Translations under genes and position numbers: made by a program
Notes under the pieces: model-generated
Told to the model about the DNA's origin: nothing
The model's database searches: none
What the model saw: the letters and a program-made list of their open reading frames with translations, nothing else
Assembly: GCF_003946145.1 (NCBI RefSeq)
Contig: NZ_RHOC01000006.1
Span: 62,001-126,000, forward strand
Source of the DNA: Levilactobacillus huananensis
GTDB taxonomy: Bacteria > Bacillota > Bacilli > Lactobacillales > Lactobacillaceae
DNA: 64,000 nt
Direction: 5' to 3'
Shown: piece after piece, positions 1-64,000 of the stretch
Position numbering within the stretch: position 1 is the first letter of the stretch
Layout: each line of letters begins with the position of its first letter

Positions 1-367
1 ACTTGTGACTAATGCTTGAATTCGCGGTCTTCGACCACCAATTGGTTTTTTGGTATGACTTTCGGTTAAAAGACCAAAAGACAACATTCTTGTAGTTAGC
101 TATCGTTTCGAGGGATTCTCTAGGGGCACCTATTTCGTTAAAGACGTCATCAAAGGTTGCCGGTGGCAGAGTGAAAATTAGATTGTCATAGATTGCCTTG
201 TCTTGATTCCCCCACCACACTGGCGCGTGCTGCAAGACATCACTCAATTTCTCTTTTGAGATAATCAAAACCGGAATGTCCAACACAAATTTATCGGTTA
301 TCATCCCTTCAATTTGATTGTAAAACCGCTCGTCTTGGTCACTTGAAAAAATAACATTCCCGCTATT
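1..367 (-). pseudogene. DUF1697 family protein, truncated at its N-terminus
   Basis: Read on the minus strand, an open frame begins near 367 with SGNVIF and continues through DIPVLIISKEKL and NLIFTLPP to the window edge. These are characteristic central motifs of DUF1697 proteins, whose function is unknown. The family normally starts about 40 residues earlier with a LLRGINVGG-type motif. Here a stop codon lies immediately upstream of SGN, so the N-terminal part is missing. The C-terminus runs off the window. I read it as a decayed gene; a frameshift close to 367 would be the alternative to a clean truncation. Confidence 0.65.
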
Positions 368-406
368 TTATCCCCTAGCCTGTTGCCCTTACATCATTGT
401 CCTGAC

Positions 407-778
407 TTAGTCATGTAGATGGCTTGGCACGATCTGGTCAGCCTGTGCCTGCGCTTCACCCCAGAGGCAGATGCTGTCCATCACGGGAATCAACGACTGC
501 CCCCGCTTCGTCAGGCTGTACTCAACCTTCGGCGGAATCTGTGGGTATTCTTCTCGATGAACGAGGTCGTCCGCTTCTAATTCACGTAGGGTATTGGTGA
601 GCGTCTTAAATGCAATCGGTGCTAACACGCGCTTGAGGGCATTGTAGCGTAACGGCCCGTGGTTCATGGATAGCGCGTAAAGCGTCTGCATTTTGTATTT
701 GCCCCCAATTAGTTTCAGGGTATAGGCAAAACCCGTGTTCTCCAAGCGGGTCTCCTTGATATAATCAATTTCGGCCAT
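407..778 (-). CDS. HxlR-family winged-helix transcriptional regulator
   Basis: A 123-residue protein with the HxlR layout: the TLKLIGGKYKMQTLYAL helix, a recognition region around RYNALKR, and the wing EEYPQIPPKVEYSLTKRG. I place the start at 778 because AAAGGAG precedes it at good spacing; the frame stays open to 844 but has no better site. It is divergent from an NAD(P)H:quinone oxidoreductase at 883. Regulators of this family (YodB, HypR and relatives) often control such oxidoreductases in response to quinones or electrophiles. The only cysteine I see is in SICLWGE near the C-terminus, not at the N-terminal position used by YodB, so the sensing chemistry is uncertain. Confidence 0.85.
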   Translation of the reverse strand: MAEIDYIKETRLENTGFAYTLKLIGGKYKMQTLYALSMNHGPLRYNALKRVLAPIAFKTLTNTLRELEADDLVHREEYPQIPPKVEYSLTKRGQSLIPVMDSICLWGEAQAQADQIVPSHLHD

Positions 779-797
779 GACACTCTCCTTTGGGTAT

Positions 798-842
798 GTA
801 CCGCACTTTAAATTGCGTACTTGTTTACCGACTGAGTATAAC
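798..842. promoter_or_regulatory. Divergent promoter and candidate HxlR operator
   Basis: An imperfect inverted repeat, GTACCGCAC followed by TTGCGTAC, spans 798-820 between the HxlR gene and the oxidoreductase. It sits at the -35 region (TTGCGT) of a plus-strand promoter whose -10 is TATAAC near 837-842. This is where a repressor of the downstream gene would bind. Inferred from sequence only. Confidence 0.45.
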
Positions 843-882
843 ATAAACTTTATTCATTCAATTCGAGGAGGACCTACTTATT

Positions 883-1470
883 ATGAAAACAATCGTCTAC
901 GCACACCCCTACGAAGGCAGTCTCAACCACGCAATTTTAACCCGGTTAACAGCTTACTTTGACAGCACTGACCAACCTTACCACGTTATCGATCTCTATC
1001 GGGACGGCTTCGATCCCCGTTATTCTAAAGAGGAACTGCGTCTATTTAGCCGCGGTGAGACGCCGTATCAGTTGGTCAAGGACTACCAACAGGTGATTGC
1101 CCAGTCGGATGAACTCATCTTCATTAGCCCCATCTGGTGGTACCATCTGCCCGCCGAGCTTAAGGGATTCTTCGATAAAGTGATGCTCAAGGGCTTTGCC
1201 TACGCGGAGGACCCTGACTTACGGGGCCTGCTCCACAATATTCGGCACGCAACGGTCATCACGACGGCCACGATGACCAAGGCGGAACTAATCAACGATG
1301 CGGGCGATCCCATTCAAAGTAATCTGATTGCCCAAACATTTCCAGGGATTGGCATCGCGCCGCAGACCGCTCATTGGATTCATCTAGGAGAAGCCAATAC
1401 GACGACCGACGCCGTGCGGAAACAATTTCTGACTGACCTACCGGAGTTGTATTTACACGGACAAGCTTAA
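883..1470 (+). CDS. NAD(P)H:quinone oxidoreductase, flavodoxin-2 fold
   Basis: A 195-residue flavoprotein of the Flavodoxin_2 / NQO family. It begins with the TIVYAHPYEGSLN phosphate-binding loop that holds FMN or FAD, and carries the family signature ISPIWWYHLPAELKGFFDKV near residues 85-105. Relatives reduce quinones, azo dyes or other electrophiles with NAD(P)H in the cytoplasm. GAGGAGG upstream gives a strong ribosome-binding site. Divergence from an HxlR regulator suggests an electrophile- or quinone-inducible defence pair. The true substrate cannot be read from the sequence. Confidence 0.88.
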   Translation: MKTIVYAHPYEGSLNHAILTRLTAYFDSTDQPYHVIDLYRDGFDPRYSKEELRLFSRGETPYQLVKDYQQVIAQSDELIFISPIWWYHLPAELKGFFDKVMLKGFAYAEDPDLRGLLHNIRHATVITTATMTKAELINDAGDPIQSNLIAQTFPGIGIAPQTAHWIHLGEANTTTDAVRKQFLTDLPELYLHGQA

Positions 1471-1487
1471 TTGAACGAAGACCTGAT

Positions 1488-1522
1488 GGGGGCTGCTGGC
1501 GAAATTCGGCGGTGCCCTTTTT
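1488..1522 (+). terminator. Rho-independent terminator
   Basis: An imperfect GC-rich hairpin (GGGC.CTG / CGG.GCCC) followed by TTTTT lies just after the quinone oxidoreductase stop and before the convergent acetyltransferase. Confidence 0.5.
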
Positions 1523-1530
1523 GGTTATCA

Positions 1531-2139
1531 TCAGTCGCCTTGCTGACTGATTTCGCCGTCAACTCGCAGCGGTGTTTTTTCGACAACATGGGTCGGATGC
1601 ATTCTCCAATACTTGTCGAAGCGGCGTGCATTGTTCCCGTCGCGGTTTAACAAATATAGCCGGAAGTATACCGGTATATTCTTGGGTTGCCATTGTTCGA
1701 GATACGTATACTGATAGGCCATCCCCAGCCGCTGCATGACGGCACCACTTTTGGAATTTAGTACGTCATGGGTCGCGGTTAGAAAGGGATACGCGGCCAC
1801 CGGTAAGTGTGTGATCAGTGCCTGCACAGCTTCCGTCATATATCCCTGCCCCCAAAAAGCGCGGGCCAAGCCGTACCCCAAATCGTGGCCACCAGTGGCC
1901 TCAACATTGATGTAACCGATAGCTTTGTTCGTTGTGCGCAGACACACGGCCAGCTGATAGTCCTCCGGGGAATCCAAATACTGGGTACGTAGCAACTTCA
2001 GGGCCTCCGCAGTCGTTTGCGGCGCAAACCACGGTAAAAAGTGATTGACGTCTGGATCTTGCTGTAACGCTGTAAACTCGGGCAGGTCAGCTACGGTAAA
2101 CGGTCGCAAAATAAGGCGTTGCGTGGAAATCACGGGCAT
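1531..2139 (-). CDS. GNAT-family N-acetyltransferase (RimJ/RimL type)
   Basis: A GNAT acetyltransferase of about 202 residues. It opens with the RimJ/RimL signature TQRLILRPFTVADL and has the acetyl-CoA binding segment GYGLARAFWGQGYMTEAV. It ends in a longer than usual C-terminal tail after the KPKNIPVYF-like strand. Members acetylate protein N-termini, amines or antibiotics. GGAGG at 2147-2151 selects ATG at 2139 over an upstream in-frame ATG at 2169. The acceptor substrate is unknown. A second GNAT gene lies directly upstream on the same strand. Confidence 0.85.
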   Translation of the reverse strand: MPVISTQRLILRPFTVADLPEFTALQQDPDVNHFLPWFAPQTTAEALKLLRTQYLDSPEDYQLAVCLRTTNKAIGYINVEATGGHDLGYGLARAFWGQGYMTEAVQALITHLPVAAYPFLTATHDVLNSKSGAVMQRLGMAYQYTYLEQWQPKNIPVYFRLYLLNRDGNNARRFDKYWRMHPTHVVEKTPLRVDGEISQQGD

Positions 2140-2190
2140 GATGCTTCCTCCTTTAAACCTATCAGTCATGAGAACTATCCTCCAGCAACG

Positions 2191-2661
2191 CTAGAGCGTC
2201 TTTTCTAAAATATACTGCTCACCGTATTGGCCAAAGCGGCGGCGACTCGTATCCACAAAACCGACCTTATCGTATAGTTTTTGGGCGGGAACGTTCGCCG
2301 CTTCTACCGCTAACGTGATGGTCGTTGCGAACGGAAAATGCTCACGAACGAACGCCGGTAACTGTTCCAGCATCTGGGTGGCAATCCCTTTTCCCCGCTG
2401 TGTTTCCGACACCGATAGTGACCGAATCAGAAGGGCAGTTGCGGGATTAGCCCCCACTTCGCGCACATCGTCATGCTTAGTCAGCACAAAGAAGCCGACC
2501 ATCTCAGAACCGGCGATAACCAAGATTGGCAGCCGTTCTGGATCCCCCATGGCAATCGCTAAGGCTTGCTGTGGGGTGGCGGTAAAGGTGGGGTCCTTCA
2601 GGGGATATCGTGCGATGAGATCGCGGTCATGCGGTGTGTCTTGGTAAATTTCTAGTTTCAT
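2191..2661 (-). CDS. GNAT-family N-acetyltransferase
   Basis: A single-domain 156-residue GNAT enzyme. Motif A is visible as LLIRSLSVSETQRGKGIATQML (the RGKGIA acetyl-CoA loop) and motif B as AANVPAQKLYDKVGFVDT. An AAGAAGG ribosome-binding site precedes ATG at 2661. The gene runs in the same direction as the RimJ-like gene 50 bp downstream, so the two may be cotranscribed. Substrate unknown. Confidence 0.85.
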   Translation of the reverse strand: MKLEIYQDTPHDRDLIARYPLKDPTFTATPQQALAIAMGDPERLPILVIAGSEMVGFFVLTKHDDVREVGANPATALLIRSLSVSETQRGKGIATQMLEQLPAFVREHFPFATTITLAVEAANVPAQKLYDKVGFVDTSRRRFGQYGEQYILEKTL

Positions 2662-2691
2662 GGTATCTGCCTTCTTTGTGATGGGTTTAAA

Positions 2692-2707
2692 TGTTCCACA
2701 TGAAACA
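2692..2707. promoter_or_regulatory. parS-like chromosome partition site
   Basis: A 16-bp near-palindrome, TGTTCCACATGAAACA, differs from the Firmicutes ParB site TGTTNCACGTGAAACA at one central position. Two more lie at 33745 and 39060, all on the same side of oriC, as expected for the loading centre of ParB (Spo0J). Confidence 0.8.
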
Positions 2708-3201
2708 TTTGCTACTTTTAGAGTCTATCCTACCGAGAATGATTTCGGAACACAAGATTAGTTTAATCACACCTCATAGCCACATAGGCCCATAAAAAAA
2801 TTGATAATAAAGCTTCTCAATGATTTAGGCGCAAATAAGTCATGAAAGAGGGTCTCTCATGATAGGTTTCCAATCCCCATAATAAGTCGCTTTTTATTTT
2901 GCACGGTTTATTTGAAATATGCTCTGTCGTATGACGAATTGCCAAATCAAGCGTACCCTTTCTCGAATTAAACTTCACCTGTAGTACGTCTCCCTGACAG
3001 TGATTCAACTGCCATTGGCATCCCGTAAAACACGAGTGCAGGTTCTATCTATACACGCCTATAATCTAATGAGGTATCGACAACTATATCCGAATATTGT
3101 GGTGACTTTTTCCGAACTTTATGATCGTTAATGCCGAGTACAATGTGCCCTTATTCGCTTAGTTGTCTCTTACTAGACTGTGAATAACCGTACTCAAGAA
3201 A
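2708..3201. other. Gene-poor stretch with a short fossil repeat of the ccr downstream flank
   Basis: I see no convincing gene in these roughly 500 bases. A TTG-started 63-codon frame at 2817-3008 on the minus strand has no recognisable family. Bases 3022-3079 resemble 9294-9367, the sequence just downstream of the ccrB-like gene: both contain CCCGTAAAA, CGAGTG, GTTCTA, TATACA, TATAATCTAA and TATCG in the same order, with small insertions. This suggests debris of a related mobile element. Confidence 0.5.
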
Positions 3202-3247
3202 AATAGGCAGGCCTGAATCGTCGTTGTCGATTCAGACCTGCCTATTC
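3202..3247 (-). terminator. Terminator of the BspA-like surface protein gene
   Basis: A long inverted repeat pairs AATAGGCAGG.CTGAATCG with CGATTCAG.CCTGCCTATT around a 7-nt loop, followed on the minus strand by a TTTTCTT run. It lies 50 bp after the stop of the surface-protein gene. Confidence 0.8.
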
Positions 3248-3295
3248 TCTGATACTATTACTCACGACCGATATGCTTCAAATCGCTCATGAATC

Positions 3296-5089
3296 CTACT
3301 TTTCAATCACTTTTGTTTTATTACTGGTTACGAAACTATCGTTATTAAGTACCAACCGCGTCGTTAAATGATACCGCACAATCTTTTTAACGTGCAAGAC
3401 TGTTCCCCGTTTCAAATGTCTTACACGATGTTTGAGCGCCTTATCCCGATAGATATTCGTTCCCAAAATAACTTTGACTCGTTTAGGATTATGCTGGTAA
3501 TACGTGTGCACCGTAAACGAGCGCTTGGCCGTAATATAACCGGTCATGCCATAGCGCTTGGACCCCGGCGTCACATCTCGCACTAAGTACCGTTTAAGAC
3601 CACTCTTGGAACGCGCCACCCCTGTAATGACAAACTGTGGCCGCAACGTTCGCTTCTGTTTGTCATAATAATACTGTCGTGTCTTCTTACTAAAGTCTGG
3701 GGTGCGGTAAAAACCAAGCTTTTTAACCGCTGTGATTGCTCTGTCCTTTTTAGCAATGACCGGGGTATGACCCTGATCACCAGTTGAATCATTGTTGTCA
3801 TTACCACCTGGTGTAACTGGCGTAACTGGTGCTACTTTATAGGTAAGCGTCACACTTTGTGGATCAGACGTATATGTCCCCGTCAACGATCCTTCTGTAA
3901 TACCTACGTATTGATAACCCTTAATAGCAGCCGGCTTAATCGTATATTTTGCTTCTAAGGCACCCGGAAGCTGAGTATCGGCCTGAATCATTTTGCCATC
4001 CTGATCAACGTAATGAATCGTTACGGGATTACCTGGCGTTACTGTGGGCTCCCATTGATATGTTTCATCACCTGCTGCTACCGTGCTTCCATCGTACTTA
4101 GTCGTTAATTCATCGGTAGTATAGGTCGTCTTATCTGGGTTATTAGGCCTTAAGTATTGATCATTGATATTTTCCCATTTTCCAGTATAAGTGTCCGGAT
4201 CCTTATCAGCCGTCGTATCTGGTCCAAGTAGTTCAGACTTGGTCAAATTCTCTTGTGAGCTTACGGTCAGTTTACTTATCCTGGACACATCAGAACCTTC
4301 AAACATTGCATCTAAAGGTATTTTGGGGGTCCAATTACCAATATTGAGACTTTTAATATTGGACATCCCAAACATTCGGTAAAATCCTCCTGGTACCGTG
4401 TACCCAAAATTGTTAGACGACTTATCATCATTGACCTTGTCAACATTAAATGTCGATAAATCTAGTGAAGCGGGATTGTCATCATAACCATAATTTTCAA
4501 ACATTTCTCCCATATCCGTAACATTACTCGTATCCATGTTTTTATAGCCTTCAATAAGGTTGGTGCTACTAAACATGCCATGCATATTCGTTGCCCGCTT
4601 TGTATCAAGCCCGGATACATCGATCTTATCCTGATTGCTATTAAAAAACATATATGAAAAGTTCGTTGAAGCACTAGTATCCAATTTTTCCCAGTGTTTT
4701 ATCTGCGTCGTCGCGGACAAGAATCCAGCAAATAGAAATGATGCATTTGGCGGTGTTGTGATTTTTCCTTCAAACGAGATCGTATTAAATTTAAGATTAT
4801 TGTGATCGCCACCCTCTCGTATCTGAATATCACAAAAAGGGGTCACATAATTATCATATAATTTTGCAGCCACTGGCAATTCTCCACTTTGAACATGTAA
4901 AGTTCCATCGGCAGTTAATGTCCATGGACAACTTCCCAATGTTCCTGAATCAACAATCTTATCTTCATCAGACGCATGTGCAACAACCTCTGTCCCAATC
5001 GCAGGCAGTTCCGGCAATGTCTCTAATACCTGAACACCACAAAAAGCCACTCCAGTAGCTATTGCAATTCCAACTAGACTTCGTTTCAT
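3296..5089 (-). CDS. BspA/DUF285-type surface protein with MucBP and DUF5776-like domains
   Basis: A roughly 597-residue exported protein. It has a signal peptide (KRS, a hydrophobic core to about residue 24, processing near AHASDE). Residues ~40-300 form a DUF285/BspA-like repeat region with recurring units of the type TSNVTDMGEMF and ATNMHGMF. A MucBP-like domain covers ~350-420 (VTIHYVDQDGKMI). A basic tyrosine-rich C-terminal region of ~445-597 resembles DUF5776 cell-surface domains. No LPxTG motif is seen, so attachment is probably through the basic C-terminus. Such proteins contact mucin, matrix or other cells. I chose ATG 5089 because GGAGG sits 10 nt upstream; ATG 5098 is too close to it. 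Confidence 0.85.
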   Translation of the reverse strand: MKRSLVGIAIATGVAFCGVQVLETLPELPAIGTEVVAHASDEDKIVDSGTLGSCPWTLTADGTLHVQSGELPVAAKLYDNYVTPFCDIQIREGGDHNNLKFNTISFEGKITTPPNASFLFAGFLSATTQIKHWEKLDTSASTNFSYMFFNSNQDKIDVSGLDTKRATNMHGMFSSTNLIEGYKNMDTSNVTDMGEMFENYGYDDNPASLDLSTFNVDKVNDDKSSNNFGYTVPGGFYRMFGMSNIKSLNIGNWTPKIPLDAMFEGSDVSRISKLTVSSQENLTKSELLGPDTTADKDPDTYTGKWENINDQYLRPNNPDKTTYTTDELTTKYDGSTVAAGDETYQWEPTVTPGNPVTIHYVDQDGKMIQADTQLPGALEAKYTIKPAAIKGYQYVGITEGSLTGTYTSDPQSVTLTYKVAPVTPVTPGGNDNNDSTGDQGHTPVIAKKDRAITAVKKLGFYRTPDFSKKTRQYYYDKQKRTLRPQFVITGVARSKSGLKRYLVRDVTPGSKRYGMTGYITAKRSFTVHTYYQHNPKRVKVILGTNIYRDKALKHRVRHLKRGTVLHVKKIVRYHLTTRLVLNNDSFVTSNKTKVIEK

Positions 5090-5305
5090 GAACGCCATTC
5101 CTCCCGAGTATGTGTTAAGCCAACTTTTAAAATTATCTTACCCTGGTTACTCAACTCAACGTTTTATGGAATCGTTTACTAAACAATCATAGTGTATCAT
5201 ATTCTCTATTTGAAAAGGAATGGGTCTCGCCTGAAGTACGGCAAATCCCTTTATAATTTTGCTCATTCCACGTACAGTGCCCTGTCAGGTCAATCTCAAG
5301 GAAAA

Positions 5306-5466
5306 CCGCATCACTTATGGGAGGAGACCCCTCATTAATCATAAACGCCCGGTAAACCTGTTCTGTCAACACCAGCCGCATCAGCTGGTGGGGTGAGGTG
5401 AACCGAACGAAATCTGGGTATCTGCACACTTCAGAACGGCTGGGGTCAGTCTCAAGGCCGCCCCCA
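5306..5466 (-). pseudogene. rlmH: Fossil 3' end of rlmH with a degenerate att core
   Basis: About 145 bp match the 3' end of the intact rlmH at roughly 90 percent identity by eye. They encode [24 protein letters not shown], then diverge. A 1-bp loss in the att core (TCTCCTCCCATAAGTGATGC against TCTCCGTATCATAAGTGATGC) shifts the frame, so the RlmH stop is read through. The sequence after the core (GATGCGGTTTT) still matches the SCC-like att flank. One codon is also missing. This is a non-functional relic of another rlmH-cassette junction and marks the left end of the composite island. Confidence 0.85.
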
Positions 5467-5487
5467 AACTTGAGACGACCTTTTTTA
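5449..5487 (+). terminator. Terminator-like hairpin
   Basis: GTCTCAAG pairs perfectly with CTTGAGAC, extended by GGTC/GACC, and is followed by TTTTTT on the plus strand. The left arm lies in the rlmH-like relic. No plus-strand gene precedes it, so its role is unclear. Confidence 0.5.
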
Positions 5488-5563
5488 GATTGGAGACAAT
5501 AAATTAGGACAACCTATTTAACGCTGGCATACTGGCAAACCCGTTCTGTTAGCATTAACCACA

Positions 5564-6007
5564 TCAGACTTTTCTCATATACAAAAGGGGGTAAGGATTA
5601 CCCTGCTCATCCTGTTCTGTTCGTTTGTACGTTGCAAATTCCATGTGCTCATAAAAGCCCTTAGCCTGCGGATTCTGTTCATTCACGGCAAGGTCATTCA
5701 CGGCATATTTTTCAAGACCATAGTTGATCAGGGCCTTCCCTAGTCCCTTGCCCTCTTCTTCACGTGCAATAAAAAGCATTTCAAGGTGCTGATTGGTAAT
5801 CCCCATAAATCCAACCGGTACTTGTTCATCATTCTCGACAACGATTAGATGTGGCACTTCCAGTAACGCCTGGGGAACATACTGCTTAATGGCGGCAATT
5901 TCTTCCGCAGATAAAAAGCGATGTGTGGCCTTCACAGCGCCTTCCCATACCGCCAAAAGCTGTTCAATTAGTGCTGTAGGGCGAGTTTTCACCTCAATGA
6001 TTTTCAT
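5564..6007 (-). CDS. GNAT-family N-acetyltransferase
   Basis: A 147-residue acetyltransferase close in layout to YjaB/YiaC-type GNATs. Acetyl-CoA motif A reads LEMLFIAREEEGKGLGKALINYGLEKY and is followed by DLAVNEQNPQAKGFYEHMEF (motif B). It lies inside the left, decayed part of the island between the fossil rlmH end and a nuclease-like gene. Its stop codon overlaps a short stretch that again resembles rlmH (5536-5567). Substrate unknown. Confidence 0.8.
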   Translation of the reverse strand: MKIIEVKTRPTALIEQLLAVWEGAVKATHRFLSAEEIAAIKQYVPQALLEVPHLIVVENDEQVPVGFMGITNQHLEMLFIAREEEGKGLGKALINYGLEKYAVNDLAVNEQNPQAKGFYEHMEFATYKRTEQDEQGNPYPLLYMRKV

Positions 6008-6119
6008 CTTGTCCTCAGTTCATTTGAAATTTCGGTGGTGTTCCTTTAAATCGAATCCACCTAATCTTTAAATCATCTATGTTTGAAAATACAAAATAAC
6101 AAATAAATCGTCATATTCT

Positions 6120-7082
6120 CTACTTAATATGTTTTCGCCAGGTCTGTTTCATGAGACTGAGAATATATTCCAACTGTTCATCATTAGCTATCGATAGCTC
6201 ATAATCCCCATTTCCCCAATGTCCCGTATGACTAACATCTCTAAATAGATAAGCCGGATCCTCTAACTCCCCTTTACTTAAATTAATCCAAATTTTTAGC
6301 CTTTTTTTCTGGGGTAATAGGTCAACAATATTGTGACGTTCAATTCGAAATCCCACATAAACCTTCGTCACTTTCACTTCAAATCTAGCGTCCCACGCTA
6401 GTAGAGTTTCTTTTATCGTTGCGTATAACTCCCGGACATTCTCAGAACAGTTGGTTAAAAAATCTGCCTCGGTTACCGGTCGCAGATCCTTAACATCCTT
6501 AATCTTAGTCGTCTCACGATTTGAAACTGGACTGTCGAGCTTGGTCACATTGTTGGCTGTCCTCTGTACGTTATTTTCCTTAGAAATTTTGTTTAACATC
6601 AGCTCATTGCTACCAAATAATTTTGCTTCATACAATTCAATCGGAATATCCTGATTGTCAGCCGCATCTCTTTGGTAGTCATCAAAACTCTGAGCAATAA
6701 AAACAAGCCTTACCTGTGACCAATCAAAATCATTGATGCTCTGTGATTCATCATATCTTTCATTATAAGCCAAAACAAAGTCTGCTTTATGATTCAACAA
6801 TGTATTAAGATAAGCGTAGCCCTGATCGATTACACTATATTTAGTGGTCTTCTTATACTCGATAATAACGAATGAATTCACTTCGTCATCATACCCAACT
6901 GTATCTAAACGATACTTGCCTACGGTGAACTCAGTAGCAACAAAACTCGGTCCGACAGTTAACTCAAGATTCTCTTCAATGCACGTCTGCAGTCTTTTCT
7001 CTTTTTTAAACAAAGTTTGATCAACTTTAACTAAATTTGTACTCCCGCTTATTTTATCTAATCTAATTTTATAGAGATCCAT
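6120..7082 (-). CDS. PD-(D/E)XK nuclease-like protein with C-terminal DUF5655-type domain
   Basis: About 320 residues. The N-terminal half has a PD-(D/E)XK-type core: KYRLDTVGYDDE followed by FVIIEYKK, giving the D...E-x-K arrangement, then a helix with TKYSVIDQGYAY. The C-terminal ~110 residues (VRELYATIKETLLAWD to ILSLMKQTW) look like the DUF5655 domain often found next to such cores. Family members are sometimes linked to defence or DNA repair, but I see no partner gene here. ATG 7082 is preferred; an in-frame GTG at 7094 is possible. Base composition is more AT-rich than the core genes, consistent with acquisition. Confidence 0.7.
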   Translation of the reverse strand: MDLYKIRLDKISGSTNLVKVDQTLFKKEKRLQTCIEENLELTVGPSFVATEFTVGKYRLDTVGYDDEVNSFVIIEYKKTTKYSVIDQGYAYLNTLLNHKADFVLAYNERYDESQSINDFDWSQVRLVFIAQSFDDYQRDAADNQDIPIELYEAKLFGSNELMLNKISKENNVQRTANNVTKLDSPVSNRETTKIKDVKDLRPVTEADFLTNCSENVRELYATIKETLLAWDARFEVKVTKVYVGFRIERHNIVDLLPQKKRLKIWINLSKGELEDPAYLFRDVSHTGHWGNGDYELSIANDEQLEYILSLMKQTWRKHIK

Positions 7083-7218
7083 CACACAAACCACCCTAGT
7101 TTTCTGTCACTAACATCTGTTTTTAAGCTTATCAGTAAATATCAATATTAGCGAATAAAATCAAAGTGATATCTTTCCAAAATAACGGTAAATCAGCAAA
7201 ACAAGCGCAAGCTTCGGC

Positions 7219-7275
7219 AAATGTATCTGTCCCTAAACCACCTCAGCAATTGCATCACATCCTCCACTGGCAGGC
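7219..7275 (-). pseudogene. Fossil fragment of a ccrB-like recombinase gene
   Basis: These bases align with 9615-9692, inside the ccrB-like gene near its 3' end. Both contain AATGTATC, CCCT.AACCACCTCAGCAAT and TGC.TCACAT..TCCAC in the same order. The fossil lacks about 7 and 14 nt at two points and has an in-frame stop where the intact gene has a glutamine codon. It abuts the stop of the SDR gene. It is direct evidence that a second recombinase-bearing cassette once occupied the left segment. Confidence 0.7.
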
Positions 7276-7988
7276 TACCAAGGAACGACACCATCAATAT
7301 CTGAAAACGTGCCAGAATCAGTTAACGTATCAGCGGTAGCCAATTCCACAGTCCGCGCCACACCCACTTGTACGGTCCGATTACCGCCACCGCCACCGAA
7401 GCTGGTGTCCACCCAACCAGGATTGACGGCGTTTACCGTGACCGACGTTCCCTCAAGTTCAGCGGCGAGTTTGATGGTGAACATATTGACCGCTGACTTA
7501 GAAGCCTGATAGCCAGATGCCTGTAGCCTGTGAATGCTGGTACTGGTATCGCTGGCCAGCGTCAATGACCCCACCGCACTAGAGATATTAATAATCCGGC
7601 CAGCCGGCGCTGCCTTCAAAAGTGGTAAGAAAACCTGCGTGACATCGATCAAGCCGAAATAATTCACGTTAAAATCCTGTCGAATTTCGTCTAGTGACAG
7701 TTCTGACGGCTTGGTCTCATGATCAACCGCAATACCAGCGTTATTGATTAGAATATCTAGATTTGTGGTAAAACTCTCTTTCGCGGCAACGATCGACTCA
7801 TGATCAGTCACGTCTAACTGTACTGCCTGAGCTTGAACACCAGTAGCCCCGAGCTGAGCAACAGCGGCCTGTCCTCGCGCTAAATTTCGAGAACCAACGT
7901 AGATATACTGGCCTTTCAAACCAAGTTCTAAGGCTAATTCGTAACCCATCCCGCGGTCAGCACCCGTAATTAAAGTCTTGATAGTCAT
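7275..7988 (-). CDS. SDR-family NAD(P)-dependent oxidoreductase
   Basis: A 237-residue short-chain dehydrogenase. The cofactor loop is LITGADRGMGYELA (TGxxxGxG), the adenine pocket contains LDVTD, the structural motif is NNAGIA, and the catalytic set is S (INISSAVGS) with Y-x3-K (YQASK). The reaction is oxidation or reduction of an alcohol/carbonyl; the substrate is unknown. GGAAG sits 8 nt before ATG 7988. It is divergent from a MerR regulator at 8059, which probably controls it; MerR-SDR pairs of this kind are common in lactobacilli. Confidence 0.88.
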   Translation of the reverse strand: MTIKTLITGADRGMGYELALELGLKGQYIYVGSRNLARGQAAVAQLGATGVQAQAVQLDVTDHESIVAAKESFTTNLDILINNAGIAVDHETKPSELSLDEIRQDFNVNYFGLIDVTQVFLPLLKAAPAGRIINISSAVGSLTLASDTSTSIHRLQASGYQASKSAVNMFTIKLAAELEGTSVTVNAVNPGWVDTSFGGGGGNRTVQVGVARTVELATADTLTDSGTFSDIDGVVPW

Positions 7989-8058
7989 ATCCACAGCTTC
8001 CTTTTCTGTTATGATGGACTTACTATATCAGCCTAACGTAACGGGAGGTCAAGTCAAA

Positions 8059-8439
8059 ATGAACAAAAATAAATTGATGCGGATCGGGGCGTTCGCAAAA
8101 GCCGCTAACGTCACGATTCGAACAGTCAGATATTACTTAGAGTGTGGCTTACTACCACCAGAAAAGCGCAATAAAAACAATCAACGGGTCTTTGATGATG
8201 AAGACCTCCACTGGATAACCAACTTGCATTATTTGCGAGCAGCTGGCATGTCGATTATTGAACTGCAGCACTATACCACCTTAGTCCGTGAAGGTGCTAG
8301 CAGCTTACCGCAACGAATTGAACTAATGCGAGAACAGCGTAAGCACGTCATCGCTTCAATTGCGGATAAGCAGGCACAGCTGAAAGTGATCGATCATAAG
8401 CTGGAACGGTATTTGGCGGGCGACAGCGCGGTGATGTGA
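8059..8439 (+). CDS. MerR-family transcriptional regulator
   Basis: A 126-residue regulator with the MerR helix-turn-helix (RIGAFAKAANVTIRTVRYYLECGLLPP) and a helical dimerisation region ending in a short tail. There is no long ligand domain. GGGAGG precedes ATG 8059; upstream in-frame sequence lacks a ribosome-binding site. The gene diverges from the SDR oxidoreductase 70 bp away and is the last intact gene before the left att repeat of the SCC-like element. Confidence 0.87.
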   Translation: MNKNKLMRIGAFAKAANVTIRTVRYYLECGLLPPEKRNKNNQRVFDDEDLHWITNLHYLRAAGMSIIELQHYTTLVREGASSLPQRIELMREQRKHVIASIADKQAQLKVIDHKLERYLAGDSAVM

Positions 8440-8447
8440 GCAAGATA

Positions 8448-8486
8448 AATAAGCAGGCCTCGATGGTTTCGGGGTCTGCTTATTGT
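8448..8486 (+). terminator. Terminator-like inverted repeat after merR
   Basis: AATAAGCAG pairs with CTGCTTATT, with further partial pairing inside (CCTCGA/TCGGGG). It begins 9 bp after the MerR stop. The trailing T run is weak. Confidence 0.5.
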
Positions 8487-8492
8487 CGTGGT

Positions 8493-8509
8493 GTTACTTA
8501 TGGTACGGA
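8493..8509. repeat. Degenerate second att core, left end
   Basis: GTTACTTATGGTACGGA matches the att core (ATCACTTATGATACGGA) with three changes. It lies about 60 bp outside the perfect left repeat, the same spacing as the paired cores at the rlmH end (19440 and 19501). Confidence 0.6.
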
Positions 8510-8533
8510 CTTCCATAACCATCCACTTAGCGG

Positions 8534-8569
8534 TTAATCCCAAGAAAAACCGCATCACTTATGATACGG
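8534..8569. repeat. Left attachment repeat of the SCC-like element
   Basis: A 36-bp sequence identical to 19485-19520, where it includes the end of rlmH. On the minus strand the core reads TATCATAAGTGATGCGG, followed by TTTTT. From memory this is nearly the core at the ends of staphylococcal SCC elements. It marks the chromosome-element junction distal to rlmH. Confidence 0.85.
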
Positions 8570-8660
8570 TGATCCGTAACGGACTACTTTGCGATTACTC
8601 CAAGTCAGTTGACTCAAGTATGATATACTGATTCTCATAAGTAAACTGTACATACAGCCT

Positions 8661-8693
8661 TAGAGCTCGTGGGTTCGATTCCCACTCCCGCTA
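8661..8693 (+). other. tRNA-derived 3' fragment
   Basis: GTGGGTTCGATTCCCAC (8669-8685) is a perfect T-arm, followed by TCCCGCT and a discriminator A. This is the 3' third of a tRNA. No matching acceptor 5' strand or anticodon arm lies upstream, so it is not a functional tRNA. It is probably a relic of a tRNA-targeting element or of a recombination junction. Confidence 0.55.
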
Positions 8694-8769
8694 TCTGCCA
8701 TTACCGGTTCTAAGCACCGTGCTCATATCTCTATTCTCAAGTTGTCTCTACGATACCTTGAAGGGGGTA

Positions 8770-8874
8770 ATGGATATGTATATTTTACTCGCCATCTTAG
8801 CTGTGTCTCTGGTTTTCTTACCAGCGGGGTGCTTAATCCGGTGCAGGGGTAATTTGCAAATCACTCACAACTAA
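8770..8874 (+). CDS. Small hydrophobic peptide, possible type I toxin
   Basis: A 34-codon frame (begins MDMYILLAILAVSL) encodes one hydrophobic segment of about 18 residues followed by a polar, basic tail with three cysteines. AAGGGGGT lies directly upstream and a good terminator follows within 10 bp, so it has the form of a self-contained small transcription unit. The build resembles small membrane toxins of type I toxin-antitoxin systems, but no known family is recognised and no antisense RNA has been shown. The gene lies just inside the left att repeat. Confidence 0.45.
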   Translation: MDMYILLAILAVSLVFLPAGCLIRCRGNLQITHN

Positions 8875-8880
8875 TGGATC

Positions 8881-8911
8881 TGGGCTAGTTTAACGGCTAG
8901 CCCATTTTTTA
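8881..8911 (+). terminator. Rho-independent terminator of the small peptide gene
   Basis: TGGGCTAG pairs perfectly with CTAGCCCA around an 8-nt loop and is followed by TTTTTT. Confidence 0.85.
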
Positions 8912-9212
8912 TATGATGAATTCAACCACCGGGGTATCAGGCAGCTTAGGGCTGACCTGCCTACCCCTATAGTAAATACTCAGACTAAACTCATGCAAGA
9001 ATAATCTCAAAATACGTAAACCTCAATTGCAACGACCTAAGGAATGAACGGGTCACGTTCATTTCGTAAGGAGTAGAAGCGTCTGCACTTTGACGCGATA
9101 GCTAAGATGGTCCTCATAATCTACGAGAATAATCAAGCCAAAATATACCCGACAAATCATCTAAAATGAATTGGCTACTATCCCTGATACATCAGCAATT
9201 ACTCACTAGGAT

Positions 9213-9253
9213 TAAAAAAAATACGGCGGTGCCCCTATAAGGCCCCGCCGTAT
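9213..9253 (-). terminator. Terminator of the cch-ccrA-ccrB transcript
   Basis: ATACGGCGG pairs with CCGCCGTAT, with an inner GGGG/CCCC-rich part, and the minus strand continues into TTTTTTTT. It lies 185 bp downstream of the ccrB stop. The bases between (9254-9437) hold no gene but contain the repeat shared with 3022-3079. Confidence 0.85.
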
Positions 9254-9437
9254 ATCTGTCTAGTTCATTGGCCTACAAATATCTGCCCGTAAACCCGTAA
9301 AATTCGAGTGACATAATATATGCAAGATGTTCTAATATATACATACGTATAATCTAACGGGATATCGGGAAAAACTTAGCTACATTCATGTCTCATAGAT
9401 ACTTGTGCTCTCCCGCAGTATCCCCGTTCTCCCGTTC

Positions 9438-11066
9438 TCAAATGACCAGGTGAATACTCCGACCATGCAAAAAGGCAATGCCTTCATCAGACATTGCCTC
9501 TGTGTATTCTGCCAACTCCTCCGTTACGTCGCTATCGAATCTCATGTGTACCCATACTAGCTTCTCCTTGCGGTCAAAAGTGATTTTCTCGATGAAACAT
9601 TGGTAGATATATTTCAATGTATCCGTATCACGTCCCTGAACCACCTCAGCAATCAACTTGAGTAATTGCGTCACATTTTCCACCGACAAGCTAGAATCCG
9701 ACTGTACATCGCGTTCCCGTAGCGCTCTTAGCTCTGACTCAAGCCCTACCTGATCACCCAGCAACTGATGAATTCTTGGCTCCAAGTCCGATTTCAGCGT
9801 TGGCTCCTCATCAACTGTCGACTGTAATCGCCGCAACTTTTGGGTCAATGCATTGATATCACGCTGCTTGTTTGCGATGATTTCGTCTAATGCCTTTCGT
9901 TGATTAGCTTCACTAGCCTTCATCCGTTTAACAACGGCCTGTCCAACCTCTGGATCACTCAGTACCATCCTTAGTTTCAGAGCAACCAACTTCTCTGCCT
10001 CATCGGCTCGAATGCTATTGGCGTGGCAAACAGCTGAACCCTTACTACGAAAGTTAGCACAACTATAGTAGCGAATACGCTTTTTCGTCCCATCCTTTAA
10101 AGTATTAGTCGTATTGCTAGCCCTCATAGCACCCCCACACTCTGGACAACGTAGTAACCCTGTCAGAACATTGGTCCCCAGGTGATTCCACTTGGGCGTG
10201 TGCCTCTGGACCTTCAAACGTCGTTGTGTGCGTTCCCAGACATCTTGACTAATGATAGTCTCATGCTTACCTTCAACCACGATAGGATGCTCACTACGGC
10301 CCTTACGGCGCTTTAGCTCCCATTGCTCGTACTTTGCATATTGAATTTTCCCCACATATAAAGGATTATTCAAGATATCATGTACAGCCGTTGTCGAAAA
10401 TGCATTATCGCGCTTAGTACGATACCCACGATGATTCAATTCATTAGCAATAGCTCGTAGTCCTCGTTGCTGCAGGTAGCTGTCAAAGATGAAACGAACG
10501 ATGCTCGCCTCATCCTCGTTGACTGCAAGAATTTTAGTCCCATCTTCCGTCTTGACGTTGTCATAGCCGAGCACCCGATTGCCATTCATATAACCCTCAC
10601 GAGCACGCCGTTTCATACCTAGAACGACATTCTCGCCGATTTCATTACGCTCAAACTCACTGACACTGGCCATGACTTGTAGCATCAGCTTACCGGAAGC
10701 TGTATCCACTCTAAAGTTCTCGCTGATTGAGTAAAGTTCGATGTTATGGGACTGCAGAATATCAACGATTTCAAGTAGTAATTTTACATTACGCGCAAGC
10801 CGCGAACTCTTCCAAACAATCACCGTATCGAAGGCGGTATGTTCAGCATCGCCCAGTAGCTTTTGAAGCTTCTTACGCTTCTTGAGCGATTTACCAGAGA
10901 TACCACGATCAGCATAGACTTCTACCAAATCAAGGTTTTGCCGTCGACAGTAGTTCTTGATTGTCTGGATTTGTGCATCGATCGAGTAACCTTGCTCTGC
11001 CTGTTCAGTTGTTGACACCCGAACGTAAGCCACTGCGCGCCGCTGTTTCACTGCTACACTATCCAT
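9438..11066 (-). CDS. ccrB: CcrB-like large serine recombinase
   Basis: A 542-residue cassette chromosome recombinase. The N-terminal resolvase domain has the catalytic serine at about position 18 (YVRVSTTEQ) and the arginine motif SRLARN. The recombinase domain and a zinc ribbon (CPECGGAM ... YYSCANF ... C) follow, then a coiled coil at ~380-470. The zinc-ribbon segment (SNTTNTLKDGTKKRIRYYSC) closely matches staphylococcal CcrB/CcrC as I remember it. GGAGGAGC precedes ATG 11066, which overlaps the ccrA end by 8 bp, so the two are translationally coupled. Together with CcrA it should excise and insert the element at rlmH. Gene symbol by homology. Confidence 0.92.
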   Translation of the reverse strand: MDSVAVKQRRAVAYVRVSTTEQAEQGYSIDAQIQTIKNYCRRQNLDLVEVYADRGISGKSLKKRKKLQKLLGDAEHTAFDTVIVWKSSRLARNVKLLLEIVDILQSHNIELYSISENFRVDTASGKLMLQVMASVSEFERNEIGENVVLGMKRRAREGYMNGNRVLGYDNVKTEDGTKILAVNEDEASIVRFIFDSYLQQRGLRAIANELNHRGYRTKRDNAFSTTAVHDILNNPLYVGKIQYAKYEQWELKRRKGRSEHPIVVEGKHETIISQDVWERTQRRLKVQRHTPKWNHLGTNVLTGLLRCPECGGAMRASNTTNTLKDGTKKRIRYYSCANFRSKGSAVCHANSIRADEAEKLVALKLRMVLSDPEVGQAVVKRMKASEANQRKALDEIIANKQRDINALTQKLRRLQSTVDEEPTLKSDLEPRIHQLLGDQVGLESELRALRERDVQSDSSLSVENVTQLLKLIAEVVQGRDTDTLKYIYQCFIEKITFDRKEKLVWVHMRFDSDVTEELAEYTEAMSDEGIAFLHGRSIHLVI

Positions 11067-12390
11067 TTTTAAGCTCCTCCTCTAAGTCAATAAGATTGAC
11101 ACTAATCCATCTATTCATATAAACACCCAAAACCAACCCTTGCTTGTTGATTTCGACCCTATCTAGTAATCCTTGCCAAAGTTCACTTGCCACCTTGCTT
11201 GGCCCTGTAAAAGCCTGGGCAAGGTCAGCTATGGACGTTTGATATTGGCTTAATTTAGCCTGTCTCTCTTCTTCTGTCCGCCTGTCTGAGAGCAATATTG
11301 ACGCATATTCCTTTGGTGAAATTTGGCCATCCTCCAGTTCACTTAGCAACTGTTTCTTATCACACACAGGGTGGAAATTCATCTGGCGATTAGCCTTAGA
11401 CGCTAATAATGTTTGCCAATTTGACTCCCTCAGTAAGTAACCCAATCGAGTAAAAATCACCTGCTCGATGACATCCGCCGGTAGCGATATGCTATGACCT
11501 GATTGCCGACAACTATAGTATCGATATCGTTTACCAGTAGCGGGTTTACTAACAGCTTCCGGCTTTAGCTTTCGCCGACAATAGGGACACACCACTATCC
11601 CATGAAGCCAAAAGTCATCATACTTTTTCACCACATGGTTTCCAGTTCGTTTCTCTTGGACCTTATCGAATAGCGACTGAGATATCAGTGGCGGGAAATT
11701 CTCTACTCCCGTATAATGTGAATTTCTTAGTATTCTCGCTACATGGGGCTGTTTTAGGCTGAGGCCAAAATGATGATTGCATTCAGATGTTAGACGTCGG
11801 TAACCAAGTGCCGTTGACACATAGCGTTGGAATAGCCAGCGTACTACAGGTGCCGACTCCTGATTTACTACGGCTCGCATAGTTTGGCGCTCGTAATCGT
11901 ATCCATAAGGCACTTTACTGCTAGAGACCTTCCCTTGCCGAATACGCTCGGCTAAAGCACTGGCTTGATTTTCCCGCGTTACCGACCTTTCAAATTCCGC
12001 TACGGCACCGAACATCGTTAGCTGCAGCCGTCCGCTAGCAGAATCCGTGACATCAGCTTCCATGAAGCTACGAATCACGACATTATTTTTCTGACAGAGA
12101 TCAAAGAAGTCTATTAAATCGTGTAAGTTACGCGCTAGCCTATTTAGTCGGTAAACTAACACAACACTAACATCTGGCTGCTTGACGGCCTGACATAGCC
12201 GTTTAAACCCCTCTCGTCTTGTCGTAGAACCTGATAGGCCCTCATCAGCAAAGATGGCGGCTAGCGCCATCTCATGATTGCTAGTCGCCATCTCTTTGAT
12301 AATAGAACGTTGTACTGATAGTGAGTAATGGTCTGTACCAACTTGTCGTTGAGTTGATACTCTTACATACCCCACAGCTTTATTCATCAT
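11059..12390 (-). CDS. ccrA: CcrA-like large serine recombinase
   Basis: A 443-residue large serine recombinase, close in length to staphylococcal CcrA (about 449). The catalytic serine is at about position 12 (GYVRVSTQRQ) and the YRLNRLARNLHDL motif matches CcrA-type YRLNRLHRNLK. A recombinase domain and a zinc-binding motif (CPYCRRKL ... YYSCRQSG) follow. The C-terminal region after the coiled coil is shorter than in CcrB, as in staphylococci. AGGTGA precedes the start, which overlaps a small upstream gene. In SCC elements CcrA and CcrB act together, with CcrA needed for direction and site choice. Confidence 0.9.
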   Translation of the reverse strand: MMNKAVGYVRVSTQRQVGTDHYSLSVQRSIIKEMATSNHEMALAAIFADEGLSGSTTRREGFKRLCQAVKQPDVSVVLVYRLNRLARNLHDLIDFFDLCQKNNVVIRSFMEADVTDSASGRLQLTMFGAVAEFERSVTRENQASALAERIRQGKVSSSKVPYGYDYERQTMRAVVNQESAPVVRWLFQRYVSTALGYRRLTSECNHHFGLSLKQPHVARILRNSHYTGVENFPPLISQSLFDKVQEKRTGNHVVKKYDDFWLHGIVVCPYCRRKLKPEAVSKPATGKRYRYYSCRQSGHSISLPADVIEQVIFTRLGYLLRESNWQTLLASKANRQMNFHPVCDKKQLLSELEDGQISPKEYASILLSDRRTEEERQAKLSQYQTSIADLAQAFTGPSKVASELWQGLLDRVEINKQGLVLGVYMNRWISVNLIDLEEELKNG

Positions 12391-12487
12391 CGTTCACCTG
12401 CTTTTCATGATGCCAGAGGACATGCTCTAGAAGGGCTGTAGCTACCTCGTCAGCAAATTCATCGAGTGATATTTCATTTTTCACCAT
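12380..12487 (-). CDS. Small acidic protein between cch and ccrA
   Basis: A 35-residue frame that begins MVKNEISLDEFADEVATALL and ends HHEKQVNDDE. It overlaps the end of the cch-like gene by 14 bp and the start of ccrA by 11 bp, and has a GGGGG ribosome-binding sequence. Tight overlaps on both sides argue that it is translated in the operon. The sequence predicts one acidic amphipathic helix. No family recognised. It could be a small partner of Cch or Ccr, or only a coupling frame that brings ribosomes to ccrA. Confidence 0.5.
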   Translation of the reverse strand: MVKNEISLDEFADEVATALLEHVLWHHEKQVNDDE

Positions 12488-14279
12488 GATTAGCGCCCCC
12501 TTCATTGCCTAGAATCTGGTCAATATCATCATCTGGTTCAGTCGTATTGAACATCTGATTCAAAATCTGAGGATTCGTGCTTGGAGTTTCAGACGTGCTG
12601 GCATTTTTTAAGTTGCCGTTCTCATTGAAGGCCTGTCGTTGCGAGAAATCTTCTTGGTCTACATCTGGAATTACAATTGAGACAACCGCGCGACGCTTCC
12701 CCTGTATCTTCACTCGAGCAGTGTTACGATCCGACTCATTTCTCAGGTATCCGGCCTGCTTAAACGATGATAAAACGATTTTATCGCTCTGGGCGCGTAG
12801 CTCTTTAATTACTATCGTCTTGAAACTATTGGGGTAAAGGTCAACGTAAAGCTCTTTACCTACCATCGAAATCTGGCCAATTACTTCGGCATGAGGAACC
12901 GTCACACCTTTAATAATCAACTGAGACTGGTGAGCCTTGAGATAATCAATCAACTTTGAATATACACGAGAGGCGATGTTCGTCGACCAATTGGCTTTAG
13001 AATTTTCAATAGCAAAAGTCATAATTCTCTCGGCATCGATATCAAATTCTGCCGGAAAACATTTATTCATGGCAAGCGCAGTCATCCCCAGCACTGCAAA
13101 TTTCACCGCTAGTCGGTCACGGTAAACCGAGTCATCCATCATAGCCTTTGCTCGGTCAACTAACTTTGGAAATTTAGCAATCACTGCTTCACGGTTGGTT
13201 AGCACCCACGTCGCAAACGGCGTTAGCAAATGACCATAGTCTTGATTGCACACTGCTCGAACCAATTCTGCCTCTTCTGCAGAACGTGTCCATGTCACAG
13301 AATCAAATTCAATCACCCGCGTTCGCAGCCCGTCGTTTTCTGCCGTAATCGTCCCGTCGAGTAATCCATGCTCTCCGGTCACAAAAATAGTCGTTTGCCA
13401 TGAAGTTCCACTTTTTAGGGAAGCTTCTTTCGTGGCCCGGGCCTTGCTAGTTCCTTCGGCAAGGTTGTACACGACGTCGGTTAGCGAGCGTCCACTGTAG
13501 CGACTCACCTCGTCTAAGACGATTGGAATCCCTCTATCTCCAGAAAACATGATTGGAATGGCTGTGGGCGTCGCGCTAAAGCTTCTCATCAACGTTCCGG
13601 AAGCAGCTAAACGTGTTTGTCCCGACGTTGAGACAGCAAGTAATGAAGCCGTTGTCTTTCCCGTAGACGAATTACCAATCAACGAAAAAATAATACTACG
13701 TAGATCGCTGTACGCGTCGGAAAGTGGCGCCAGTAAAACGCTAGACAACCCAGCAACAACGGCAAAGACTAATGCTACATTGTCCGAAATTTTATCGTAC
13801 ATGTTAAACCATCCTTCCCTAGTTCCTTCTGGCGTTAAATCGAACGCATCCGATTTTAAAAAGCCGTCACGCTTTCCATTCAAACTAATTAATTTGTCCG
13901 CACCAAACTCAGACTCGTTTAGCCAACCAATTGAGTGATACGACAACTCAATAGATATGCACCGTCGTTGGGCTACCAGATATTTAAGGAGTTGAAGCTT
14001 GTTGGTAGGGGTAACCCCTACCCCAATACCAACCAAGGACTCAACTTCACGGGAAGTAAGCTGAGTTGCGGCGACTTCCGTTTCTACTACGTCATGTCGG
14101 CTATTTGTATATTGAAGAATATAGCGTTCTTCTCCATCCTCTAGGGACGAAAAGCCCGTAGTAAAAGCCATGGGTGGACAAAGATAGACGTATCCTTTCT
14201 CCTTCACGTTATAGCAGAACAAACCGTTTTCTCCCAGCTGATAGCTAGCCGGGATCTTAATTTCATTCCAAGGAGTCAA
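12474..14279 (-). CDS. cch: DUF927 helicase/ATPase, Cch-like
   Basis: About 601 residues from TTG 14279, which has AAGGAGG 8 nt upstream; ATG at 14297 is the alternative start. The N-terminal ~190 residues form the DUF927 domain (WNEIKIPASYQLGENGL). Walker A (IGNSSTGKTT) is at ~201-210, Walker B (IPIVLDEVSR) at ~251-260, and an arginine-finger-like GLRTRV follows. In SCC elements, Cch proteins are AAA+ helicases thought to replicate the excised circle. The gene is upstream of ccrA in the same orientation, exactly as in SCC. It shares 17 bp with the preceding wHTH-like gene. Symbol by homology and context. Confidence 0.82.
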   Translation of the reverse strand: MTPWNEIKIPASYQLGENGLFCYNVKEKGYVYLCPPMAFTTGFSSLEDGEERYILQYTNSRHDVVETEVAATQLTSREVESLVGIGVGVTPTNKLQLLKYLVAQRRCISIELSYHSIGWLNESEFGADKLISLNGKRDGFLKSDAFDLTPEGTREGWFNMYDKISDNVALVFAVVAGLSSVLLAPLSDAYSDLRSIIFSLIGNSSTGKTTASLLAVSTSGQTRLAASGTLMRSFSATPTAIPIMFSGDRGIPIVLDEVSRYSGRSLTDVVYNLAEGTSKARATKEASLKSGTSWQTTIFVTGEHGLLDGTITAENDGLRTRVIEFDSVTWTRSAEEAELVRAVCNQDYGHLLTPFATWVLTNREAVIAKFPKLVDRAKAMMDDSVYRDRLAVKFAVLGMTALAMNKCFPAEFDIDAERIMTFAIENSKANWSTNIASRVYSKLIDYLKAHQSQLIIKGVTVPHAEVIGQISMVGKELYVDLYPNSFKTIVIKELRAQSDKIVLSSFKQAGYLRNESDRNTARVKIQGKRRAVVSIVIPDVDQEDFSQRQAFNENGNLKNASTSETPSTNPQILNQMFNTTEPDDDIDQILGNEGGANHGEK

Positions 14280-14601
14280 GAACTTCGCCTCCTTCATCCG
14301 TGTGTTCTGGCATATTGGGTTTGCGCTTGGCTTTATACTTGGTCTTTGATTCGCCGCAGACTTCATAGGTATTGGTTCCAACTTTCCGAATCCAACCCCT
14401 GTCGACCGCGGCAGCAATCGCACCATAAACCTGGCGCTTCGAATAACCTTCATCCTCCGCCTGTGAGACTAATTCAGCCGTTTTTACGCATTCGCCAACA
14501 GCATAGTCATTCAATTCAATCTGAATCCCGGGTAATCCAAAAGGATGACTGACACGATCCTCACGATATGACCCTAAGTTACTTTCTTTTCCATCAGACA
14601 T
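14263..14601 (-). CDS. Small winged-helix-like protein, first gene of the cch-ccr operon
   Basis: A 112-residue protein. Its central part (CVKTAELVSQAEDEGYSKRQVYGAIAAAVDRGWIRKVGTNTYEV) reads as a helix-turn-helix followed by a wing. The tail is charged (KTKYKAKRKPN). It is preceded by AGAGGA and its end overlaps the start of the Cch-like gene, so the two are coupled. A DNA-binding accessory role for Cch, such as origin recognition or autoregulation, would fit but is inference. Its upstream region (14602-14780) is shared with the divergent cargo gene and should hold both promoters. Confidence 0.65.
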   Translation of the reverse strand: MSDGKESNLGSYREDRVSHPFGLPGIQIELNDYAVGECVKTAELVSQAEDEGYSKRQVYGAIAAAVDRGWIRKVGTNTYEVCGESKTKYKAKRKPNMPEHTDEGGEVLDSLE

Positions 14602-14780
14602 TAAAATATCCTCTTTTCCAGCCTAGTCACACCCTCATTTGAAGACGCAACTAAGCTATAATAATTTCAAGAGGGATTGCTCCTTCTTGATGAATTCAGA
14701 TTACATCTGATGCAGGCCCTTAAATCTATACCCGCCTATTTTTTTTGAAAACACGGGTAGCCATATAACTAGGAGACATT

Positions 14781-16259
14781 ATGTCAACAAATAATTTCGA
14801 ACTGGATTCACATGACCTCACAACTATTGCCATTGAAGCAGAAAAAATCTTGAATCACGAAAATCTAGGAAACACATCATCACTAAACAACGTTCATTCA
14901 GCTAAATCAAATTCACCTTTAGATAAGAAGGTCAAGAAAATAGTAAAAGACACTCTACCCCAACAAGACAGCGACGACTCAGTATATCTATTCGAAGCCA
15001 TTCCATGGCTAGCCGCAATTTCCGCTTCCAATACCCTAGTAGGTGGTCGAGAAGAACCAGCCCTCAAAAATCGGTATACTGTCCTCAAGAACAAAAATGA
15101 GAGTTTAACAAAAATCGTCGATATTCAAAATGATAAGTTCGGGTATGAAACCATTCATCACTCGCAGGCATATCACTATAGTCAAAATCTGATTCATGGA
15201 AACAAACACATCGGAGAAAGTGTGCTTGGAGAAATTGTTACTACGTTGAATGGTACAGCGGAAATTCCAAATTACATGGAACAGACTACTAAGAGCATTG
15301 ATTTATTGAATGTATTACTTGAGCAATTTGCTGTTACAAATTCATTTAATACCGCAAACAACGTTTCATCTGTCTTAGACAGAGTTGAAACTGACAACTC
15401 ATTCTCCAATGTTCAATCTCTAAAGTTTGAAAACCGATTTCCTTCTAACCTTGAAACTGAAGTTAAGAATCTGATTCAACAACTATACGCTGACCACCCA
15501 TTCACCAAGGAAGGTATTGCACTGTATTTAAAGCCTCTCCTAGTTCAAAGAGGGCTTTCAAGCACACCACCTACTAGCAACCCTTCTACTAAATCAGCAG
15601 TCTCCTCAACGCAAAAGGAACATTCTGCGCTCAATATACATCAAGGAATCGAACTATTTGCTGGAGTTAAGAATGAGCAATTAGGCACTAAGATAATCAC
15701 CAAGACTATCGACAACTTTAATACAATAAACTCTAGGTCTATAAAATCAGCACAACTAAAATCACAGATAAATTCTTATAAGGGTTTGTCTGCTAAGTCA
15801 ACGCATATAACTATTGAAGATTTTCTAAATTACGATATAAATAACGTTAGTTTAGTTAAACGTGTCGACAACATAAAACAGATTGACACTGCATCTATCA
15901 CTCAATTATTCGTTGCGCTAGATACCTTTCTTACCTGTGCCCTTTTAAAAAGCACTCAAGTAAAAACAACAACGTATCCTCTGCAAAGGGTCACTAATGC
16001 TCTTAAAAAATTCGACAATCAAATTGATGCAGGCACACTTGATGCATCCACGTTTTCGACAGAGTTATCCCAAGCCCTGACTGATGATTCCAATAAAATC
16101 ATCGACTATTTTAAACAATGGAACGAGAACTTTGCAGATTTACCGAATTCAGATCTGGATAAAATCAAAGAAACCGTTGCTAAAATACGGCCCATCATTA
16201 ATCAACTCAATCAGGCAACCAACCATACTAGCGATTGGGAAAATATTATCAACAACTAA
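14781..16259 (+). CDS. Unknown 492-residue cargo protein
   Basis: A long intact gene in the opposite direction to the ccr operon, with AGGAGA before ATG 14781. The protein is rich in Asn, Ser, Thr and Lys, has no signal peptide or membrane segment, and appears mostly helical. A short hydrophobic patch (YLFEAIPWLAAISASN) lies near residue 70. A Ser/Thr/Pro-rich linker near 265-285 separates an N-terminal and a C-terminal half. No catalytic or nucleotide-binding motif is visible and I recognise no family. Base composition is clearly more AT-rich than the core genes. It is the largest cargo gene and the best candidate for a new function. Confidence 0.75.
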   Translation: MSTNNFELDSHDLTTIAIEAEKILNHENLGNTSSLNNVHSAKSNSPLDKKVKKIVKDTLPQQDSDDSVYLFEAIPWLAAISASNTLVGGREEPALKNRYTVLKNKNESLTKIVDIQNDKFGYETIHHSQAYHYSQNLIHGNKHIGESVLGEIVTTLNGTAEIPNYMEQTTKSIDLLNVLLEQFAVTNSFNTANNVSSVLDRVETDNSFSNVQSLKFENRFPSNLETEVKNLIQQLYADHPFTKEGIALYLKPLLVQRGLSSTPPTSNPSTKSAVSSTQKEHSALNIHQGIELFAGVKNEQLGTKIITKTIDNFNTINSRSIKSAQLKSQINSYKGLSAKSTHITIEDFLNYDINNVSLVKRVDNIKQIDTASITQLFVALDTFLTCALLKSTQVKTTTYPLQRVTNALKKFDNQIDAGTLDASTFSTELSQALTDDSNKIIDYFKQWNENFADLPNSDLDKIKETVAKIRPIINQLNQATNHTSDWENIINN

Positions 16260-16375
16260 TGTGATTGCCTTTGTGCTTCTTTATTGGCTAAATCTACAAG
16301 TCTCACTAGCTCTGTAATGATAGCGGCGACAACCTTTAGGCCAATCCGTTGTAGAACAAACTTGTTTATCTTCAT
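16256..16375 (-). CDS. Small 39-residue protein
   Basis: A frame starting MKINKFVLQRIGLKVVAAII has GGAGGGG six bases upstream and begins 4 bp after the stop of the 100-residue gene, so it looks like the last gene of that operon. It predicts an amphipathic helix with a hydrophobic centre. Its end overlaps the 3' end of the convergent 492-residue gene by 4 bp. No family recognised. Confidence 0.5.
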   Translation of the reverse strand: MKINKFVLQRIGLKVVAAIITELVRLVDLANKEAQRQSH

Positions 16376-16378
16376 GCA

Positions 16379-16681
16379 TTACCCCTCCTCAAACCAGACC
16401 AGACGTCCGTCTTTAAACAGTCCCATCAAGTAGAACGTCTCCGACTCCAGACCGACAAGTGCATACGCCATCAAGTCAGTACCAGCAATATCATACACAT
16501 ACGCTATGACCCTCACTGGCAGAATCGAGTTACTGTCCGTTGGAAGTAAGTCTGGATCCAGTTCATCTCGCTCAAATACCCCCGCCTCACCAACTAATTC
16601 TTGCGGAGATACCTTCCTATTCAAGTAATTGCATGCCTCGTAAGCTAATGCTTGCTTCCACATCTGTTCATCGATAATCAT
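16379..16681 (-). CDS. Unknown 100-residue acidic protein
   Basis: A compact acidic protein (MIIDEQMWKQALAYEACNYL at the N-terminus; FYLMGLFKDGRLVWFEE at the C-terminus). The alternating hydrophobic pattern in the second half suggests a small beta-sheet domain. It overlaps the DUF1643 gene by 4 bp and must be cotranslated with it. SCC elements of staphylococci also carry small conserved DUF genes beside DUF1643; I cannot say whether this is one of them. Confidence 0.6.
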   Translation of the reverse strand: MIIDEQMWKQALAYEACNYLNRKVSPQELVGEAGVFERDELDPDLLPTDSNSILPVRVIAYVYDIAGTDLMAYALVGLESETFYLMGLFKDGRLVWFEEG

Positions 16682-17238
16682 CGCTGTTTTTCCCCCTTTG
16701 AGTTTGAAAGAACTTGGATATGCCAGTCTTTACGAACCTTGGCAGCCAATGGATGTGCTGGTTTTCCGCTGCCATCACAAAGCGTTGCTAATTTTTTATC
16801 AAGCCCCGCTTTCTTAAGACCATTTACTACACTATCTTGCCGCTTCTGGGCTAACACATTTTGATTGGTAAACGAACCCGTAGCCAAGATAACCTGCTTA
16901 ACTTCATTAGCAGACAGTAAAATGACCTGATCAGTGACCGAATCTACGCCACTCGACATCAGCTTAGGATTTTCATTAATACCTAGTGCTGAAAATAAGT
17001 TGACCATTACTACACCGTCAAATCCTAGTTGACTCACATGATTAACAATCAGCATTGTTGTCAAATCCATGACTACACCATCACTACTACCCGGAAAATT
17101 GGTAATGACCATCGCTAATTTCTTGGCCGGTTGATTCCACGTAATTCTCAATTCATACCGGTGGGTTTTGGCCTTGTTGAACTTTACCGTGCCTTCAAGC
17201 TTGAAACTTAAGGGACTCGTCATTGCTGCTTCTGTCAT
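16678..17238 (-). CDS. DUF1643 domain protein
   Basis: A 186-residue protein whose middle carries the DUF1643 pattern: LAMVITNFPGSSDGVVMDLT, then HVSQLGFDGVVMVNLFSALG and a later VILATGSF strand. The biochemical function of the family is unknown. DUF1643 genes are recurrent companions of ccr genes in staphylococcal SCC elements, so the gene supports the identity of the cassette. GGAGA lies before ATG 17238. It heads an operon with the 100- and 39-residue genes. Confidence 0.72.
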   Translation of the reverse strand: MTEAAMTSPLSFKLEGTVKFNKAKTHRYELRITWNQPAKKLAMVITNFPGSSDGVVMDLTTMLIVNHVSQLGFDGVVMVNLFSALGINENPKLMSSGVDSVTDQVILLSANEVKQVILATGSFTNQNVLAQKRQDSVVNGLKKAGLDKKLATLCDGSGKPAHPLAAKVRKDWHIQVLSNSKGEKQR

Positions 17239-17280
17239 AATTTCGTTCTCCTTTTTCTATGTTCCTATGATCCAGTACAC

Positions 17281-17326
17281 AAAAATAGGGCCAACTGACG
17301 TTGTATAGAAACGTCAGTTGGCCCTA
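17281..17326 (-). terminator. Strong terminator of the small secreted protein gene
   Basis: A 17-bp perfect stem (TAGGGCCAACTGACGTT and its complement) around a short loop, followed on the minus strand by ATTTTTG. It lies directly after the secreted protein gene at 17351. Confidence 0.9.
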
Positions 17327-17350
17327 AAGTTATAATTATTATTTTAATTG

Positions 17351-17755
17351 TTACTTGTGATACCAGCCCAAATAAGAATAGCTACCAGACCAAGAAAACT
17401 TGTACGTAACTTTACCATGACTCTTCTTGACCTTCATATGCGAATTCTTCTTAGTCAAGTTGCCATTATGATAAGTACCCTTTAACTTGTACGTGCCAGC
17501 GCTAACCTTCTTATATTTGACATTCGTTAAACTCGTATTTGCCCAACCCGTTCGAGACTGAGTGATTGACTTGGCTTTGACCTTAAATCGTATTGTATTC
17601 TTTGTACCATTTTGGTTGTAACTCCGTTTCCATGAACCTCTTACTGCCTTTGGTGTACCCTTGTGCCAAGTTGCAGCATCAGCCGTTGTTGACACCGCTC
17701 CACCCACAAAAAGTACGGTCATTGCTGTTACAGCTATCTTACTAAATTTACTCAT
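17351..17755 (-). CDS. Small secreted basic protein
   Basis: A 134-residue protein with a clear signal peptide (MSKFSKIAVTAMTVLFVGG, cleavage near ADAA). The mature part is small, basic and rich in Lys, Thr, Tyr and Trp, with a beta-strand pattern ending SYSYLGWYHK. GGAGGG selects ATG 17755. No family recognised. Small secreted proteins of this build are common on lactobacillus accessory elements. A possible surface or envelope role is inference. Confidence 0.7.
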   Translation of the reverse strand: MSKFSKIAVTAMTVLFVGGAVSTTADAATWHKGTPKAVRGSWKRSYNQNGTKNTIRFKVKAKSITQSRTGWANTSLTNVKYKKVSAGTYKLKGTYHNGNLTKKNSHMKVKKSHGKVTYKFSWSGSYSYLGWYHK

Positions 17756-17815
17756 TATATTTCCCTCCAAATCATTAATTACTAATAATTAATATCAACG
17801 CATTTAAAATAACTA

Positions 17816-18121
17816 CTAGAATGGACCTGTCCCATTCTCACGACGCGTATTCAGCATTCTAAGTGCCGAGCTCCGTTCTTCTGGCGAGTTCGTGTAGTCG
17901 TTGGCGTAATTCTTCAACTCTTCATTTGTCAGCTGACTCAACCGTTTAAAACGCGCATCTATCTTTTGTCTATGTTCGTGGTCTTGACTAAATGCCCAGC
18001 GTACTAACATAAACGCACCGACACCAATACTACCCCAAATTTTGCCCCAACTAAATCCAAATTTCCAGTGTACGAACCAAGCACCACCACCCACAATAAT
18101 AACTAGCATTAAAAATGACAT
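17816..18121 (-). CDS. Small membrane protein with charged tail
   Basis: 101 residues. An N-terminal hydrophobic stretch (MSFLMLVIIVGGGAWFVHW) and a second one at ~25-45 suggest two membrane segments. The cytoplasmic tail is charged and helical (RQKIDARFKRLSQLTNEELKNY). AAAGGA precedes the start. Lies between the Mor-like regulator and the secreted protein, same strand. Function unknown. Confidence 0.6.
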   Translation of the reverse strand: MSFLMLVIIVGGGAWFVHWKFGFSWGKIWGSIGVGAFMLVRWAFSQDHEHRQKIDARFKRLSQLTNEELKNYANDYTNSPEERSSALRMLNTRRENGTGPF

Positions 18122-18146
18122 AAACTAACATCCTTTCAACTAAAAA

Positions 18147-18404
18147 TTAATCCTCTCGTCTCAAAACTTTGTACACCCACTTCTGCGAGTAGCCATACTT
18201 ATGAGCCAACGCCATTTGATTGTGTCCATCAAACTCTTCTCTCACTCGCTGAGCGGCCAGTTTACGGTCGTACAGATGAATTGGAATACTCAATTGAGTC
18301 CCTTTGTACTGAGCATGAATACGCAACATGGCCTCTGTGCCAACTACTTCACTTAAGCTTCGGTAAAACTGGTGTAAGGCTTTAATATCAACATCTTCGA
18401 CCAT
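18147..18404 (-). CDS. Mor-family transcription activator-like protein
   Basis: 85 residues. A dimerisation half (LSEVVGTEAMLRIHAQYKG then the beta strand TQLSIPIHLY) is followed by a C-terminal helix-turn-helix (REEFDGHNQMALAHKYGYSQKWVYKVL). This two-part layout is that of phage Mu Mor/C-type activators. GAGGTGG before ATG 18404 gives the start. A paralog lies 109 bp upstream on the same strand. It may activate cassette genes; target unknown. Confidence 0.7.
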   Translation of the reverse strand: MVEDVDIKALHQFYRSLSEVVGTEAMLRIHAQYKGTQLSIPIHLYDRKLAAQRVREEFDGHNQMALAHKYGYSQKWVYKVLRRED

Positions 18405-18512
18405 TAACTCGCCACCTCTCAATTGAAATTTTAGTCGATACTGGTTCTTTTCGTAACTGCTAAATGACCTTACAAAAGTACTTACACTTTCCTTGAAGTC
18501 CGCACTAACTTC

Positions 18513-18755
18513 TTACCGACGGTTATCTCGAACCCAGCGCTCGGAATACCCATATAGTCTAGCCAAATCCTTGTTGCTGGCCCTAGACGCCTTTAAAATC
18601 GGTCGCAACTGCTTGGAGTTATACAACCGCATTGGCAGGCTAACCTGTGACCCTCGCCAATAGCCATAAATTTTCAGCATATTCTCCTCACCAACTAAAT
18701 CATTTAATTCTTGGTAAATTGGAAATAGCGCATCATAAACGACATTTTCACTCAT
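18513..18755 (-). CDS. Mor-family transcription activator-like protein, paralog
   Basis: 80 residues with the same plan as its neighbour: NDLVGEENMLKIYGYWRG, the strand SQVSLPMRLY, and an HTH-like end (SNKDLARLYGYSERWVRDN). GGAGG lies 9 nt before ATG 18755. The two proteins are clearly related but diverged, so the pair comes from an old duplication and could form heterodimers. Confidence 0.7.
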   Translation of the reverse strand: MSENVVYDALFPIYQELNDLVGEENMLKIYGYWRGSQVSLPMRLYNSKQLRPILKASRASNKDLARLYGYSERWVRDNRR

Positions 18756-18777
18756 ACTTCAACATCCTCCTGTATAC

Positions 18778-18809
18778 AAAAATAGGCCTAGTGTCAGATA
18801 CACTAAGCC
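18778..18809 (-). terminator. Terminator-like hairpin upstream of the Mor-like gene
   Basis: GGCCTAGTGT pairs with ACACTAAGCC with one mismatch and leads into ATTTTTG on the minus strand. No minus-strand gene ends here, so it may be an attenuator or a leftover. Its T run resembles that at 17281. Confidence 0.55.
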
Positions 18810-18894
18810 TTCATGGTAATAATATATATTTGAAAACACGGATAATTCATTTTCATTAGGTCATTTATAAGGAAAAGTACGTGCTGTTATTCAC

Positions 18895-18922
18895 TTGAAC
18901 AAGCTTCCACATTTTGTATACT
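18895..18922 (+). promoter_or_regulatory. Promoter of the second secreted protein
   Basis: TTGAAC (18895-18900) and TATACT (18917-18922) separated by 16 bp, 26 bp before the ATG at 18949. Confidence 0.6.
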
Positions 18923-18948
18923 TAGGCTATCAATGAGGAGGTCAACCC

Positions 18949-19323
18949 ATGAAAAAAGTAAAATCAATCGCACTAATCGCAACGACTATCTTGGGCATTT
19001 CAGCTGTCACACCACTAATCGAACCAGCCCAAACTGCACAGGCTGCTCCGTGGCAAATGAAGTATACTAACGGCTGGTACAAAGTTAAGGTCAAGAAAAA
19101 CACTAAGGTTAACCGTATCAAATATGGTAAAGCCTCTTATCAAAATAAAGTCTCGGGAAGTTACACCTTACATAAAGGAGCTGTCGTAAAAATTAGCTAT
19201 CTAGGTCGAGATGGCTTCGATTGGCTGCTTAAAAGTCCACATAAATACAAATGGACCAGCAAGCACGCGTACAGTGCCCATTTCAAAAAAGGATCATTTA
19301 CCGTACTTAAACACTATAAATAA
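18949..19323 (+). CDS. Small secreted basic protein
   Basis: 124 residues with a signal peptide (KKVKSIALIATTILGISAV, cleavage near AQAA). The mature region is short, basic and aromatic-rich (WQMKYTNGWYKVKVKK ... HYK), with strands typical of a small beta-barrel or SH3-like fold. GAGGAGG gives a strong start. It is the cassette gene nearest rlmH, and is convergent with rlmH transcription. Function unknown; similar in style, though not obviously homologous, to the protein at 17351. Confidence 0.7.
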   Translation: MKKVKSIALIATTILGISAVTPLIEPAQTAQAAPWQMKYTNGWYKVKVKKNTKVNRIKYGKASYQNKVSGSYTLHKGAVVKISYLGRDGFDWLLKSPHKYKWTSKHAYSAHFKKGSFTVLKHYK

Positions 19324-19331
19324 GCACCTAG

Positions 19332-19362
19332 AGCCACCTGAGATAATCGGGTGGCTTTTACT
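19332..19362 (+). terminator. Rho-independent terminator
   Basis: AGCCACC pairs with GGTGGCT and is followed by TTTTA, just after the secreted protein gene. Confidence 0.8.
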
Positions 19363-19439
19363 CTATACAGCTCATGTCAGGGTTGGCAAGAAATCACCAG
19401 TATACCTTGGAGGGCGCGGACCCTCACAATTTCTTAAAA

Positions 19440-19459
19440 CCGCACTACTTATGATACGG
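19440..19459. repeat. Second att core near rlmH
   Basis: CCGCACTACTTATGATACGG differs from the core at 19501-19520 by one base. The two cores are 61 bp apart, matching the spacing of the paired cores at the left end (8490s and 8550). Confidence 0.7.
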
Positions 19460-19484
19460 ACTACCGTAACTCCCCACTCAGCGA

Positions 19485-19520
19485 TTAATCCCAAGAAAAA
19501 CCGCATCACTTATGATACGG
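19485..19520. repeat. Right attachment repeat, overlapping the rlmH stop
   Basis: Identical over 36 bp to 8534-8569. On the minus strand it supplies the last rlmH codons (P-Y-H-K) and stop and continues as GATGCGGTTTTT. The Ccr target inside rlmH is therefore rebuilt on insertion and the gene stays intact. Confidence 0.88.
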
Positions 19521-19985
19521 AGATCCTTCATTAATCATAAATGCCCGATAAACCTGCTCCGTCAGCACCAGCCGCATCAGTTGGTGGGGTAAGGTGAACC
19601 GGCCAAACGAAATCTGGGTATCTGCACGCTTCAGAACGGCTGGGGTCAGTCCCAAGGACCCCCCAATGACGAACGTGATATCTGAGTGGCCGTAGGTCGT
19701 TAAGTCCTTGATCTCCTTGGCAAACTCCTCTGATGAGCGTTCCTTACCGAGAATAGCCAGTGCATAAACGTATTCACGGTCCTTAATCTTGCTCAGGATC
19801 CGTTCCCCTTCCGCAGCCATCACCTGGTCCATTTCTGCCTGTGACAGGTTTTCTGGGGCCTTTTCATCCGGCACCTCAACAATACTAAATTTACAGAAAC
19901 GCGAAAGTCGCTTAGCATACTCTGCGATCCCTTGTTTAAAGTACTTTTCCTTTAACTTACCGACGACGACAAACTTGATGTTCAT
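19506..19985 (-). CDS. rlmH: 23S rRNA (pseudouridine-1915-N3)-methyltransferase
   Basis: 159 residues, the usual RlmH length. It is a SPOUT-class methyltransferase that modifies pseudouridine 1915 in helix 69 of 23S rRNA with S-adenosylmethionine. Visible motifs are [20 protein letters not shown] at the N-terminus, the SAM knot around [11 protein letters not shown], and the conserved end [27 protein letters not shown] selects ATG 19985. This is the gene called orfX in staphylococci, where SCC elements insert at the same 3' end. A diverged copy of its end lies at 5306-5466. Confidence 0.97.
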
Positions 19986-20006
19986 AATTATCCTCCTATG
20001 CACAGG

Positions 20007-20334
20007 TTATCCACAAAGTTATCCACAGGTGGACAAGCCGTGTTCCTAGATATTGGGGGTAAACGCCGACTACCCTACGACATCTATTTTTTGGAAAAAA
20101 GTCAATGCCTTTTTAGTTATCCACTACTATCCCCCAAAACGGGCGTTCGGGGCTACCGCTTACAATCCCTGATATGACGCGTTTTCTATTATTATATTTT
20201 CAATAAAATATTTTCTATCCACAGTTATCCACTGAACCTGTGGATAACTTTTGCACCGGCATCAACCGCGCCAGTCTCCTGTTTATAAGTTATCCACCGT
20301 AACAGGAATCCAGTTGTCCTCAAAGTTATCCACA
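20007..20334. other. DnaA-box cluster with AT-rich core, rlmH-htrA intergenic region
   Basis: In 330 bp there are four perfect DnaA boxes (TTATCCACA at 20007, 20019 and 20326; reversed TGTGGATAA at 20239) and four single-mismatch boxes (20117, 20215, 20225, 20290). An AT-rich stretch (about 20180-20215) lies between the two groups. The region is as box-rich as the real oriC 32 kb away. It may titrate DnaA or regulate nearby genes; origin activity is unproven. The region also contains the rlmH promoter. Confidence 0.75.
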
Positions 20335-20477
20335 ATCGCCTTTTTAGAAATTTTCTAGCCTGAATTACCCACGGCCTGGGTTAAGTCTTCGTTCGGTTCC
20401 TTTCCCAAGGATAACCGCTTTCAGTCCCTGTCAGTCCCCTCGAAACTTCGGCTTTTCAATTAATAGTTTATCACAGC

Positions 20478-20515
20478 AAAAAACGCCAGTGGAGAAAATT
20501 CCCACTGGCGTTTTC
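20478..20515 (-). terminator. Terminator of htrA (bidirectional)
   Basis: AAAACGCCAGTGG and its complement form a near-perfect stem with A and T runs on both sides. Ends the walRKHIJ-htrA strand. Confidence 0.85.
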
Positions 20516-20532
20516 ACTTTCAACCCTTGATT

Positions 20533-21879
20533 TTAGCTTTCTGACGTCGCAGTCGTCGACTTACTCAACTGTGAAGACGTCTCGGTCAATTTGACCTTTG
20601 TGGTCTGCTTCTTTCCGTTGTGGTAGTACGTCATCGACACGGTATCATTCAACTTATACTTATAGAGAAGATCCCGCAACGTTGACTGATCAGAGATCTG
20701 ATGGCCACCCAACTCGGTGATCACATCGTACTTGGCCAAGCCCGCCTTCTTAGCAGGTGAGTCAGCGGAGGCACTCATGACGACAACCCCAGCATCCACG
20801 CTAGATGGCAACTTCAGAACTGACTTTTGCTGCGAACTGGAAACATTGGCGAGGTCCACGTAGGTAATCCCTAACGCTGGACGCACAACCTTCCCCTTCT
20901 TAACCAGTTGATTGATGATGTTGACCACTTCATTGGACGGAATGGCAAAGCCCATCCCCTCAACACTGGTCCCTTCGGCATCGCTGGCAATCTTCGACGA
21001 GGTGATCCCAACAACCTGACCACCGACGTTAATCAGCGCCCCACCAGAGTTCCCAGGGTTAATGGCGGCATCGGTTTGGATAACCGTCGCATTCCCAGTC
21101 TGAGTCCCGGCAGAGTTCGTGGTCTCAATCGTCCGTTTCTTAGCGGAAATGATCCCTTCGGTTAAGGACGTTGCGTACTGGCTACCCAGTGGCGATCCGA
21201 TGGCTAACGCGGTCTCACCGACCTTGATATCATCGGAATTCCCGAAGGAAGCCACCGTCTTAAGTGAAGCACCGTTAACCTTCAGGACAGCCAGGTCGGT
21301 AACAGAATCCTTACCAACTAGTTTTGCTTGTAATTGTTTACCAGAGCTTGTGACCACGCGCAGTGCGGATGAACCGGACACGACGTGGTTGTTGGTGACG
21401 ATGTAAGCCGTGTTGCCGTCCTTCTTATAGACAACGCCTGATCCCTCAGAGGCCTCCTCTAAGGCCGCTTTGGAGGAACTCGAATTCGAAGATGATGAAG
21501 AATCCTGACCGAATAATTGGCCCAACGTGCTGTTACTACTGCTTTGTTTCTGCAAGTTGACCACGGAAACCATGGCGCCCTTTACCTTATTGAAGGCCTT
21601 AGTGGATTGACTGTTAACATTGACCGTCACATTAGACGTCTTCGTATTGCCAGTTGAATTACTTCCACTTGGTACAGCCGTATCATTAATGCCACTATTA
21701 TTAAAATAAGTAATACCGCCGTAGGCAGCACCCCCACCTAATAGTCCAGCAACCAGTGCCGTTACGGCCACCTTTGTCAGGGTTAAGCCGCCTCGTTTAC
21801 GAGTCTGAGGTGTTGGTGTTGTTTGATTATTATCATTAGATTGATTATTTTGATTATTATTATCCATCATATTGCGCAA
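20533..21879 (-). CDS. htrA: Membrane-anchored serine protease HtrA (DegP family)
   Basis: About 448 residues. A Gln/Asn-rich cytoplasmic head and one membrane segment (TKVAVTALVAGLLGGGAAYGG) precede a trypsin-like domain. The catalytic triad is His in NNHVV, Asp in VTDLAVLKV and Ser in NPGNSGGAL. A single PDZ domain follows (GVVVMSASADSPAKKAGL). It degrades misfolded exported proteins at the outer face of the membrane. GAGGAGG is 10 nt from TTG 21879, my preferred start; ATG 21870 and a GTG at 21915 are in frame. A GC-rich hairpin (GGCCGG/CCGGCC) sits just upstream. It follows walJ, its usual place in lactobacilli. Confidence 0.95.
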   Translation of the reverse strand: MRNMMDNNNQNNQSNDNNQTTPTPQTRKRGGLTLTKVAVTALVAGLLGGGAAYGGITYFNNSGINDTAVPSGSNSTGNTKTSNVTVNVNSQSTKAFNKVKGAMVSVVNLQKQSSSNSTLGQLFGQDSSSSSNSSSSKAALEEASEGSGVVYKKDGNTAYIVTNNHVVSGSSALRVVTSSGKQLQAKLVGKDSVTDLAVLKVNGASLKTVASFGNSDDIKVGETALAIGSPLGSQYATSLTEGIISAKKRTIETTNSAGTQTGNATVIQTDAAINPGNSGGALINVGGQVVGITSSKIASDAEGTSVEGMGFAIPSNEVVNIINQLVKKGKVVRPALGITYVDLANVSSSQQKSVLKLPSSVDAGVVVMSASADSPAKKAGLAKYDVITELGGHQISDQSTLRDLLYKYKLNDTVSMTYYHNGKKQTTKVKLTETSSQLSKSTTATSES

Positions 21880-21997
21880 AAAGCGCGAACCCTCCTCATT
21901 CGTCGGCCGGGTCACCGGCCGCTAGTTTAGTAAGTTCTATATTACCCGGATCCTGTGAATTTTTTTTGATAAATAGATGGTGAAATCCTAAAGTTTT

Positions 21998-22819
21998 CTA
22001 CAGCGCAACCAAGGGAGTTGCCTCTTCTGGATTGGTATCAATTAACTGAAAATCATGGCCAACACCGAAGTCACGGTTCTCCATCATCGAGGCCACGGTC
22101 AGATGGCACAGTGACTGCATGTTGTTGTGAAGGCTTCGGTGCCCCAGATAAATCTTCTTGGTCCGATTGCCAAGCACATCCATCAAGGTATCGGCCCCTT
22201 CCTCATTGGACAAGTGCCCCTTATCACCGAGGATCCGCTGCTTTAATGGCCAAGAATACTCGCCCATCCGCAACATTTCGACATCATGGTTACATTCCAA
22301 CAAATAAGCATCGGCGTCTTTGATCACGCCTTCTACATGTTCGGAGACATAGCCGGTATCTGTCAAGATAACAAAGGTCTTGCCGTGGTAATGAATGGCG
22401 TAGAATTGGGGTTCCGCGGCATCATGGGAGACCGAAAAGCTCTCCACGTCGATGTCACCAAAGGTCTGAACGGTGTCTGGCGCAAAGAGGTGCTTCTGAG
22501 CCAAATCAACCTTGCCAATCTTCGAACTCATCGCGTCCCAAGTTCCCTCGTTGGCATAGACATTGAGCTGTTGGTACCGTCGTGCTAAAATGCCGACCGC
22601 TTGCCGGTGATCCGAATGCTCATGGGTAACCAATAACGAATTGACGTCATTTAAGTCCCGGCCAATATTGCCCATCAATTTTTCAATTTTCTTGCCGCTA
22701 AGGCCCGCGTCGATTAAGATCCGCTGGTTAGGGCTTTCCACGTAGCACACATTTCCTGTACTACCACTGGATAAAACACTAATTCGCAACTCATCTGTTG
22801 CATCTGTCCGCAATTCCAT
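21998..22819 (-). CDS. walJ: Metallo-beta-lactamase fold hydrolase WalJ (YycJ)
   Basis: 273 residues with the metal-binding motif THEHSDH, preceded by SSGSTGNVCYVES and ILIDAGLS. A later Asp (LTDTGY) and His (YLGHRSLHNN) complete the two-metal site. WalJ belongs to the WalRK operon and resembles DNA-processing nucleases of this fold; in B. subtilis it influences cell division and mutation avoidance. AGGAGAGGG before ATG 22819 gives the start. A hairpin terminator precedes it at 23061, so it may also have its own promoter. Confidence 0.93.
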   Translation of the reverse strand: MELRTDATDELRISVLSSGSTGNVCYVESPNQRILIDAGLSGKKIEKLMGNIGRDLNDVNSLLVTHEHSDHRQAVGILARRYQQLNVYANEGTWDAMSSKIGKVDLAQKHLFAPDTVQTFGDIDVESFSVSHDAAEPQFYAIHYHGKTFVILTDTGYVSEHVEGVIKDADAYLLECNHDVEMLRMGEYSWPLKQRILGDKGHLSNEEGADTLMDVLGNRTKKIYLGHRSLHNNMQSLCHLTVASMMENRDFGVGHDFQLIDTNPEEATPLVAL

Positions 22820-23060
22820 CTGCCCTCTCCTTAAATTCAATACCGTAATAATACCGCATTTCCGTATCGTTGTAACTAACCGCGTATCAATCATCTTATA
22901 TTCAAGCTTCATTCATGAGGGATCCCGCACTTCTCGGCTAAAGTAGGCTTACGACGCTGTTACAGCGCCAGGTAGCCCCGCTTCAGCCATTTATGCGTAT
23001 TTACCAGTTCCACGGTAAGCAGCCCGCCAGCGGCCAATTCTCGCCCACAGTCGTCCTCAT

Positions 23061-23087
23061 TAAAAAAGGACGACCGCAGTCGCCCTT
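23061..23087 (-). terminator. Terminator-like hairpin between walI and walJ
   Basis: AAGG.CGAC pairs with GTCG.CCTT and is followed by TTTTTT on the minus strand, 10 bp after the walI stop. It would uncouple walRKHI from walJ-htrA at least partly. The bases 22820-23060 hold no gene. Confidence 0.6.
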
Positions 23088-23095
23088 AGAAATCT

Positions 23096-23959
23096 TTATT
23101 CACTGGTTGTGGCGCTCCCGGTTCCACTGACGGACTTCACACTACTATCCGAATTCAGGATAGCACCGGTAAAGGCATTCACCCGTTTAAGCTGGAGGAC
23201 TCCGGCGTTATTACCACTGTCAGCCTTGTACGCGATGATCCAGGTTGGAATGTACACACTGCTGTTCTTCAAATTGAAGTACCGCGTGTAGGCCAGCTTC
23301 GTCCACACAACCTTACTATTATTGGCGATCTGATTATATTGATACAACCAAATGAGGGCCTTTCGTTCGGAAATCGTATCCGTCTTTTCCCGTAAGGTCT
23401 TGACTCCCGGCAGATACCCTTGTGAGTAGCCGGTAACCGAGCCAGTGTTGGTCAGACTGAAGCGAATCTCCCCAAACTTGGAATAGATCTGCCCATCCGT
23501 GACCCGCTGCGTATAAACGACCGTGTTATGACTGGATAACTGCACGTTGTACTTGTACTGATCCCCATTTAGAATCAGTGAGGCGTTATTAACCACCTCA
23601 TCCAGTACTCGGTTTGGATGCTTGGTATCCACGCCGTTAATGGCCGCCTTGAAGGTCGAAACAAAGGTCCCATCCGACTGATAACGCACCGTTTGGTCGG
23701 TCAGGCTGGTCAACCCACTCTTCACACTATCATTGTTACTGGTGGAGATGTAATAGCCCTCGCCACTCTTCTTAGAGGGTGTCGAGAACTTAATATCGTC
23801 GGCCCGCATTTCCTTTACGATCGTGGTGTCGCTATCTACCGAACGGCTGGAGGCCGTCTCGGTCTGGCCCGTGGTGTCGCGCTGAAACGCGGCAAATAGG
23901 AAAATATCAAGGGCGATGAACGCGACTAGAAATAGCCACTCAATGCGTCGAAAATCCAT
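23096..23959 (-). CDS. walI: WalK regulator WalI (YycI)
   Basis: 287 residues. One N-terminal membrane helix (RIEWLFLVAFIALDIFLFAAF) is followed by an extracytoplasmic domain with the YycI pattern (ALIWLYQYNQIANNSKVVWTKLAYT). With WalH it forms a membrane complex that modulates WalK activity. It lies between walH and walJ in conserved order. The Ser/Thr-rich C-terminus is ordinary for the family. Confidence 0.93.
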   Translation of the reverse strand: MDFRRIEWLFLVAFIALDIFLFAAFQRDTTGQTETASSRSVDSDTTIVKEMRADDIKFSTPSKKSGEGYYISTSNNDSVKSGLTSLTDQTVRYQSDGTFVSTFKAAINGVDTKHPNRVLDEVVNNASLILNGDQYKYNVQLSSHNTVVYTQRVTDGQIYSKFGEIRFSLTNTGSVTGYSQGYLPGVKTLREKTDTISERKALIWLYQYNQIANNSKVVWTKLAYTRYFNLKNSSVYIPTWIIAYKADSGNNAGVLQLKRVNAFTGAILNSDSSVKSVSGTGSATTSE

Positions 23960-23985
23960 ACCGGACTGGCCCCCTTACCTCTTGT

Positions 23986-25281
23986 TTATGGTTTCAGCAT
24001 CTGCGTGGCAGTCTTCCAACTCCCGTCGTAGTGCACATACCAGGTTGGTGTCAGGTTCACGACCTTGTCTGACGAGGAGGACGCGAGCCACTGATAACCA
24101 ATCTGTAAACTGCTAATTTTAGATTTATGATAGCCGGCCGCAACCAACTGATCAATGATATTCTGTGTCCCAGGCAAGGTCACCGACTTCTTATCGGTTG
24201 GCACTGGCACCTGAAGACTATAGATCGCGAAGTTATACCGCCGCACACCTTGTGACAGCATTTGAATCCGTGCCGCACCGTAGTTACTTTGATTGAAGAT
24301 TGGGAAACCTTCGACGAAACTCCGATAGGTCACCGTAGACTTGCTGGCATTGTAGCCGTAATAACGCAGGTTTTCCATTGGAATCCCAATGGTCTTCACC
24401 GCATCATAACCAGACTTTAACGCCTGGTTGAAGCTCAGCGAAGCCTGTAAGGCACTGTAGTCCTCAAACAACGCGGTTCCACTCTTATTGTACACGGTAA
24501 GTTGCCGCGAGGCGCCATCGCTATAAATGGTGCTTTCCTTATTCTTCTTGGCCGAAACGTTGGTCGACTCTCCCTTATTTAACAGGCGAGTCGTGAAGTA
24601 GTCCGTGGACTGCTGGTTGACCAGGTAGCTGTAAGACGGCACCGTAACACTGTCGGTAACATAGGCCGAGGCGGAATCTCCGAGCCACTGCATCTTAACG
24701 TCAATCCGAAAGAGATTTTCCTTCAGAATCTTCTTGATGGCCGTGACCTGTGACGACTTCACCTTGACCTGATAGACGTTCTGTTTCCGGTCGTCTAGCA
24801 GATAGATGTGGTCGCTATTGCCTAGTGGCACCATGATCCGTGAAAATTGCGTCGTGGTCCGTGTCAGTTTACCGTTAAAGACCGTATTGAAGAGGCGACC
24901 ATTGATCGGGCTCGCGTACGACAATAGCAAACTGTTCTTACGCGTCAGGTAAGTCATGTAATCCGCCTTGGACGCCACGTGAACCCGACTCAGTCGACTG
25001 AAGTTCCATTTTTCCAAGGATTCACGAATCTCAGTCGTCAAATTAACTTTTCGGTTGTTTAATAGTTCTTGTTTTCCCGTACCATCGCTATAAATGACCT
25101 GCGTGGGGAGGTAAACATCCTTCTGTGGTCGCGTGTTCAGGTCCGTCGCCGGCGTATTGGAGCCACGCTGGCGACTGTGCTCATACTGCGCCGGATTGGT
25201 CCAAATCATCGCGGACAGGACCACACTGACAGCCACCGCGACGGTCAATCCCAATGGTAGGAGAGCTTTAGTTATCTTCAT
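23986..25281 (-). CDS. walH: WalK regulator WalH (YycH)
   Basis: 431 residues with one N-terminal membrane segment (LLPLGLTVAVAVSVVLSAMIW) and a large external domain of YycH type (YLPTQVIYSDG ... NLTPTWYVHYDGSW). Works with WalI to control WalK. ATG 25281 has GGAGG 12 nt upstream and overlaps the walK end by 14 bp; the longer frame to 25395 is not needed. Confidence 0.93.
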   Translation of the reverse strand: MKITKALLPLGLTVAVAVSVVLSAMIWTNPAQYEHSRQRGSNTPATDLNTRPQKDVYLPTQVIYSDGTGKQELLNNRKVNLTTEIRESLEKWNFSRLSRVHVASKADYMTYLTRKNSLLLSYASPINGRLFNTVFNGKLTRTTTQFSRIMVPLGNSDHIYLLDDRKQNVYQVKVKSSQVTAIKKILKENLFRIDVKMQWLGDSASAYVTDSVTVPSYSYLVNQQSTDYFTTRLLNKGESTNVSAKKNKESTIYSDGASRQLTVYNKSGTALFEDYSALQASLSFNQALKSGYDAVKTIGIPMENLRYYGYNASKSTVTYRSFVEGFPIFNQSNYGAARIQMLSQGVRRYNFAIYSLQVPVPTDKKSVTLPGTQNIIDQLVAAGYHKSKISSLQIGYQWLASSSSDKVVNLTPTWYVHYDGSWKTATQMLKP

Positions 25282-27124
25282 CCCAGAGATCATCCTCCTC
25301 GTATGGCTTGTAAGGCAGGGAAATGTAGAACGTTGACCCTCTGCCCTCGCGACTATCAACCCAGATTCGGCCGCCCAATAACTGGACAACTTCACGGGAG
25401 ATGGCCAGGCCTAGCCCAGTCCCACCCTGTGCCCGTGAACGGGCCTTATCAACCCGGTAGAACCGATCAAAGATTCGTGGAATATCCGCACGCGGAATCC
25501 CCAAACCTTGGTCAGCAACGCTCAAAATCACGTTGTTATGGGTCTCTAACAGCCGGCAAGTGATGACCCCACCGTCTGGCGAGTACTTAATCGCATTATT
25601 CATCAAATTATCCAACACTTGCGTGAAGCGGTCGGTATCAATTTCAACCCACAGATCTCGCTTAGTGAAGTCCCGTTTGATGGTGTAAGTCTTTTCTGGT
25701 CGATCATCTTGTTTCAACATCATATCGAAGCGATCCAACACGTAGTTGAAAAGCTCGTTCAAGTTAACCATTTCCATATCAACCTTCTGCGTCCCGGAAT
25801 CCATCCGTGACAAGGTTAACAGGTCGTTAATCATGCGGATCATTCGGTCCGTTTCTTCCTGCGTCACCTTTAAGAAGTGTGGCGCCACCTCAGGATCTTT
25901 CCAGGCCCCTTCGGAAAGCGACTCAATGTAGGCCCGCACACTGGTTAACGGTGTCCGCAGCTCATGAGAGACGTTCGAAACGAATTCCTTACGATCCTGA
26001 TCAATCTTCTGCTGTTCCGTGACATCGTGAAGCACACAGACCAAACCGGAGATGAAGCCGGATTCTCGCTGAATCAAGGAGAAGTAAGCTTGTAGAATTA
26101 GGTCATGTTCCTTAGTAGAAAAGTCCAAAACTAAATCATCTGGGTTCTCTAGCAATTCGCGCAACGTATAGTTGTCGCGGATATCCAGTAAGTCCAGAAT
26201 TGATTTGCCAACGGCACCGTCAGAGTCGGTATCCAAGAAGCTCGTGGCCGTTTCATTAATAATCGTGACATTCCCACGGCGGTCGGTGGCGATAACCCCA
26301 TCCGTCATGTGGGCCATGACGGAGTCTAGTCGCCGACGTTCAGATTCCGTGGACTCTTGGGCTTCTTCAACCCGGACAGAGAGGTTATTAACAGCACTGG
26401 CCAACTGCCCCAGTTCATCACTCCCATAGACTCGAACGTGCCCAGAATAGTCTCCCCGGGCGATCCGTAAGGTCTGTTTCTTCATCTCATCAATTGGTCT
26501 CGTGATAGCCCGGGAAATAATAATGGCCATCACCAGCCCCAAAATAATGGCCACGAAGGCTGCGGACACGTAAATTAGCGTGATTTGATTAATATTCTGA
26601 TAAACGGAATCCAAACTCGACCGCATCGAAATAACCCCGACTAATTCGCTGTTATTACCCTGCGTTCGAATTATTCGCGTAATGGTGGTGTAGTACCGGC
26701 TATTATTCTGAGAATTATAGGTTGTCCGAACCACATCGCGGTTATTGTAGATAGCATTCTTAATGTTATTGTCAGTGGTTTTCTGGCCAACAACCCCTTG
26801 GTTGTCGACTTCGTTGGTCCCGCGGATGGTTCCCTTGTTGTCAATGACTCTAATCTGAGCATTGTTGGTGTTGTTAATCTCTGAGAGAGTCGATTTAATT
26901 TTCTTATCTGCGGACGTGGTATTCGTCGTCGACAGCTCGTCAGACAAGCGATTCACGATGTAAGTCTGAACCACTTGTTGTGACTTAAAGGTATTCAAGT
27001 TCTGACGTTCCAATTGTCGGACGAACACGGCCCCCACGATCTCCAGCGTTAACAACAGGAGGAGCGCGAAAACCAGCGCGATTTTAAAGTGAATCGACTG
27101 GAAAAATTTAATTTTGCTATTCAC
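25268..27124 (-). CDS. walK: Cell-wall sensor histidine kinase WalK (VicK)
   Basis: 618 residues. Two membrane helices (~13-35 and ~182-204) flank an external Cache-like sensor domain. HAMP (~205-257), PAS (~262-375), HisKA with the phospho-acceptor His at 387 (NVSHELRTPL), and HATPase (DQGLGIPRADIPRIFDRFYR; GTGLGLAIS) follow. It phosphorylates WalR to match autolysin and wall synthesis to growth. The start is GTG 27124 with GGAGGAG upstream. It differs from streptococcal VicK by having two membrane helices, as in bacilli and lactobacilli. Confidence 0.97.
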   Translation of the reverse strand: MNSKIKFFQSIHFKIALVFALLLLLTLEIVGAVFVRQLERQNLNTFKSQQVVQTYIVNRLSDELSTTNTTSADKKIKSTLSEINNTNNAQIRVIDNKGTIRGTNEVDNQGVVGQKTTDNNIKNAIYNNRDVVRTTYNSQNNSRYYTTITRIIRTQGNNSELVGVISMRSSLDSVYQNINQITLIYVSAAFVAIILGLVMAIIISRAITRPIDEMKKQTLRIARGDYSGHVRVYGSDELGQLASAVNNLSVRVEEAQESTESERRRLDSVMAHMTDGVIATDRRGNVTIINETATSFLDTDSDGAVGKSILDLLDIRDNYTLRELLENPDDLVLDFSTKEHDLILQAYFSLIQRESGFISGLVCVLHDVTEQQKIDQDRKEFVSNVSHELRTPLTSVRAYIESLSEGAWKDPEVAPHFLKVTQEETDRMIRMINDLLTLSRMDSGTQKVDMEMVNLNELFNYVLDRFDMMLKQDDRPEKTYTIKRDFTKRDLWVEIDTDRFTQVLDNLMNNAIKYSPDGGVITCRLLETHNNVILSVADQGLGIPRADIPRIFDRFYRVDKARSRAQGGTGLGLAISREVVQLLGGRIWVDSREGRGSTFYISLPYKPYEEDDLWDEDN

Positions 27125-27171
27125 GAAGTGACATACTCCTCCAATGCGAGATTTAGCGGTAAACCGCTCGC

Positions 27172-27885
27172 TTAGGCCTGATCTTCAGGGTTGCGCAAAT
27201 AGTAACCCACACCACGCCGCGTAACCAGCCAGGTTGGGTGACTTGGACTATCTTCAATCTTTTCTCGTAAACGACGCACAGTCACATCGACAGTCCGCAC
27301 GTCTCCAAAGTAATCGTAGCCCCAAACCGTTTGGAGCAAGTGTTCCCGCGTCATCACTTGACCAATGTGTTGGGCCAGGTAGTGAAGTAATTCAAACTCA
27401 CGGTGGGTCAACTCAATGTTGGCGCCCCGCTTGGAAACTGAGTAGGCTTCGGGATGAATCGTTAAATCACCAATTTCAATATCTTGGTTTTCTGGTTCTT
27501 CTGGTTGGGCATGGGCGGCCGTATTCTGGCGCCGTAAGTTGGCCTTGACCCGTGCGACCAATTCTCGATTAGAGAAGGGCTTTGTCACGTAGTCATCAGC
27601 CCCTAGTTCCAGACCGAGAACCTTGTCTAATTCTGAATCCTTGGCCGTTACCATGATGATAGGCATGTCATGCTTTTTCCGAATCTCACGGGCAACGTCT
27701 AAGCCATCAACCTTGGGCAACATTAAGTCAAGGATAATCAGGTCTGGCGCAGCGTCTTCAACTTGCTGGATAGCGGCTTCGCCGTCGTAAGCAACTTCGA
27801 CTTCGTACCCTTCCTTTTCCAAATTAAACTTCATAATATCCGTGATAGGCTTTTCATCATCGACAACTAGAATTTTTTTAGGCAT
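27172..27885 (-). CDS. walR: Response regulator WalR (VicR)
   Basis: 237 residues: receiver domain with phospho-acceptor Asp53 (LIILDLMLP), the acidic pair DDE near 9-11 and the switch Lys (VTKPF), then an OmpR-type winged helix ([31 protein letters not shown]). It is an essential regulator of cell-wall metabolism. First gene of the walRKHIJ-htrA strand, 47 bp before walK. Confidence 0.97.
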
Positions 27886-28061
27886 AATTAAAAATTTCCT
27901 CCTTAAGGGAAATACAGTCCGATCCGATAATTACAGGATTATCGGCAGGCCAGCCATTGGATGTCAAAAAACCATCGTCAACGGGGCCACTACAGTTAGG
28001 GTTACATTTTTTTCTCGTTTAAAGTCAAGTTAGAAGTGAGCCCCCCTAGTGGGTAAGCTCG

Positions 28062-28133
28062 GTAAAAAATTAAAAGCCGTTGCGCGGCCTGAGAAAGATC
28101 CAGGACCGGTAAAGCAACGTTGCCTAAATTATA
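28062..28133 (-). promoter_or_regulatory. walR promoter and structured leader
   Basis: On the minus strand, a -10 TATAAT (28133-28128) is followed by a long stem (CGTTGC ... GCAACG with an inner CGGTCCTG/CAGGCCG). The stem runs into GCTTTTAATTTTTT, well before the walR start at 27885. It looks like a leader terminator or small RNA. I found no good -35. Confidence 0.4.
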
Positions 28134-28434
28134 ACACATCATGACCTATCTTTCAGGCCTTGGCCGTAAAGGATTTAAGGTGCTTTTAACTTACCATTTC
28201 CTGGGAAATACATTGTAGTCATGAACAATTGAGCTAATTATGTCTATTATTCAACTTTTTTCATTTATTTTTTGGCGTAGTTGCACATTCACCAAGGCCA
28301 AATCCCCCTTTTAATCAAAAGTTCGTAAAAAAACTTTTATTTTTTCAAGTTCGTCTAATCCTTGAAATACCGGGGATTTGCTTTCTTAAATAACCAATTT
28401 TTTGAATAAAAATCAACTTTTTTTGAAAAAGGGG
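28134..28434. other. AT-rich intergenic region with no gene
   Basis: About 300 bases between the walR promoter and the tRNA promoter. They are strongly AT-rich with runs of T and A on both strands. I see no open frame with a ribosome-binding site. Confidence 0.6.
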
Positions 28435-28463
28435 TTGCGCACCCCCAATCCTCATGATATGAT
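28435..28463 (+). promoter_or_regulatory. Promoter of tRNA-Lys
   Basis: TTGCGC (28435-28440) and TATGAT (28458-28463) separated by 17 bp, about 45 bp upstream of the tRNA. Confidence 0.6.
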
Positions 28464-28510
28464 AGTTCTCGTTGATATGGAAGACATACAACAGCAACAA
28501 CTTATCACAT

Positions 28511-28583
28511 GGGCAGCTAGCTCAGCTGGCAGAGCAACGGACTCTTAATCCGTGGGTCCAGGGTTCGATCCCCTGGCTGCCCA
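28511..28583 (+). tRNA. tRNA-Lys (anticodon CTT)
   Basis: A full cloverleaf: acceptor GGGCAGC/GCTGCCC with discriminator A, D-arm with AGCTCAGCTGGCAGAGC, anticodon arm ACGGA-CTCTTAA-TCCGT, T-arm CAGGG-TTCGATC-CCCTG. The anticodon CTT reads the lysine codon AAG. CCA is not encoded. Confidence 0.97.
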
Positions 28584-28591
28584 TAATTACT

Positions 28592-28636
28592 AATCAGCTT
28601 TCACGAAGGAATGGCTTCGTGGTTGCTGATTTTTTT
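28592..28636 (+). terminator. Terminator of tRNA-Lys
   Basis: AATCAGC pairs with GCTGATT, with an inner CGAAG/CTTCG stem, then TTTTTT. Starts 9 bp after the tRNA. Confidence 0.85.
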
Positions 28637-28817
28637 GTGCCCTAAAAGAATATTTATCCGATTACCTTATGTTTATTCATTCTTGCTTGGCTTGCATTGG
28701 CGCATCCCCCACGCCTCATCTTTTAGTTCCAGGGGGAGCCGCCATCACTGGCGTTTTTGCTGGGTGTCTGTTACCCTTGACTCGCAACCACTCTTACATA
28801 TGAAAGAAGGATCGCCT

Positions 28818-29126
28818 ATGTCCTCAGTTTTTTCCAAGGAAGCCCTCACGCTTGAGGTGCTGGATGCCATCTGCGAAAAGCTTGAACTTCAATCAAGTGC
28901 CCTGGTTTTTCTCGACTATGAGTTCAAGCCTGGCGAAATCAAAAAGATTGAAACAGCGCTCATTCAACGTTCCTTAAAGCGGCAACCCACATCTAACGCC
29001 GATGTGGCAACGTTGGTCCGAACCGTTCGGCCCAGCCTCACTACGCATGCGGCTACCAGTATTGCTGAGCAACTCGTGGCCGGCTTTCTTGCGGAGTCAC
29101 GTTTCTCAGTTCTAACGGGTAAATAG
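28818..29126 (+). CDS. Conserved small protein of unknown function
   Basis: 102 residues, mostly helical (SKEALTLEVLDAICEKLELQ; IAEQLVAGFLAESRF). No membrane segment. AGAAGGA precedes ATG 28818. The frame extends to 28611 but that part overlaps the tRNA terminator and has no ribosome-binding site. I do not recognise a family. Confidence 0.65.
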   Translation: MSSVFSKEALTLEVLDAICEKLELQSSALVFLDYEFKPGEIKKIETALIQRSLKRQPTSNADVATLVRTVRPSLTTHAATSIAEQLVAGFLAESRFSVLTGK

Positions 29127-29137
29127 GCATCAGAAAC

Positions 29138-29171
29138 AAAAAAGCTCACGACGATTGTCGTGAGCTTTTTT
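29138..29171. terminator. Bidirectional terminator
   Basis: AAAAAAGCTCACGAC and its perfect complement lie between two convergent small genes and serve both. Confidence 0.92.
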
Positions 29172-29173
29172 GT

Positions 29174-29410
29174 TTAGCGTGACCAATAACGGCGAATCGC
29201 AACTCCCACTTCGATCGCAAAGAGGAGTAAGACAAAGCCGCTTGCACTTCTCAGGAAAACCAAGGCATCATTGAGCCAAAAGACTTGTCCTTGCATCAAA
29301 AAATCCACAAGTGCCTTAATAAAGAACACAGGGATTAATAAAAAAATGAAGATTTCCACCAAATCTAGCGATTGTTTAATCTGATCCCGTAAGATCCTTC
29401 TAAAACTCAC
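29174..29410 (-). CDS. Small membrane protein
   Basis: 78 residues with two membrane segments (IFIFLLIPVFFIKALVDFL and FVLLLFAIEVGVAI) and basic ends. It sits alone between terminators. No family recognised, but the composition is that of a real membrane protein. Confidence 0.6.
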   Translation of the reverse strand: MSFRRILRDQIKQSLDLVEIFIFLLIPVFFIKALVDFLMQGQVFWLNDALVFLRSASGFVLLLFAIEVGVAIRRYWSR

Positions 29411-29789
29411 GCCATCTCCTCCTCAGACCTAACCTGTCTAAAGCTGCCCACTTGCGTGATCAAAACACCAATCACTCCCCATGATCGCAGGCCGTTCTAG
29501 TTTCCCCTGATTAGTCTAATCTTATCGTAACAAAGTTTTCAGGCAAATTCAGGTATTTTCAAAAATTAGTTTTGAGTTTAACCTTTTACTCCTTATTTAA
29601 TTTTGATCAAACAAAGCCGCGGGAAAATTCCCGCGGCTTTGTGGTGCTTCAAATTGACCGCTCGGCATGAATCTGGCCCCGCTGGACGACTTAGTCATCG
29701 TAGCCCGTTATCGGGGGCCATACGGGGCTTAATTTGCGGGAAACCGATGCTTAATGGTTATGACCATTGTCAGAGTCTTGCTTAACACG
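29411..29789. terminator. Intergenic region with bidirectional terminator at 29613-29641
   Basis: The only clear feature in these 380 bases is the perfect hairpin AAAGCCGCGGG / CCCGCGGCTTT at 29613-29641, which probably ends the peptide-binding protein transcript. No gene with a ribosome-binding site is seen. Confidence 0.7.
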
Positions 29790-31400
29790 CTACTTCCAGT
29801 AAGCATACTTATACTGCGCATCACTCATCATCGTATACTTCAACCCGCCAACCTTGTTAGAAACCAAGTGCGCCTTAGCTTGCTGATACAAAGGCACCAA
29901 GCCAGCCTGCTGGGTGACGTACGTATCGGCCTGTTTCATCAAGTTCCATCGCTGTTGGATGCTGTACGTCGCCGTGCTATCAATCTCAGCCATCAGCTGG
30001 CTGTAATGGGTGTTATCCCACTTGGTGAAGTTGACCGAACTCTTGCCATCCGCCATTTGGAGAAAGTCGGAAGGGTCCCGCCAATCTGTATTCCAACCAT
30101 CTAGGTCGATATCAAAGTTTCCAGCTGACCCTTTGGCAATCTGTTGGGCCAGTGGCATCGATTTAATCGTGATATGAAGCCCTGGCATGTATTTCTGGGC
30201 CTGTTGTTGTAAGTACTGGGCCGTGTGCTTCTGCTCGTCCGTATCGGCCGTCAGCAGCTCCAGATTGGCTGTCTTAATCCCTAGTTCCTGCTTAGCCTGT
30301 TTCCACAGGCTCGTGGCTTTAGACGGGTTGTACTGCAACAGGTTCCCAACATCTTCTGAGAAGTCCTTGCCGGTTTTGGGGTCATTCCCGTCCCCATAAG
30401 GAATCAGGTTCTTAGCGGCCGAGGACCCGTCTTGAAGCACGTTCTTCGTGAGAGCTTGTCTGTTCACAACATGGGAGAAAGCCTGACGTAGCTTCGTATT
30501 ATGAGTGATTTTCTTCTTATCGTTAAATTCCAAGAACCGCATCGAGCTATTCAACGTGGTCTTCATTTCTGGGTCATTCGCATTTTGCTTAATGTACTGT
30601 CCCGAAAGCGTGGTTTCCTGAACCGCGCCCGATTTGAAAAGACTCGATGACGTCCCGGGATCCTTGACGACCTGAACATCTACCTGGCTAATCTTGACGT
30701 TTTTGGCATTCCAATACTGATCGTTCTTTTCGTAGGACCAACTGTCCGTGGTTCCACTCCAATTAACCAGCTTATAGGCCCCATCGGACAAGGTCTTATC
30801 GGCGGAAGTCCCGTACTGACTACCGTATTGCTTAAAAAGGCTCGTTTTCATGGGATATTCTGACGTCGCTAGGATGTCTCCCAGCCAAGGCTGTGGCTTT
30901 GACAGGGTCAGCTGCAAGGTCTTCTGATTGAGAGCCTTCACACCTAGTGTCGTCGGTTTGGCTTTACCAGATTGAACAGCCTCATAGTTCTTCAGGAACT
31001 TCAGCTTGTTGGCGACCTGGGACTTGGATTGGGGATTCACCTGCCATTGAAAGGAGGTAACAAAGTCTTGGGCCGTCACGGGATCACCGTTCTGCCACTT
31101 AGCATTCTGCTTAATCTTGAAGGTATATACCGTCCCGTTATGGGTTGGCTTAACCACCTCTTCTGCCACACCCGGAGCTACCTTGCCGTTCTTATCCAAG
31201 GTATACAGCCCTTCTTCCGTCTGTGCAATCAGACTTGAACTATTACTGTCTCCGGAAATAGCAGGGTTCGCCGTCGCCGGGTTCCCCACCATAGTGACCT
31301 TTAACGTCCGGTTGGTACTGCTCTCTGCCTGCGTCGTCCCACACCCGGCCAAAGCAGCCACTGCTAACAAACCAAAACTCAATCCCAATATTTTTTTCAT
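29790..31400 (-). CDS. Oligopeptide-binding lipoprotein (OppA family)
   Basis: 536 residues, a family 5 extracellular solute-binding protein. The signal peptide ends in a lipobox (LAALAGC) giving a lipid-anchored protein. The SBP_bac_5 core includes PGVAEEVVKPTHNGTVYTFKIKQNAKWQNGDPVTAQDFV. GAGGGAC selects ATG 31400. No Opp permease or ATPase genes are adjacent, so it must share a transporter encoded elsewhere or serve in signalling. A T-box leader upstream shows that it is regulated by uncharged tRNA, which fits a role in amino-acid supply from peptides. Confidence 0.93.
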   Translation of the reverse strand: MKKILGLSFGLLAVAALAGCGTTQAESSTNRTLKVTMVGNPATANPAISGDSNSSSLIAQTEEGLYTLDKNGKVAPGVAEEVVKPTHNGTVYTFKIKQNAKWQNGDPVTAQDFVTSFQWQVNPQSKSQVANKLKFLKNYEAVQSGKAKPTTLGVKALNQKTLQLTLSKPQPWLGDILATSEYPMKTSLFKQYGSQYGTSADKTLSDGAYKLVNWSGTTDSWSYEKNDQYWNAKNVKISQVDVQVVKDPGTSSSLFKSGAVQETTLSGQYIKQNANDPEMKTTLNSSMRFLEFNDKKKITHNTKLRQAFSHVVNRQALTKNVLQDGSSAAKNLIPYGDGNDPKTGKDFSEDVGNLLQYNPSKATSLWKQAKQELGIKTANLELLTADTDEQKHTAQYLQQQAQKYMPGLHITIKSMPLAQQIAKGSAGNFDIDLDGWNTDWRDPSDFLQMADGKSSVNFTKWDNTHYSQLMAEIDSTATYSIQQRWNLMKQADTYVTQQAGLVPLYQQAKAHLVSNKVGGLKYTMMSDAQYKYAYWK

Positions 31401-31422
31401 TTTAAAGTCCCTCACTTATCCG

Positions 31423-31690
31423 GCCCGATCAAAAAAGTCGCCCGTCCCTGCTGGTTAATCACAACCAACAAGGGCGAACGACTCGCGGTACCACCTTGTT
31501 TTATCTCTCAATGCGCGGCCTTCAGCCAACGCGACGTGCGATAATGGGCACGACCCAGTCATCACTACTCATTTCATGATAACGACGCTCCGATGCGCTT
31601 CACGTCGAGGGGTCGATTCGGCTTCCATCTTCCCGAATTCGCTAGACCCGCCCTCGACGTTACTCTTCTTTGCCTGGTCTCAAGTATTGT
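31423..31690 (-). promoter_or_regulatory. T-box riboswitch upstream of the peptide-binding lipoprotein
   Basis: The minus strand has the conserved T-box sequence AAGGTGGTACCGCG (31497-31484). A terminator follows: GTCGTTCGCCC ... GGGACGGGCGAC, then TTTTTT. Upstream are a long stem (ACGTCGAGG / CCTCGACGT) and Stem I motifs (AGAGTA, AGCGA, GGAAGATGG). Binding of uncharged tRNA would favour the antiterminator and expression. GAA followed by GCG or CGC is the likely specifier neighbourhood, but I cannot assign the amino acid safely. Confidence 0.9.
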
Positions 31691-31772
31691 GATTAAATTT
31701 ATCATCATTCATTTTCTTTGTCAATAGCTTTATAAACATTCATTTTTATGTATATTTTTGACCATGACAACC

Positions 31773-31811
31773 AAAAAAGAGCTAGCCCATACGGCAGTAT
31801 GGCTAGCTCTT
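31773..31811 (-). terminator. Terminator of the small secreted protein gene
   Basis: AGAGCTAGCC.ATAC pairs with GTAT.GGCTAGCTCT; the minus strand continues with TTTTTT. Confidence 0.85.
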
Positions 31812-31870
31812 CTCATCGTCGGCCCTATTTGCATAGCGTCGTCGCTAAATTATTTTTTTATACACAGACG

Positions 31871-32143
31871 TTACTTTCCCCGAGTCTGTTGCTGTCCCTG
31901 CGGTGACGTGGTTGTCTGACGACTAACCGTCTTCCCCGCCTGGCTAGTCGTGGTCTGCGTCTTAATCTCAACGTGACCATGACCCGTTGTCTTATTGGTA
32001 ACCTGCACCACCGTTTGCCCCGAAGTGGGCTGAACGACAGAATCCGTAATGGTTGACCGATTTTCCGATGGGTGCCCAAAAATAATGAGCCCCACAATTA
32101 AACCAATCAGCAGGCCGCTAATTCCCCGTATTCTTCTGTTCAT
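31871..32143 (-). CDS. Small membrane-anchored or secreted protein
   Basis: 90 residues. One N-terminal hydrophobic segment (GISGLLIGLIVGLIIFG) is followed by a Thr/Gln-rich extracellular tail with repeated TTTS-type motifs. GGGGAAGG lies upstream. An overlapping frame at 31858-32097 has no such features. No family recognised. Confidence 0.65.
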   Translation of the reverse strand: MNRRIRGISGLLIGLIVGLIIFGHPSENRSTITDSVVQPTSGQTVVQVTNKTTGHGHVEIKTQTTTSQAGKTVSRQTTTSPQGQQQTRGK

Positions 32144-32214
32144 AAGCCTTCCCCTGATTTCCCTAGTGTCTAATACTCCTACTATCAGGTATTATACACC
32201 ATTCAGGTGAAAAC

Positions 32215-33396
32215 TCATTTAAAAGTTTTCACGCGCCGACGGTTGACCGTCACCACGAAAATATTCAATCCCAGAATCACCATAATCGTTACCGCCGCAA
32301 TAATGAACAGTAACGTATAAGACGTCTGATCAATGATGATCCCACCCATCAGCGGCCCAATGGCTTTCCCAACAGACGTCCAGGCATTGGACATCCCTTG
32401 GTACTTCCCTTTAACCGCAGCGGGGGTGAGATTATTAACGATCGCTGGAATTGCTGGAAATGCCGTCGCTTCACCCATCGTCAGAATAATCATGGCAATC
32501 GTGAAGTGCATATAGTCCTTGGCAAAGATCAACGTCACAAACGAGATTGCCAGGAAGAAGATGCCGGCGTAGACCTGCAGATACAGGTTACTGAAGTAGT
32601 TCCCAAGCCAATTAATAAAGACCTGTAGGACCACAATCAGTCCCCCATTTAAGGTCCATAACAGACTATAACTCTTCATTGGAATCCCCATTCCCGTCAT
32701 ATAAACGGACAGGTTAGACTCCCATTGCGTATACATAATCCAAATAACCATTAACGAGAAAAAGAATGTCAGCATAATTCGCTGGTTAGGCCGCGGAATC
32801 TTGATCTGAACCTTTTCTTTGGCTGAGACCACCTTGGGTTGCGTCACGGCAGGCGCTTTGTAGTGTCGAACCACCACGATGAGAAATAGAACGAAAAGTG
32901 CAAAGGCAATTGCAAATAATAGCGTGACACTGGTGCTGTACACGTACCCCACCAGGGCTGTCCCCAAGACCACCCCTAAGTTCTGTGCGAAATACAACAT
33001 GTTGAAGATGTAGCGTCCATCGCGGCTATGAATCGTCGTTCCGAGGGAGTTCACCATGGTTAACGTCCAACCCGATGCTAATCCTAAGAAGAGCAGTGCA
33101 ATCGGGAAGGCCGGCCAACCATGATTAATGATAAGTCCCCCCAGCGTAACCAGTGAGAGCAAAATCCCACCAATTGTTAAATAATAAGGGTTTCGACGGT
33201 CGAACAGTCGGCCCCCAAGGACACTCCCAACAACGTTTGCTAGGGAATAAAATAATAGGATCACCCCAACCTTTGTCAATGATGCGCCCAGTCGGTTATG
33301 CAGGTAAATGGTCGTCAGCGGCCAAATAAAACTCATGCCAATACTGCTGAACAAAGCGCCCACGACTAACCAACGCAACCGAATTTCTTTTTGCAT
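32215..33396 (-). CDS. MFS transporter, drug-efflux type
   Basis: 393 residues with about 12 membrane helices. The loop 2-3 signature is GGRLFDRRNPYYL and a mid-protein basic loop follows helix 6. The sequence resembles MdtG/YqgE-like multidrug exporters of lactobacilli. GGAGAGG precedes ATG 33396. It stands alone; substrate unknown. Confidence 0.85.
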   Translation of the reverse strand: MQKEIRLRWLVVGALFSSIGMSFIWPLTTIYLHNRLGASLTKVGVILLFYSLANVVGSVLGGRLFDRRNPYYLTIGGILLSLVTLGGLIINHGWPAFPIALLFLGLASGWTLTMVNSLGTTIHSRDGRYIFNMLYFAQNLGVVLGTALVGYVYSTSVTLLFAIAFALFVLFLIVVVRHYKAPAVTQPKVVSAKEKVQIKIPRPNQRIMLTFFFSLMVIWIMYTQWESNLSVYMTGMGIPMKSYSLLWTLNGGLIVVLQVFINWLGNYFSNLYLQVYAGIFFLAISFVTLIFAKDYMHFTIAMIILTMGEATAFPAIPAIVNNLTPAAVKGKYQGMSNAWTSVGKAIGPLMGGIIIDQTSYTLLFIIAAVTIMVILGLNIFVVTVNRRRVKTFK

Positions 33397-34060
33397 ATAC
33401 TATACAGCCTCTCCTTTCCAGAAACATGTTAAGCCTTATTCTAGCACTAGAGGGGGGGCCTCCACCAGTCCCCCCTTTAAACTAATAAGACACCCCACCA
33501 AATTTCGTTAACACCGCTCCAATCCCATGAGGGGGGCGTCCCGATTCATCCATCGACCTTATTTTTATGCCCTGGTAACTTCTATGAGTTGGCTAATGCT
33601 CTAAAAAGTGGGGTTCTCCTCACAACTTCCAAATTAGAAGCAACCGTGATCCCTCACTATGAGCATGACTTTTCTCACATCAGTCAAGCTGACCGGAAAT
33701 CCTGTCTCTGCTCGTCCTTCACCATTTTCATCGATGCCGAATAATGTTTCACATGAAACATTATTCGGCAGACCGATTGAACGACCCCGTGAACCAAAAT
33801 AATCATAAAAAAAGACCACCGCTCGGGGAAAGCGATGATCATCGGAGTAGGGGTAACGTCATTTATAAGAATGACGTTAACTATTTTTTCATTATTCCAG
33901 GGGAGGAGGAGTACATGAAAAAAGATTGTTAATCTTTGGTAGAAGCAACCACTCGGTTAACTTCTATACTGACCATACTAATCGGAAAATATGATGAAAA
34001 TGTGAACTTTTTGGCACGCCACTATGAATTTTGCGCATAAACACTATTTAATTGCTAATT
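33397..34060. other. Long intergenic region between MFS gene and dnaB
   Basis: About 660 bases without a normal gene. They contain the parS palindrome (33735-33770). A hairpin AACGTCATT/AATGACGTT followed by TTTTTT lies at 33855-33888. A very strong Shine-Dalgarno sequence (GGGGAGGAGGAG) precedes a five-codon frame MKKDC at 33915-33932. The small frames seen across this region have no recognisable product. Confidence 0.6.
33735..33770. promoter_or_regulatory. parS site inside a 36-nt perfect palindrome
   Basis: TGTTTCACATGAAACA (33745-33760) is a parS site with one central deviation from the consensus. It is embedded in perfect 17-nt inverted arms starting TGCCGAATAATG, separated by 2 nt. 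The flanking arms are not part of normal parS, so the site could also form a hairpin. Confidence 0.8.
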
Positions 34061-34089
34061 AGCCCCGTAATCTTCATGATTACGGGGCT
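34061..34089 (-). terminator. Terminator-like hairpin after dnaB
   Basis: AGCCCCGTAATC and its perfect complement around a 5-nt loop, 24 bp after the dnaB stop. The T run is weak. Confidence 0.7.
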
Positions 34090-34112
34090 AAATGAGTTCA
34101 ATTCAACTTGAT

Positions 34113-35504
34113 TTAGTGGCCATCCGGCACATAAGCCACCGATGAAAACTTATTATATGACTTTACGAAGAGCAATTTGACTGTTCCTCGTGGACCCGAA
34201 CGGTTCTTTTCAATAATGACTTCGACTTCTCCCACGTCCTGGTCACCCTCGTCACGGGGGTCGCTGTCATTATTATCATCTTCATCCCCGTCACGTTCGT
34301 AATAATCGTCACGGTATAGGAACGACACGATATCGGCATCTTGTTCAATTGACCCGGACTCACGAATATCGGACAACACTGGCCGCTTATCTTGCCGCTG
34401 TTCCACTCCCCGAGAGAGTTGAGACAACGCAATGACTGGGACGTGGAGTTCCTTGGCAAGCTTCTTTAATTGTCGTGAAATATCGGAAACTTCTTGTTGC
34501 CGACTTTCGTGGTTGGTCCCTTCAATCAGTTGCAGGTAATCAATCACGATGAGCCCAAGATTGCCCTTTTCCTTAGCGAGCCGACGACATTTGGCCCGGA
34601 TTTCGGTAATCTTATTCCCGGCAGTATCATCGATATAGATGCTGGCCTTCGCCAGACTTCCCATGGCAACGATCAGGTTTTGCCATTCATCCTCGGAGAG
34701 TTGCCCCGTCCGCAAGTGATTGGCGTCAATCGACCCTTCCGCACACAACATCCGGTTAACCAAAGACTCCGCACTCATTTCCAAACTGAAAATAGCCACG
34801 GTCTTGTCGGTCTTGGTCCCCACGTTCTGGGCGATATTCAGAGCAAAGGCGGTCTTCCCCACGGCAGGCCGAGCGGCGAGAATCATCAATTCATCGTCGT
34901 GAAGCCCCGTGGTCATCTTGTCTAACTCGGCATAACCCGTCGACAGCCCGGTAATCACGTCTCCTTGTTCGGAGAGTTTGTTAATTTCTTCAAAGGAGTT
35001 GTTCAACACGTCGCGGATTGGCTTGAATCCCGATTGATTCCGCGTCTCCGCCACGTTCATGATATCGCGTTCGGCATTATCGAGGAGGTCGGTGACATCA
35101 CCGTCTTGTTGATACCCCTGCGTGGCGATGTTCGTTGCCGTCTGAATCAGCTTACGTAACAGGGACTTCTCCTGGACAATTTTGGCATAGTACGTGGCGT
35201 TAGCAGCGGTCGGTACGGCTCCCGCTAACTCGGCGATATAGGTAATGCCACCCACGTCATCCAACTGATTCTTAGCTGTCAGTCGATCCGTGATCGTCAC
35301 CACATCAATGGCTTCATCCCGGTCGTTAAGATCGATCATCGCCTGAAAAATAAGCTGGTGTTCGCGACGATAAAAGTCTTCCGGCTCTAAAAATTCTAAC
35401 GCATCCACCAACGCGTCGGTACTCAAAAAGATGGCCCCGAGGACCGCCTTTTCGGCATCGAGGTTCTGTGGTGGTGTATGGTCTGTTAATACGTTATTAT
35501 CCAT
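34113..35504 (-). CDS. dnaB: Replicative DNA helicase DnaB
   Basis: 463 residues. The N-terminal helical domain (PPQNLDAEKAVLGAIFLS) interacts with primase. The RecA-like domain has Walker A (ARPAVGKTAFALN), Walker B (LIVIDYLQLI) and the late signature KNRSGPRGTVKLLFVKSYNKF. A hexameric 5'-3' helicase, called DnaC in B. subtilis. Lies after rplI, as usual near the origin. An acidic insert (DGDEDDNNDSDPRDEGDQD) near the C-terminus is longer than in most homologs. Confidence 0.97.
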   Translation of the reverse strand: MDNNVLTDHTPPQNLDAEKAVLGAIFLSTDALVDALEFLEPEDFYRREHQLIFQAMIDLNDRDEAIDVVTITDRLTAKNQLDDVGGITYIAELAGAVPTAANATYYAKIVQEKSLLRKLIQTATNIATQGYQQDGDVTDLLDNAERDIMNVAETRNQSGFKPIRDVLNNSFEEINKLSEQGDVITGLSTGYAELDKMTTGLHDDELMILAARPAVGKTAFALNIAQNVGTKTDKTVAIFSLEMSAESLVNRMLCAEGSIDANHLRTGQLSEDEWQNLIVAMGSLAKASIYIDDTAGNKITEIRAKCRRLAKEKGNLGLIVIDYLQLIEGTNHESRQQEVSDISRQLKKLAKELHVPVIALSQLSRGVEQRQDKRPVLSDIRESGSIEQDADIVSFLYRDDYYERDGDEDDNNDSDPRDEGDQDVGEVEVIIEKNRSGPRGTVKLLFVKSYNKFSSVAYVPDGH

Positions 35505-35662
35505 GCTTGGTTATTTACCTCTTTATTGGACGACGGTTCAACATCAGGTTTCTATTTTACCATAGTATGACAAGCCAAGGGGAAAAGTAACCCGAGTTTC
35601 CCACGTCACTGACAGGTAAATAAAAAGGCCACCGTACTCGGCGACCTCTCATTGTTATTGTC

Positions 35663-36115
35663 CTACTTTTGCGCCACGTGAACCCGAATTTTTGCGGTCA
35701 CTTGGCTGTGTAACTTCACGGGAACGTTCGTGTAACCCAAAACCCGAATGGGTTCTGGCAGTTCCACCTTACGCTTGTCAAGCTTCAAACCAAATTGCTT
35801 TTGAAGAGCTTGCGTAATTTGCTTGCTAGGAATCGAGCCAAATAGCCGGCCATCTTCCCCAGCCTTAGCGACGATTTCAACCACTGTCTTGTCGTCTTCC
35901 AAATGCTTTTGAAGTTCCTTGGCTTCAGCTAAATTCTCTGCTTCGCGTCGGTCTTCCGCATTTTTTTCGGCTTTGAGTTGACTCATGGCAGCTTGATTAG
36001 CCTCTTTGGCCAATCCCCGCTTAATCAGGAAGTTTTGGGCGTAGCCATCGGGAACGTTCTTAATCTCTCCGCGCTTACCCTTACCCCGGACATCTTTGGT
36101 AAAAATAACTCTCAC
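35663..36115 (-). CDS. rplI: 50S ribosomal protein bL9
   Basis: 150 residues. The N-terminal domain ([19 protein letters not shown]) and the conserved [14 protein letters not shown] are followed by a connecting helix and the C-terminal rRNA-binding domain ([12 protein letters not shown]). I chose GTG 36115, with GAGGAG 8 nt upstream, because it matches the family N-terminus; GTG 36124 overlaps the ribosome-binding site. Confidence 0.96.
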
Positions 36116-36181
36116 GTCGCTCACTCCTCATTTAATATGCTAACTTTAATCCTACGCCGAAACGCCACCAGAATCAATTAA

Positions 36182-38197
36182 CTATGTGGTGGCCGGTTCC
36201 GGTTCGCCACTGTGGTTGAGCAATTCAATCAGCTGTTGTTTAACCTCAGTGACAGACTTGTCGCTAATCTGGGTCGCCGCGTTAGACAGGTGACCCCCTC
36301 CGCCCATGGCTTCCATGGTGAGCTGGACGTTAATCTCGCCCAACGACCGGGCGGAAATTCCGACACGGCCATCATCTCTGCGTGTGATGACATACGAGGC
36401 ATCCACGCCGGACATATTCAGGAGGTCATCGGCGGCCTGAGCAGCGGTGACGGGATCGTAGGTCTGATCCTCTTCACCAGCAATCAGGGCCATGTCTTCA
36501 TTCACAAACTCCACCATCTCAATTAGGTGGTTGCGTTTCAGATAACTATCAACATTTTCCTTCATGTAACGCTGCATCTCGACGGCATCGGCCCCCGCAG
36601 AACGGAGGTAACTGGCGGCGTCAAAGGTTCGCGTCCCGGTCCGTAACGAGAAGTGCTTGGTATCCACGAAGATCCCCGCCAGCATAGCCGTAGCTTCCAG
36701 CTTGTTAATCGGCTCACCCTCTTGCGACTGATATTCAAACATTTCGGTAATCAGTTCGCAAGTGGAGCTCGCGTATGGTTCGATGTAGACCAACAATGGG
36801 TTTTCAGGGAACTCTTCGCCTCGCCGGTGATGGTCAATGATCATCACACGGTTTTCCAACCGGTCATAGAGCGCTGATGAAATGGAAATCGATGGCTTCG
36901 AATGATCCACCATCAGTAACATACTCTGGTCGGTGGCCTTCTCCAAGGCCTCTTCCGGCGAAATGATGGCGGCATCGATGGCCGGATAAGCCTTCAGGTT
37001 GTCCAGCAACCGCTGAACATCGGAGTGGACCGTTTCCTTATCCAAGACAATCCAACAGGTCTTGTTGTTCATCTTGGCAATCCGTCGAATCCCTAGACAA
37101 GCTCCCAAGGAGTCCATGTCAGGTTGCGAATGTCCCTGAACAAAGATCTGGTCGGACTCGTTCATCAGCTCTTGCAGGGCTTGTGAGATCATCCGTGCGC
37201 GGACCCGCGTTCGTTTCTCCATCGGGTTGGTCTTTCCCCCATAGTAGCGGGCAGCCTGGTCAGCAGCTTTGACCACGACTTGGTCTCCACCCCGACCCAG
37301 TGCCAGGTCCAGATTACTTTGAGCCTGGTCGGCCAGTTTGTTCAGGTTCGGATCGCCGTAAGCAATCCCCATACTCAAGGTCAAGGGGAAGTTTTGCTTA
37401 GACGTCGTCTCGCGGATCGTATCAAGAATCTTGAATTTATCGGCTTCAATCGCGGCCAGCGACTTAGCGTAGGCCAGAATGAAGTAATGGTCATCATCCA
37501 GTTGCTTGAGATACATATCAAACTGCTGAACCCAGGCCGACAGCTCATTGGTCACGTAGTTTCGTAGATTGGAAATATCCTGGTCAGTCATCGACTGGGT
37601 AATCTCATCGTAGTTGTCCAAGAAGATTTGGCCGATAGCGATCTTTTCGTTGTCGTACTGTTCTTGAATCAACTGATAATGCGTGATGTCATACAGGTAG
37701 ACGGCATGAAAATCCGGTTGCACATACATCGTAAACCGCTGGTCCTGCCACTTAATCGTGGTCATCGTCTGCGGTTCGGCCGTGCTAATCAGATTTGCCA
37801 GCTCAGGGTCGACCTCTTTAATGGGCCGACTCAAAACATCGGTGTCCCCAAAGTAATTCTGCAGGTAGGGATTGACCCATTCCACTTGGTCATTGTCCCC
37901 CAGAATCATCACACCCGGTGGCATGCGTAGTAAGGCCTCTTGCTCTCCTTGCTGAATGCGAAATGCCAGGTCGGAAATATATTGCGTGGTGTCGTCACCA
38001 ATCTCCGCCATGGTATTGAACACAACCAGCGTGGCAATCCCTACTAGAACTAGAATGACAATCCCAAAGATCCAATTCAAAAGGAAGGATAAGACAATAC
38101 CGAGGATGGCCAGAGCAGCGGTCATAATAGCGATACCGCGCAAGCGCCGATTCTGTAAGAATTCGGGGATGTTGGATCGCGAAAATAATTTATTCAT
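36182..38197 (-). CDS. gdpP: Cyclic di-AMP phosphodiesterase GdpP
   Basis: 671 residues. Two N-terminal membrane helices (~20-60) are followed by a PAS-like region, a degenerate GGDEF domain (~170-300) and a DHH-DHHA1 phosphodiesterase (QPDMDSLGA, DHSKP, DHHRRGEEF; GGGGHLSNAA near the end). It hydrolyses c-di-AMP and so affects osmotic balance and cell-wall stress. AGGAGC selects ATG 38197. Next to rplI and dnaB in the standard order. Confidence 0.96.
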   Translation of the reverse strand: MNKLFSRSNIPEFLQNRRLRGIAIMTAALAILGIVLSFLLNWIFGIVILVLVGIATLVVFNTMAEIGDDTTQYISDLAFRIQQGEQEALLRMPPGVMILGDNDQVEWVNPYLQNYFGDTDVLSRPIKEVDPELANLISTAEPQTMTTIKWQDQRFTMYVQPDFHAVYLYDITHYQLIQEQYDNEKIAIGQIFLDNYDEITQSMTDQDISNLRNYVTNELSAWVQQFDMYLKQLDDDHYFILAYAKSLAAIEADKFKILDTIRETTSKQNFPLTLSMGIAYGDPNLNKLADQAQSNLDLALGRGGDQVVVKAADQAARYYGGKTNPMEKRTRVRARMISQALQELMNESDQIFVQGHSQPDMDSLGACLGIRRIAKMNNKTCWIVLDKETVHSDVQRLLDNLKAYPAIDAAIISPEEALEKATDQSMLLMVDHSKPSISISSALYDRLENRVMIIDHHRRGEEFPENPLLVYIEPYASSTCELITEMFEYQSQEGEPINKLEATAMLAGIFVDTKHFSLRTGTRTFDAASYLRSAGADAVEMQRYMKENVDSYLKRNHLIEMVEFVNEDMALIAGEEDQTYDPVTAAQAADDLLNMSGVDASYVITRRDDGRVGISARSLGEINVQLTMEAMGGGGHLSNAATQISDKSVTEVKQQLIELLNHSGEPEPATT

Positions 38198-38392
38198 TTT
38201 GCTCCTCATCTGATTCATCTGGAAAAATTTGTGTTCACCCACTAAAACAGCTTCTGAAAATTAGCGGGCTTAAAAGTTACAAATAATACCCTTATTTTAT
38301 CACATTCGGTGACAATCACAAAGACCCGGCTAACCGGATGAAACCTTAACGTGGCGGGGATGAATCCGATTTATTCTATTTTCTATTTTGAC

Positions 38393-38423
38393 TTGACCTT
38401 GACGCGACGGTAACCCTTATAGT
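38393..38423 (+). promoter_or_regulatory. MerR-type promoter with 19-bp spacer
   Basis: TTGACC (38393-38398) and TATAGT (38418-38423) separated by 19 bp, the long spacing typical of promoters activated by MerR regulators. It precedes the MerR gene, suggesting autoregulation. Confidence 0.7.
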
Positions 38424-38453
38424 AGGTTGTAAGCACGAAAGGAGGGGGAGCCC

Positions 38454-39215
38454 ATGACGACCAGCATTCAAGAACTGGCGCGCCTGGCTAAGGTCAGTCC
38501 ACGCACCCTACGGTATTACGATCAGATTGGTCTGTTACCAGCGAAACGCAATCCTCAAAATGGTTACCGCGAATACGACGCCAGGGCCGTCGACCGGTTA
38601 CAAATGATCCGTTATTTTCAATTGTTTGGCTTCAGTCTCACCGCCATTCAGGAACTTCTGGACCAGTCGTCAGCCCGGCAAACGGCGGCCCTTGCCCAAC
38701 AACGCCAACGCTTGCTGGATGAACGGGACCACCTCACAACGCTGCTGACTACCCTGGACCGCACCCTAGCGGCCAGAAATGGAGGTCCGCAAATGACGGA
38801 TTCAGAAAAATTCAGTGCCTTTAAGCAACAACAGCTCACCACAAATGATCGTGAGTTTGGTCAGGAAGCTCGTGAGCGCTACGGCACAGCATCGGTGGCT
38901 GCCAGTCAACGTCGATTTGCCGCACTCAGCGAGATTGACTACCAGGCGATGCAAACCTGTGAGCAACGGCTGCTCACCAATCTCAAGACCGTGGCCCAGT
39001 CTGGTGACATGACCAGTGACTTGGCTCGCCAAGTCTTCGATGACCACAAAACTTGGTTATGTTTCACGTGGAACAATTACTCACCGGCTACCCATCGTGG
39101 CCTGGCCGAACTCTACCTGAGCGATGACCGTTTTACCAGCTACTACAATGACCGAGTGGGCTTGTCCAATGCCACAGCAACTCTGGTTACTCTCATTCAA
39201 CACTACGCACAGTGA
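38454..39215 (+). CDS. MerR-family regulator with TipAS-like domain
   Basis: 253 residues. The N-terminal MerR helix-turn-helix (SIQELARLAKVSPRTLRYYDQIGLLPAKRNPQNGYREY) is followed by a dimerisation helix and a C-terminal domain of TipAS type (~130-253: ARERYGTAS ... LYLSDDRFTSYYND). Such regulators bind drugs or peptides and activate their own promoter; MtaN and TipAL are examples. GGAGGGGG precedes ATG 38454. The coding sequence contains a perfect parS site at 39060. The target other than itself is unknown. Confidence 0.88.
   Translation: MTTSIQELARLAKVSPRTLRYYDQIGLLPAKRNPQNGYREYDARAVDRLQMIRYFQLFGFSLTAIQELLDQSSARQTAALAQQRQRLLDERDHLTTLLTTLDRTLAARNGGPQMTDSEKFSAFKQQQLTTNDREFGQEARERYGTASVAASQRRFAALSEIDYQAMQTCEQRLLTNLKTVAQSGDMTSDLARQVFDDHKTWLCFTWNNYSPATHRGLAELYLSDDRFTSYYNDRVGLSNATATLVTLIQHYAQ
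39060..39075. promoter_or_regulatory. parS site within the TipA-like gene
   Basis: TGTTTCACGTGGAACA is an exact match to the Firmicutes parS consensus (TGTTCCACGTGAAACA on the other strand). It is read through as codons of the regulator gene. Confidence 0.92.
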
Positions 39216-39265
39216 GTCTACAAAGGGTGCTGATCCCCCGTGTTCAGCGCCTTTTTCAATCTAAT

Positions 39266-39730
39266 TTATTGTGCTGTGGGGTCCTTAATCTGACGCCAAG
39301 ACATCACGTGAAGTATCCAGGAAATCCCATAGCGATCGGTGAAATGTCCCATTTTGCCACCCCAAAACTGCCGTTCAAAGGGTATCTCCATGATAACTGT
39401 TTGGGAAGCCACCACGCATTGATAGAAGGCATTGGCAGCTGCCGCGCTAGTAGCATCAGCCGCATTGACATCCAAGATGAGATCAACCTGGTTGCTAGGT
39501 ATTGGTGTCCCACGAAAGGCATCAGCGCATTGCAAACTGGTTTCCAGAACACTGAACCCGACATGAATCGCCATCGCTTCCAAGTCAGCGTCGTCCGGTA
39601 ACCCTGGCTGGCCTGTTCGGCACTGGGACTGAAGCGATAGACATCTTGTGCACCGAAGACCTCTTGATAATATGCGAGGGGCTTCCTTGGCACTGGTAAA
39701 CGAAAGACTAGGGATCAAACGCGATTGCAT
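39266..39730 (-). pseudogene. VOC/PhnB-like protein gene with frameshifts
   Basis: The start (MQSRLIPSLSFTSAKEA) and the C-terminal two-thirds (ADLEAMAIHVGFSVLETS ... FWGGKMGHFTDRYGISW) are in one frame. The segment between (KPLAYYQEVFGAQDVYRFSP) is in another. Joined, they give a normal PhnB/glyoxalase-like protein of about 150 residues. Two compensating indels therefore disrupt the gene, unless the sequence has errors here. Confidence 0.8.
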
Positions 39731-39790
39731 AACCACCCACCCTTTCCTGTCGCAATCTTCCAGTGAATACGCTAGCCCATTTTTAAGCTA

Positions 39791-39820
39791 AAAAAAGCCA
39801 TCCCCGCAGGGATGGCTTTT
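39791..39820. terminator. Terminator of rpsF-ssb-rpsR
   Basis: AAAAGCCATCCC / GGGATGGCTTTT around a 4-nt loop, with T runs on both strands. Confidence 0.93.
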
Positions 39821-39825
39821 AAAAA

Positions 39826-40062
39826 CTATTCTTCACCGATAAATGGCATTAAGCCCATGATCCGTGAACGCTTGATAGCGATAGTTAACTTCCGTTGGTT
39901 CTTGGCACTAGTGCCAGTAACCCGGCGAGGTAAGATCTTACCCCGTTCGGAGATAAACCGACGTAATAAGTCAGTATCTTTGTAATCAATGTATTCGATG
40001 TGGTTGGCTGCAATAAAGTCAACCTTACGACGGCGACGGCCGCCACGACGTTGTCCTGCCAT
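39826..40062 (-). CDS. rpsR: 30S ribosomal protein bS18
   Basis: 78 residues, the normal length. Basic N-terminus ([11 protein letters not shown]), then the conserved [23 protein letters not shown] and [21 protein letters not shown]. It binds S6 in the 30S platform. Last gene of the rpsF-ssb-rpsR operon. Confidence 0.97.
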
Positions 40063-40090
40063 GAGAAATTCCCTCCTCGTTTTTTAGTGT

Positions 40091-40657
40091 TTAGAACGGT
40101 AAATCATCATCGGAAATGTCAATTGAATCCCCGGTATTCGCAAATGGGTCGCTAGCATTGCTGCCGGCGTTCTGATTTGGCGTTGTCGGTCTTGGATTCT
40201 GATTTTGAGTTGGGGCACTCGACGTTGGGTTCCCACTCGTAAATGGATTGGCATTTTGATTCTGATTCTGAGGAGCATTATTCACGGGTGCACCGTAGTT
40301 TTCATTTCCACCGTTGGCGTTCGCGTTACGATTGCTCGAACGTGGTTCCAAGAACGAAAAGTTCTCGACGACAACTTCAGTCACGTAAACTCGTTGACCC
40401 TGCTGGTTTTCGTAGTTCCGGGTTTGGATGCGGCCTTCAATGCCACAAAGAGACCCCTTGTGCATATAGTTCGCAAAATTTTCCGCGGATTTGCGCCAAA
40501 TGACACAACTAACGAAATCAGCTTCCCGCTCACCTTGCTGGTTGGTGAACCGCCGATCAACGGCCAAAGTAAATGTGGCAACAGCAGCACCGCCTTGGGT
40601 ATAACGTAACTCAACATCCCGTGTCAGTCGGCCAGTAAGTACTACTCGGTTGATCAT
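40091..40657 (-). CDS. ssb: Single-stranded DNA-binding protein
   Basis: 188 residues. The OB fold ([20 protein letters not shown] ... [17 protein letters not shown]) occupies ~1-110. A long Asn/Gln/Pro-rich linker and the acidic tip DISDDDLPF, which binds replication and repair partners, follow. Lies between rpsF and rpsR as in most Firmicutes. Confidence 0.97.
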
Positions 40658-40698
40658 TGCTGAATAACTCCTCTCAAATTTATAAGTCTGTAGTTAAA

Positions 40699-40995
40699 TT
40701 AATCTTCGCGCTTAACGATCATGTGACGTAAGATACCGTCATTGATCTTAGCTAAACGGTCGAATTCGTTTAAAGCTTCGTCATCAGAAGCGTTTACCGT
40801 GATAATGTGGTAAATACCTTCGTTAAAGCCACCGATTTCGTAAGCAAAACGACGCTTGGACCAGTCTTTTGAACCGATCACTTCTGCACCGTTGTCCGTG
40901 ATAACCTTGTCAAAGCGTTCAACCAAAGCGGTCTTTGCGCCATCGTCAAGATCTGGACGAATGATGTAGGTAATTTCGTATTTAGTAGTTTCCAT
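40699..40995 (-). CDS. rpsF: 30S ribosomal protein bS6
   Basis: 98 residues with the bS6 pattern ([46 protein letters not shown]). First gene of the operon. Its leader (41000-41087) contains a hairpin CCGC/GCGG followed by GGGCC, a possible S6:S18 autoregulatory site as known for other rpsF leaders, but I could not confirm the motif. Confidence 0.97.
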
Positions 40996-41087
40996 GAATC
41001 ATTACACCTCCTTATGGACTTCAGGCCCCCGCTACAATGCGGAAGCAAGGAGAGACACTAGCGTAAGCCAGATACTCACAAGCTAGT

Positions 41088-41116
41088 AGTATAGCATAAA
41101 CAGAAATGTTAAGCAA
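41088..41116 (-). promoter_or_regulatory. Promoter of rpsF-ssb-rpsR
   Basis: On the minus strand TTGCTT (41116-41111) and TATACT (41093-41088) are separated by 17 bp, about 95 bp upstream of rpsF. Confidence 0.7.
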
Positions 41117-41387
41117 ATCGGGGCCGACCGATGGGTGTTGGTTACGTTACAGGGTTAATTCCGGATTTTACTGCCCGTTATTTTTAAATCCCCAAAACTT
41201 TTTTAAAAGAAAGGTCGTTACGTCAGAATCTGGGCTCACGACCACTCTCAGCGCCGTGAGCCCATCGACCTCCCGGTTTAATCGAAAGCGCCGTTAACCG
41301 TTAACCTACGGCCGTTATGGCCCTCTAAACGGTTCTTTCTGCCAAGCTCACAAAAAAAGAACGACTTGCGCCGTTCTTCTAACTTAA
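41117..41387. other. Intergenic region without a gene
   Basis: Between the rpsF promoter and the DUF436 gene I see no frame with a ribosome-binding site. Only short inverted repeats (for example around 41290-41330) are present. Confidence 0.5.
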
Positions 41388-41945
41388 TTATTTGATTGGA
41401 TCGTAATTTGCCCGAGGGCCACCAACGTACTTAGGACGAGAACGTAAGGCCGTCACGTGAGCACCACCCAATTCCTTCAATGAAGGCCGTACCGGAACCT
41501 GAACGAACTTGACATGTTGGCCAATGGCCGTGTCTCCAATGTCGAGGCCGGCTTGGGCCACAACATGTTCAACTTCAACGGGATCCTTAAACTGCTTGAA
41601 GGCAGCGATTGAGGCAGCCCCACCAGCATGTAAAGCTGGCACAACCGTGACAATCTCAAAGTGATTCTTTTCCGCAACTTCGCGTTCGACCACCAAGCTC
41701 CGGTTGATGTGTTCACACCCTTGTACCGCCAAGTGAATGCCCAGTGGGCGTAACTTGTCGACTAAGGTCTTGATAATCGCCATTCCTACTGCGGGATTGG
41801 AGTCCTTACCAATGTGCCCACCAACAACTTCACTGGTTGAGCATCCCAGAACAAACAAATCACCTTTACGTAAGTGAGCTGCATCCAAAACGTCAGAAAC
41901 AATGACGTTCAGGTCAGCTTCAATTTTACTTGTATCTACTGCCAT
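41388..41945 (-). CDS. DUF436 / UPF0340 family protein (YwlG-like)
   Basis: 185 residues matching the YwlG family: [52 protein letters not shown]. The family is conserved in Firmicutes with unknown function. AAGGAGT precedes ATG 41945. It follows the vitamin B6 genes on the same strand after a 13-bp gap, so it is probably in the same transcript. Confidence 0.88.
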
Positions 41946-41958
41946 CAAATGTCACTCC

Positions 41959-42462
41959 TTAAACTAAATTAGGCTTGAATTTCACAAGACTTTCCACGAT
42001 GGAAAGTGTTACGACCATCCCAAACCCGACTTGAACGATGTTACCAAAGATCGAGGCCAATCCGGCTGCCCAACCAAAAAGTAAGGCGGTCGCAAAGTAG
42101 TACCCAACTATCATAATAACGCTTCCAACTAATAAAGGAAAAATAGTTGTTTTGAGCGTTTTGTGTTTAGGGGTGAGGAAGCCAACAGCGGCCCCTTGTG
42201 CCCCGTGAATGACGAGTGAGAACAGGCACCATTCAGGATGACCGGACAACAGGTCAATCAGAAAACCACTTGTCCCCCCAACGACAGCCCCCATAGGATT
42301 CCCAAAGAGAATTGCCGTCGCATAAATACCCACTTCACAAAGCGTCACAAATCCCTTCGTTGCTGGAACGGGGATGATAACCAGTAGCGACATGGCTACC
42401 GTCATCGCCGTCAGCACCGCAGTTAACGTCATCTGTTTAATTGGATCCTTTGCCTTTTTCAT
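41959..42462 (-). CDS. ECF transporter S component, probably for vitamin B6
   Basis: 167 residues with about six membrane helices and the S-component start KQMTLTAVLTAMTVAMSLLV. AGGAGG selects ATG 42462, which overlaps the kinase stop by 4 bp (translational coupling). S components give substrate specificity to the shared ECF energising module. Pairing with a PdxK/ThiD-type kinase and a MocR regulator points to pyridoxine; hydroxymethylpyrimidine (thiamine) is the alternative. Confidence 0.82.
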   Translation of the reverse strand: MKKAKDPIKQMTLTAVLTAMTVAMSLLVIIPVPATKGFVTLCEVGIYATAILFGNPMGAVVGGTSGFLIDLLSGHPEWCLFSLVIHGAQGAAVGFLTPKHKTLKTTIFPLLVGSVIMIVGYYFATALLFGWAAGLASIFGNIVQVGFGMVVTLSIVESLVKFKPNLV

Positions 42463-43256
42463 TTTGTTTCCTCCTGTCGGCTTGCCCCTTGCCACACGCT
42501 CCCGAGCGTTTCACTGATCGCTACGCCGTGGGTAATGCCTAACCGAACGAATGTCTTGGCCGCGGCGACCGCAGCGGGTAATGACTGCCCGTTTGCCAAC
42601 TCAGCGGTAATGGCCGCCGAGAAGGTACAACCGGCACCGTCCGTAGTCTGGCGGTCAATCTTCGGTCCCGTGAACCAGTAATCCTTATCCCCGGCGCGAA
42701 GATAATCCAGAGCCACGTCACCAGCGAGGCGGCTACCGCCCTTAATCACGACATTAGGACAACCAAAGGCCTGAATCCACAACGCGGCTTCACGCATCTG
42801 ATCTTTAGTCGTGATAGTAGCGAGGCCACTCAGCTGGCGCGCTTCATCCAAGTTTGGCGTTGTCACGTAACCAAGAGGCAATAAGTTATGGGTCATTGCG
42901 TCTATGTAAGTCGTCTGTAGCTGTGTCTCGCCCTCCTTGAAGACCAGGACGGGATCGACCACCAACTTGATCTTAGTGGCTTGTAACTTGTCGCAGACCA
43001 TCATTAATGCCGCCTGACTACCCAAGAGTCCCGTTTTGGCAAAGCGGACTGGCAGTTGACTCAAAATGGACGTCAACTGCTGCCCAATGACGGTCGGTGG
43101 AATTTGGCTTAGATTCACTCCCGCGGGGGTGATGCTGGCCACGCTCGTCAGCGCGCTAAGCCCAAACACATTTAGCTCTTCGAATGTCTTGAGATCGGCT
43201 TCGATACCGCCGCCTGCCAAGCTATCCGAACCAGCAATGGTTAAAACATTTTCCAT
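42459..43256 (-). CDS. pdxK: Pyridoxal kinase / HMP kinase (PdxK-ThiD family)
   Basis: 265 residues of the ribokinase-like ThiD fold. Substrate motif LTIAGSDSLAGGGIEADLKTF, central VVDPVLVFKEG, and the catalytic region TDGAGCTFSAAITAELA with the Cys typical of PdxK-type enzymes in Firmicutes. It phosphorylates pyridoxal or its relatives to the PLP series. GGAGGG precedes ATG 43256. The divergent MocR gene supports vitamin B6 rather than thiamine, hence the symbol; moderate certainty on substrate. Confidence 0.85.
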   Translation of the reverse strand: MENVLTIAGSDSLAGGGIEADLKTFEELNVFGLSALTSVASITPAGVNLSQIPPTVIGQQLTSILSQLPVRFAKTGLLGSQAALMMVCDKLQATKIKLVVDPVLVFKEGETQLQTTYIDAMTHNLLPLGYVTTPNLDEARQLSGLATITTKDQMREAALWIQAFGCPNVVIKGGSRLAGDVALDYLRAGDKDYWFTGPKIDRQTTDGAGCTFSAAITAELANGQSLPAAVAAAKTFVRLGITHGVAISETLGSVWQGASRQEETK

Positions 43257-43309
43257 GAGCGCTCCCTCCAACACTCTCTAGTATTGCCCCTTCACGATGG
43301 GATCGCAAC

Positions 43310-43349
43310 AGCCAATTGGCTTGTTTTTAATCCAGCCAATTATTATACT
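43310..43349 (+). promoter_or_regulatory. Promoter and direct-repeat operator of the B6 regulator
   Basis: Two AGCCAATT repeats at 43310 and 43334 (24 bp apart) flank a promoter with TTGTTT (43321-43326), a 17-bp spacer and TATACT (43344-43349). Spaced direct repeats are the usual binding pattern for MocR/PdxR regulators. Confidence 0.6.
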
Positions 43350-43376
43350 GAAGGAAACTAACTGGAGGGATTTGCC

Positions 43377-44780
43377 ATGATTAACTGGTATGCGGATCTA
43401 CCGCCCATTAAACCCAAGTACCGCGCCATTACGCAGCTCATCAAGCGCCTCATTGAAGACGATAAGCTCCTGCCAGGACAACGGCTCCCAGCCGAACGAG
43501 AGCTGGCTCAACTCTTAAAGGTCGACCGGTCCACGGTCACCCGAGCTTTTCTGGAGTTAACGGCCAATGGTCTCCTTATCAAAAAGACCGGGAGTGGGAC
43601 CTATGTTTCCACACTCCCCCAAATTGCCAGTCAGGCCGACAAGGTGAATTGGAATTTCTTCTTGGAGAACACGGAATCTCGCGGTGATCAGGCTTACCAA
43701 CAACGCCTCTTGCAGGCCAGAGCGTTGGACCACGGGACCCTGATCGACGGGGCTGCCAATGAACTGCCCATAGGTCTCATCCCCGAACTGGGGGCGCTAC
43801 AATTGGACTGGCATGGCTTTCTCCTAGCCCAAAAGCAGGAACAGGACGCGGGTTATCAGCCACTAATCCATACCATTGGCCAAATTCACACCGATAAGAA
43901 ACAATTTCACCTGGCCAATCAGACCCTGATCATCGCTGGTGGAGCCCAACAATCACTCCTATTGGTGCTCAGAAGTCTCCTGCAGGTCGGGGATGCCGTG
44001 GCCTTCGCCCGCCCATCCTACTTCAACTCGAGTGCTATCTTTCAGGCCACGGGAATTCATACCTATCCCGTCCCCTTAACCTCAAATTGCCTGGATCTCC
44101 AGGCCCTCGAAGACGCCATCTTAAAGCACCGGATCAAGTTGCTGATTCTTAATCCGACCTTTCAGAACCCGACTGGTAGCATTCTGACCTTGGAACAACG
44201 ACAGCGCATCTTAAAACTATGCCAGAGCTACCAAATCCCCATTGTCGAGGACGACGTCTTTGGCTGGCTCGTCGCCAAGCAAGACGAGGTCCCAACTTTT
44301 AAGTCTCTGGCTCCCGAAAACGTCATCTATCTGAGCTCACTCTCTAAACTTCTAGGTTCAAGTACTCGGATCGGCTGGATCGTGGCGCCACAAGCCATCG
44401 GTCAACGCCTCCTGCAGGTCCAAAAGAAACTCGACATCATACCAAGCATGTTGGCCCAGGTTATGGCCAATTTGGCCCTCAACAATCCCTCATTCGAGCC
44501 TGAGATTGCCAAATTGACCGATCAGCTATCCCAGCGCCGCGATCAGGTCACCGCCATCTTCCGAAAATACCGCCCCGACTGGCGATTCACCGTACCTAAG
44601 GGCGGTTTCTATCTGTGGGTTACGCAAGACGATCCCGATATTTTTAACCAACTCCTAGCCCAAAAGATTCTGGTCAAACCCGGTCCCATCTACGGAACCA
44701 ACAAGCGATCCTTTCGATTCAACTTTGCCGGCATCGATGCTGAGAAACAGCGTCAGCTACGAGAACGACTCAAAAAATAA
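43377..44780 (+). CDS. MocR-family PLP-binding regulator (PdxR-like)
   Basis: 467 residues. An N-terminal GntR winged helix (AITQLIKRLIEDDKLLPGQRLPAERELAQLLKVDRSTVTRAFLEL) is fused to a class I aminotransferase domain. The PLP lysine lies in YLSSLSKLLGSSTRIGW and the phosphate-binding region in FQNPTGS. PdxR proteins sense PLP with this domain and control vitamin B6 genes. Divergent from pdxK and the ECF S component. TGGAGGG precedes ATG 43377. Confidence 0.9.
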   Translation: MINWYADLPPIKPKYRAITQLIKRLIEDDKLLPGQRLPAERELAQLLKVDRSTVTRAFLELTANGLLIKKTGSGTYVSTLPQIASQADKVNWNFFLENTESRGDQAYQQRLLQARALDHGTLIDGAANELPIGLIPELGALQLDWHGFLLAQKQEQDAGYQPLIHTIGQIHTDKKQFHLANQTLIIAGGAQQSLLLVLRSLLQVGDAVAFARPSYFNSSAIFQATGIHTYPVPLTSNCLDLQALEDAILKHRIKLLILNPTFQNPTGSILTLEQRQRILKLCQSYQIPIVEDDVFGWLVAKQDEVPTFKSLAPENVIYLSSLSKLLGSSTRIGWIVAPQAIGQRLLQVQKKLDIIPSMLAQVMANLALNNPSFEPEIAKLTDQLSQRRDQVTAIFRKYRPDWRFTVPKGGFYLWVTQDDPDIFNQLLAQKILVKPGPIYGTNKRSFRFNFAGIDAEKQRQLRERLKK

Positions 44781-44784
44781 GGTC

Positions 44785-44824
44785 AAAAAAGAGGCTCACT
44801 GTCAATCTGGCAGTGAGCCTCTTG
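44785..44824. terminator. Bidirectional terminator between mocR and gyrA
   Basis: GAGGCTCACTG pairs with CAGTGAGCCTC; A and T runs flank both sides. It serves two convergent genes. Confidence 0.92.
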
Positions 44825-44830
44825 TCTTCG

Positions 44831-47368
44831 TTAATCTTTAGAATGCGTCGTTGGTTCTGTGGAATCTGGTGTCGTTGATTCATCGGCTGGCTTGTCGGAA
44901 TCTCCGGCAGAGGCATCCTCAGCTTCATCATCTTCCTTAGCCACCTTGGCCATCGTCGCAACTTCGGCATCATCGCCTAAGCGAATCAGGTGAACCCCTA
45001 AGGTTGCTCGACCGGTCTCGGAGACATCCGCGGCGCTAAAGCGAATCATAACCCCTTTGTCAGTGATCAGCATGATATCCTCATCACCATCAACGGTGGT
45101 CAATCCCGCTAACGGTCCGTTCTTGGCGGTGACGTTAACGGTCTTGATTCCCTTACCGCCTCGACCCTTAATTGGGTATTCTTCGGCGGCCGTTTGCTTC
45201 CCATAACCCTTTTCGGAAATGACAAACACGCGACTATCTGGCTTCAAGACACTGGCACCGATGACATAATCCTGGTCTCGGAGACGAATTCCCCGAACCC
45301 CGGTAGCCGAACGGCCCATCGACCGGACGTCCTTGGCCGCAAAACTAACGGCGTAGCCCAAATGGGTCCCGATAATCATGTTGGCCGTGTCATCAATGAT
45401 CGACACGTCGATTAATTCGTCATTTTCCTTCAGGTTAATGGCCTTCAGACCGTTACTCCGAATATTGGCAAACTCGTCGACTGGCGTGCGCTTAACCGTC
45501 CCTTGTACGGTAGTGAAAAACAGATCGCGTTCTTCATTCTTCCCGGCATTCGAAACGTTAATCACGGCCTGAACGTGCTCGTTGTTGTTAATCCCCAACA
45601 GGTTAATAACAGGAATTCCCTTGGCCGTTCGACCATACTCAGGAATCTCATACCCCTTCATCCGGTAAACTTTCCCGGCATTGGTGAAGAACAACAGCAT
45701 GTCATGCGTCGAGGTCGCCACGAGGTGCTCGATGAAATCATCATCGTGCACACCCATACCTTGAACCCCTTTACCCCCACGATTTTGAGCCTTGAATTCA
45801 GACGTTGGTAAACGTTTGATATACCCATTATGTGTGAGTGAAATGATGACATCTTCTTCAGCAATCAGGTCTTCATCTTCCAAGCTCAGAACTTCACCGA
45901 CCATTAATTCAGTTCGACGATCGTCCCCAAACTTGTTTTGAATCTCCAACAGTTCATCATAAATGATGCTCTGTTGGCGTTCACGGGACGCCAAGATTTC
46001 CTTGTAGTCCTTAATGTTGGCCATGACGTCATTGTATTCCTTTTCGACCTTTTCACGTTCCAGTCCGGTCAACCGAACCAACCGCATGTCCAAAATGGCT
46101 TGCGATTGCTTGTTGGAAAGACTGTAACGGGTCATCAACTCATTCTTCGCCACTTCGGCGGTCTGAGACTGCCGAATAATGGTAATGATAGCATCGATGT
46201 GGTCCAGAGCGATCCGCAACCCTTCCAGGATGTGGGCTCTGGCTTCGGCCTTCCGCAATTCAAAGGCTGTCCGCCGTTGAATAACTTCGAGCTGGAAGTC
46301 CAGGTAGTACTGTAGAATGGCCTTTAAGCCTAGGACCTTAGGGGCACCCTTCACGATGGCCAGCATGTTGATCCCAAATGAGGTCTGCATCAACGTCATC
46401 TTATAGAGATTATTTAAAATAACCTCGGCACTGGCGTCACGCCGAACATCAATGACGATCCGCATCCCGGTTCGGTCGGTCTCATCGTTAACGTCGGTGA
46501 TTCCTTCAATCCGCTTATCGCGGGCCAATTCGGCGATGCGTTCGATCAGCTTAGCCTTGTTGACCATGTATGGAATTTCCGTGGCCACAATCCGTTGCTT
46601 ACCGTTCTTTTCTTCTTCGATGTCCACCTTGGCACGCAGGGTAATGGTGCCCTTCCCGGTCTCATAAGCCCGGCGAATGGCAGCCTTCCCCATCACGATC
46701 CCACCGGTTGGGAAGTCGGGACCTGGTAAGGCCTCCATCAACTCAGCCAAGCTGGCATCAGGGTTCTTCATCAAGATGTGCAGGGCACTGATCACTTCCG
46801 TCAGGTTATGCGGCGGAATGTTCGTGGCCATCCCCACGGCAATCCCAGACGCCCCGTTAACCAATAGGTTAGGGAAACGTGATGGGAGCACCACGGGCTC
46901 TCTTTCGGAACCATCGTAATTATCTTGAAAATCAATCGTATCTTTATTAATGTCGCGCAGCATTTCCATCGCGATCTTACTCAATCGCGCTTCGGTATAC
47001 CGCATGGCGGCGGCTCCGTCACCATCGACAGACCCAAAGTTCCCATGACCATCTACTAACATGTAGCGGTATGAGAAGTCCTGCGCCATTCGTACCATGG
47101 ATTCGTACACGGCGGAGTCACCATGGGGATGGTACTTCCCCAAGACGTCCCCAACCATCCGGGCAGATTTCCGGAATGGCTTGTCGGGCGTAATGCCCAA
47201 TTCATGCATATCGTACAGAATCCGACGGTGAACGGGCTTTAACCCGTCCCGCACGTCAGGTAAGGCCCGTTGGACAATCACACTCATTGCGTAATCCAAG
47301 AAGGATGTTCGCATGGTTTGTGAAAGGTCAACGTCGGTAACCCGACCTATATAGTCTTGATCAGCCAA
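44831..47368 (-). CDS. gyrA: DNA gyrase subunit A
   Basis: 845 residues. The breakage-reunion domain has the quinolone-resistance region ([12 protein letters not shown], Ser82 and Glu86, the susceptible wild-type residues) and the active-site Tyr121 (AMRYTEARL). The GyrA box reads QNRGGKGV, with six beta-pinwheel repeats beyond. The C-terminal tail is acidic. Start is TTG 47368 with GGAGGG upstream. With GyrB it introduces negative supercoils. Confidence 0.98.
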
Positions 47369-47389
47369 ATCTTTACCCTCCGTTCTTCA

Positions 47390-49336
47390 CTAAACATCCA
47401 ACTCGGCGAAGGTCGCGTTATCCTCGATAAATTCACGTCGAGGTGCCACCTTGTCACCCATCAACATGCTAAACACTTGGTCAGCATTGATGGCATCTTG
47501 GGCATCGACCCGCAAGAGCCGCCGGTTTTCGGGGTTCATGGTCGTTTCCCAGAGTTGTTCGGCATCCATTTCACCCAGCCCTTTGTACCGTTGAATCTGT
47601 GGCTTTGGTGCGGGTGGTAATTGGCCTAATAATTCCTTTAATTCGTCATCGGAATCCAAGTAACGTTGCATCTTCCCTTGACGCACCCGATAGAGCGGTG
47701 GGCAAGCAATGTAAACGTAACCGGCATCCAATAGTGGTCGCATGTAACGGTAAACCAGTGTCAATAACAAAGTCCGAATGTGGGCCCCATCGACATCGGC
47801 ATCGGTCATAATAATTAATTTGTGATAATTGGCCTTAGCAACGTCAAAGTCGTCACCAAATCCAGTCCCCATGGCTGTAAACAGAGAACGAATTTCTTCG
47901 TTCGCCAGAATCCGGTCCATCGAGGCCTTTTCCACGTTCAGAATCTTCCCTCGAATGGGTAAGATTGCCTGTGTCAACCGCGAACGGCCCTGCTTAGCAG
48001 ACCCACCGGCGGAATCCCCTTCGACAATAAACAATTCGGAAATCGAAGGATCCTTGGACGTGTTATCGGCCAGTTTCCCAGGAAGGTTGCTGATTTCCAG
48101 CCCACTCTTCTTCCGGGTCACTTCACGGGCCCGCTTAGCGGCAACCCGCGCCTTGGAGGCTAATGTCCCCTTATCCACCACTTTACGGGCGATATCAGGA
48201 TGTTCCATTAAGAACCGCATAAAGTGGTCGGCAAACGTGTGATCCACGGCCGTCCGGGCATCGGAGTTCCCCAATTTGGTCTTCGTTTGACCTTCAAATT
48301 GTGGGTCCGGATGCTTCACAGAAACCACGGCTGTCAAGCCTTCACGGACGTCATCCCCGGTTAAGTTCGGTTCATTGTCCTTCATCAGCTTGTTGGTCCG
48401 CGCATAGTCGTTTACAACCCGCGTTAAGGCCCGTTTGAATCCTTCTTCATGAGTCCCACCTTCGTAGGTGTGAATGTTGTTGGTAAACGTCAACAGGTTG
48501 TTATGGTAGTCATCCGTGTACTGCAGGGCAACTTCCACCGTAATTCCGTTTTCGGCGCCTTCAACGTAGATTGGCGGTTCAAAAAGCGTCGTTTTATTTT
48601 CATTCAAATAGTCAACATAGTGACGGATCCCACCTTCATAGTGGAAATCATCCTCAGTTGGTGTTTCTGGCCGGTCATCACGGATTGTAATCCGGAGACC
48701 CTTGTTCAAGAAGGCCAGCTCGCGAATCCGCGTGGTCAGCGTCTTGATGTCAAAGGTAGTCGTTTCTCTGAAGATATCTGGATCCGGCAGGAAGTGCACA
48801 ATGGTGCCGTGTTTTTCCTTGGGCAATCCTTCTTCAACAACCGTCATTGGCTTCACCACGTGACCTCGATCAAAGGTGATCGAGTAGCGCTTGCCGTCAC
48901 GGATAACCTGGGCATCCAATTCGGTGGACAACGCGTTTACAACGGAAGCCCCCACCCCATGAAGACCACCGGAAACCTTGTACCCGCCACCGCCGAATTT
49001 ACCCCCGGCGTGCAGGATCGTAAAGACCGTTTCTAAAGCCGGCTTGCCCGTCTTCTTTTGGATATCGACAGGAATCCCACGACCGTTATCGGTCACGGTC
49101 ACACTATTGTCCTTGTTCACCGTGACGTGAATTTCGTCGGCAAAGCCAGCCAAGGCTTCGTCAATCCCGTTGTCCACGATTTCCCACACGAGGTGATGAA
49201 GACCTTGGGCACTTGTTGATCCAATATACATTCCGGGGCGTTTACGTACCGCTTCCAAGCCCTCAAGAACTTGGATTTGGCTGGCATCATATTCTCTTGC
49301 CCGTTCCGCCTTGGTTTCGTGTTCTTTTTCAGCCAC
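47390..49336 (-). CDS. gyrB: DNA gyrase subunit B
   Basis: 648 residues. GHKL ATPase ([33 protein letters not shown]), transducer, and TOPRIM domain ([28 protein letters not shown]). Start is GTG 49336 with AAAGGAGG, 3 bp after recF ends. Ends in the usual RREFIEDNA motif. Confidence 0.98.
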
Positions 49337-49339
49337 TGC

Positions 49340-50494
49340 TTAATCCTCCTTTGTTGCCGAATCGTCACTAGTGGGCGATCCATCGGCCACCACGGTCCCA
49401 TCGGCCACGTGAAAAATGGTCGGGTCCTTAATCAGCTGGCGGGTAATCCCACTTAGGCTGGTGGTGGTGATAAACGTCTGTACCTTATCCTGAATGGCCG
49501 TCAGCAGATGGGTCTGCCGCGCGTCATCCAATTCTGAAAGGACATCATCTAAGAGCAAAACCGGATACTCCCCGGTCTCCTCCTTCATAAGGTCAATCTC
49601 GGCCAACTTCACACTCAGTGCCGTTGTCCGTTGTTGCCCCTGAGACCCGAACGTCTGGACATTCTTATCGTTGACCTGAAAATGCAAGTCGTCACGATGG
49701 GGCCCCACCAGCGTTGTCCCCTGGTAAAGCTCCTTGTCCCGTTGTTTCTCATATAACGCACTCAAGGCCACCTGGATGCTCTTAACATCAGTTAATGCCT
49801 CATCGGGTACCTGGGTGGCATAGTGAAACGTCAGCGTCTCGCGTTGCTGGGAGATCTCGGCGTGAATGACCTGCGCCCAGTGCTCCAGCTTATGTAACAT
49901 CCGCAGCCGCTGGGCGATGATTTCCGCACCATATGCCGCCAATTGATCGGAAAGCACCGATAAGAACAGCAGATCCCGCTTCTGTTTGTGTTGCAGGTCC
50001 TTCAGATAGCGATTTCGCTGCTTCAACAGCGTCCGATATTGGCTTAAATTATACAAATAGCGCGGATTCATCTGGCCAAACTCCATGTCCATAAACCGCC
50101 GCCGAATACTCGGGGCGCCTTTGACAATCGCGAGATCTTCCGGGGCAAACAAAATCACATTGAGCTGGCCCACATATTGCGATAGCCGAGCCTGCTCAAG
50201 GTGATTGACTTTAGCACGTTTGCCCTGGCGTGAGAACGTCAACTCCAGTGGCACCGTTCCCGCCGACTTCACAACCCGACCACTGACCTTGGCCGTTTTG
50301 GCCTGCCAGTTGACCAAGTCATGATCGTTGGCTGTCCGGTGACTGCGGGTTAACGCAAGCACGTAGATGGCCTCTAATAGATTGGTCTTGCCCTGGGCAT
50401 TTTCGCCGAGGAGGACGTTAATCCCCCGCCCCAGCCGAATATCGGCCTCGGGATAATTCCGAAAATGCTGCAGCTGCAACTCTTGCAAATACAT
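49340..50494 (-). CDS. recF: DNA replication and repair protein RecF
   Basis: 384 residues. Walker A ([16 protein letters not shown]), ABC signature-like SQGQQRT and Walker B ([13 protein letters not shown]). It loads RecA at gaps during repair. Its start overlaps the yaaA stop by one base, a tight operon with dnaN. Confidence 0.97.
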
Positions 50495-50721
50495 TATTCA
50501 CCCTGCTTTGAGCGTATAAAAAATAATCCTGCCTCAGGTACTGCCACTGTATCGCCAGGATACAGCTTACGACCCCGCCGATTGTCCGGTTCATCGTTGA
50601 TATTTACCGTGTTTTCTCGTAAATACCACTTGGCTTGGCCACCAGTGCTGATGACGGATTCTTCTTTGAGTAACTGGCCCAAAGTAATGTAGGGCGTCTC
50701 AATGAAAACGTCTTTTTTCAC
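50494..50721 (-). CDS. yaaA: S4-domain RNA-binding protein YaaA
   Basis: 75 residues of the YaaA/RlbA type, an S4-like fold ([22 protein letters not shown] ... [10 protein letters not shown]). It lies between dnaN and recF as in other Firmicutes and is linked to ribosome assembly. Confidence 0.93.
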
Positions 50722-51087
50722 AATTTCACCCCTTAATATTCTTCTCTTCTATTATACCGCTTTTTAGGGAAAAGTACAGGTGATCCCCTTTATTTTTGCG
50801 TTCTGAGGCTATTTGGGACGTTTTTGATGTTTTTGGTAAAAAGACGGTAAATTTGCTCAGATTCAAAAATAACGGTCTTTTAGCGAATTATTTGTTTTTT
50901 AGTGGTTTCGACGACCTTAAATCGGATTCTCTTTTCCGAGTCCCCTTATTTGCGCGCGCATTCTCTTCTAAACGCCCCAAATCGACGCCTACTTTCCCCC
51001 GTTTTCATAACTGGACCATTGCCGAAATCCACGATCAGACATAAAAAAGTGTTGCCCCCCAGGGACAACACTTTGTGGTGATTAACT
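50722..51087. other. yaaA-dnaN intergenic region with dnaN terminator at 51043-51074
   Basis: The 365 bases hold no gene with a ribosome-binding site. AAAGTGTTG / CAACACTTT at 51043-51074, with a T run on the minus strand, ends dnaN. AT-rich sequence follows and should contain a promoter for yaaA-recF-gyrB. Confidence 0.7.
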
Positions 51088-52227
51088 TTAGAACGTCCGT
51101 ACCGGCGTAATCAATTGAATGAAGTTGCTAGTATCCTCGGTTGGCACCAAGGTAAACGGCCGCAATGCGGAGGTAAAGGCCACTCTGATCGTCGTTTGAC
51201 CAAATGATCTGAGGGCATCCTTCATGTAATCAGGGTTAAAGGAAATCTCGAGGTCTTCACCCGTCAATTCCTTAGGATCCAAGGCTTCTTCAACATTTCC
51301 GACATCGGGAGAATTACTGAAGATTGTCACGTGATTCTCGGCGGGAGTCAAGGTCAACTTAACCACGTTGTTGCGTGATTCATGGGACAACAGAGAGGCC
51401 CGTTCGACGGCGGCCAATAATTCTGGCGCTTCGAATTCAACGGTCGTCGAAGCTTCCTTAGGGATTAACCGCGATGTATCAGGGTAATTCCCTTCCAGCA
51501 ACCGTGAGTAGAACGAGGTGTCACCTAATAAGAAGAGAACCTGGTTTTCGGAGAACTGCATCTTGACGGTACTGTCATCGTCACCAATCATCCGGGACAA
51601 TTCGGTCAGACTCTTCCCAGGGATGATGACATCAAAGGCAGCTTCGGTGGGATCTGGTAATTCGATCTGCCGTTGAGACAACCGGTGACTATCCGTGGCG
51701 ACCGCTAGGAATTGGTTATTAGCCAAGACAAAATGTACCCCAGTTAGGATTGGTCGACTTTCTTGATTAGAAACGGCGATAACCGTTTGACCAATGAGTT
51801 CCTTAAAAACGGCCCCTGAGAGCACGACAGAATCGGCGGCGTCAATTTCTGGCAAATGCGGATAGTTATTCGCATCCTGTCCATTAATATTGAAGGCTGC
51901 AGATCCAGAGGTGATTTCAGTTTGGAAACCATCCTTAACGGTAAGGGTCATCGTTTGTTCTGGCAATCGCTTGACGATTTCACTGAAGAACCGTGCCGTC
52001 AACACAATGGCACCAGGTTCGTCAATCGTTAACCCAATATCCGGATCATCGGCTCTGATCAACGTTTCAATTGAGATATCGGCATTGGACCCCGTTAAAA
52101 GCAAGCCGGCGTCACTGGCGACGATCTTGAGTCCCGTCAAAATGGGAATCGTGGTTTTAGAAGAGATGGCACGGGAGACGTTGTTCAGTTCCTTAATGAA
52201 GGCTGCCCGGTTAATCGTAAATTTCAT
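51088..52227 (-). CDS. dnaN: DNA polymerase III beta subunit (sliding clamp)
   Basis: 379 residues, three-domain clamp (MKFTINRAAFIKELNNVSRAI; TDSHRLSQRQIELP; ends LITPVRTF). GGAGTG selects ATG 52227; a GTG 12 bp upstream is in frame. Second gene after dnaA as in almost all bacteria. Confidence 0.97.
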   Translation of the reverse strand: MKFTINRAAFIKELNNVSRAISSKTTIPILTGLKIVASDAGLLLTGSNADISIETLIRADDPDIGLTIDEPGAIVLTARFFSEIVKRLPEQTMTLTVKDGFQTEITSGSAAFNINGQDANNYPHLPEIDAADSVVLSGAVFKELIGQTVIAVSNQESRPILTGVHFVLANNQFLAVATDSHRLSQRQIELPDPTEAAFDVIIPGKSLTELSRMIGDDDSTVKMQFSENQVLFLLGDTSFYSRLLEGNYPDTSRLIPKEASTTVEFEAPELLAAVERASLLSHESRNNVVKLTLTPAENHVTIFSNSPDVGNVEEALDPKELTGEDLEISFNPDYMKDALRSFGQTTIRVAFTSALRPFTLVPTEDTSNFIQLITPVRTF

Positions 52228-52254
52228 TAGTGATGACACTCCTTTACTTGGTGC

Positions 52255-52402
52255 GTAATTTACTTAATTAAAAGAAAAAAGATAGAAGAAGTAGTAGCGC
52301 AGTGGGTAATGTGGATAACTTTGAGAAACTATGGTGTGACTGTGCTTTTCCACCTGTGGATAACTTGTGGAAAACTCGTCGACTTTTATTTTCTTATCCA
52401 CA
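52255..52402. other. Chromosomal origin oriC, dnaA-dnaN part with unwinding element
   Basis: Perfect DnaA boxes occur at 52310, 52355 (both TGTGGATAA) and 52394 (TTATCCACA), plus one-mismatch TGTGGAAAA at 52366. Next to the first box lies an AT-rich stretch (52258-52290) with GATAGAAGAAGTAGTAGC, a row of TAG/AAG triplets like the DnaA-trios of B. subtilis. This is the likely unwinding site. Confidence 0.85.
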
Positions 52403-52495
52403 CACGCTGTGGCGTTCATTTCCATAATACCGCAGTTGGGGCCAAAAAACCGCCTCGAACACCCCCACTCAGAGGTCCTTGGAGACGGCCGATGA

Positions 52496-53869
52496 CTAGC
52501 GCCGTAATTCTTCTTTTAGATCATCAATATCCTTTTGAAGTTCGGGATCCGTTTTTAGGGCGTCGCCGATCTTGTCGTAGGCATGAATGACCGTGGTATG
52601 GTCCTTACCACCAAATTCGTTCCCAATGCGAGGTAACGAGGCATCCGTTAGCTCACGCGAGAGGTACATGGCAATTTGGCGCGGCGTCACGATGGACTTC
52701 TTACGTTTCTTCCCCTTTAAATCTTTCATTGAAATGTGGAAGTAACTGGCCACACGGTCTTGGATGACCGGAATGGTAATGGCATCGTTGGCATTTGCCA
52801 GGTTGAGACTCTTCAACGCCTCGGCTGCCAGATCAGTTGTGATTGGCTTATGCGTTAGGTTGTGGTAGGCCTGAACGCGAGACAAAGCGCCTTCTAGTTC
52901 TCGCACATTAGAGTCGATTTGACCGGCGATGTAGCTGAGCGTATCGTCCGGAGCATCGATTTGGTCGGCATCAACCTTATTACGGAGAATGGCGATCCGC
53001 GTTTCCAGGTCCGGTGGCGTGATGTCCACGGACAACCCCCAGGCGAAGCGAGAAACCAGCCGATCTTGGAGCTTCGGGATCTCATTTGGTAAGCGATCGG
53101 AAGTCAACACGATCTGATGGCCGTCGTCATATAAGGAATTGAAAGTATGGAAGAATTCTTCCTGGGTCGAATCCTTATTGGCGAAGAACTGGATATCATC
53201 AACCATTAAGAGGTCAACATCACGGTACTCCTGACGAAATTGTTCCTGAGTTCGTGTCCGAATCGAGTTAATGAAGTCATTGGTGAAGGCTTCACTGGTC
53301 ACGTACTTCACCTTGGTGTCGGGATGATCTTCCAACATCTTATTCCCAATGGCGTGCATCAAGTGGGTCTTACCCAACCCAACGCCTCCATAGAAGAACA
53401 GTGGATTGTACATAACACCGGGTTCTTCAGAAACAACCAAGGCCGCCGCATGGGCCATTTGGTTTCCCTTCCCGATCACGAAGGTATCGAATGTGTAGCG
53501 TGGGTTCAACGCATTTTCCTTCATAAAAGTGGGGGTTGCGTCGGGAGCATCAGTGCCCCCAGGCTCCTCTGTCACAACACCGGTGCCCGTTTTACTACGG
53601 GAGACCTCAGGTTGTAGTTCACTCTTCGTGACAAGAATAGGTTGAATATCTTCATGTGTGACCTGGTAGGCGTATTCGATGACTTGTTGATCGAGGTGGC
53701 GCCGAGTCCAGTAGTCACGGTGTAGGGGTGAAAGAAGTTCCAACGTTAGTTTGTTACCGACGAGGGAAATTGGCTTAGCTGCTTCGATCCAGGTCGCATA
53801 CGTGGCTGGATCAAGGTTTTGCTTGAGTAATTTTGTAATATCAGCCCACAAAGTTAACATATCTGGCAC
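52496..53869 (-). CDS. dnaA: Chromosomal replication initiator DnaA
   Basis: 457 residues from GTG 53869 (GGGGGGC upstream); ATG 53860 is the alternative. Domain I ([25 protein letters not shown]), a short linker, AAA+ domain (Walker [11 protein letters not shown]; Walker [10 protein letters not shown]) and domain IV ([16 protein letters not shown]) that reads DnaA boxes. The longer frame to 53956 has no translation signal. Confidence 0.98.
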
Positions 53870-53968
53870 TGATGTAGCCCCCCTAAATTTAAGATTATGG
53901 TAATCGTAGGTTTGGACGGACGTCGCCCAAACGAAAACGTAAGTCCAGTGTAGCATGAAGAAAAAAAG

Positions 53969-54238
53969 TTTTCCACAGGGTATTGGATGCTGTGCATAAT
54001 TGTTTCACAGGGAGTTAATAAAGTTATCCACAGGCAGGGTAAAACTTGTGGATAATAAATGTGATTTTAGATTATCCACAGCTTAATGTGGAACAGGAAT
54101 AGCTCAACGATAAGTGTTTCACAAGTTATCCACAGAATTAACAGACGTGCTTTTTTGAAAATAAACAGGCTGTGGATTGGTGGATAACCAGGTGGGAAAG
54201 TCCGGCATAACTTTTTCTGAATTCACAAGTTATCCACA
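53969..54238. other. oriC, dnaA upstream DnaA-box array
   Basis: Five perfect TTATCCACA-type boxes lie at 54024, 54047 (reverse), 54072, 54126 and 54230, with weaker ones at 53969, 53991, 54171 and 54179. Together with the boxes beyond dnaA this forms a bipartite origin. It must also hold the autoregulated dnaA promoter and lies opposite the rpmH promoter. Confidence 0.92.
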
Positions 54239-54404
54239 GTCAAAGTGCATGAAACAAATTTATCCGGGGACAACTTTTTATGGATATTTTCAACTAACGG
54301 TTTCATTCAGCCGAAATTTATGCTAATATGTTCAGGAAATGCATTTAGTATTTATCTGGGTCAACCGGATGAAAAAAATTTAAAAATTTCAAGGAGGTGT
54401 CACG

Positions 54405-54539
54405 ATGAAGCGCACTTACCAACCAAAGAAACGTCACCGTTCACGTGTACACGGCTTCCGCAAGCGCATGAGCACTAGCAATGGCCGTCAAGTATTAGCA
54501 CGTCGTCGTCAAAAAGGACGTAAAGTATTGTCTGCATAG
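54405..54539 (+). CDS. rpmH: 50S ribosomal protein bL34
   Basis: 44 residues ([20 protein letters not shown] ... GRKVLSA), the standard sequence and length. AAGGAGGTG lies before ATG 54405. First plus-strand gene to the right of oriC. Confidence 0.98.
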
Positions 54540-54566
54540 GCCGCTGACTGTCAGTGGTCTTTTTAT
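54539..54566 (+). terminator. Terminator-like hairpin after rpmH
   Basis: GGCCGCTGAC pairs with GTCAGTGGTC and is followed by TTTTTATTTT, starting at the rpmH stop. Confidence 0.75.
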
Positions 54567-54637
54567 TTTATCTGCGAGGAGACTGGGACCCCAATCCCTC
54601 GCGGCCTGTTCATATATGAGAATTTTGGAGATGCACC

Positions 54638-54994
54638 ATGCGAAAATCTTACCGCATTAAGAAAGAAGCGGAATTTCAGCAGGTCTTTGAAACCAGAAAT
54701 TCAGTCGCTAACCGGCAATTTGTGGTGTATTCAATGGAGAAGCCGGATCAACCGCATTTTCGGGTTGGGATTTCGGTCGGGAAGAAGATTGGAAACGCCG
54801 TTCACCGGAATTGGGTGAAACGACGGATTCGGCAGAGTTTACTCGAGCTGAAGCCGCACCTCAAGCAGGATGTGGATTTCCTAGTTATCGCACGTCCGCG
54901 TGCCGATGGCATCTCGATGCCCGATGCGAAGAACAGCCTGATCCATGTCCTGAAGCTGGCAAAACTGCTGGATTCCAACTATAGTGAGGAATAA
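54638..54994 (+). CDS. rnpA: Ribonuclease P protein component
   Basis: 118 residues. [17 protein letters not shown], the RNR-like motif ([15 protein letters not shown]) and FLVIARPRA are typical. It helps RNase P RNA mature tRNA 5' ends. Followed 2 bp later by yidC. Confidence 0.97.
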
Positions 54995-54996
54995 AC

Positions 54997-55830
54997 GTGA
55001 AAAAGTACAAACGTACCCTACTGATGCTTGGTATTGTGGGCTTGACTTTGATCCTTTCCGCTTGTAGCAATAAGCCAATCACGAATCAGAGTACCGGGAT
55101 TTGGGACGGTTTAATCGTCTTGAACTTCTCGCGTGCTATCATCTGGTTGGCTCATTTCTTCGGTGGAAACTATGGTGTTGGTATTATCATCTTTACCATT
55201 ATCATTCGGATCATTTTACTGCCACTGATGGTTTTCCAAACGCGAAGCATGCGGAAGACGCAAGAAATTCAGCCCCAATTAAAAGCTTTACAGAAGAAAT
55301 ACTCGTCACGGGACCGTGACACTATGCAGCAGTTGCAGACCGAACAGCAAAAGCTGTATTCGGAAGCCGGCATTAATCCCTTAATGGGATGTCTACCAGC
55401 TGTGGTGCAACTCCCAATCATTTGGGCATTGTATCAAGCTATTTGGCGGACAGCTGTGCTGCGATCTGGGACCTTCTTGTGGTTACAATTGGGCCACAAG
55501 GACCCGTACTTCATCTTGCCATTCTTGGCGGCTTTTGCCACGTTCCTGAGTTCGTGGTTAACGACCAAGTCGGCACCAGAGACGAGTTCCATGAATATGA
55601 TGATGGTTATCGGGATGCCCGTGGTGGTCTTCTTTACCGCCTTAAACGTGGCCTCGTCACTGTCATTGTATTGGACCGTTTCTTACATTTTCCAAGTCGG
55701 TCAAACGTTGTTGTTGCAAAACCCATGGAAGATTCAAGCCGAACGTGATGAAAAGGCCAAGGAAAAGGCCGTTCGCGAACGGGCTATGAGGAAGGCCGTG
55801 CGTCGCGCTAAGCAAAGTCGCCGCAAGTAA
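54997..55830 (+). CDS. yidC: Membrane protein insertase YidC (SpoIIIJ/OxaA type)
   Basis: 277 residues. Lipoprotein signal (LTLILSACSN), five membrane segments and the YidC core (NYGVGIIIFTIIIRIILLPL ... INPLMGCLPAVVQLPIIWALYQAI). Basic C-terminus for ribosome contact. Start is GTG 54997 with GAGGA. Couples with rnpA. Confidence 0.96.
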   Translation: MKKYKRTLLMLGIVGLTLILSACSNKPITNQSTGIWDGLIVLNFSRAIIWLAHFFGGNYGVGIIIFTIIIRIILLPLMVFQTRSMRKTQEIQPQLKALQKKYSSRDRDTMQQLQTEQQKLYSEAGINPLMGCLPAVVQLPIIWALYQAIWRTAVLRSGTFLWLQLGHKDPYFILPFLAAFATFLSSWLTTKSAPETSSMNMMMVIGMPVVVFFTALNVASSLSLYWTVSYIFQVGQTLLLQNPWKIQAERDEKAKEKAVRERAMRKAVRRAKQSRRK

Positions 55831-55854
55831 TCAAGTTAAATAAATGCATTTTAG

Positions 55855-55883
55855 GCCGTCCCACAATGGTGGGGCGGCTTTTT
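55855..55883 (+). terminator. Terminator of rpmH-rnpA-yidC
   Basis: GCCGTCCCAC pairs with GTGGGGCGGC and is followed by TTTTT. Confidence 0.88.
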
Positions 55884-55970
55884 CTATCCGAGTAACGGCT
55901 GACAAGCTGACTTGGAAAGTTCTATGGTATACTGAAAAATGACTGAAAGCATATTGGAGGAATGGACGAC

Positions 55971-56744
55971 ATGACAATCTTTACGGGGAAAACGGAAGAG
56001 GCGGCGATTCAGGCAGGATTGACCGCCCTGAATTGTCGGTTGGACCAAGTGACAACCCGAGTGGTCACCACGCCACGTAAGGGTTGGCTGGGAATTGGTC
56101 AGAGAGATGCGATGGTAGATGTGGCGTTGAAGCCCGTTGCCCCATCAGTGACATCTACGGCTAAGAAACAAGTGGTCGTACCCGTTCAGCCGATGATGCC
56201 CGCGACCAAGCCGTCAGCGGCCGTGGCTGATACCCCTGAGGCCGCCTACCCGGTGCAATCTGAGACAACGCCAGAGGAACGACGGGAACGTCGTGAGGCG
56301 GCCATTGAGGCCGTTCAGGACTATCTGGCTGCGATCGTCGATCAGCTAGGGATCGACGCTACATTGGATGTGGAATCAACGGCACGGCGTCAAGTTAAGC
56401 TGGCCTTTACTACGGAGAAAGAGGGCCTGTTGATCGGAAAGCATGGTCGGACCATCAACGCGCTTCAGAGTTTGGCACAACTGTTCTTGAACCATCATGG
56501 GGCCGCGCACGTCATGGTTGAACTGGATGTTGCCGGTTATCGTGAACGGCGGGCCGCCACGTTGAACCGATTGGCCGAGAGTACGGCGCGTGAGGTTGTG
56601 GCGACCGGGAAGCCCATCTATTTGGACCCGATGCCAGCCTTTGAGCGTAAACAGATCCACGCGGTTTTGGCGAAGAATCACTACGTTACAACCTATTCGG
56701 CAGGGAGAGAACCCCATCGTGCTGTGGTCATCGAACCGGCCTAA
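55971..56744 (+). CDS. jag: RNA-binding protein Jag (KhpB)
   Basis: 257 residues: Jag_N domain (TGKTEEAAIQAGLTALNC, KGWLGIGQRDA), a Pro/Ala-rich linker, a KH domain (GLLIGKHGRTINALQSLAQLF) and R3H (ERKQIHAVLAKNHYVTTYSAGREPHR). An RNA chaperone partner of KhpA with roles in cell division and wall synthesis. GGAGG favours ATG 55971 over 55962. Confidence 0.95.
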   Translation: MTIFTGKTEEAAIQAGLTALNCRLDQVTTRVVTTPRKGWLGIGQRDAMVDVALKPVAPSVTSTAKKQVVVPVQPMMPATKPSAAVADTPEAAYPVQSETTPEERRERREAAIEAVQDYLAAIVDQLGIDATLDVESTARRQVKLAFTTEKEGLLIGKHGRTINALQSLAQLFLNHHGAAHVMVELDVAGYRERRAATLNRLAESTAREVVATGKPIYLDPMPAFERKQIHAVLAKNHYVTTYSAGREPHRAVVIEPA

Positions 56745-56751
56745 GTTTCGT

Positions 56752-56780
56752 TTGACAAAAGCGTCTTTACCCCTTATAGT
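56752..56780 (+). promoter_or_regulatory. Promoter of mnmE-mnmG
   Basis: TTGACA (56752-56757) and TATAGT (56775-56780) with a 17-bp spacer, a near-consensus sigma-A promoter immediately after jag. Confidence 0.85.
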
Positions 56781-56807
56781 GAAGACAATCATTCTTATCA
56801 AGTTTAC

Positions 56808-56871
56808 GATAAAGTAGTGAAAGTACTTTATCCACGCACAGTTAGGTGGCGTGGAGTGGGTGCTTTTTTTT
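56808..56871 (+). promoter_or_regulatory. Possible transcription attenuator in the mnmE leader
   Basis: Downstream of the promoter a terminator-like stem (AAGTAC.TTTATCCACGC at 56821-56837 pairing with 56849-56865) leads into eight T. A second perfect stem (GATAAAGTA 56808-56816 with TACTTTATC 56824-56832) uses part of the same bases. The two cannot form together, the hallmark of attenuation. No known riboswitch recognised. Confidence 0.55.
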
Positions 56872-56956
56872 ATGGCGTAAAATGATACGCCCGGGGCGTT
56901 AGACTGCGTAAACAGGGGTAAGAACCAACTGACAGACTTAAAAAGGAGGATGGCTC

Positions 56957-58351
56957 ATGGCAGTCACAACCACAGAATTTGATACGATTGCAGCAATTTC
57001 TACCCCACCTGGTGAAGGTGGGATTGCCATCATTCGGCTGAGCGGTGAAGAGGTCTTTGATGTCGCTGGCAAACTTTTCAAAGGGGCTAACCTGCGTCAG
57101 GTCGCTAGCCATACGATTCATTATGGTCACATCGTCGATCCTGAGGACGGTGAAGAGGTCGATGAGGTCATGGCTACTGTGATGCGGGCCCCGAAGACCT
57201 ACACCAAGGAAGATATTATTGAAATTAATTGTCATGGGGGGATCGTGGCGACTAACCGGATCCTTCAGTTGTGCCTGAGTTATGGTGCGCGGCTGGCCGA
57301 ACCCGGTGAGTACACGAAGCGGGCCTTCTTAAATGGCCGGATCGATTTGACGCAAGCTGAATCCGTTATGGATTTGATCAGAGCTAAAACCGACAAGTCT
57401 ATGAAGGTCGCCTTAAACCAACTGGATGGGGATCTTTCCCACTTGATTCGTCACCTGCGCCAGGATATTTTGGATGCCCTGGCCCAAGTGGAAGTGAATA
57501 TCGACTATCCGGAATATGATGACGTTGAGGCCGTGACGACCAAGATGTTACTGGAGAAGTCCAAAGAAGTTCAGCAACAGGTCCAGACACTTTTGGCCAC
57601 CGCTAAACAGGGTAAGGTGCTTCGAGAAGGCTTGGCCACCGCAATTGTGGGTCGACCAAACGTTGGGAAGAGTAGCCTTTTGAATCACCTGCTACACGAG
57701 GACAAGGCTATCGTAACCGATGTTGCCGGAACAACACGAGATGTCATCGAAGAATACGTTAATGTTAAGGGCGTGCCGTTGAAGCTGATCGATACCGCGG
57801 GAATTCGCGATACGACTGATAAGGTTGAAAAGATTGGGGTGGAACGGTCACGCAAAGCGATCAACACTGCCGATCTGGTGATGTTGGTGCTCAATGCGAG
57901 TGAACCGTTGACCGCCGAGGATGAATCGCTGCTGAAGGCTACGGCCGACACGCAACGGATTCTAATTTTAAATAAGACGGATTTACCTCAGAAACTCGAC
58001 CTGAACGCGGTCAAACAAGCAGCTAATGGGAGTCCCATTATTGAGACGTCCATTCTGCAGCGAGCCGGCTTAGATAAGCTGGAAACGACGATTGCTCATC
58101 TCTTCTTTGATGAAGGTATCGAGTCGAATTCACACTCGGTGATGGTCACTAATGCACGCCACATTGGGTTGTTACACCAGACCAGTGACGCCTTGGATGA
58201 CGTTCAGAGTGGGATTGCCGCGGGGATGCCTGTGGACCTGGTGCAAATCGACATGACGCGAGCTTGGGATCTGCTGGGTGAAATTACCGGGGATAGCTAC
58301 CAAGACGAGTTACTCGACCAATTATTTAGCCAATTCTGTTTAGGAAAATAA
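56957..58351 (+). CDS. mnmE: tRNA modification GTPase MnmE
   Basis: 464 residues. N-terminal TrmE domain binding tetrahydrofolate, an inserted G domain ([27 protein letters not shown]), and the C-terminal signature FCLGK. With MnmG it makes the cmnm5 modification of wobble uridine 34. AGGAGG before ATG 56957. Confidence 0.97.
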
Positions 58352-58408
58352 CGTATAAACCGTTTGGCCGCGGGTAGTTCCGTGACCCGACATGGAGGGA
58401 AAGAAACC

Positions 58409-60319
58409 ATGACTGAAGTAAAAGAATATCCCGGCCAGGACTACGACGTCATCGTTGTGGGTGCCGGTCATGCCGGTAGCGAAGCGGCTTTAGCCGCCGC
58501 CCGGATGGGCAACAAAACACTCCTCATGACCATCAACCTGGACATGGTGGCATTTATGCCATGTAACCCATCGGTCGGGGGTCCCGCTAAGGGGATCGTC
58601 GTTCGTGAGATCGATGCCTTGGGTGGCGAAATGGGGCGTAACATCGACAAAACCTACGTTCAGATGCGGATGTTGAACACCGGTAAGGGGCCGGCCGTCC
58701 GTGCGCTCCGTGCGCAGGCCGACAAGCATGCCTACCATGCTGAAATGAAGCATACGATTGAACGCGAACCTAACCTGACGTTACGTCAAGGAATCGTCGA
58801 CGACCTGATCGTGGAGGATGGCGCCTGCAAGGGTGTTATCACGAATACTGGGGCGCGCTATGCCGCTAAGGCCGTGGTAATCGCCGCTGGGACTGCTGCT
58901 CGCGGGAAGATTATTATTGGGGAATTGATGTACTCATCAGGTCCTAACAATTCCCAACCAGCCAACAAGCTGACGGCCAACCTGCCTAAGTATGGCTTTG
59001 ACCTCGAGCGCTTTAAGACCGGGACGCCACCACGAGTGGATGGGAATACCATTCACTATGATGAGACCGAGGAACAGCCAGGGGATGCAGAGCCTAATCA
59101 CTTTAGCTTTACCACACCCGACAGTGATTACTTGGCCTTGAAGAACCAGCTTTCTTGCTGGTTAACTTACACGAACGAAACGACCCACAAGATCATCCGT
59201 GAAAACCTCGACCGTGCGCCGATGTTTACCGGGGTCATCGAAGGGGTGGGCCCACGTTACTGTCCATCGATCGAAGACAAGATCGTTCGTTTCGCCGACA
59301 AGTCACGACACCAACTCTTCTTGGAACCTGAAGGTCGTAAGACCGACGAATGGTACGTCCAAGGGTTATCCACGTCGATGCCTGAAGAAGTTCAACAGAA
59401 GATTCTACACTCCATTCAAGGTCTCGAAGACGCACAAATGATGCGTCCCGGCTATGCCATCGAATACGATGTTGTTTCCCCTTATCAATTACGGCCCACG
59501 TTAGAGACCAAGCCACTGAAGAACCTCTTCACGGCTGGCCAGACTAACGGAACGTCCGGATATGAAGAAGCAGCGGGTCAAGGTCTGCTGGCAGGAATCA
59601 ATGCCGGGTTACGGGCCCTGGGCAAGCCGGGCTTCACGTTGAAGCGTTCGGATGCTTACATTGGGGTTATGGTGGATGATTTGGTCACCAAGGGAACCAA
59701 GGAACCTTACCGTTTGTTGACTAGTCGGGCCGAATACAGGTTGATTTTGCGGCATGATAACGCGGACCTGCGGCTGACGGCCAAGGGCCACGAGTTGGGC
59801 CTGATCAGCGATGACCGTTATGAAGAATTCTTGGCTAAGAAGGCCGCTATTCAGGTTGAACTGGACCGCTTGAATAGTATCCGAATTAAGCCAAGCGCTG
59901 CCATCAATGCCTTTGTTGAGTCTCACGGTGACAAACCACTTCAAGATGGCGTGTTGGCCGCGGCGTTCTTGCGTCGGCCATACGTGGATTACCAGACCTT
60001 GCTCGAGTTCATTCCGGCACCAGAACAACCTCTGGATCGTCATATTGTCGAAGAAATTGAGATTTCGCTGAAATATGCCGGCTATATCAAGAAGGCTGAA
60101 GCTAACGTGGCGAAGTTGAAGCGGATGGAAGCTAAGGCGATTCCAGAAAACATCGATTACGATGCGATTGATGGTTTGGCGACCGAAGCGCATCAGAAGC
60201 TCAAGAAGATTCAACCCGAGACGTTGGCACAGGCTAGCCGAATCAGTGGGGTTAATCCCGCCGATATTGCTATTCTGAGTGTTTACGTTGAACAGGGTAA
60301 GATTGCGAAAGTAAAGTAG
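58409..60319 (+). CDS. mnmG: tRNA uridine-5-carboxymethylaminomethyl synthesis enzyme MnmG
   Basis: 636 residues. FAD site ([21 protein letters not shown]), GIDA motif ([32 protein letters not shown]) and the family C-terminus ([16 protein letters not shown]). Works with MnmE. GGAGGGA selects ATG 58409; the longer frame begins in untranslated sequence. Confidence 0.97.
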
Positions 60320-60331
60320 TTCAAAAGTAAA

Positions 60332-60377
60332 GAGGTGTCCTTACGGTTATGATAACCGGAAGGACACCTCTTTTTTT
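60332..60377 (+). terminator. Terminator of mnmE-mnmG
   Basis: GAGGTGTCCTT.CGGTTAT pairs with ATAACCG.AAGGACACCTC and is followed by seven T. Confidence 0.95.
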
Positions 60378-60608
60378 AATTATTAATAATTAATTTTCAA
60401 AAGATAAATAATTAAAGATGACAGCAAGGCATAGCGATAGGGCAATAGCCATATCGTTATTCGATAGTTAATAATTAAAACACATAATCTTTACACGTTC
60501 TTTGCAGCAACAACACGTGGTCTTGTTAGTCTTGAAAAAGAGATAAGACAAGCGGAACGCCGAGTGTGGTCGCTCAATTGGCGACCTCGGGATAAGGGAG
60601 TCTTGAAC
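60378..60608. other. AT-rich intergenic region with repeated TTAATAATTAA
   Basis: About 230 bases without a gene. The motif TTAATAATTAA or a close form occurs near 60378-60395 and again near 60467-60478; promoter or structural role unclear. Confidence 0.45.
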
Positions 60609-60989
60609 GTGCAAACGATTCTGTTAGGTCTGGGTCTTGGGTTGGCTTTAGTGAGTTTGTGGTGGCATCGGCAACTGTTAAAGCGGATCCAAGCGGCCAA
60701 TGGCTGGCGGTTGAGTCGTCATCAGATCATGTGTCATAGTTTTCTCTATTTAGGATTGGCTTACGCTGCGATTGCGGTCATTCAACCGGATTGGACAAAT
60801 CAGCGTGTGGGTTGGCTGTTACTGTTGGTCGATCTGTCCTCAGGGATGGTGGCTTTACGGATTCAACGACGTCGTCGGGTTTCAGAAGATCAGCAAATAT
60901 GGTGGCGCCGTCAGACCCAGTATCTATTACTGAGTCAAGTGCTGTTGGCGGCCGTTTTAGCCGGGATTTTGGCACGGTTAGCAAGATAA
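60609..60989 (+). CDS. Membrane protein of unknown function
   Basis: 126 residues from GTG 60609 (GGGAG upstream). About four membrane segments (TILLGLGLGLALVSLWW; HSFLYLGLAYAAIAVI; GWLLLLVDLSSGMVAL; LLLSQVLLAAVLAGIL) with basic loops. No family recognised. Cotranscribed with the small gene 17 bp downstream. Confidence 0.6.
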   Translation: MQTILLGLGLGLALVSLWWHRQLLKRIQAANGWRLSRHQIMCHSFLYLGLAYAAIAVIQPDWTNQRVGWLLLLVDLSSGMVALRIQRRRRVSEDQQIWWRRQTQYLLLSQVLLAAVLAGILARLAR

Positions 60990-61006
60990 TTAGAGGAGGT
61001 ATACAC

Positions 61007-61216
61007 ATGAAGCGTTACTCACCAACGGCGGCACAACAGGCTTTGATGGAGATACTAGCCGAGGTTCGCGATGGCCAAGAAACGGTGGTTGTGACACCCA
61101 TGGATGGTCATGAGACAGACTCGATCGTCTTCATTACCAAACAGGATTGGGACGTTTTACAAGCGGCCAAGGCCCAAGGCCCTGAGACCTATTTAGGTGA
61201 GGTGGGGTTGGGCTAA
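61007..61216 (+). CDS. Small Phd/YefM-like protein
   Basis: 69 residues (begins MKRYSPTAAQQALMEILAEV) with the pattern of Phd/YefM antitoxins: a short N-terminal helix, an EVVVTPM-like strand (ETVVVTPMDG), and SIVFITKQDWDVLQ. AGAGGAGG precedes ATG 61007. No toxin gene is adjacent, so an antitoxin role is uncertain; it may be a solitary Phd-fold regulator. Confidence 0.6.
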   Translation: MKRYSPTAAQQALMEILAEVRDGQETVVVTPMDGHETDSIVFITKQDWDVLQAAKAQGPETYLGEVGLG

Positions 61217-61899
61217 TCGTTGAGTAAGAGGCGCTCAGCGGCTACATAGGAATCGACCTCATAGGTTGGCTGAATATCCTCGGAATTGGGATCGTGGTGC
61301 GGATTGTACCAGATACTGTCGAGGTGGCTATTCAGTGCTCCCTGAATATCTGAGGCGAGATGATCACCGACCATGATGGTATTCGTTGCCGTCATATCTG
61401 GATAGGCATCAAAGATGGCGTTGAAGAAGGCTGGATCGGGTTTATCGACCCCGAGGTCTTGGGAGATGAAGAGACGATCGAAGTAGCCGGCGATGCCGGA
61501 ACCTTCTAGTCGGTTGAGCTGGATGGTCTTGGTCCCGTTGGTCCCGACGATTAGAGTGAGCCGTCCCTTTTGAAGGGTGTTCAGGAAGTCCTGGGCTCCG
61601 GGGAGTACATAGAAATTGTGATCCAACATGGCATGGTAACGTCGTTCGAGCGCCGCACCGTCGACCGAAATTCCCAGGGCACCGAAGGCCTTGGTAAAGC
61701 GTGTATTCAACAAGGGTTCGCGGGGTGCGCCCTGTTCTATTTGTTGCCAGACTGCGGTGTTGATCGTTTGGTAGACCTGTAGGCCATGGGCAATATCGGT
61801 GACGTCGTGTTCAGCTAGCAGGCTTGTGACGCCTTCGATTTCGCCGCGGGTGAAGTCGAGGAGAGTATCATCAAGATCGAGAATGACATATTTTTTCAT
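61213..61899 (-). CDS. HAD-superfamily phosphatase (YjjG-like)
   Basis: 228 residues. HAD motif I (LDLDDTLLDFT), motif II (VGTNGT), motif III Lys (SQDLGVDKPDP) and motif IV (IMVGDHLASDIQGA). The cap is alpha-helical. YjjG-type enzymes remove phosphate from nucleoside monophosphates. Convergent with the Phd-like gene, 4-bp overlap. Confidence 0.88.
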   Translation of the reverse strand: MKKYVILDLDDTLLDFTRGEIEGVTSLLAEHDVTDIAHGLQVYQTINTAVWQQIEQGAPREPLLNTRFTKAFGALGISVDGAALERRYHAMLDHNFYVLPGAQDFLNTLQKGRLTLIVGTNGTKTIQLNRLEGSGIAGYFDRLFISQDLGVDKPDPAFFNAIFDAYPDMTATNTIMVGDHLASDIQGALNSHLDSIWYNPHHDPNSEDIQPTYEVDSYVAAERLLLND

Positions 61900-61983
61900 G
61901 GATAGAGGACCTCTTCGTGATTTTTTATAAAGTTTACCACAAATGTGAGGTTATCGACGAGCCCACTCTGGGGAGGTGTGGGA

Positions 61984-62148
61984 ATGAACCGCAAGCAGAG
62001 CTATTTGTTAAATGCTGGCCTATTCTTCGTGGCTGGGATGATCCTGTTCCTACGCCCTAATCGGGATCTGGCTATGGGCGGCATTTCGTTAAGTCTGGCT
62101 GTTGCGACCTTGGTGCTGGCCTTCCGTGATGATCAGACGAAACCATAA
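61984..62148 (+). CDS. Small two-helix membrane protein
   Basis: 54 residues with two hydrophobic segments (YLLNAGLFFVAGMILFL; GGISLSLAVATLVLAF) and charged ends. GGGAGGTG precedes ATG 61984. No family recognised; a terminator follows. Confidence 0.6.
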   Translation: MNRKQSYLLNAGLFFVAGMILFLRPNRDLAMGGISLSLAVATLVLAFRDDQTKP

Positions 62149-62169
62149 GAGATTGTAATTGATCTTAAA

Positions 62170-62203
62170 AAGCCCGGTTGTCAGCTTGGACAACCGGGCT
62201 TAA
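62170..62203. terminator. Bidirectional terminator
   Basis: AAGCCCGGTTGTC pairs with GACAACCGGGCTT. It lies between two convergent small genes. Confidence 0.85.
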
Positions 62204-62208
62204 TTCAT

Positions 62209-62484
62209 TTAGTGATAATCAGTTGCCCCCAAGATGAAGGCACGGAAGAATGATGCGAGTAGAAAGACAACTTGAAGAACCAGGTCGATCCGGTTTAACG
62301 GATGGGTGTCGCTGGTATCCTCGAAAACGTTGAAATGAAGCATCGTTGTAATCAACGAGCTAAAACATAGGAACGCAACAATTACGGGATCGCTGATAGA
62401 CAGCATCAGTAACAAGAGCACAACAGTGATAATTGGCACGAAAATCTTGGCAACATTTAAAGGGTAACGGGTAGTAGTCATCAT
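62209..62484 (-). CDS. Small membrane protein
   Basis: 91 residues with three hydrophobic segments (KIFVPIITVVLLLLMLSI; VIVAFLCFSSLITTML; LVLQVVFLLASFFRAFIL). GAGGTG precedes the start, either of two adjacent ATG codons. The frame to 62625 is not needed. No family recognised. Confidence 0.6.
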   Translation of the reverse strand: MMTTTRYPLNVAKIFVPIITVVLLLLMLSISDPVIVAFLCFSSLITTMLHFNVFEDTSDTHPLNRIDLVLQVVFLLASFFRAFILGATDYH

Positions 62485-62606
62485 TTTCACCTCGTTTGAA
62501 TTAAATGAGAATATGAGAATTTGATTACATCTTGAATCTATAATACCAGAAATTTTGCGCCAAGGGGAGTCTAAACCACTCAAATTGCAAGACAACTTTT
62601 CGAACG

Positions 62607-62648
62607 AAAAAGTGGCCCTCAACAATCAGGAGATTGCTGAGGACCACC
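62607..62648 (-). terminator. Terminator of brnQ
   Basis: GTGG.CCTCA.CAATC pairs with GATTG.TGAGG.CCAC; the minus strand continues with CTTTTTCG. Confidence 0.85.
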
Positions 62649-62663
62649 TAGGGTGACGCGCAA

Positions 62664-64000
62664 TTAATTTGAGATCAAACGACTAGCAATCCAGCCGATC
62701 AAAACGCCAGCTAATGCGGGAACCATCCAGCCGAATCCTTGATTGGCTAAGGGGAGGGACGCGTTAAGCGTTAGTAACGGACGACACCAGATCGTATTTT
62801 GAATGGTTGTTGGCAATGCCGTGAGGCCAGCAAAAGTGGCTGGAATGAGGGTGAAGAGCATTGCGGTCCCGAAGAGCCAACGTGAGGTCCCAATCAAAGG
62901 GGATAGGACGGCTAATAGGATGAGCACAATGGCCAGGGGATACAGAAAGAGCAGTACCGGCGTGGAAGCCGCAATCAGTTTAGTCAGACCGACGTTGGCA
63001 AATAGACAGGGCAACACACTGGCAATACCGATCAAAAGCGCATAAGGGATGCGGGGAAATAAAGCGTGACCCGCATCCCCGAAGGCTGAAATGAGCCCAA
63101 TAGCGGTCTTTAGACAGGCGATAATCACAATTAATGCCAAAAGGATAGTTCCCCAGGTCCCAAAATAGTAATTGGCAATCTGCGCCAGGGTGATGCCTCC
63201 GTTGGCTGCGAGTGAGAAGTGTCCCAGACTCATGGTTCCCATGAGTGCCAGTAGTGTGTAGATGATGCCCATCAGGACAATGCTGATGGTTCCGGCTTTA
63301 ATCACGTCTTTGGCAATCTGCCCGGGTTCGGTCACGCCCAGGTCGCGAATACTATCGATAACCACAATACCAAAGGCCAGTGAGGCCAGGGCATCCATGG
63401 TGTTATAGCCTTCCATAAAGCCACTCAGGATGGGAGCGTGAATGTAATGCCCACGGACTGGAACACTGGATAAGCCACCCATGGGTTTCAGAAAGGCCGC
63501 TAACATTAGTGCTCCTAAGAGGATGAGAAATAGTGGTGTGAGCCATTTTCCCACGTAAGTCATGAGTTTCCCGGGGCGGCGGGCTAACCACCAGGCGAGG
63601 CCAAAGAAGGCAACTGAGAAGAGTCCTAGGGCGAGCGACTGGTGATGCGGGGTGATAAAGGGGACAAGGCCGATTTGAAAGGACGTTGTTGCTAGACGAG
63701 GAAGGGCAAAGAATGGGCCCACGGTCAGGTAGAGCAGAATTGTAAAGAGGTAGGCGAAGGGGCGATTGACCTTGGTTGCGAGGTCAAAGACCCCCTCACT
63801 GTGAGTGATCCCAATCCCGGTGACGCCTAGAAGCGGAATTCCAATTCCAGCGAGTAACAAGCCCACAGCGGCCCAACCAACATTGGAACCAGCCTGTTGT
63901 CCTAAGAAAATGGGAAAGATCAGGTTGCCGGCGCCGAAGAAAAGGCCAAAGAGCATCATGCCGATGAAGAGCAACTCTCGCCGGTTTAATTGTGTTTTCA
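62664..64000 (-). CDS. brnQ: Branched-chain amino acid transporter BrnQ, 5' end at window edge
   Basis: At least 445 residues with about 12 membrane helices. The family start LLFIGMMLFGLFFGAGNLIFP and GVTGIG are clear. It takes up Leu, Ile and Val with Na+ or H+. The window ends at ..TG AAA ACA CAA TTA, so the first base of the ATG is just outside. An internal ATG at 63974 is not the start. Confidence 0.93.
   Translation of the reverse strand, partial: KTQLNRRELLFIGMMLFGLFFGAGNLIFPIFLGQQAGSNVGWAAVGLLLAGIGIPLLGVTGIGITHSEGVFDLATKVNRPFAYLFTILLYLTVGPFFALPRLATTSFQIGLVPFITPHHQSLALGLFSVAFFGLAWWLARRPGKLMTYVGKWLTPLFLILLGALMLAAFLKPMGGLSSVPVRGHYIHAPILSGFMEGYNTMDALASLAFGIVVIDSIRDLGVTEPGQIAKDVIKAGTISIVLMGIIYTLLALMGTMSLGHFSLAANGGITLAQIANYYFGTWGTILLALIVIIACLKTAIGLISAFGDAGHALFPRIPYALLIGIASVLPCLFANVGLTKLIAASTPVLLFLYPLAIVLILLAVLSPLIGTSRWLFGTAMLFTLIPATFAGLTALPTTIQNTIWCRPLLTLNASLPLANQGFGWMVPALAGVLIGWIASRLISN

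Follow-up and report, generated by a model that had tools for sequence, protein, structure and literature searches.

Staphylococcal cassette chromosomes (SCC) have been studied mostly for methicillin resistance, and their target is rlmH. PMC6222049 also gives rlmH as the SCC target, and describes an Enterococcus cassette chromosome (ECC) with: ccrAB at the rlmH 3' end; an att site of ~50 bp containing TATCATAA; inverted repeats in attR; variable cargo; and multiple att sites. In PMC10061031, islands downstream of rlmH in Bacillota carry large serine recombinases, PolA-SSB primases, a helicase before the recombinase and conflict-related genes; they include composites, and their second end was located via the last rlmH bases. 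SCC-type elements at rlmH are already known from staphylococci, Enterococcus and other Bacillota. The first-pass annotation of the DNA analysed here had called a wider family of rlmH cassettes in Lactobacillaceae little described, and a search of the open-licence literature found no description of SCC-type rlmH elements in Lactobacillaceae. The family is nevertheless known beyond staphylococci, since elements with large serine recombinases at rlmH are described in Enterococcus (PMC6222049) and several other Bacillota (PMC10061031).

The locus lies in a 64-kb window, the whole stretch of DNA analysed. Very probably it is a Lactobacillaceae cassette chromosome of the SCC type that has inserted into the rlmH 3' end, most likely through CcrA and CcrB. 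Downstream of rlmH, two perfect 36-bp direct repeats (36/36 identical, spacing 10,951 bp; Table 1) enclose orf112-cch-ccrA-ccrB, a DUF1643 gene and two Mor-type genes. Repeat and profile searches bear out the anatomy claimed at first pass, with cch, ccrA, ccrB and the DUF1643 gene between the repeats and the rlmH stop carried by the right copy. As in ccrAB-type SCC cassettes, integration is at the 3' end of rlmH, and the flanking repeats contain the att core TATCATAA, the motif given in PMC6222049. Both copies sit within an 81-nt repeat of 89% identity (8495-8575 and 19446-19526), and each cassette end has two att-like sequences of the rlmH C-terminus with ~60 bp between them. A chance repeat is ruled out: among direct repeats, the class tested, this pair is the sole exact one of at least 24 bp in the window. 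The tRNA T-arm-like sequence near the distal end has no second copy in the source genome with up to 3 mismatches allowed.

Table 1. Cassette features and flanking chromosome, by position in the window. G000 is the source genome; other G numbers are comparison genomes, one per species.
Feature	Position	Strand	Basis
Truncated rlmH 3' end with own att	5292..5467	-	88% identity to rlmH
PDC-S18 candidate defence gene, beyond the 36-bp repeats	6120..7094	-	PADLOC PDC-S18, 372 bits
SDR-family gene (named by eye), flank partner of merR	7275..7994	-	flank comparison
merR	7978..8439	+	merR + SDR gene form the right-hand flank in 12/34 genomes
Hairpin between att2 and merR, recurring in right-hand flanks of other species	8448..8484		inverted repeat
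att2, second att-like copy, chromosomal side	8495..8515	-	att comparison, right-flank alignment
Distal att, 36-bp perfect repeat, dyad on cassette side	8534..8569		repeat comparison
tRNA T-arm-like sequence close to distal end, also in G003 and G033	8669..8692	+	sequence search
ccrB, large serine recombinase; its first 8 bp lie within the end of ccrA	9438..11066	-	profiles, tree, YVRVST motif
ccrA, large serine recombinase	11059..12390	-	profiles, tree, YVRVST motif
cch, AAA+ cassette helicase (DUF927 + Cch HTH)	12474..14453	-	PF06048 143 bits, PF18662 41 bits
orf112, upstream of cch, perhaps winged-helix	14263..14601	-	weak MCM_C match, E 0.007, below cut-off
orf492	14781..16259	+	ORF
orf100; weak relatives in other lactobacillar cassettes	16379..16681	-	protein comparison
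DUF1643 gene	16678..17238	-	PF07799 65 bits, cut-off 22.5
orf139, small protein	17351..17770	-	ORF
orf101	17816..18121	-	ORF; relatives in G003, G012, G032, G033
mor91, Mor-family transcription activator	18147..18422	-	PF08765 43.8 bits, cut-off 24.9
mor80, late-activator-like HTH protein	18513..18755	-	phrog_836, E 4.1e-7
orf124, small protein	18949..19323	+	weak PHROG matches of unknown function; 69% relative in G003
Second, inner att-like copy, ~60 bp within cassette	19446..19466	-	att comparison
rlmH-side att, 36-bp perfect repeat with rlmH stop	19485..19520		repeat comparison
rlmH, integration target; final codons are the att core	19506..20003	-	NCBIfam RlmH, 259 bits

The three core proteins are homologous to their SCC counterparts but divergent, because their NCBIfam scores fall far below the equivalog cut-offs: 536 bits against 900 for SCCmet_CcrB; 160 against 700 for SCCmet_CcrA; and 214 against 700 for SCCmet_Cch1. 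Identity to staphylococcal SCC rows is ~42-45% for CcrB and ~25-31% for CcrA. Judged by sequence, the element is a relative of staphylococcal SCC, not staphylococcal SCC proper. All three genes are open frames with motifs kept in G000. Cch, encoded directly ahead of ccrA, has Walker A and Walker B motifs and matches PDB 5dgk at E 4.9e-53; the listed cch frame overlaps orf112, so translation probably begins at a more internal codon.

The recombinase tree (76 rows) was built from recombinase ORFs of at least 300 aa at 51 chosen loci plus three phage integrases, and omits four rows (L117, L119, L276, L284), one of them because it was short and the other three for no firm reason. Both CcrA and CcrB fall within SCC clades. 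A clade (100/97) made up of six of the seven lactobacillar CcrB rows is sister to staphylococcal CcrB (97/82), and the seventh row, from Latilactobacillus, is placed just outside it. A single CcrA clade (100/100) unites Staphylococcus, Lactobacillaceae, Vagococcus and one viral contig, with weak inner order and several long branches. The first-pass annotation had named grouping of the Ccr proteins with phage integrases as a result that would count against it; this did not occur, and the three named phage integrases lie outside both clades.

This placement bears on whether the element could be a phage or phage satellite with a large serine integrase at rlmH. The Mor-family and late-activator matches would fit such an origin, as would the CcrB relatives that lie on contigs labelled viral. 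However, the Ccr proteins stand apart from the named phage integrases, CcrB identity is 27.5-31.5% among the matches listed (20 of 131 phage records), and the PHROG scan of 10 of the 12 cassette proteins (ccrA and ccrB left out) gave no capsid, terminase or tail match. A phage-type origin is highly improbable. A serine-integrase prophage in particular is rejected on the tree and the PHROG scan of those 10 proteins, which revealed neither a phage-clade integrase nor structural genes.

A Mor-type gene is present in all seven lactobacillar ccr cassettes. Mor genes were rejected as a cassette-only marker: Mor-like matches occur in 27 of 35 genus genomes, with the top five (88-99%) at rlmH, that of G016 (65%) ~13 kb after rlmH and the remainder mostly elsewhere. 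No resistance gene appears among the family-profile matches of the cassette (Pfam, NCBIfam). No Pfam, PHROG or PADLOC match was found for orf492, and its fold model, with a mean pLDDT of 33, was set aside as a guide to function. On the flanks, the listed GTG start of rlmH may be wrong, with MNIKF... just inside, and the truncated rlmH 3' end was probably left behind by a second cassette event.

CcrB of this type (E 1e-60) occurs in 7 of 397 family genomes, each time downstream of rlmH. The wider family of rlmH cassettes suggested for Lactobacillaceae is upheld, with ccrA-ccrB at rlmH in three genera besides the source genus: Liquorilactobacillus, Lentilactobacillus and Latilactobacillus. In most cases cch is present; none was found in the Liquorilactobacillus uvarum cassette. 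The 19,199-bp cassette of Liquorilactobacillus capillatus and the 14,158-bp cassette of Lentilactobacillus senioris each have the att core at both ends, and Latilactobacillus graminis has a distal repeat of the rlmH end. Within the source genus ccr is rare (3/35 genomes at E 1e-30). Among other Bacilli, 41 genomes have a CcrB-like match; rlmH is on the same contig in 34, within 40 kb in 33 of these, and on a separate contig in seven. One genome's sole match lies 2.3 Mb from rlmH, and at least one (G716) has an additional, distant match. Plasmid relatives at the protein level (E 1e-60) comprise four records, three staphylococcal and one from Paenibacillus; at the DNA level there was no plasmid match.

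The rlmH end looks like a genus-wide cassette slot. Across 34 genus genomes, the att core after rlmH was scored as 33 forward, 0 reverse and 0 mirrored in 530,089 bases. A distal att copy is present in at least 18 of the 34, a lower bound because some genomes offer less than 20 kb of sequence beyond rlmH. Islands with the same att that lack ccr are most simply explained as cassettes that Ccr mobilised in trans or that lost their own ccr. Alternatively, these islands could be unrelated to Ccr, with rlmH ends repeated since other integrases use the site. The absence of CcrB at E 1e-30 from 15 of the 18 genomes with a distal att is consistent with that alternative, as is the different layout of 12 of 34 other Bacilli genomes, in which a CcrB-like recombinase lies within 300 bp of rlmH. 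Yet the att core and cassette-side dyad are similar in ccr-bearing and ccr-less islands, reversed sites number 0, and some ccr-less islands keep remnants of a G000-type cassette. Islands of independent origin are judged improbable.

Close species differ in content between like flanks. In G010, G028 and G029, the rlmH stretch is 94.4-95.3% identical and the merR-SDR stretch 93.6-94.6%; the DNA between differs save for att and short pieces, and homology on the rlmH side extends no more than 4 to 64 bp beyond the final codon of rlmH. The right-hand flank, att1-60 bp-att2-hairpin-merR, aligns in five species with 128-139 bp from att to merR, and this arrangement may represent the empty form of the site. 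In the 12 genus genomes with merR found, merR lies 2,194 bp (G032) to 17,624 bp from rlmH, and none has an empty rlmH site; in the other 22 of 34, merR is absent from the fetched stretch, some of which reach a contig end within 1-8 kb. Since no empty site was seen, movement is an inference.

An alternative is an old cassette that arrived by Ccr recombination long ago and is now immobile and passed on with the chromosome, variety at the locus being generated by homologous recombination in the flanks and by deletion. Such a reading agrees on the identity of the element and differs on its present mobility. It draws on: divergence of the G000 and G003 cassettes (backbone 77-88% DNA identity) like that of the core (rlmH 84.6%, merR-SDR 85.6%); a G003 ccrB split over two frames; decayed G000-type pieces (Mor module, DUF1643 start) adjoining merR in G010, G012 and G032; and the missing empty site. 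Against this stand the open, motif-bearing ccrA, ccrB and cch of G000, att cores identical over 36 bp, rlmH-side homology between close species that ends at or near the att core, and a genome tree of 30 of the 34 genomes (G022 on a very long branch) in which G000 and G003 are not sisters. Present immobility is considered less likely than not. The data do not support a recent exchange of the ccr cassette by G000 and G003, whose cassette divergence approximates core divergence.

In the preferred model, CcrA and CcrB would be catalytically active and most likely bring the rlmH-side and distal att sites together, recombining at the shared core (CCGTATCATAAGTGATGCGG). Excision would yield: a 10,951-bp circle; an intact rlmH; and a short att1-60 bp-att2-hairpin-merR intergene. 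Cch, perhaps with orf112, probably aids copying of the circle once it is excised; activation of cassette genes is the probable role of the Mor-type genes. Transfer would be completed by the reverse reaction, in which a cassette enters a recipient's rlmH. Across the genus, the slot holds a wide variety of islands, most of them without ccr, with this att sequence at their boundaries.

For cargo, 86 ORFs were collected and 30 scanned singly with PADLOC, alongside 20 chromosomal ORFs from the window as controls. At E 1e-5, 12 of 30 cargo ORFs matched versus 4 of 20 controls; the cargo batches gave 9/10 (the nine largest plus one neighbour), 0/10 and 3/10. At 100 bits or more, the counts were 5/30 and 0/20, with a RecF-like control at 98 bits. 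Some weaker matches may reflect general ATPase or kinase domains. These counts weaken a strong defence-island claim, and the literature search found no paper naming defence islands at rlmH.

A broader proposal is offered tentatively, at close to an even chance. Here, rlmH would be the Bacilli-wide docking site for a single ancient group of Ccr-like serine recombinases, with staphylococcal SCC as one of its branches. In the source genus, small ccr-less cassettes, some with phage-defence-like genes, would be exchanged among species with the help in trans of a small number of cassettes that carry ccr, and the doubled att would persist as the empty form. A complete ccrAB-cch cassette in lactobacilli, relatives in three other Lactobacillaceae genera and CcrB-like genes close to rlmH in many Bacilli place SCC within a wider family. 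Lactobacilli become harmless hosts in which cassette excision, copying and movement can be studied, and their rlmH end a place to seek exchanged cargo, including candidate phage-defence genes.

Compared with described systems, the islands of PMC10061031 resemble this cassette in position downstream of rlmH, a second end marked by the last rlmH bases, composites, a helicase ahead of the recombinase and conflict-related genes, in a main text that has 0 mentions of lactobac. ECC is alike in ccrAB at the rlmH 3' end, an att with TATCATAA, inverted repeats in attR, variable cargo and multiple att; this likeness is by description, the main text of PMC6222049 mentioning cch 0 times, lactobac 0 times and helicase 2 times. 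Staphylococcal SCC also has TATCATAA in its att. The first-pass annotation had placed cch, ccrA and ccrB in SCC order, and the order small gene-cch-ccrA-ccrB is indeed that of a staphylococcal SCCmec, in which a gene of orf112-like size occupies the same place. The DUF1643 gene, previously counted as different cargo, loses that status because it also adjoins ccrAB in a staphylococcal SCCmec. Differences include the host family; Mor-type genes in the lactobacillar cassette, where the SCCmec compared has SAUGI and DUF960 genes adjoining ccrB; and, unlike staphylococcal SCC, a doubled att at both ends.

The perfect 36-bp direct repeats that the first-pass annotation had placed around a cassette are confirmed: they are identical, spaced by 10,951 bp, and form the sole exact direct repeat of at least 24 bp in the 64-kb window. 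The pair is embedded in a larger repeat (81 nt, 89% identity) because each cassette end carries two att-like sequences ~60 bp apart, each similar to the last rlmH codons. Starting from the rlmH side, the gene order is: orf124, mor80, mor91, orf101, orf139, DUF1643, orf100, orf492, orf112, cch, ccrA and ccrB. The ~0.9 kb following ccrB, at the distal cassette end, is without an ORF of 60 aa. A tRNA T-arm-like sequence ~100 bp inward of this end also occurs in two compared genomes, G003 and G033; no second copy was found in the source genome at up to 3 mismatches.

Features of the window (coordinates in nt)
Feature	Position	Remark
Truncated rlmH 3' end with its own att	5292-5467	88% identical to rlmH, ~14 kb away
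PDC-S18 candidate defence gene	6120-7094	outside cassette; PADLOC, 372 bits
36-bp repeat, distal end	8534-8569	
tRNA T-arm-like sequence	8669-8692	
36-bp repeat, rlmH end	19485-19520	
Genes resembling gyrA, gyrB, recF, dnaN, dnaA	44831-53956	named by eye
GC-skew turn	near 51 kb	

Pfam and NCBIfam matches identify ccrA and ccrB as two large serine recombinases and the cch product as a DUF927 helicase with a Cch HTH domain, and recombinase and Walker motifs are found in the cassette proteins. Cch also matches PDB 5dgk, titled 'Active helicase' (E 4.9e-53), which we take to be the SCCmec helicase. In a 76-row recombinase tree, midpoint-rooted for drawing only, six of seven lactobacillar CcrB rows group together in one clade (100/97), with staphylococcal CcrB as its sister (97/82); the 'staph' label of ten rows rests on one named Staphylococcus epidermidis row, the other nine coming from genomes of a single genus. 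The Latilactobacillus CcrB row branches outside this clade, staphylococcal CcrB and Vagococcus. One CcrA clade (100/100), with weak internal branching order and several long branches, unites staphylococcal, lactobacillar and Vagococcus rows with that of a single viral contig. The three named phage integrases and the other phage-labelled rows fall outside both clades; the expected grouping of the Ccr proteins with SCC Ccr, not phage integrases, is thus borne out. Two viral-labelled contigs (L184, L185) carry paired Ccr-like recombinases, one with 53% identity to the cassette CcrB over ~366 residues and nearest to Vagococcus in the tree. Separately, mecA and SCCmec core genes occur in a Staphylococcus epidermidis record (L264), a 386-kb plasmid typed as MOBV.

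The proposed wider family of rlmH cassettes in Lactobacillaceae also stands: CcrB (E 1e-60 or better) occurs in 7/397 family genomes, source included, and lies downstream of rlmH in all seven. This count is a lower bound because G025, whose ccrB is cut at a contig end, is absent from that list. Five of the seven are Liquorilactobacillus aquaticus, L. capillatus and L. uvarum, Lentilactobacillus senioris and Latilactobacillus graminis. All seven carry a Mor-type gene, four DUF1643 and six cch, which was not found in L. uvarum. The cassettes of L. capillatus (19,199 bp) and Lentilactobacillus senioris (14,158 bp) are bounded on either side by the att core, with one change in the distal copy of the latter; in Latilactobacillus graminis the rlmH-end repeat recurs distally. 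Across class Bacilli, CcrB (E 1e-80 or better) occurs in 42/398 genomes, source included, and 25/146 genera. Among the 41 others it shares a contig with rlmH in 34 and lies on another in seven; the nearest match is within 40 kb in 33/34 and within 300 bp in 12, the exception being G666 (2.3 Mb). Further rlmH-end copies lie downstream in Lysinibacillus sphaericus 2362 (three good, one poor) and Heyndrickxia ginsengihumi (two).

A search of the 35 genus genomes located rlmH in 34. The att core CCGTATCATAAGTGATGCGG, scanned with up to 4 mismatches as far as 20 kb past rlmH (shorter where the contig ends), gave 33 forward, 0 reversed and 0 mirrored-control hits in 530,089 bases. A copy more than 300 bp from rlmH is present in 18/34 genomes, 15 of them without CcrB at E 1e-30, and nineteen distal cassette-type sites carry a cassette-side dyad (majority TACGGnTCnCCGTA). 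In 12 genomes a merR-SDR gene pair follows at 2,194-17,624 bp from rlmH. In five of these, an att-60 bp-att2-hairpin-merR stretch is alignable (att to merR, 128-139 bp); we infer that it is the chromosomal right flank and would therefore represent the empty form. In the close species G010, G028 and G029, rlmH is 94.4-95.3% and merR-SDR 93.6-94.6% identical, rlmH-side homology stops 4-64 bp beyond the last rlmH codon, and the intervening DNA is unalignable save att and short pieces. G012 and G021 repeat this pattern. Such like flanks with unlike content are what site-specific cassette exchange would leave. In L069 (G007), the variable region holds, ~4.0-4.3 kb past rlmH, a second, divergent sequence resembling rlmH, 35% identical across part of the protein; in L094 (G015), rlmH matches split over two frames, reflecting a broken gene or sequencing error.

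Pieces of the G000-type (source) cassette are kept beside merR in G010, G012 and G032. G003 shares the backbone at 77-88% DNA identity, with ccrB spread over two frames and orf492 interrupted. No DNA match to the G000 cch-ccrA was found in its G003 counterpart (45% protein identity), so this block was probably exchanged. In a tree built for 30 genomes from rlmH and the DNA upstream of it, G000 and G003 are not sisters, yet their cassette divergence approximates core divergence; old presence with many losses and old transfer both fit. Outside the source cassette, the truncated rlmH end near the PDC-S18 gene makes a second cassette event likely. A shorter rlmH end also precedes merR in G008. Given the gyrA-dnaA-like genes and skew turn, rlmH likely lies ~32 kb from the origin.

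None of nine scanned non-core proteins of the source cassette has a PADLOC match at E 0.01. Many cargo proteins of other islands likewise gave no match. Matches elsewhere include HerA and SIR2 of SIR2-HerA type, both scanned, in the G021 island; the same type in G018, with HerA scanned and a probable SIR2 judged from a second member; PDC-M46 in G029; and PDC-M68B in G019. Beside the observed anatomy, homology, att sequences and differing content between like flanks, we infer the steps of movement: CcrAB would excise and insert the cassette, Cch would copy the excised circle, Mor genes may regulate, and ccr-less cassettes would move in trans; the manner of passage between cells belongs with these.

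SCC-type elements outside staphylococci are on record as the Enterococcus cassette chromosome (ECC; PMC6222049) and as rlmH islands with polymerase-SSB primases in several Bacillota (PMC10061031). The string 'lactobac' is absent from both main texts, and among the matches listed, from literature without most subscription journals, no title concerns lactobacillar cassettes. A dyad, as on the cassette side of the distal sites, is also reported for ECC attR (PMC6222049). One staphylococcal SCCmec shares with the lactobacillar cassette a run of small gene, DUF927, recombinase and recombinase, which in that SCCmec is followed by SAUGI, DUF960 and DUF1643; this upholds the annotated SCC order of cch, ccrA and ccrB plus DUF1643. 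CcrA, CcrB and Cch fall below NCBIfam equivalog cut-offs, so the cassette is a relative rather than a staphylococcal element that has changed hosts.
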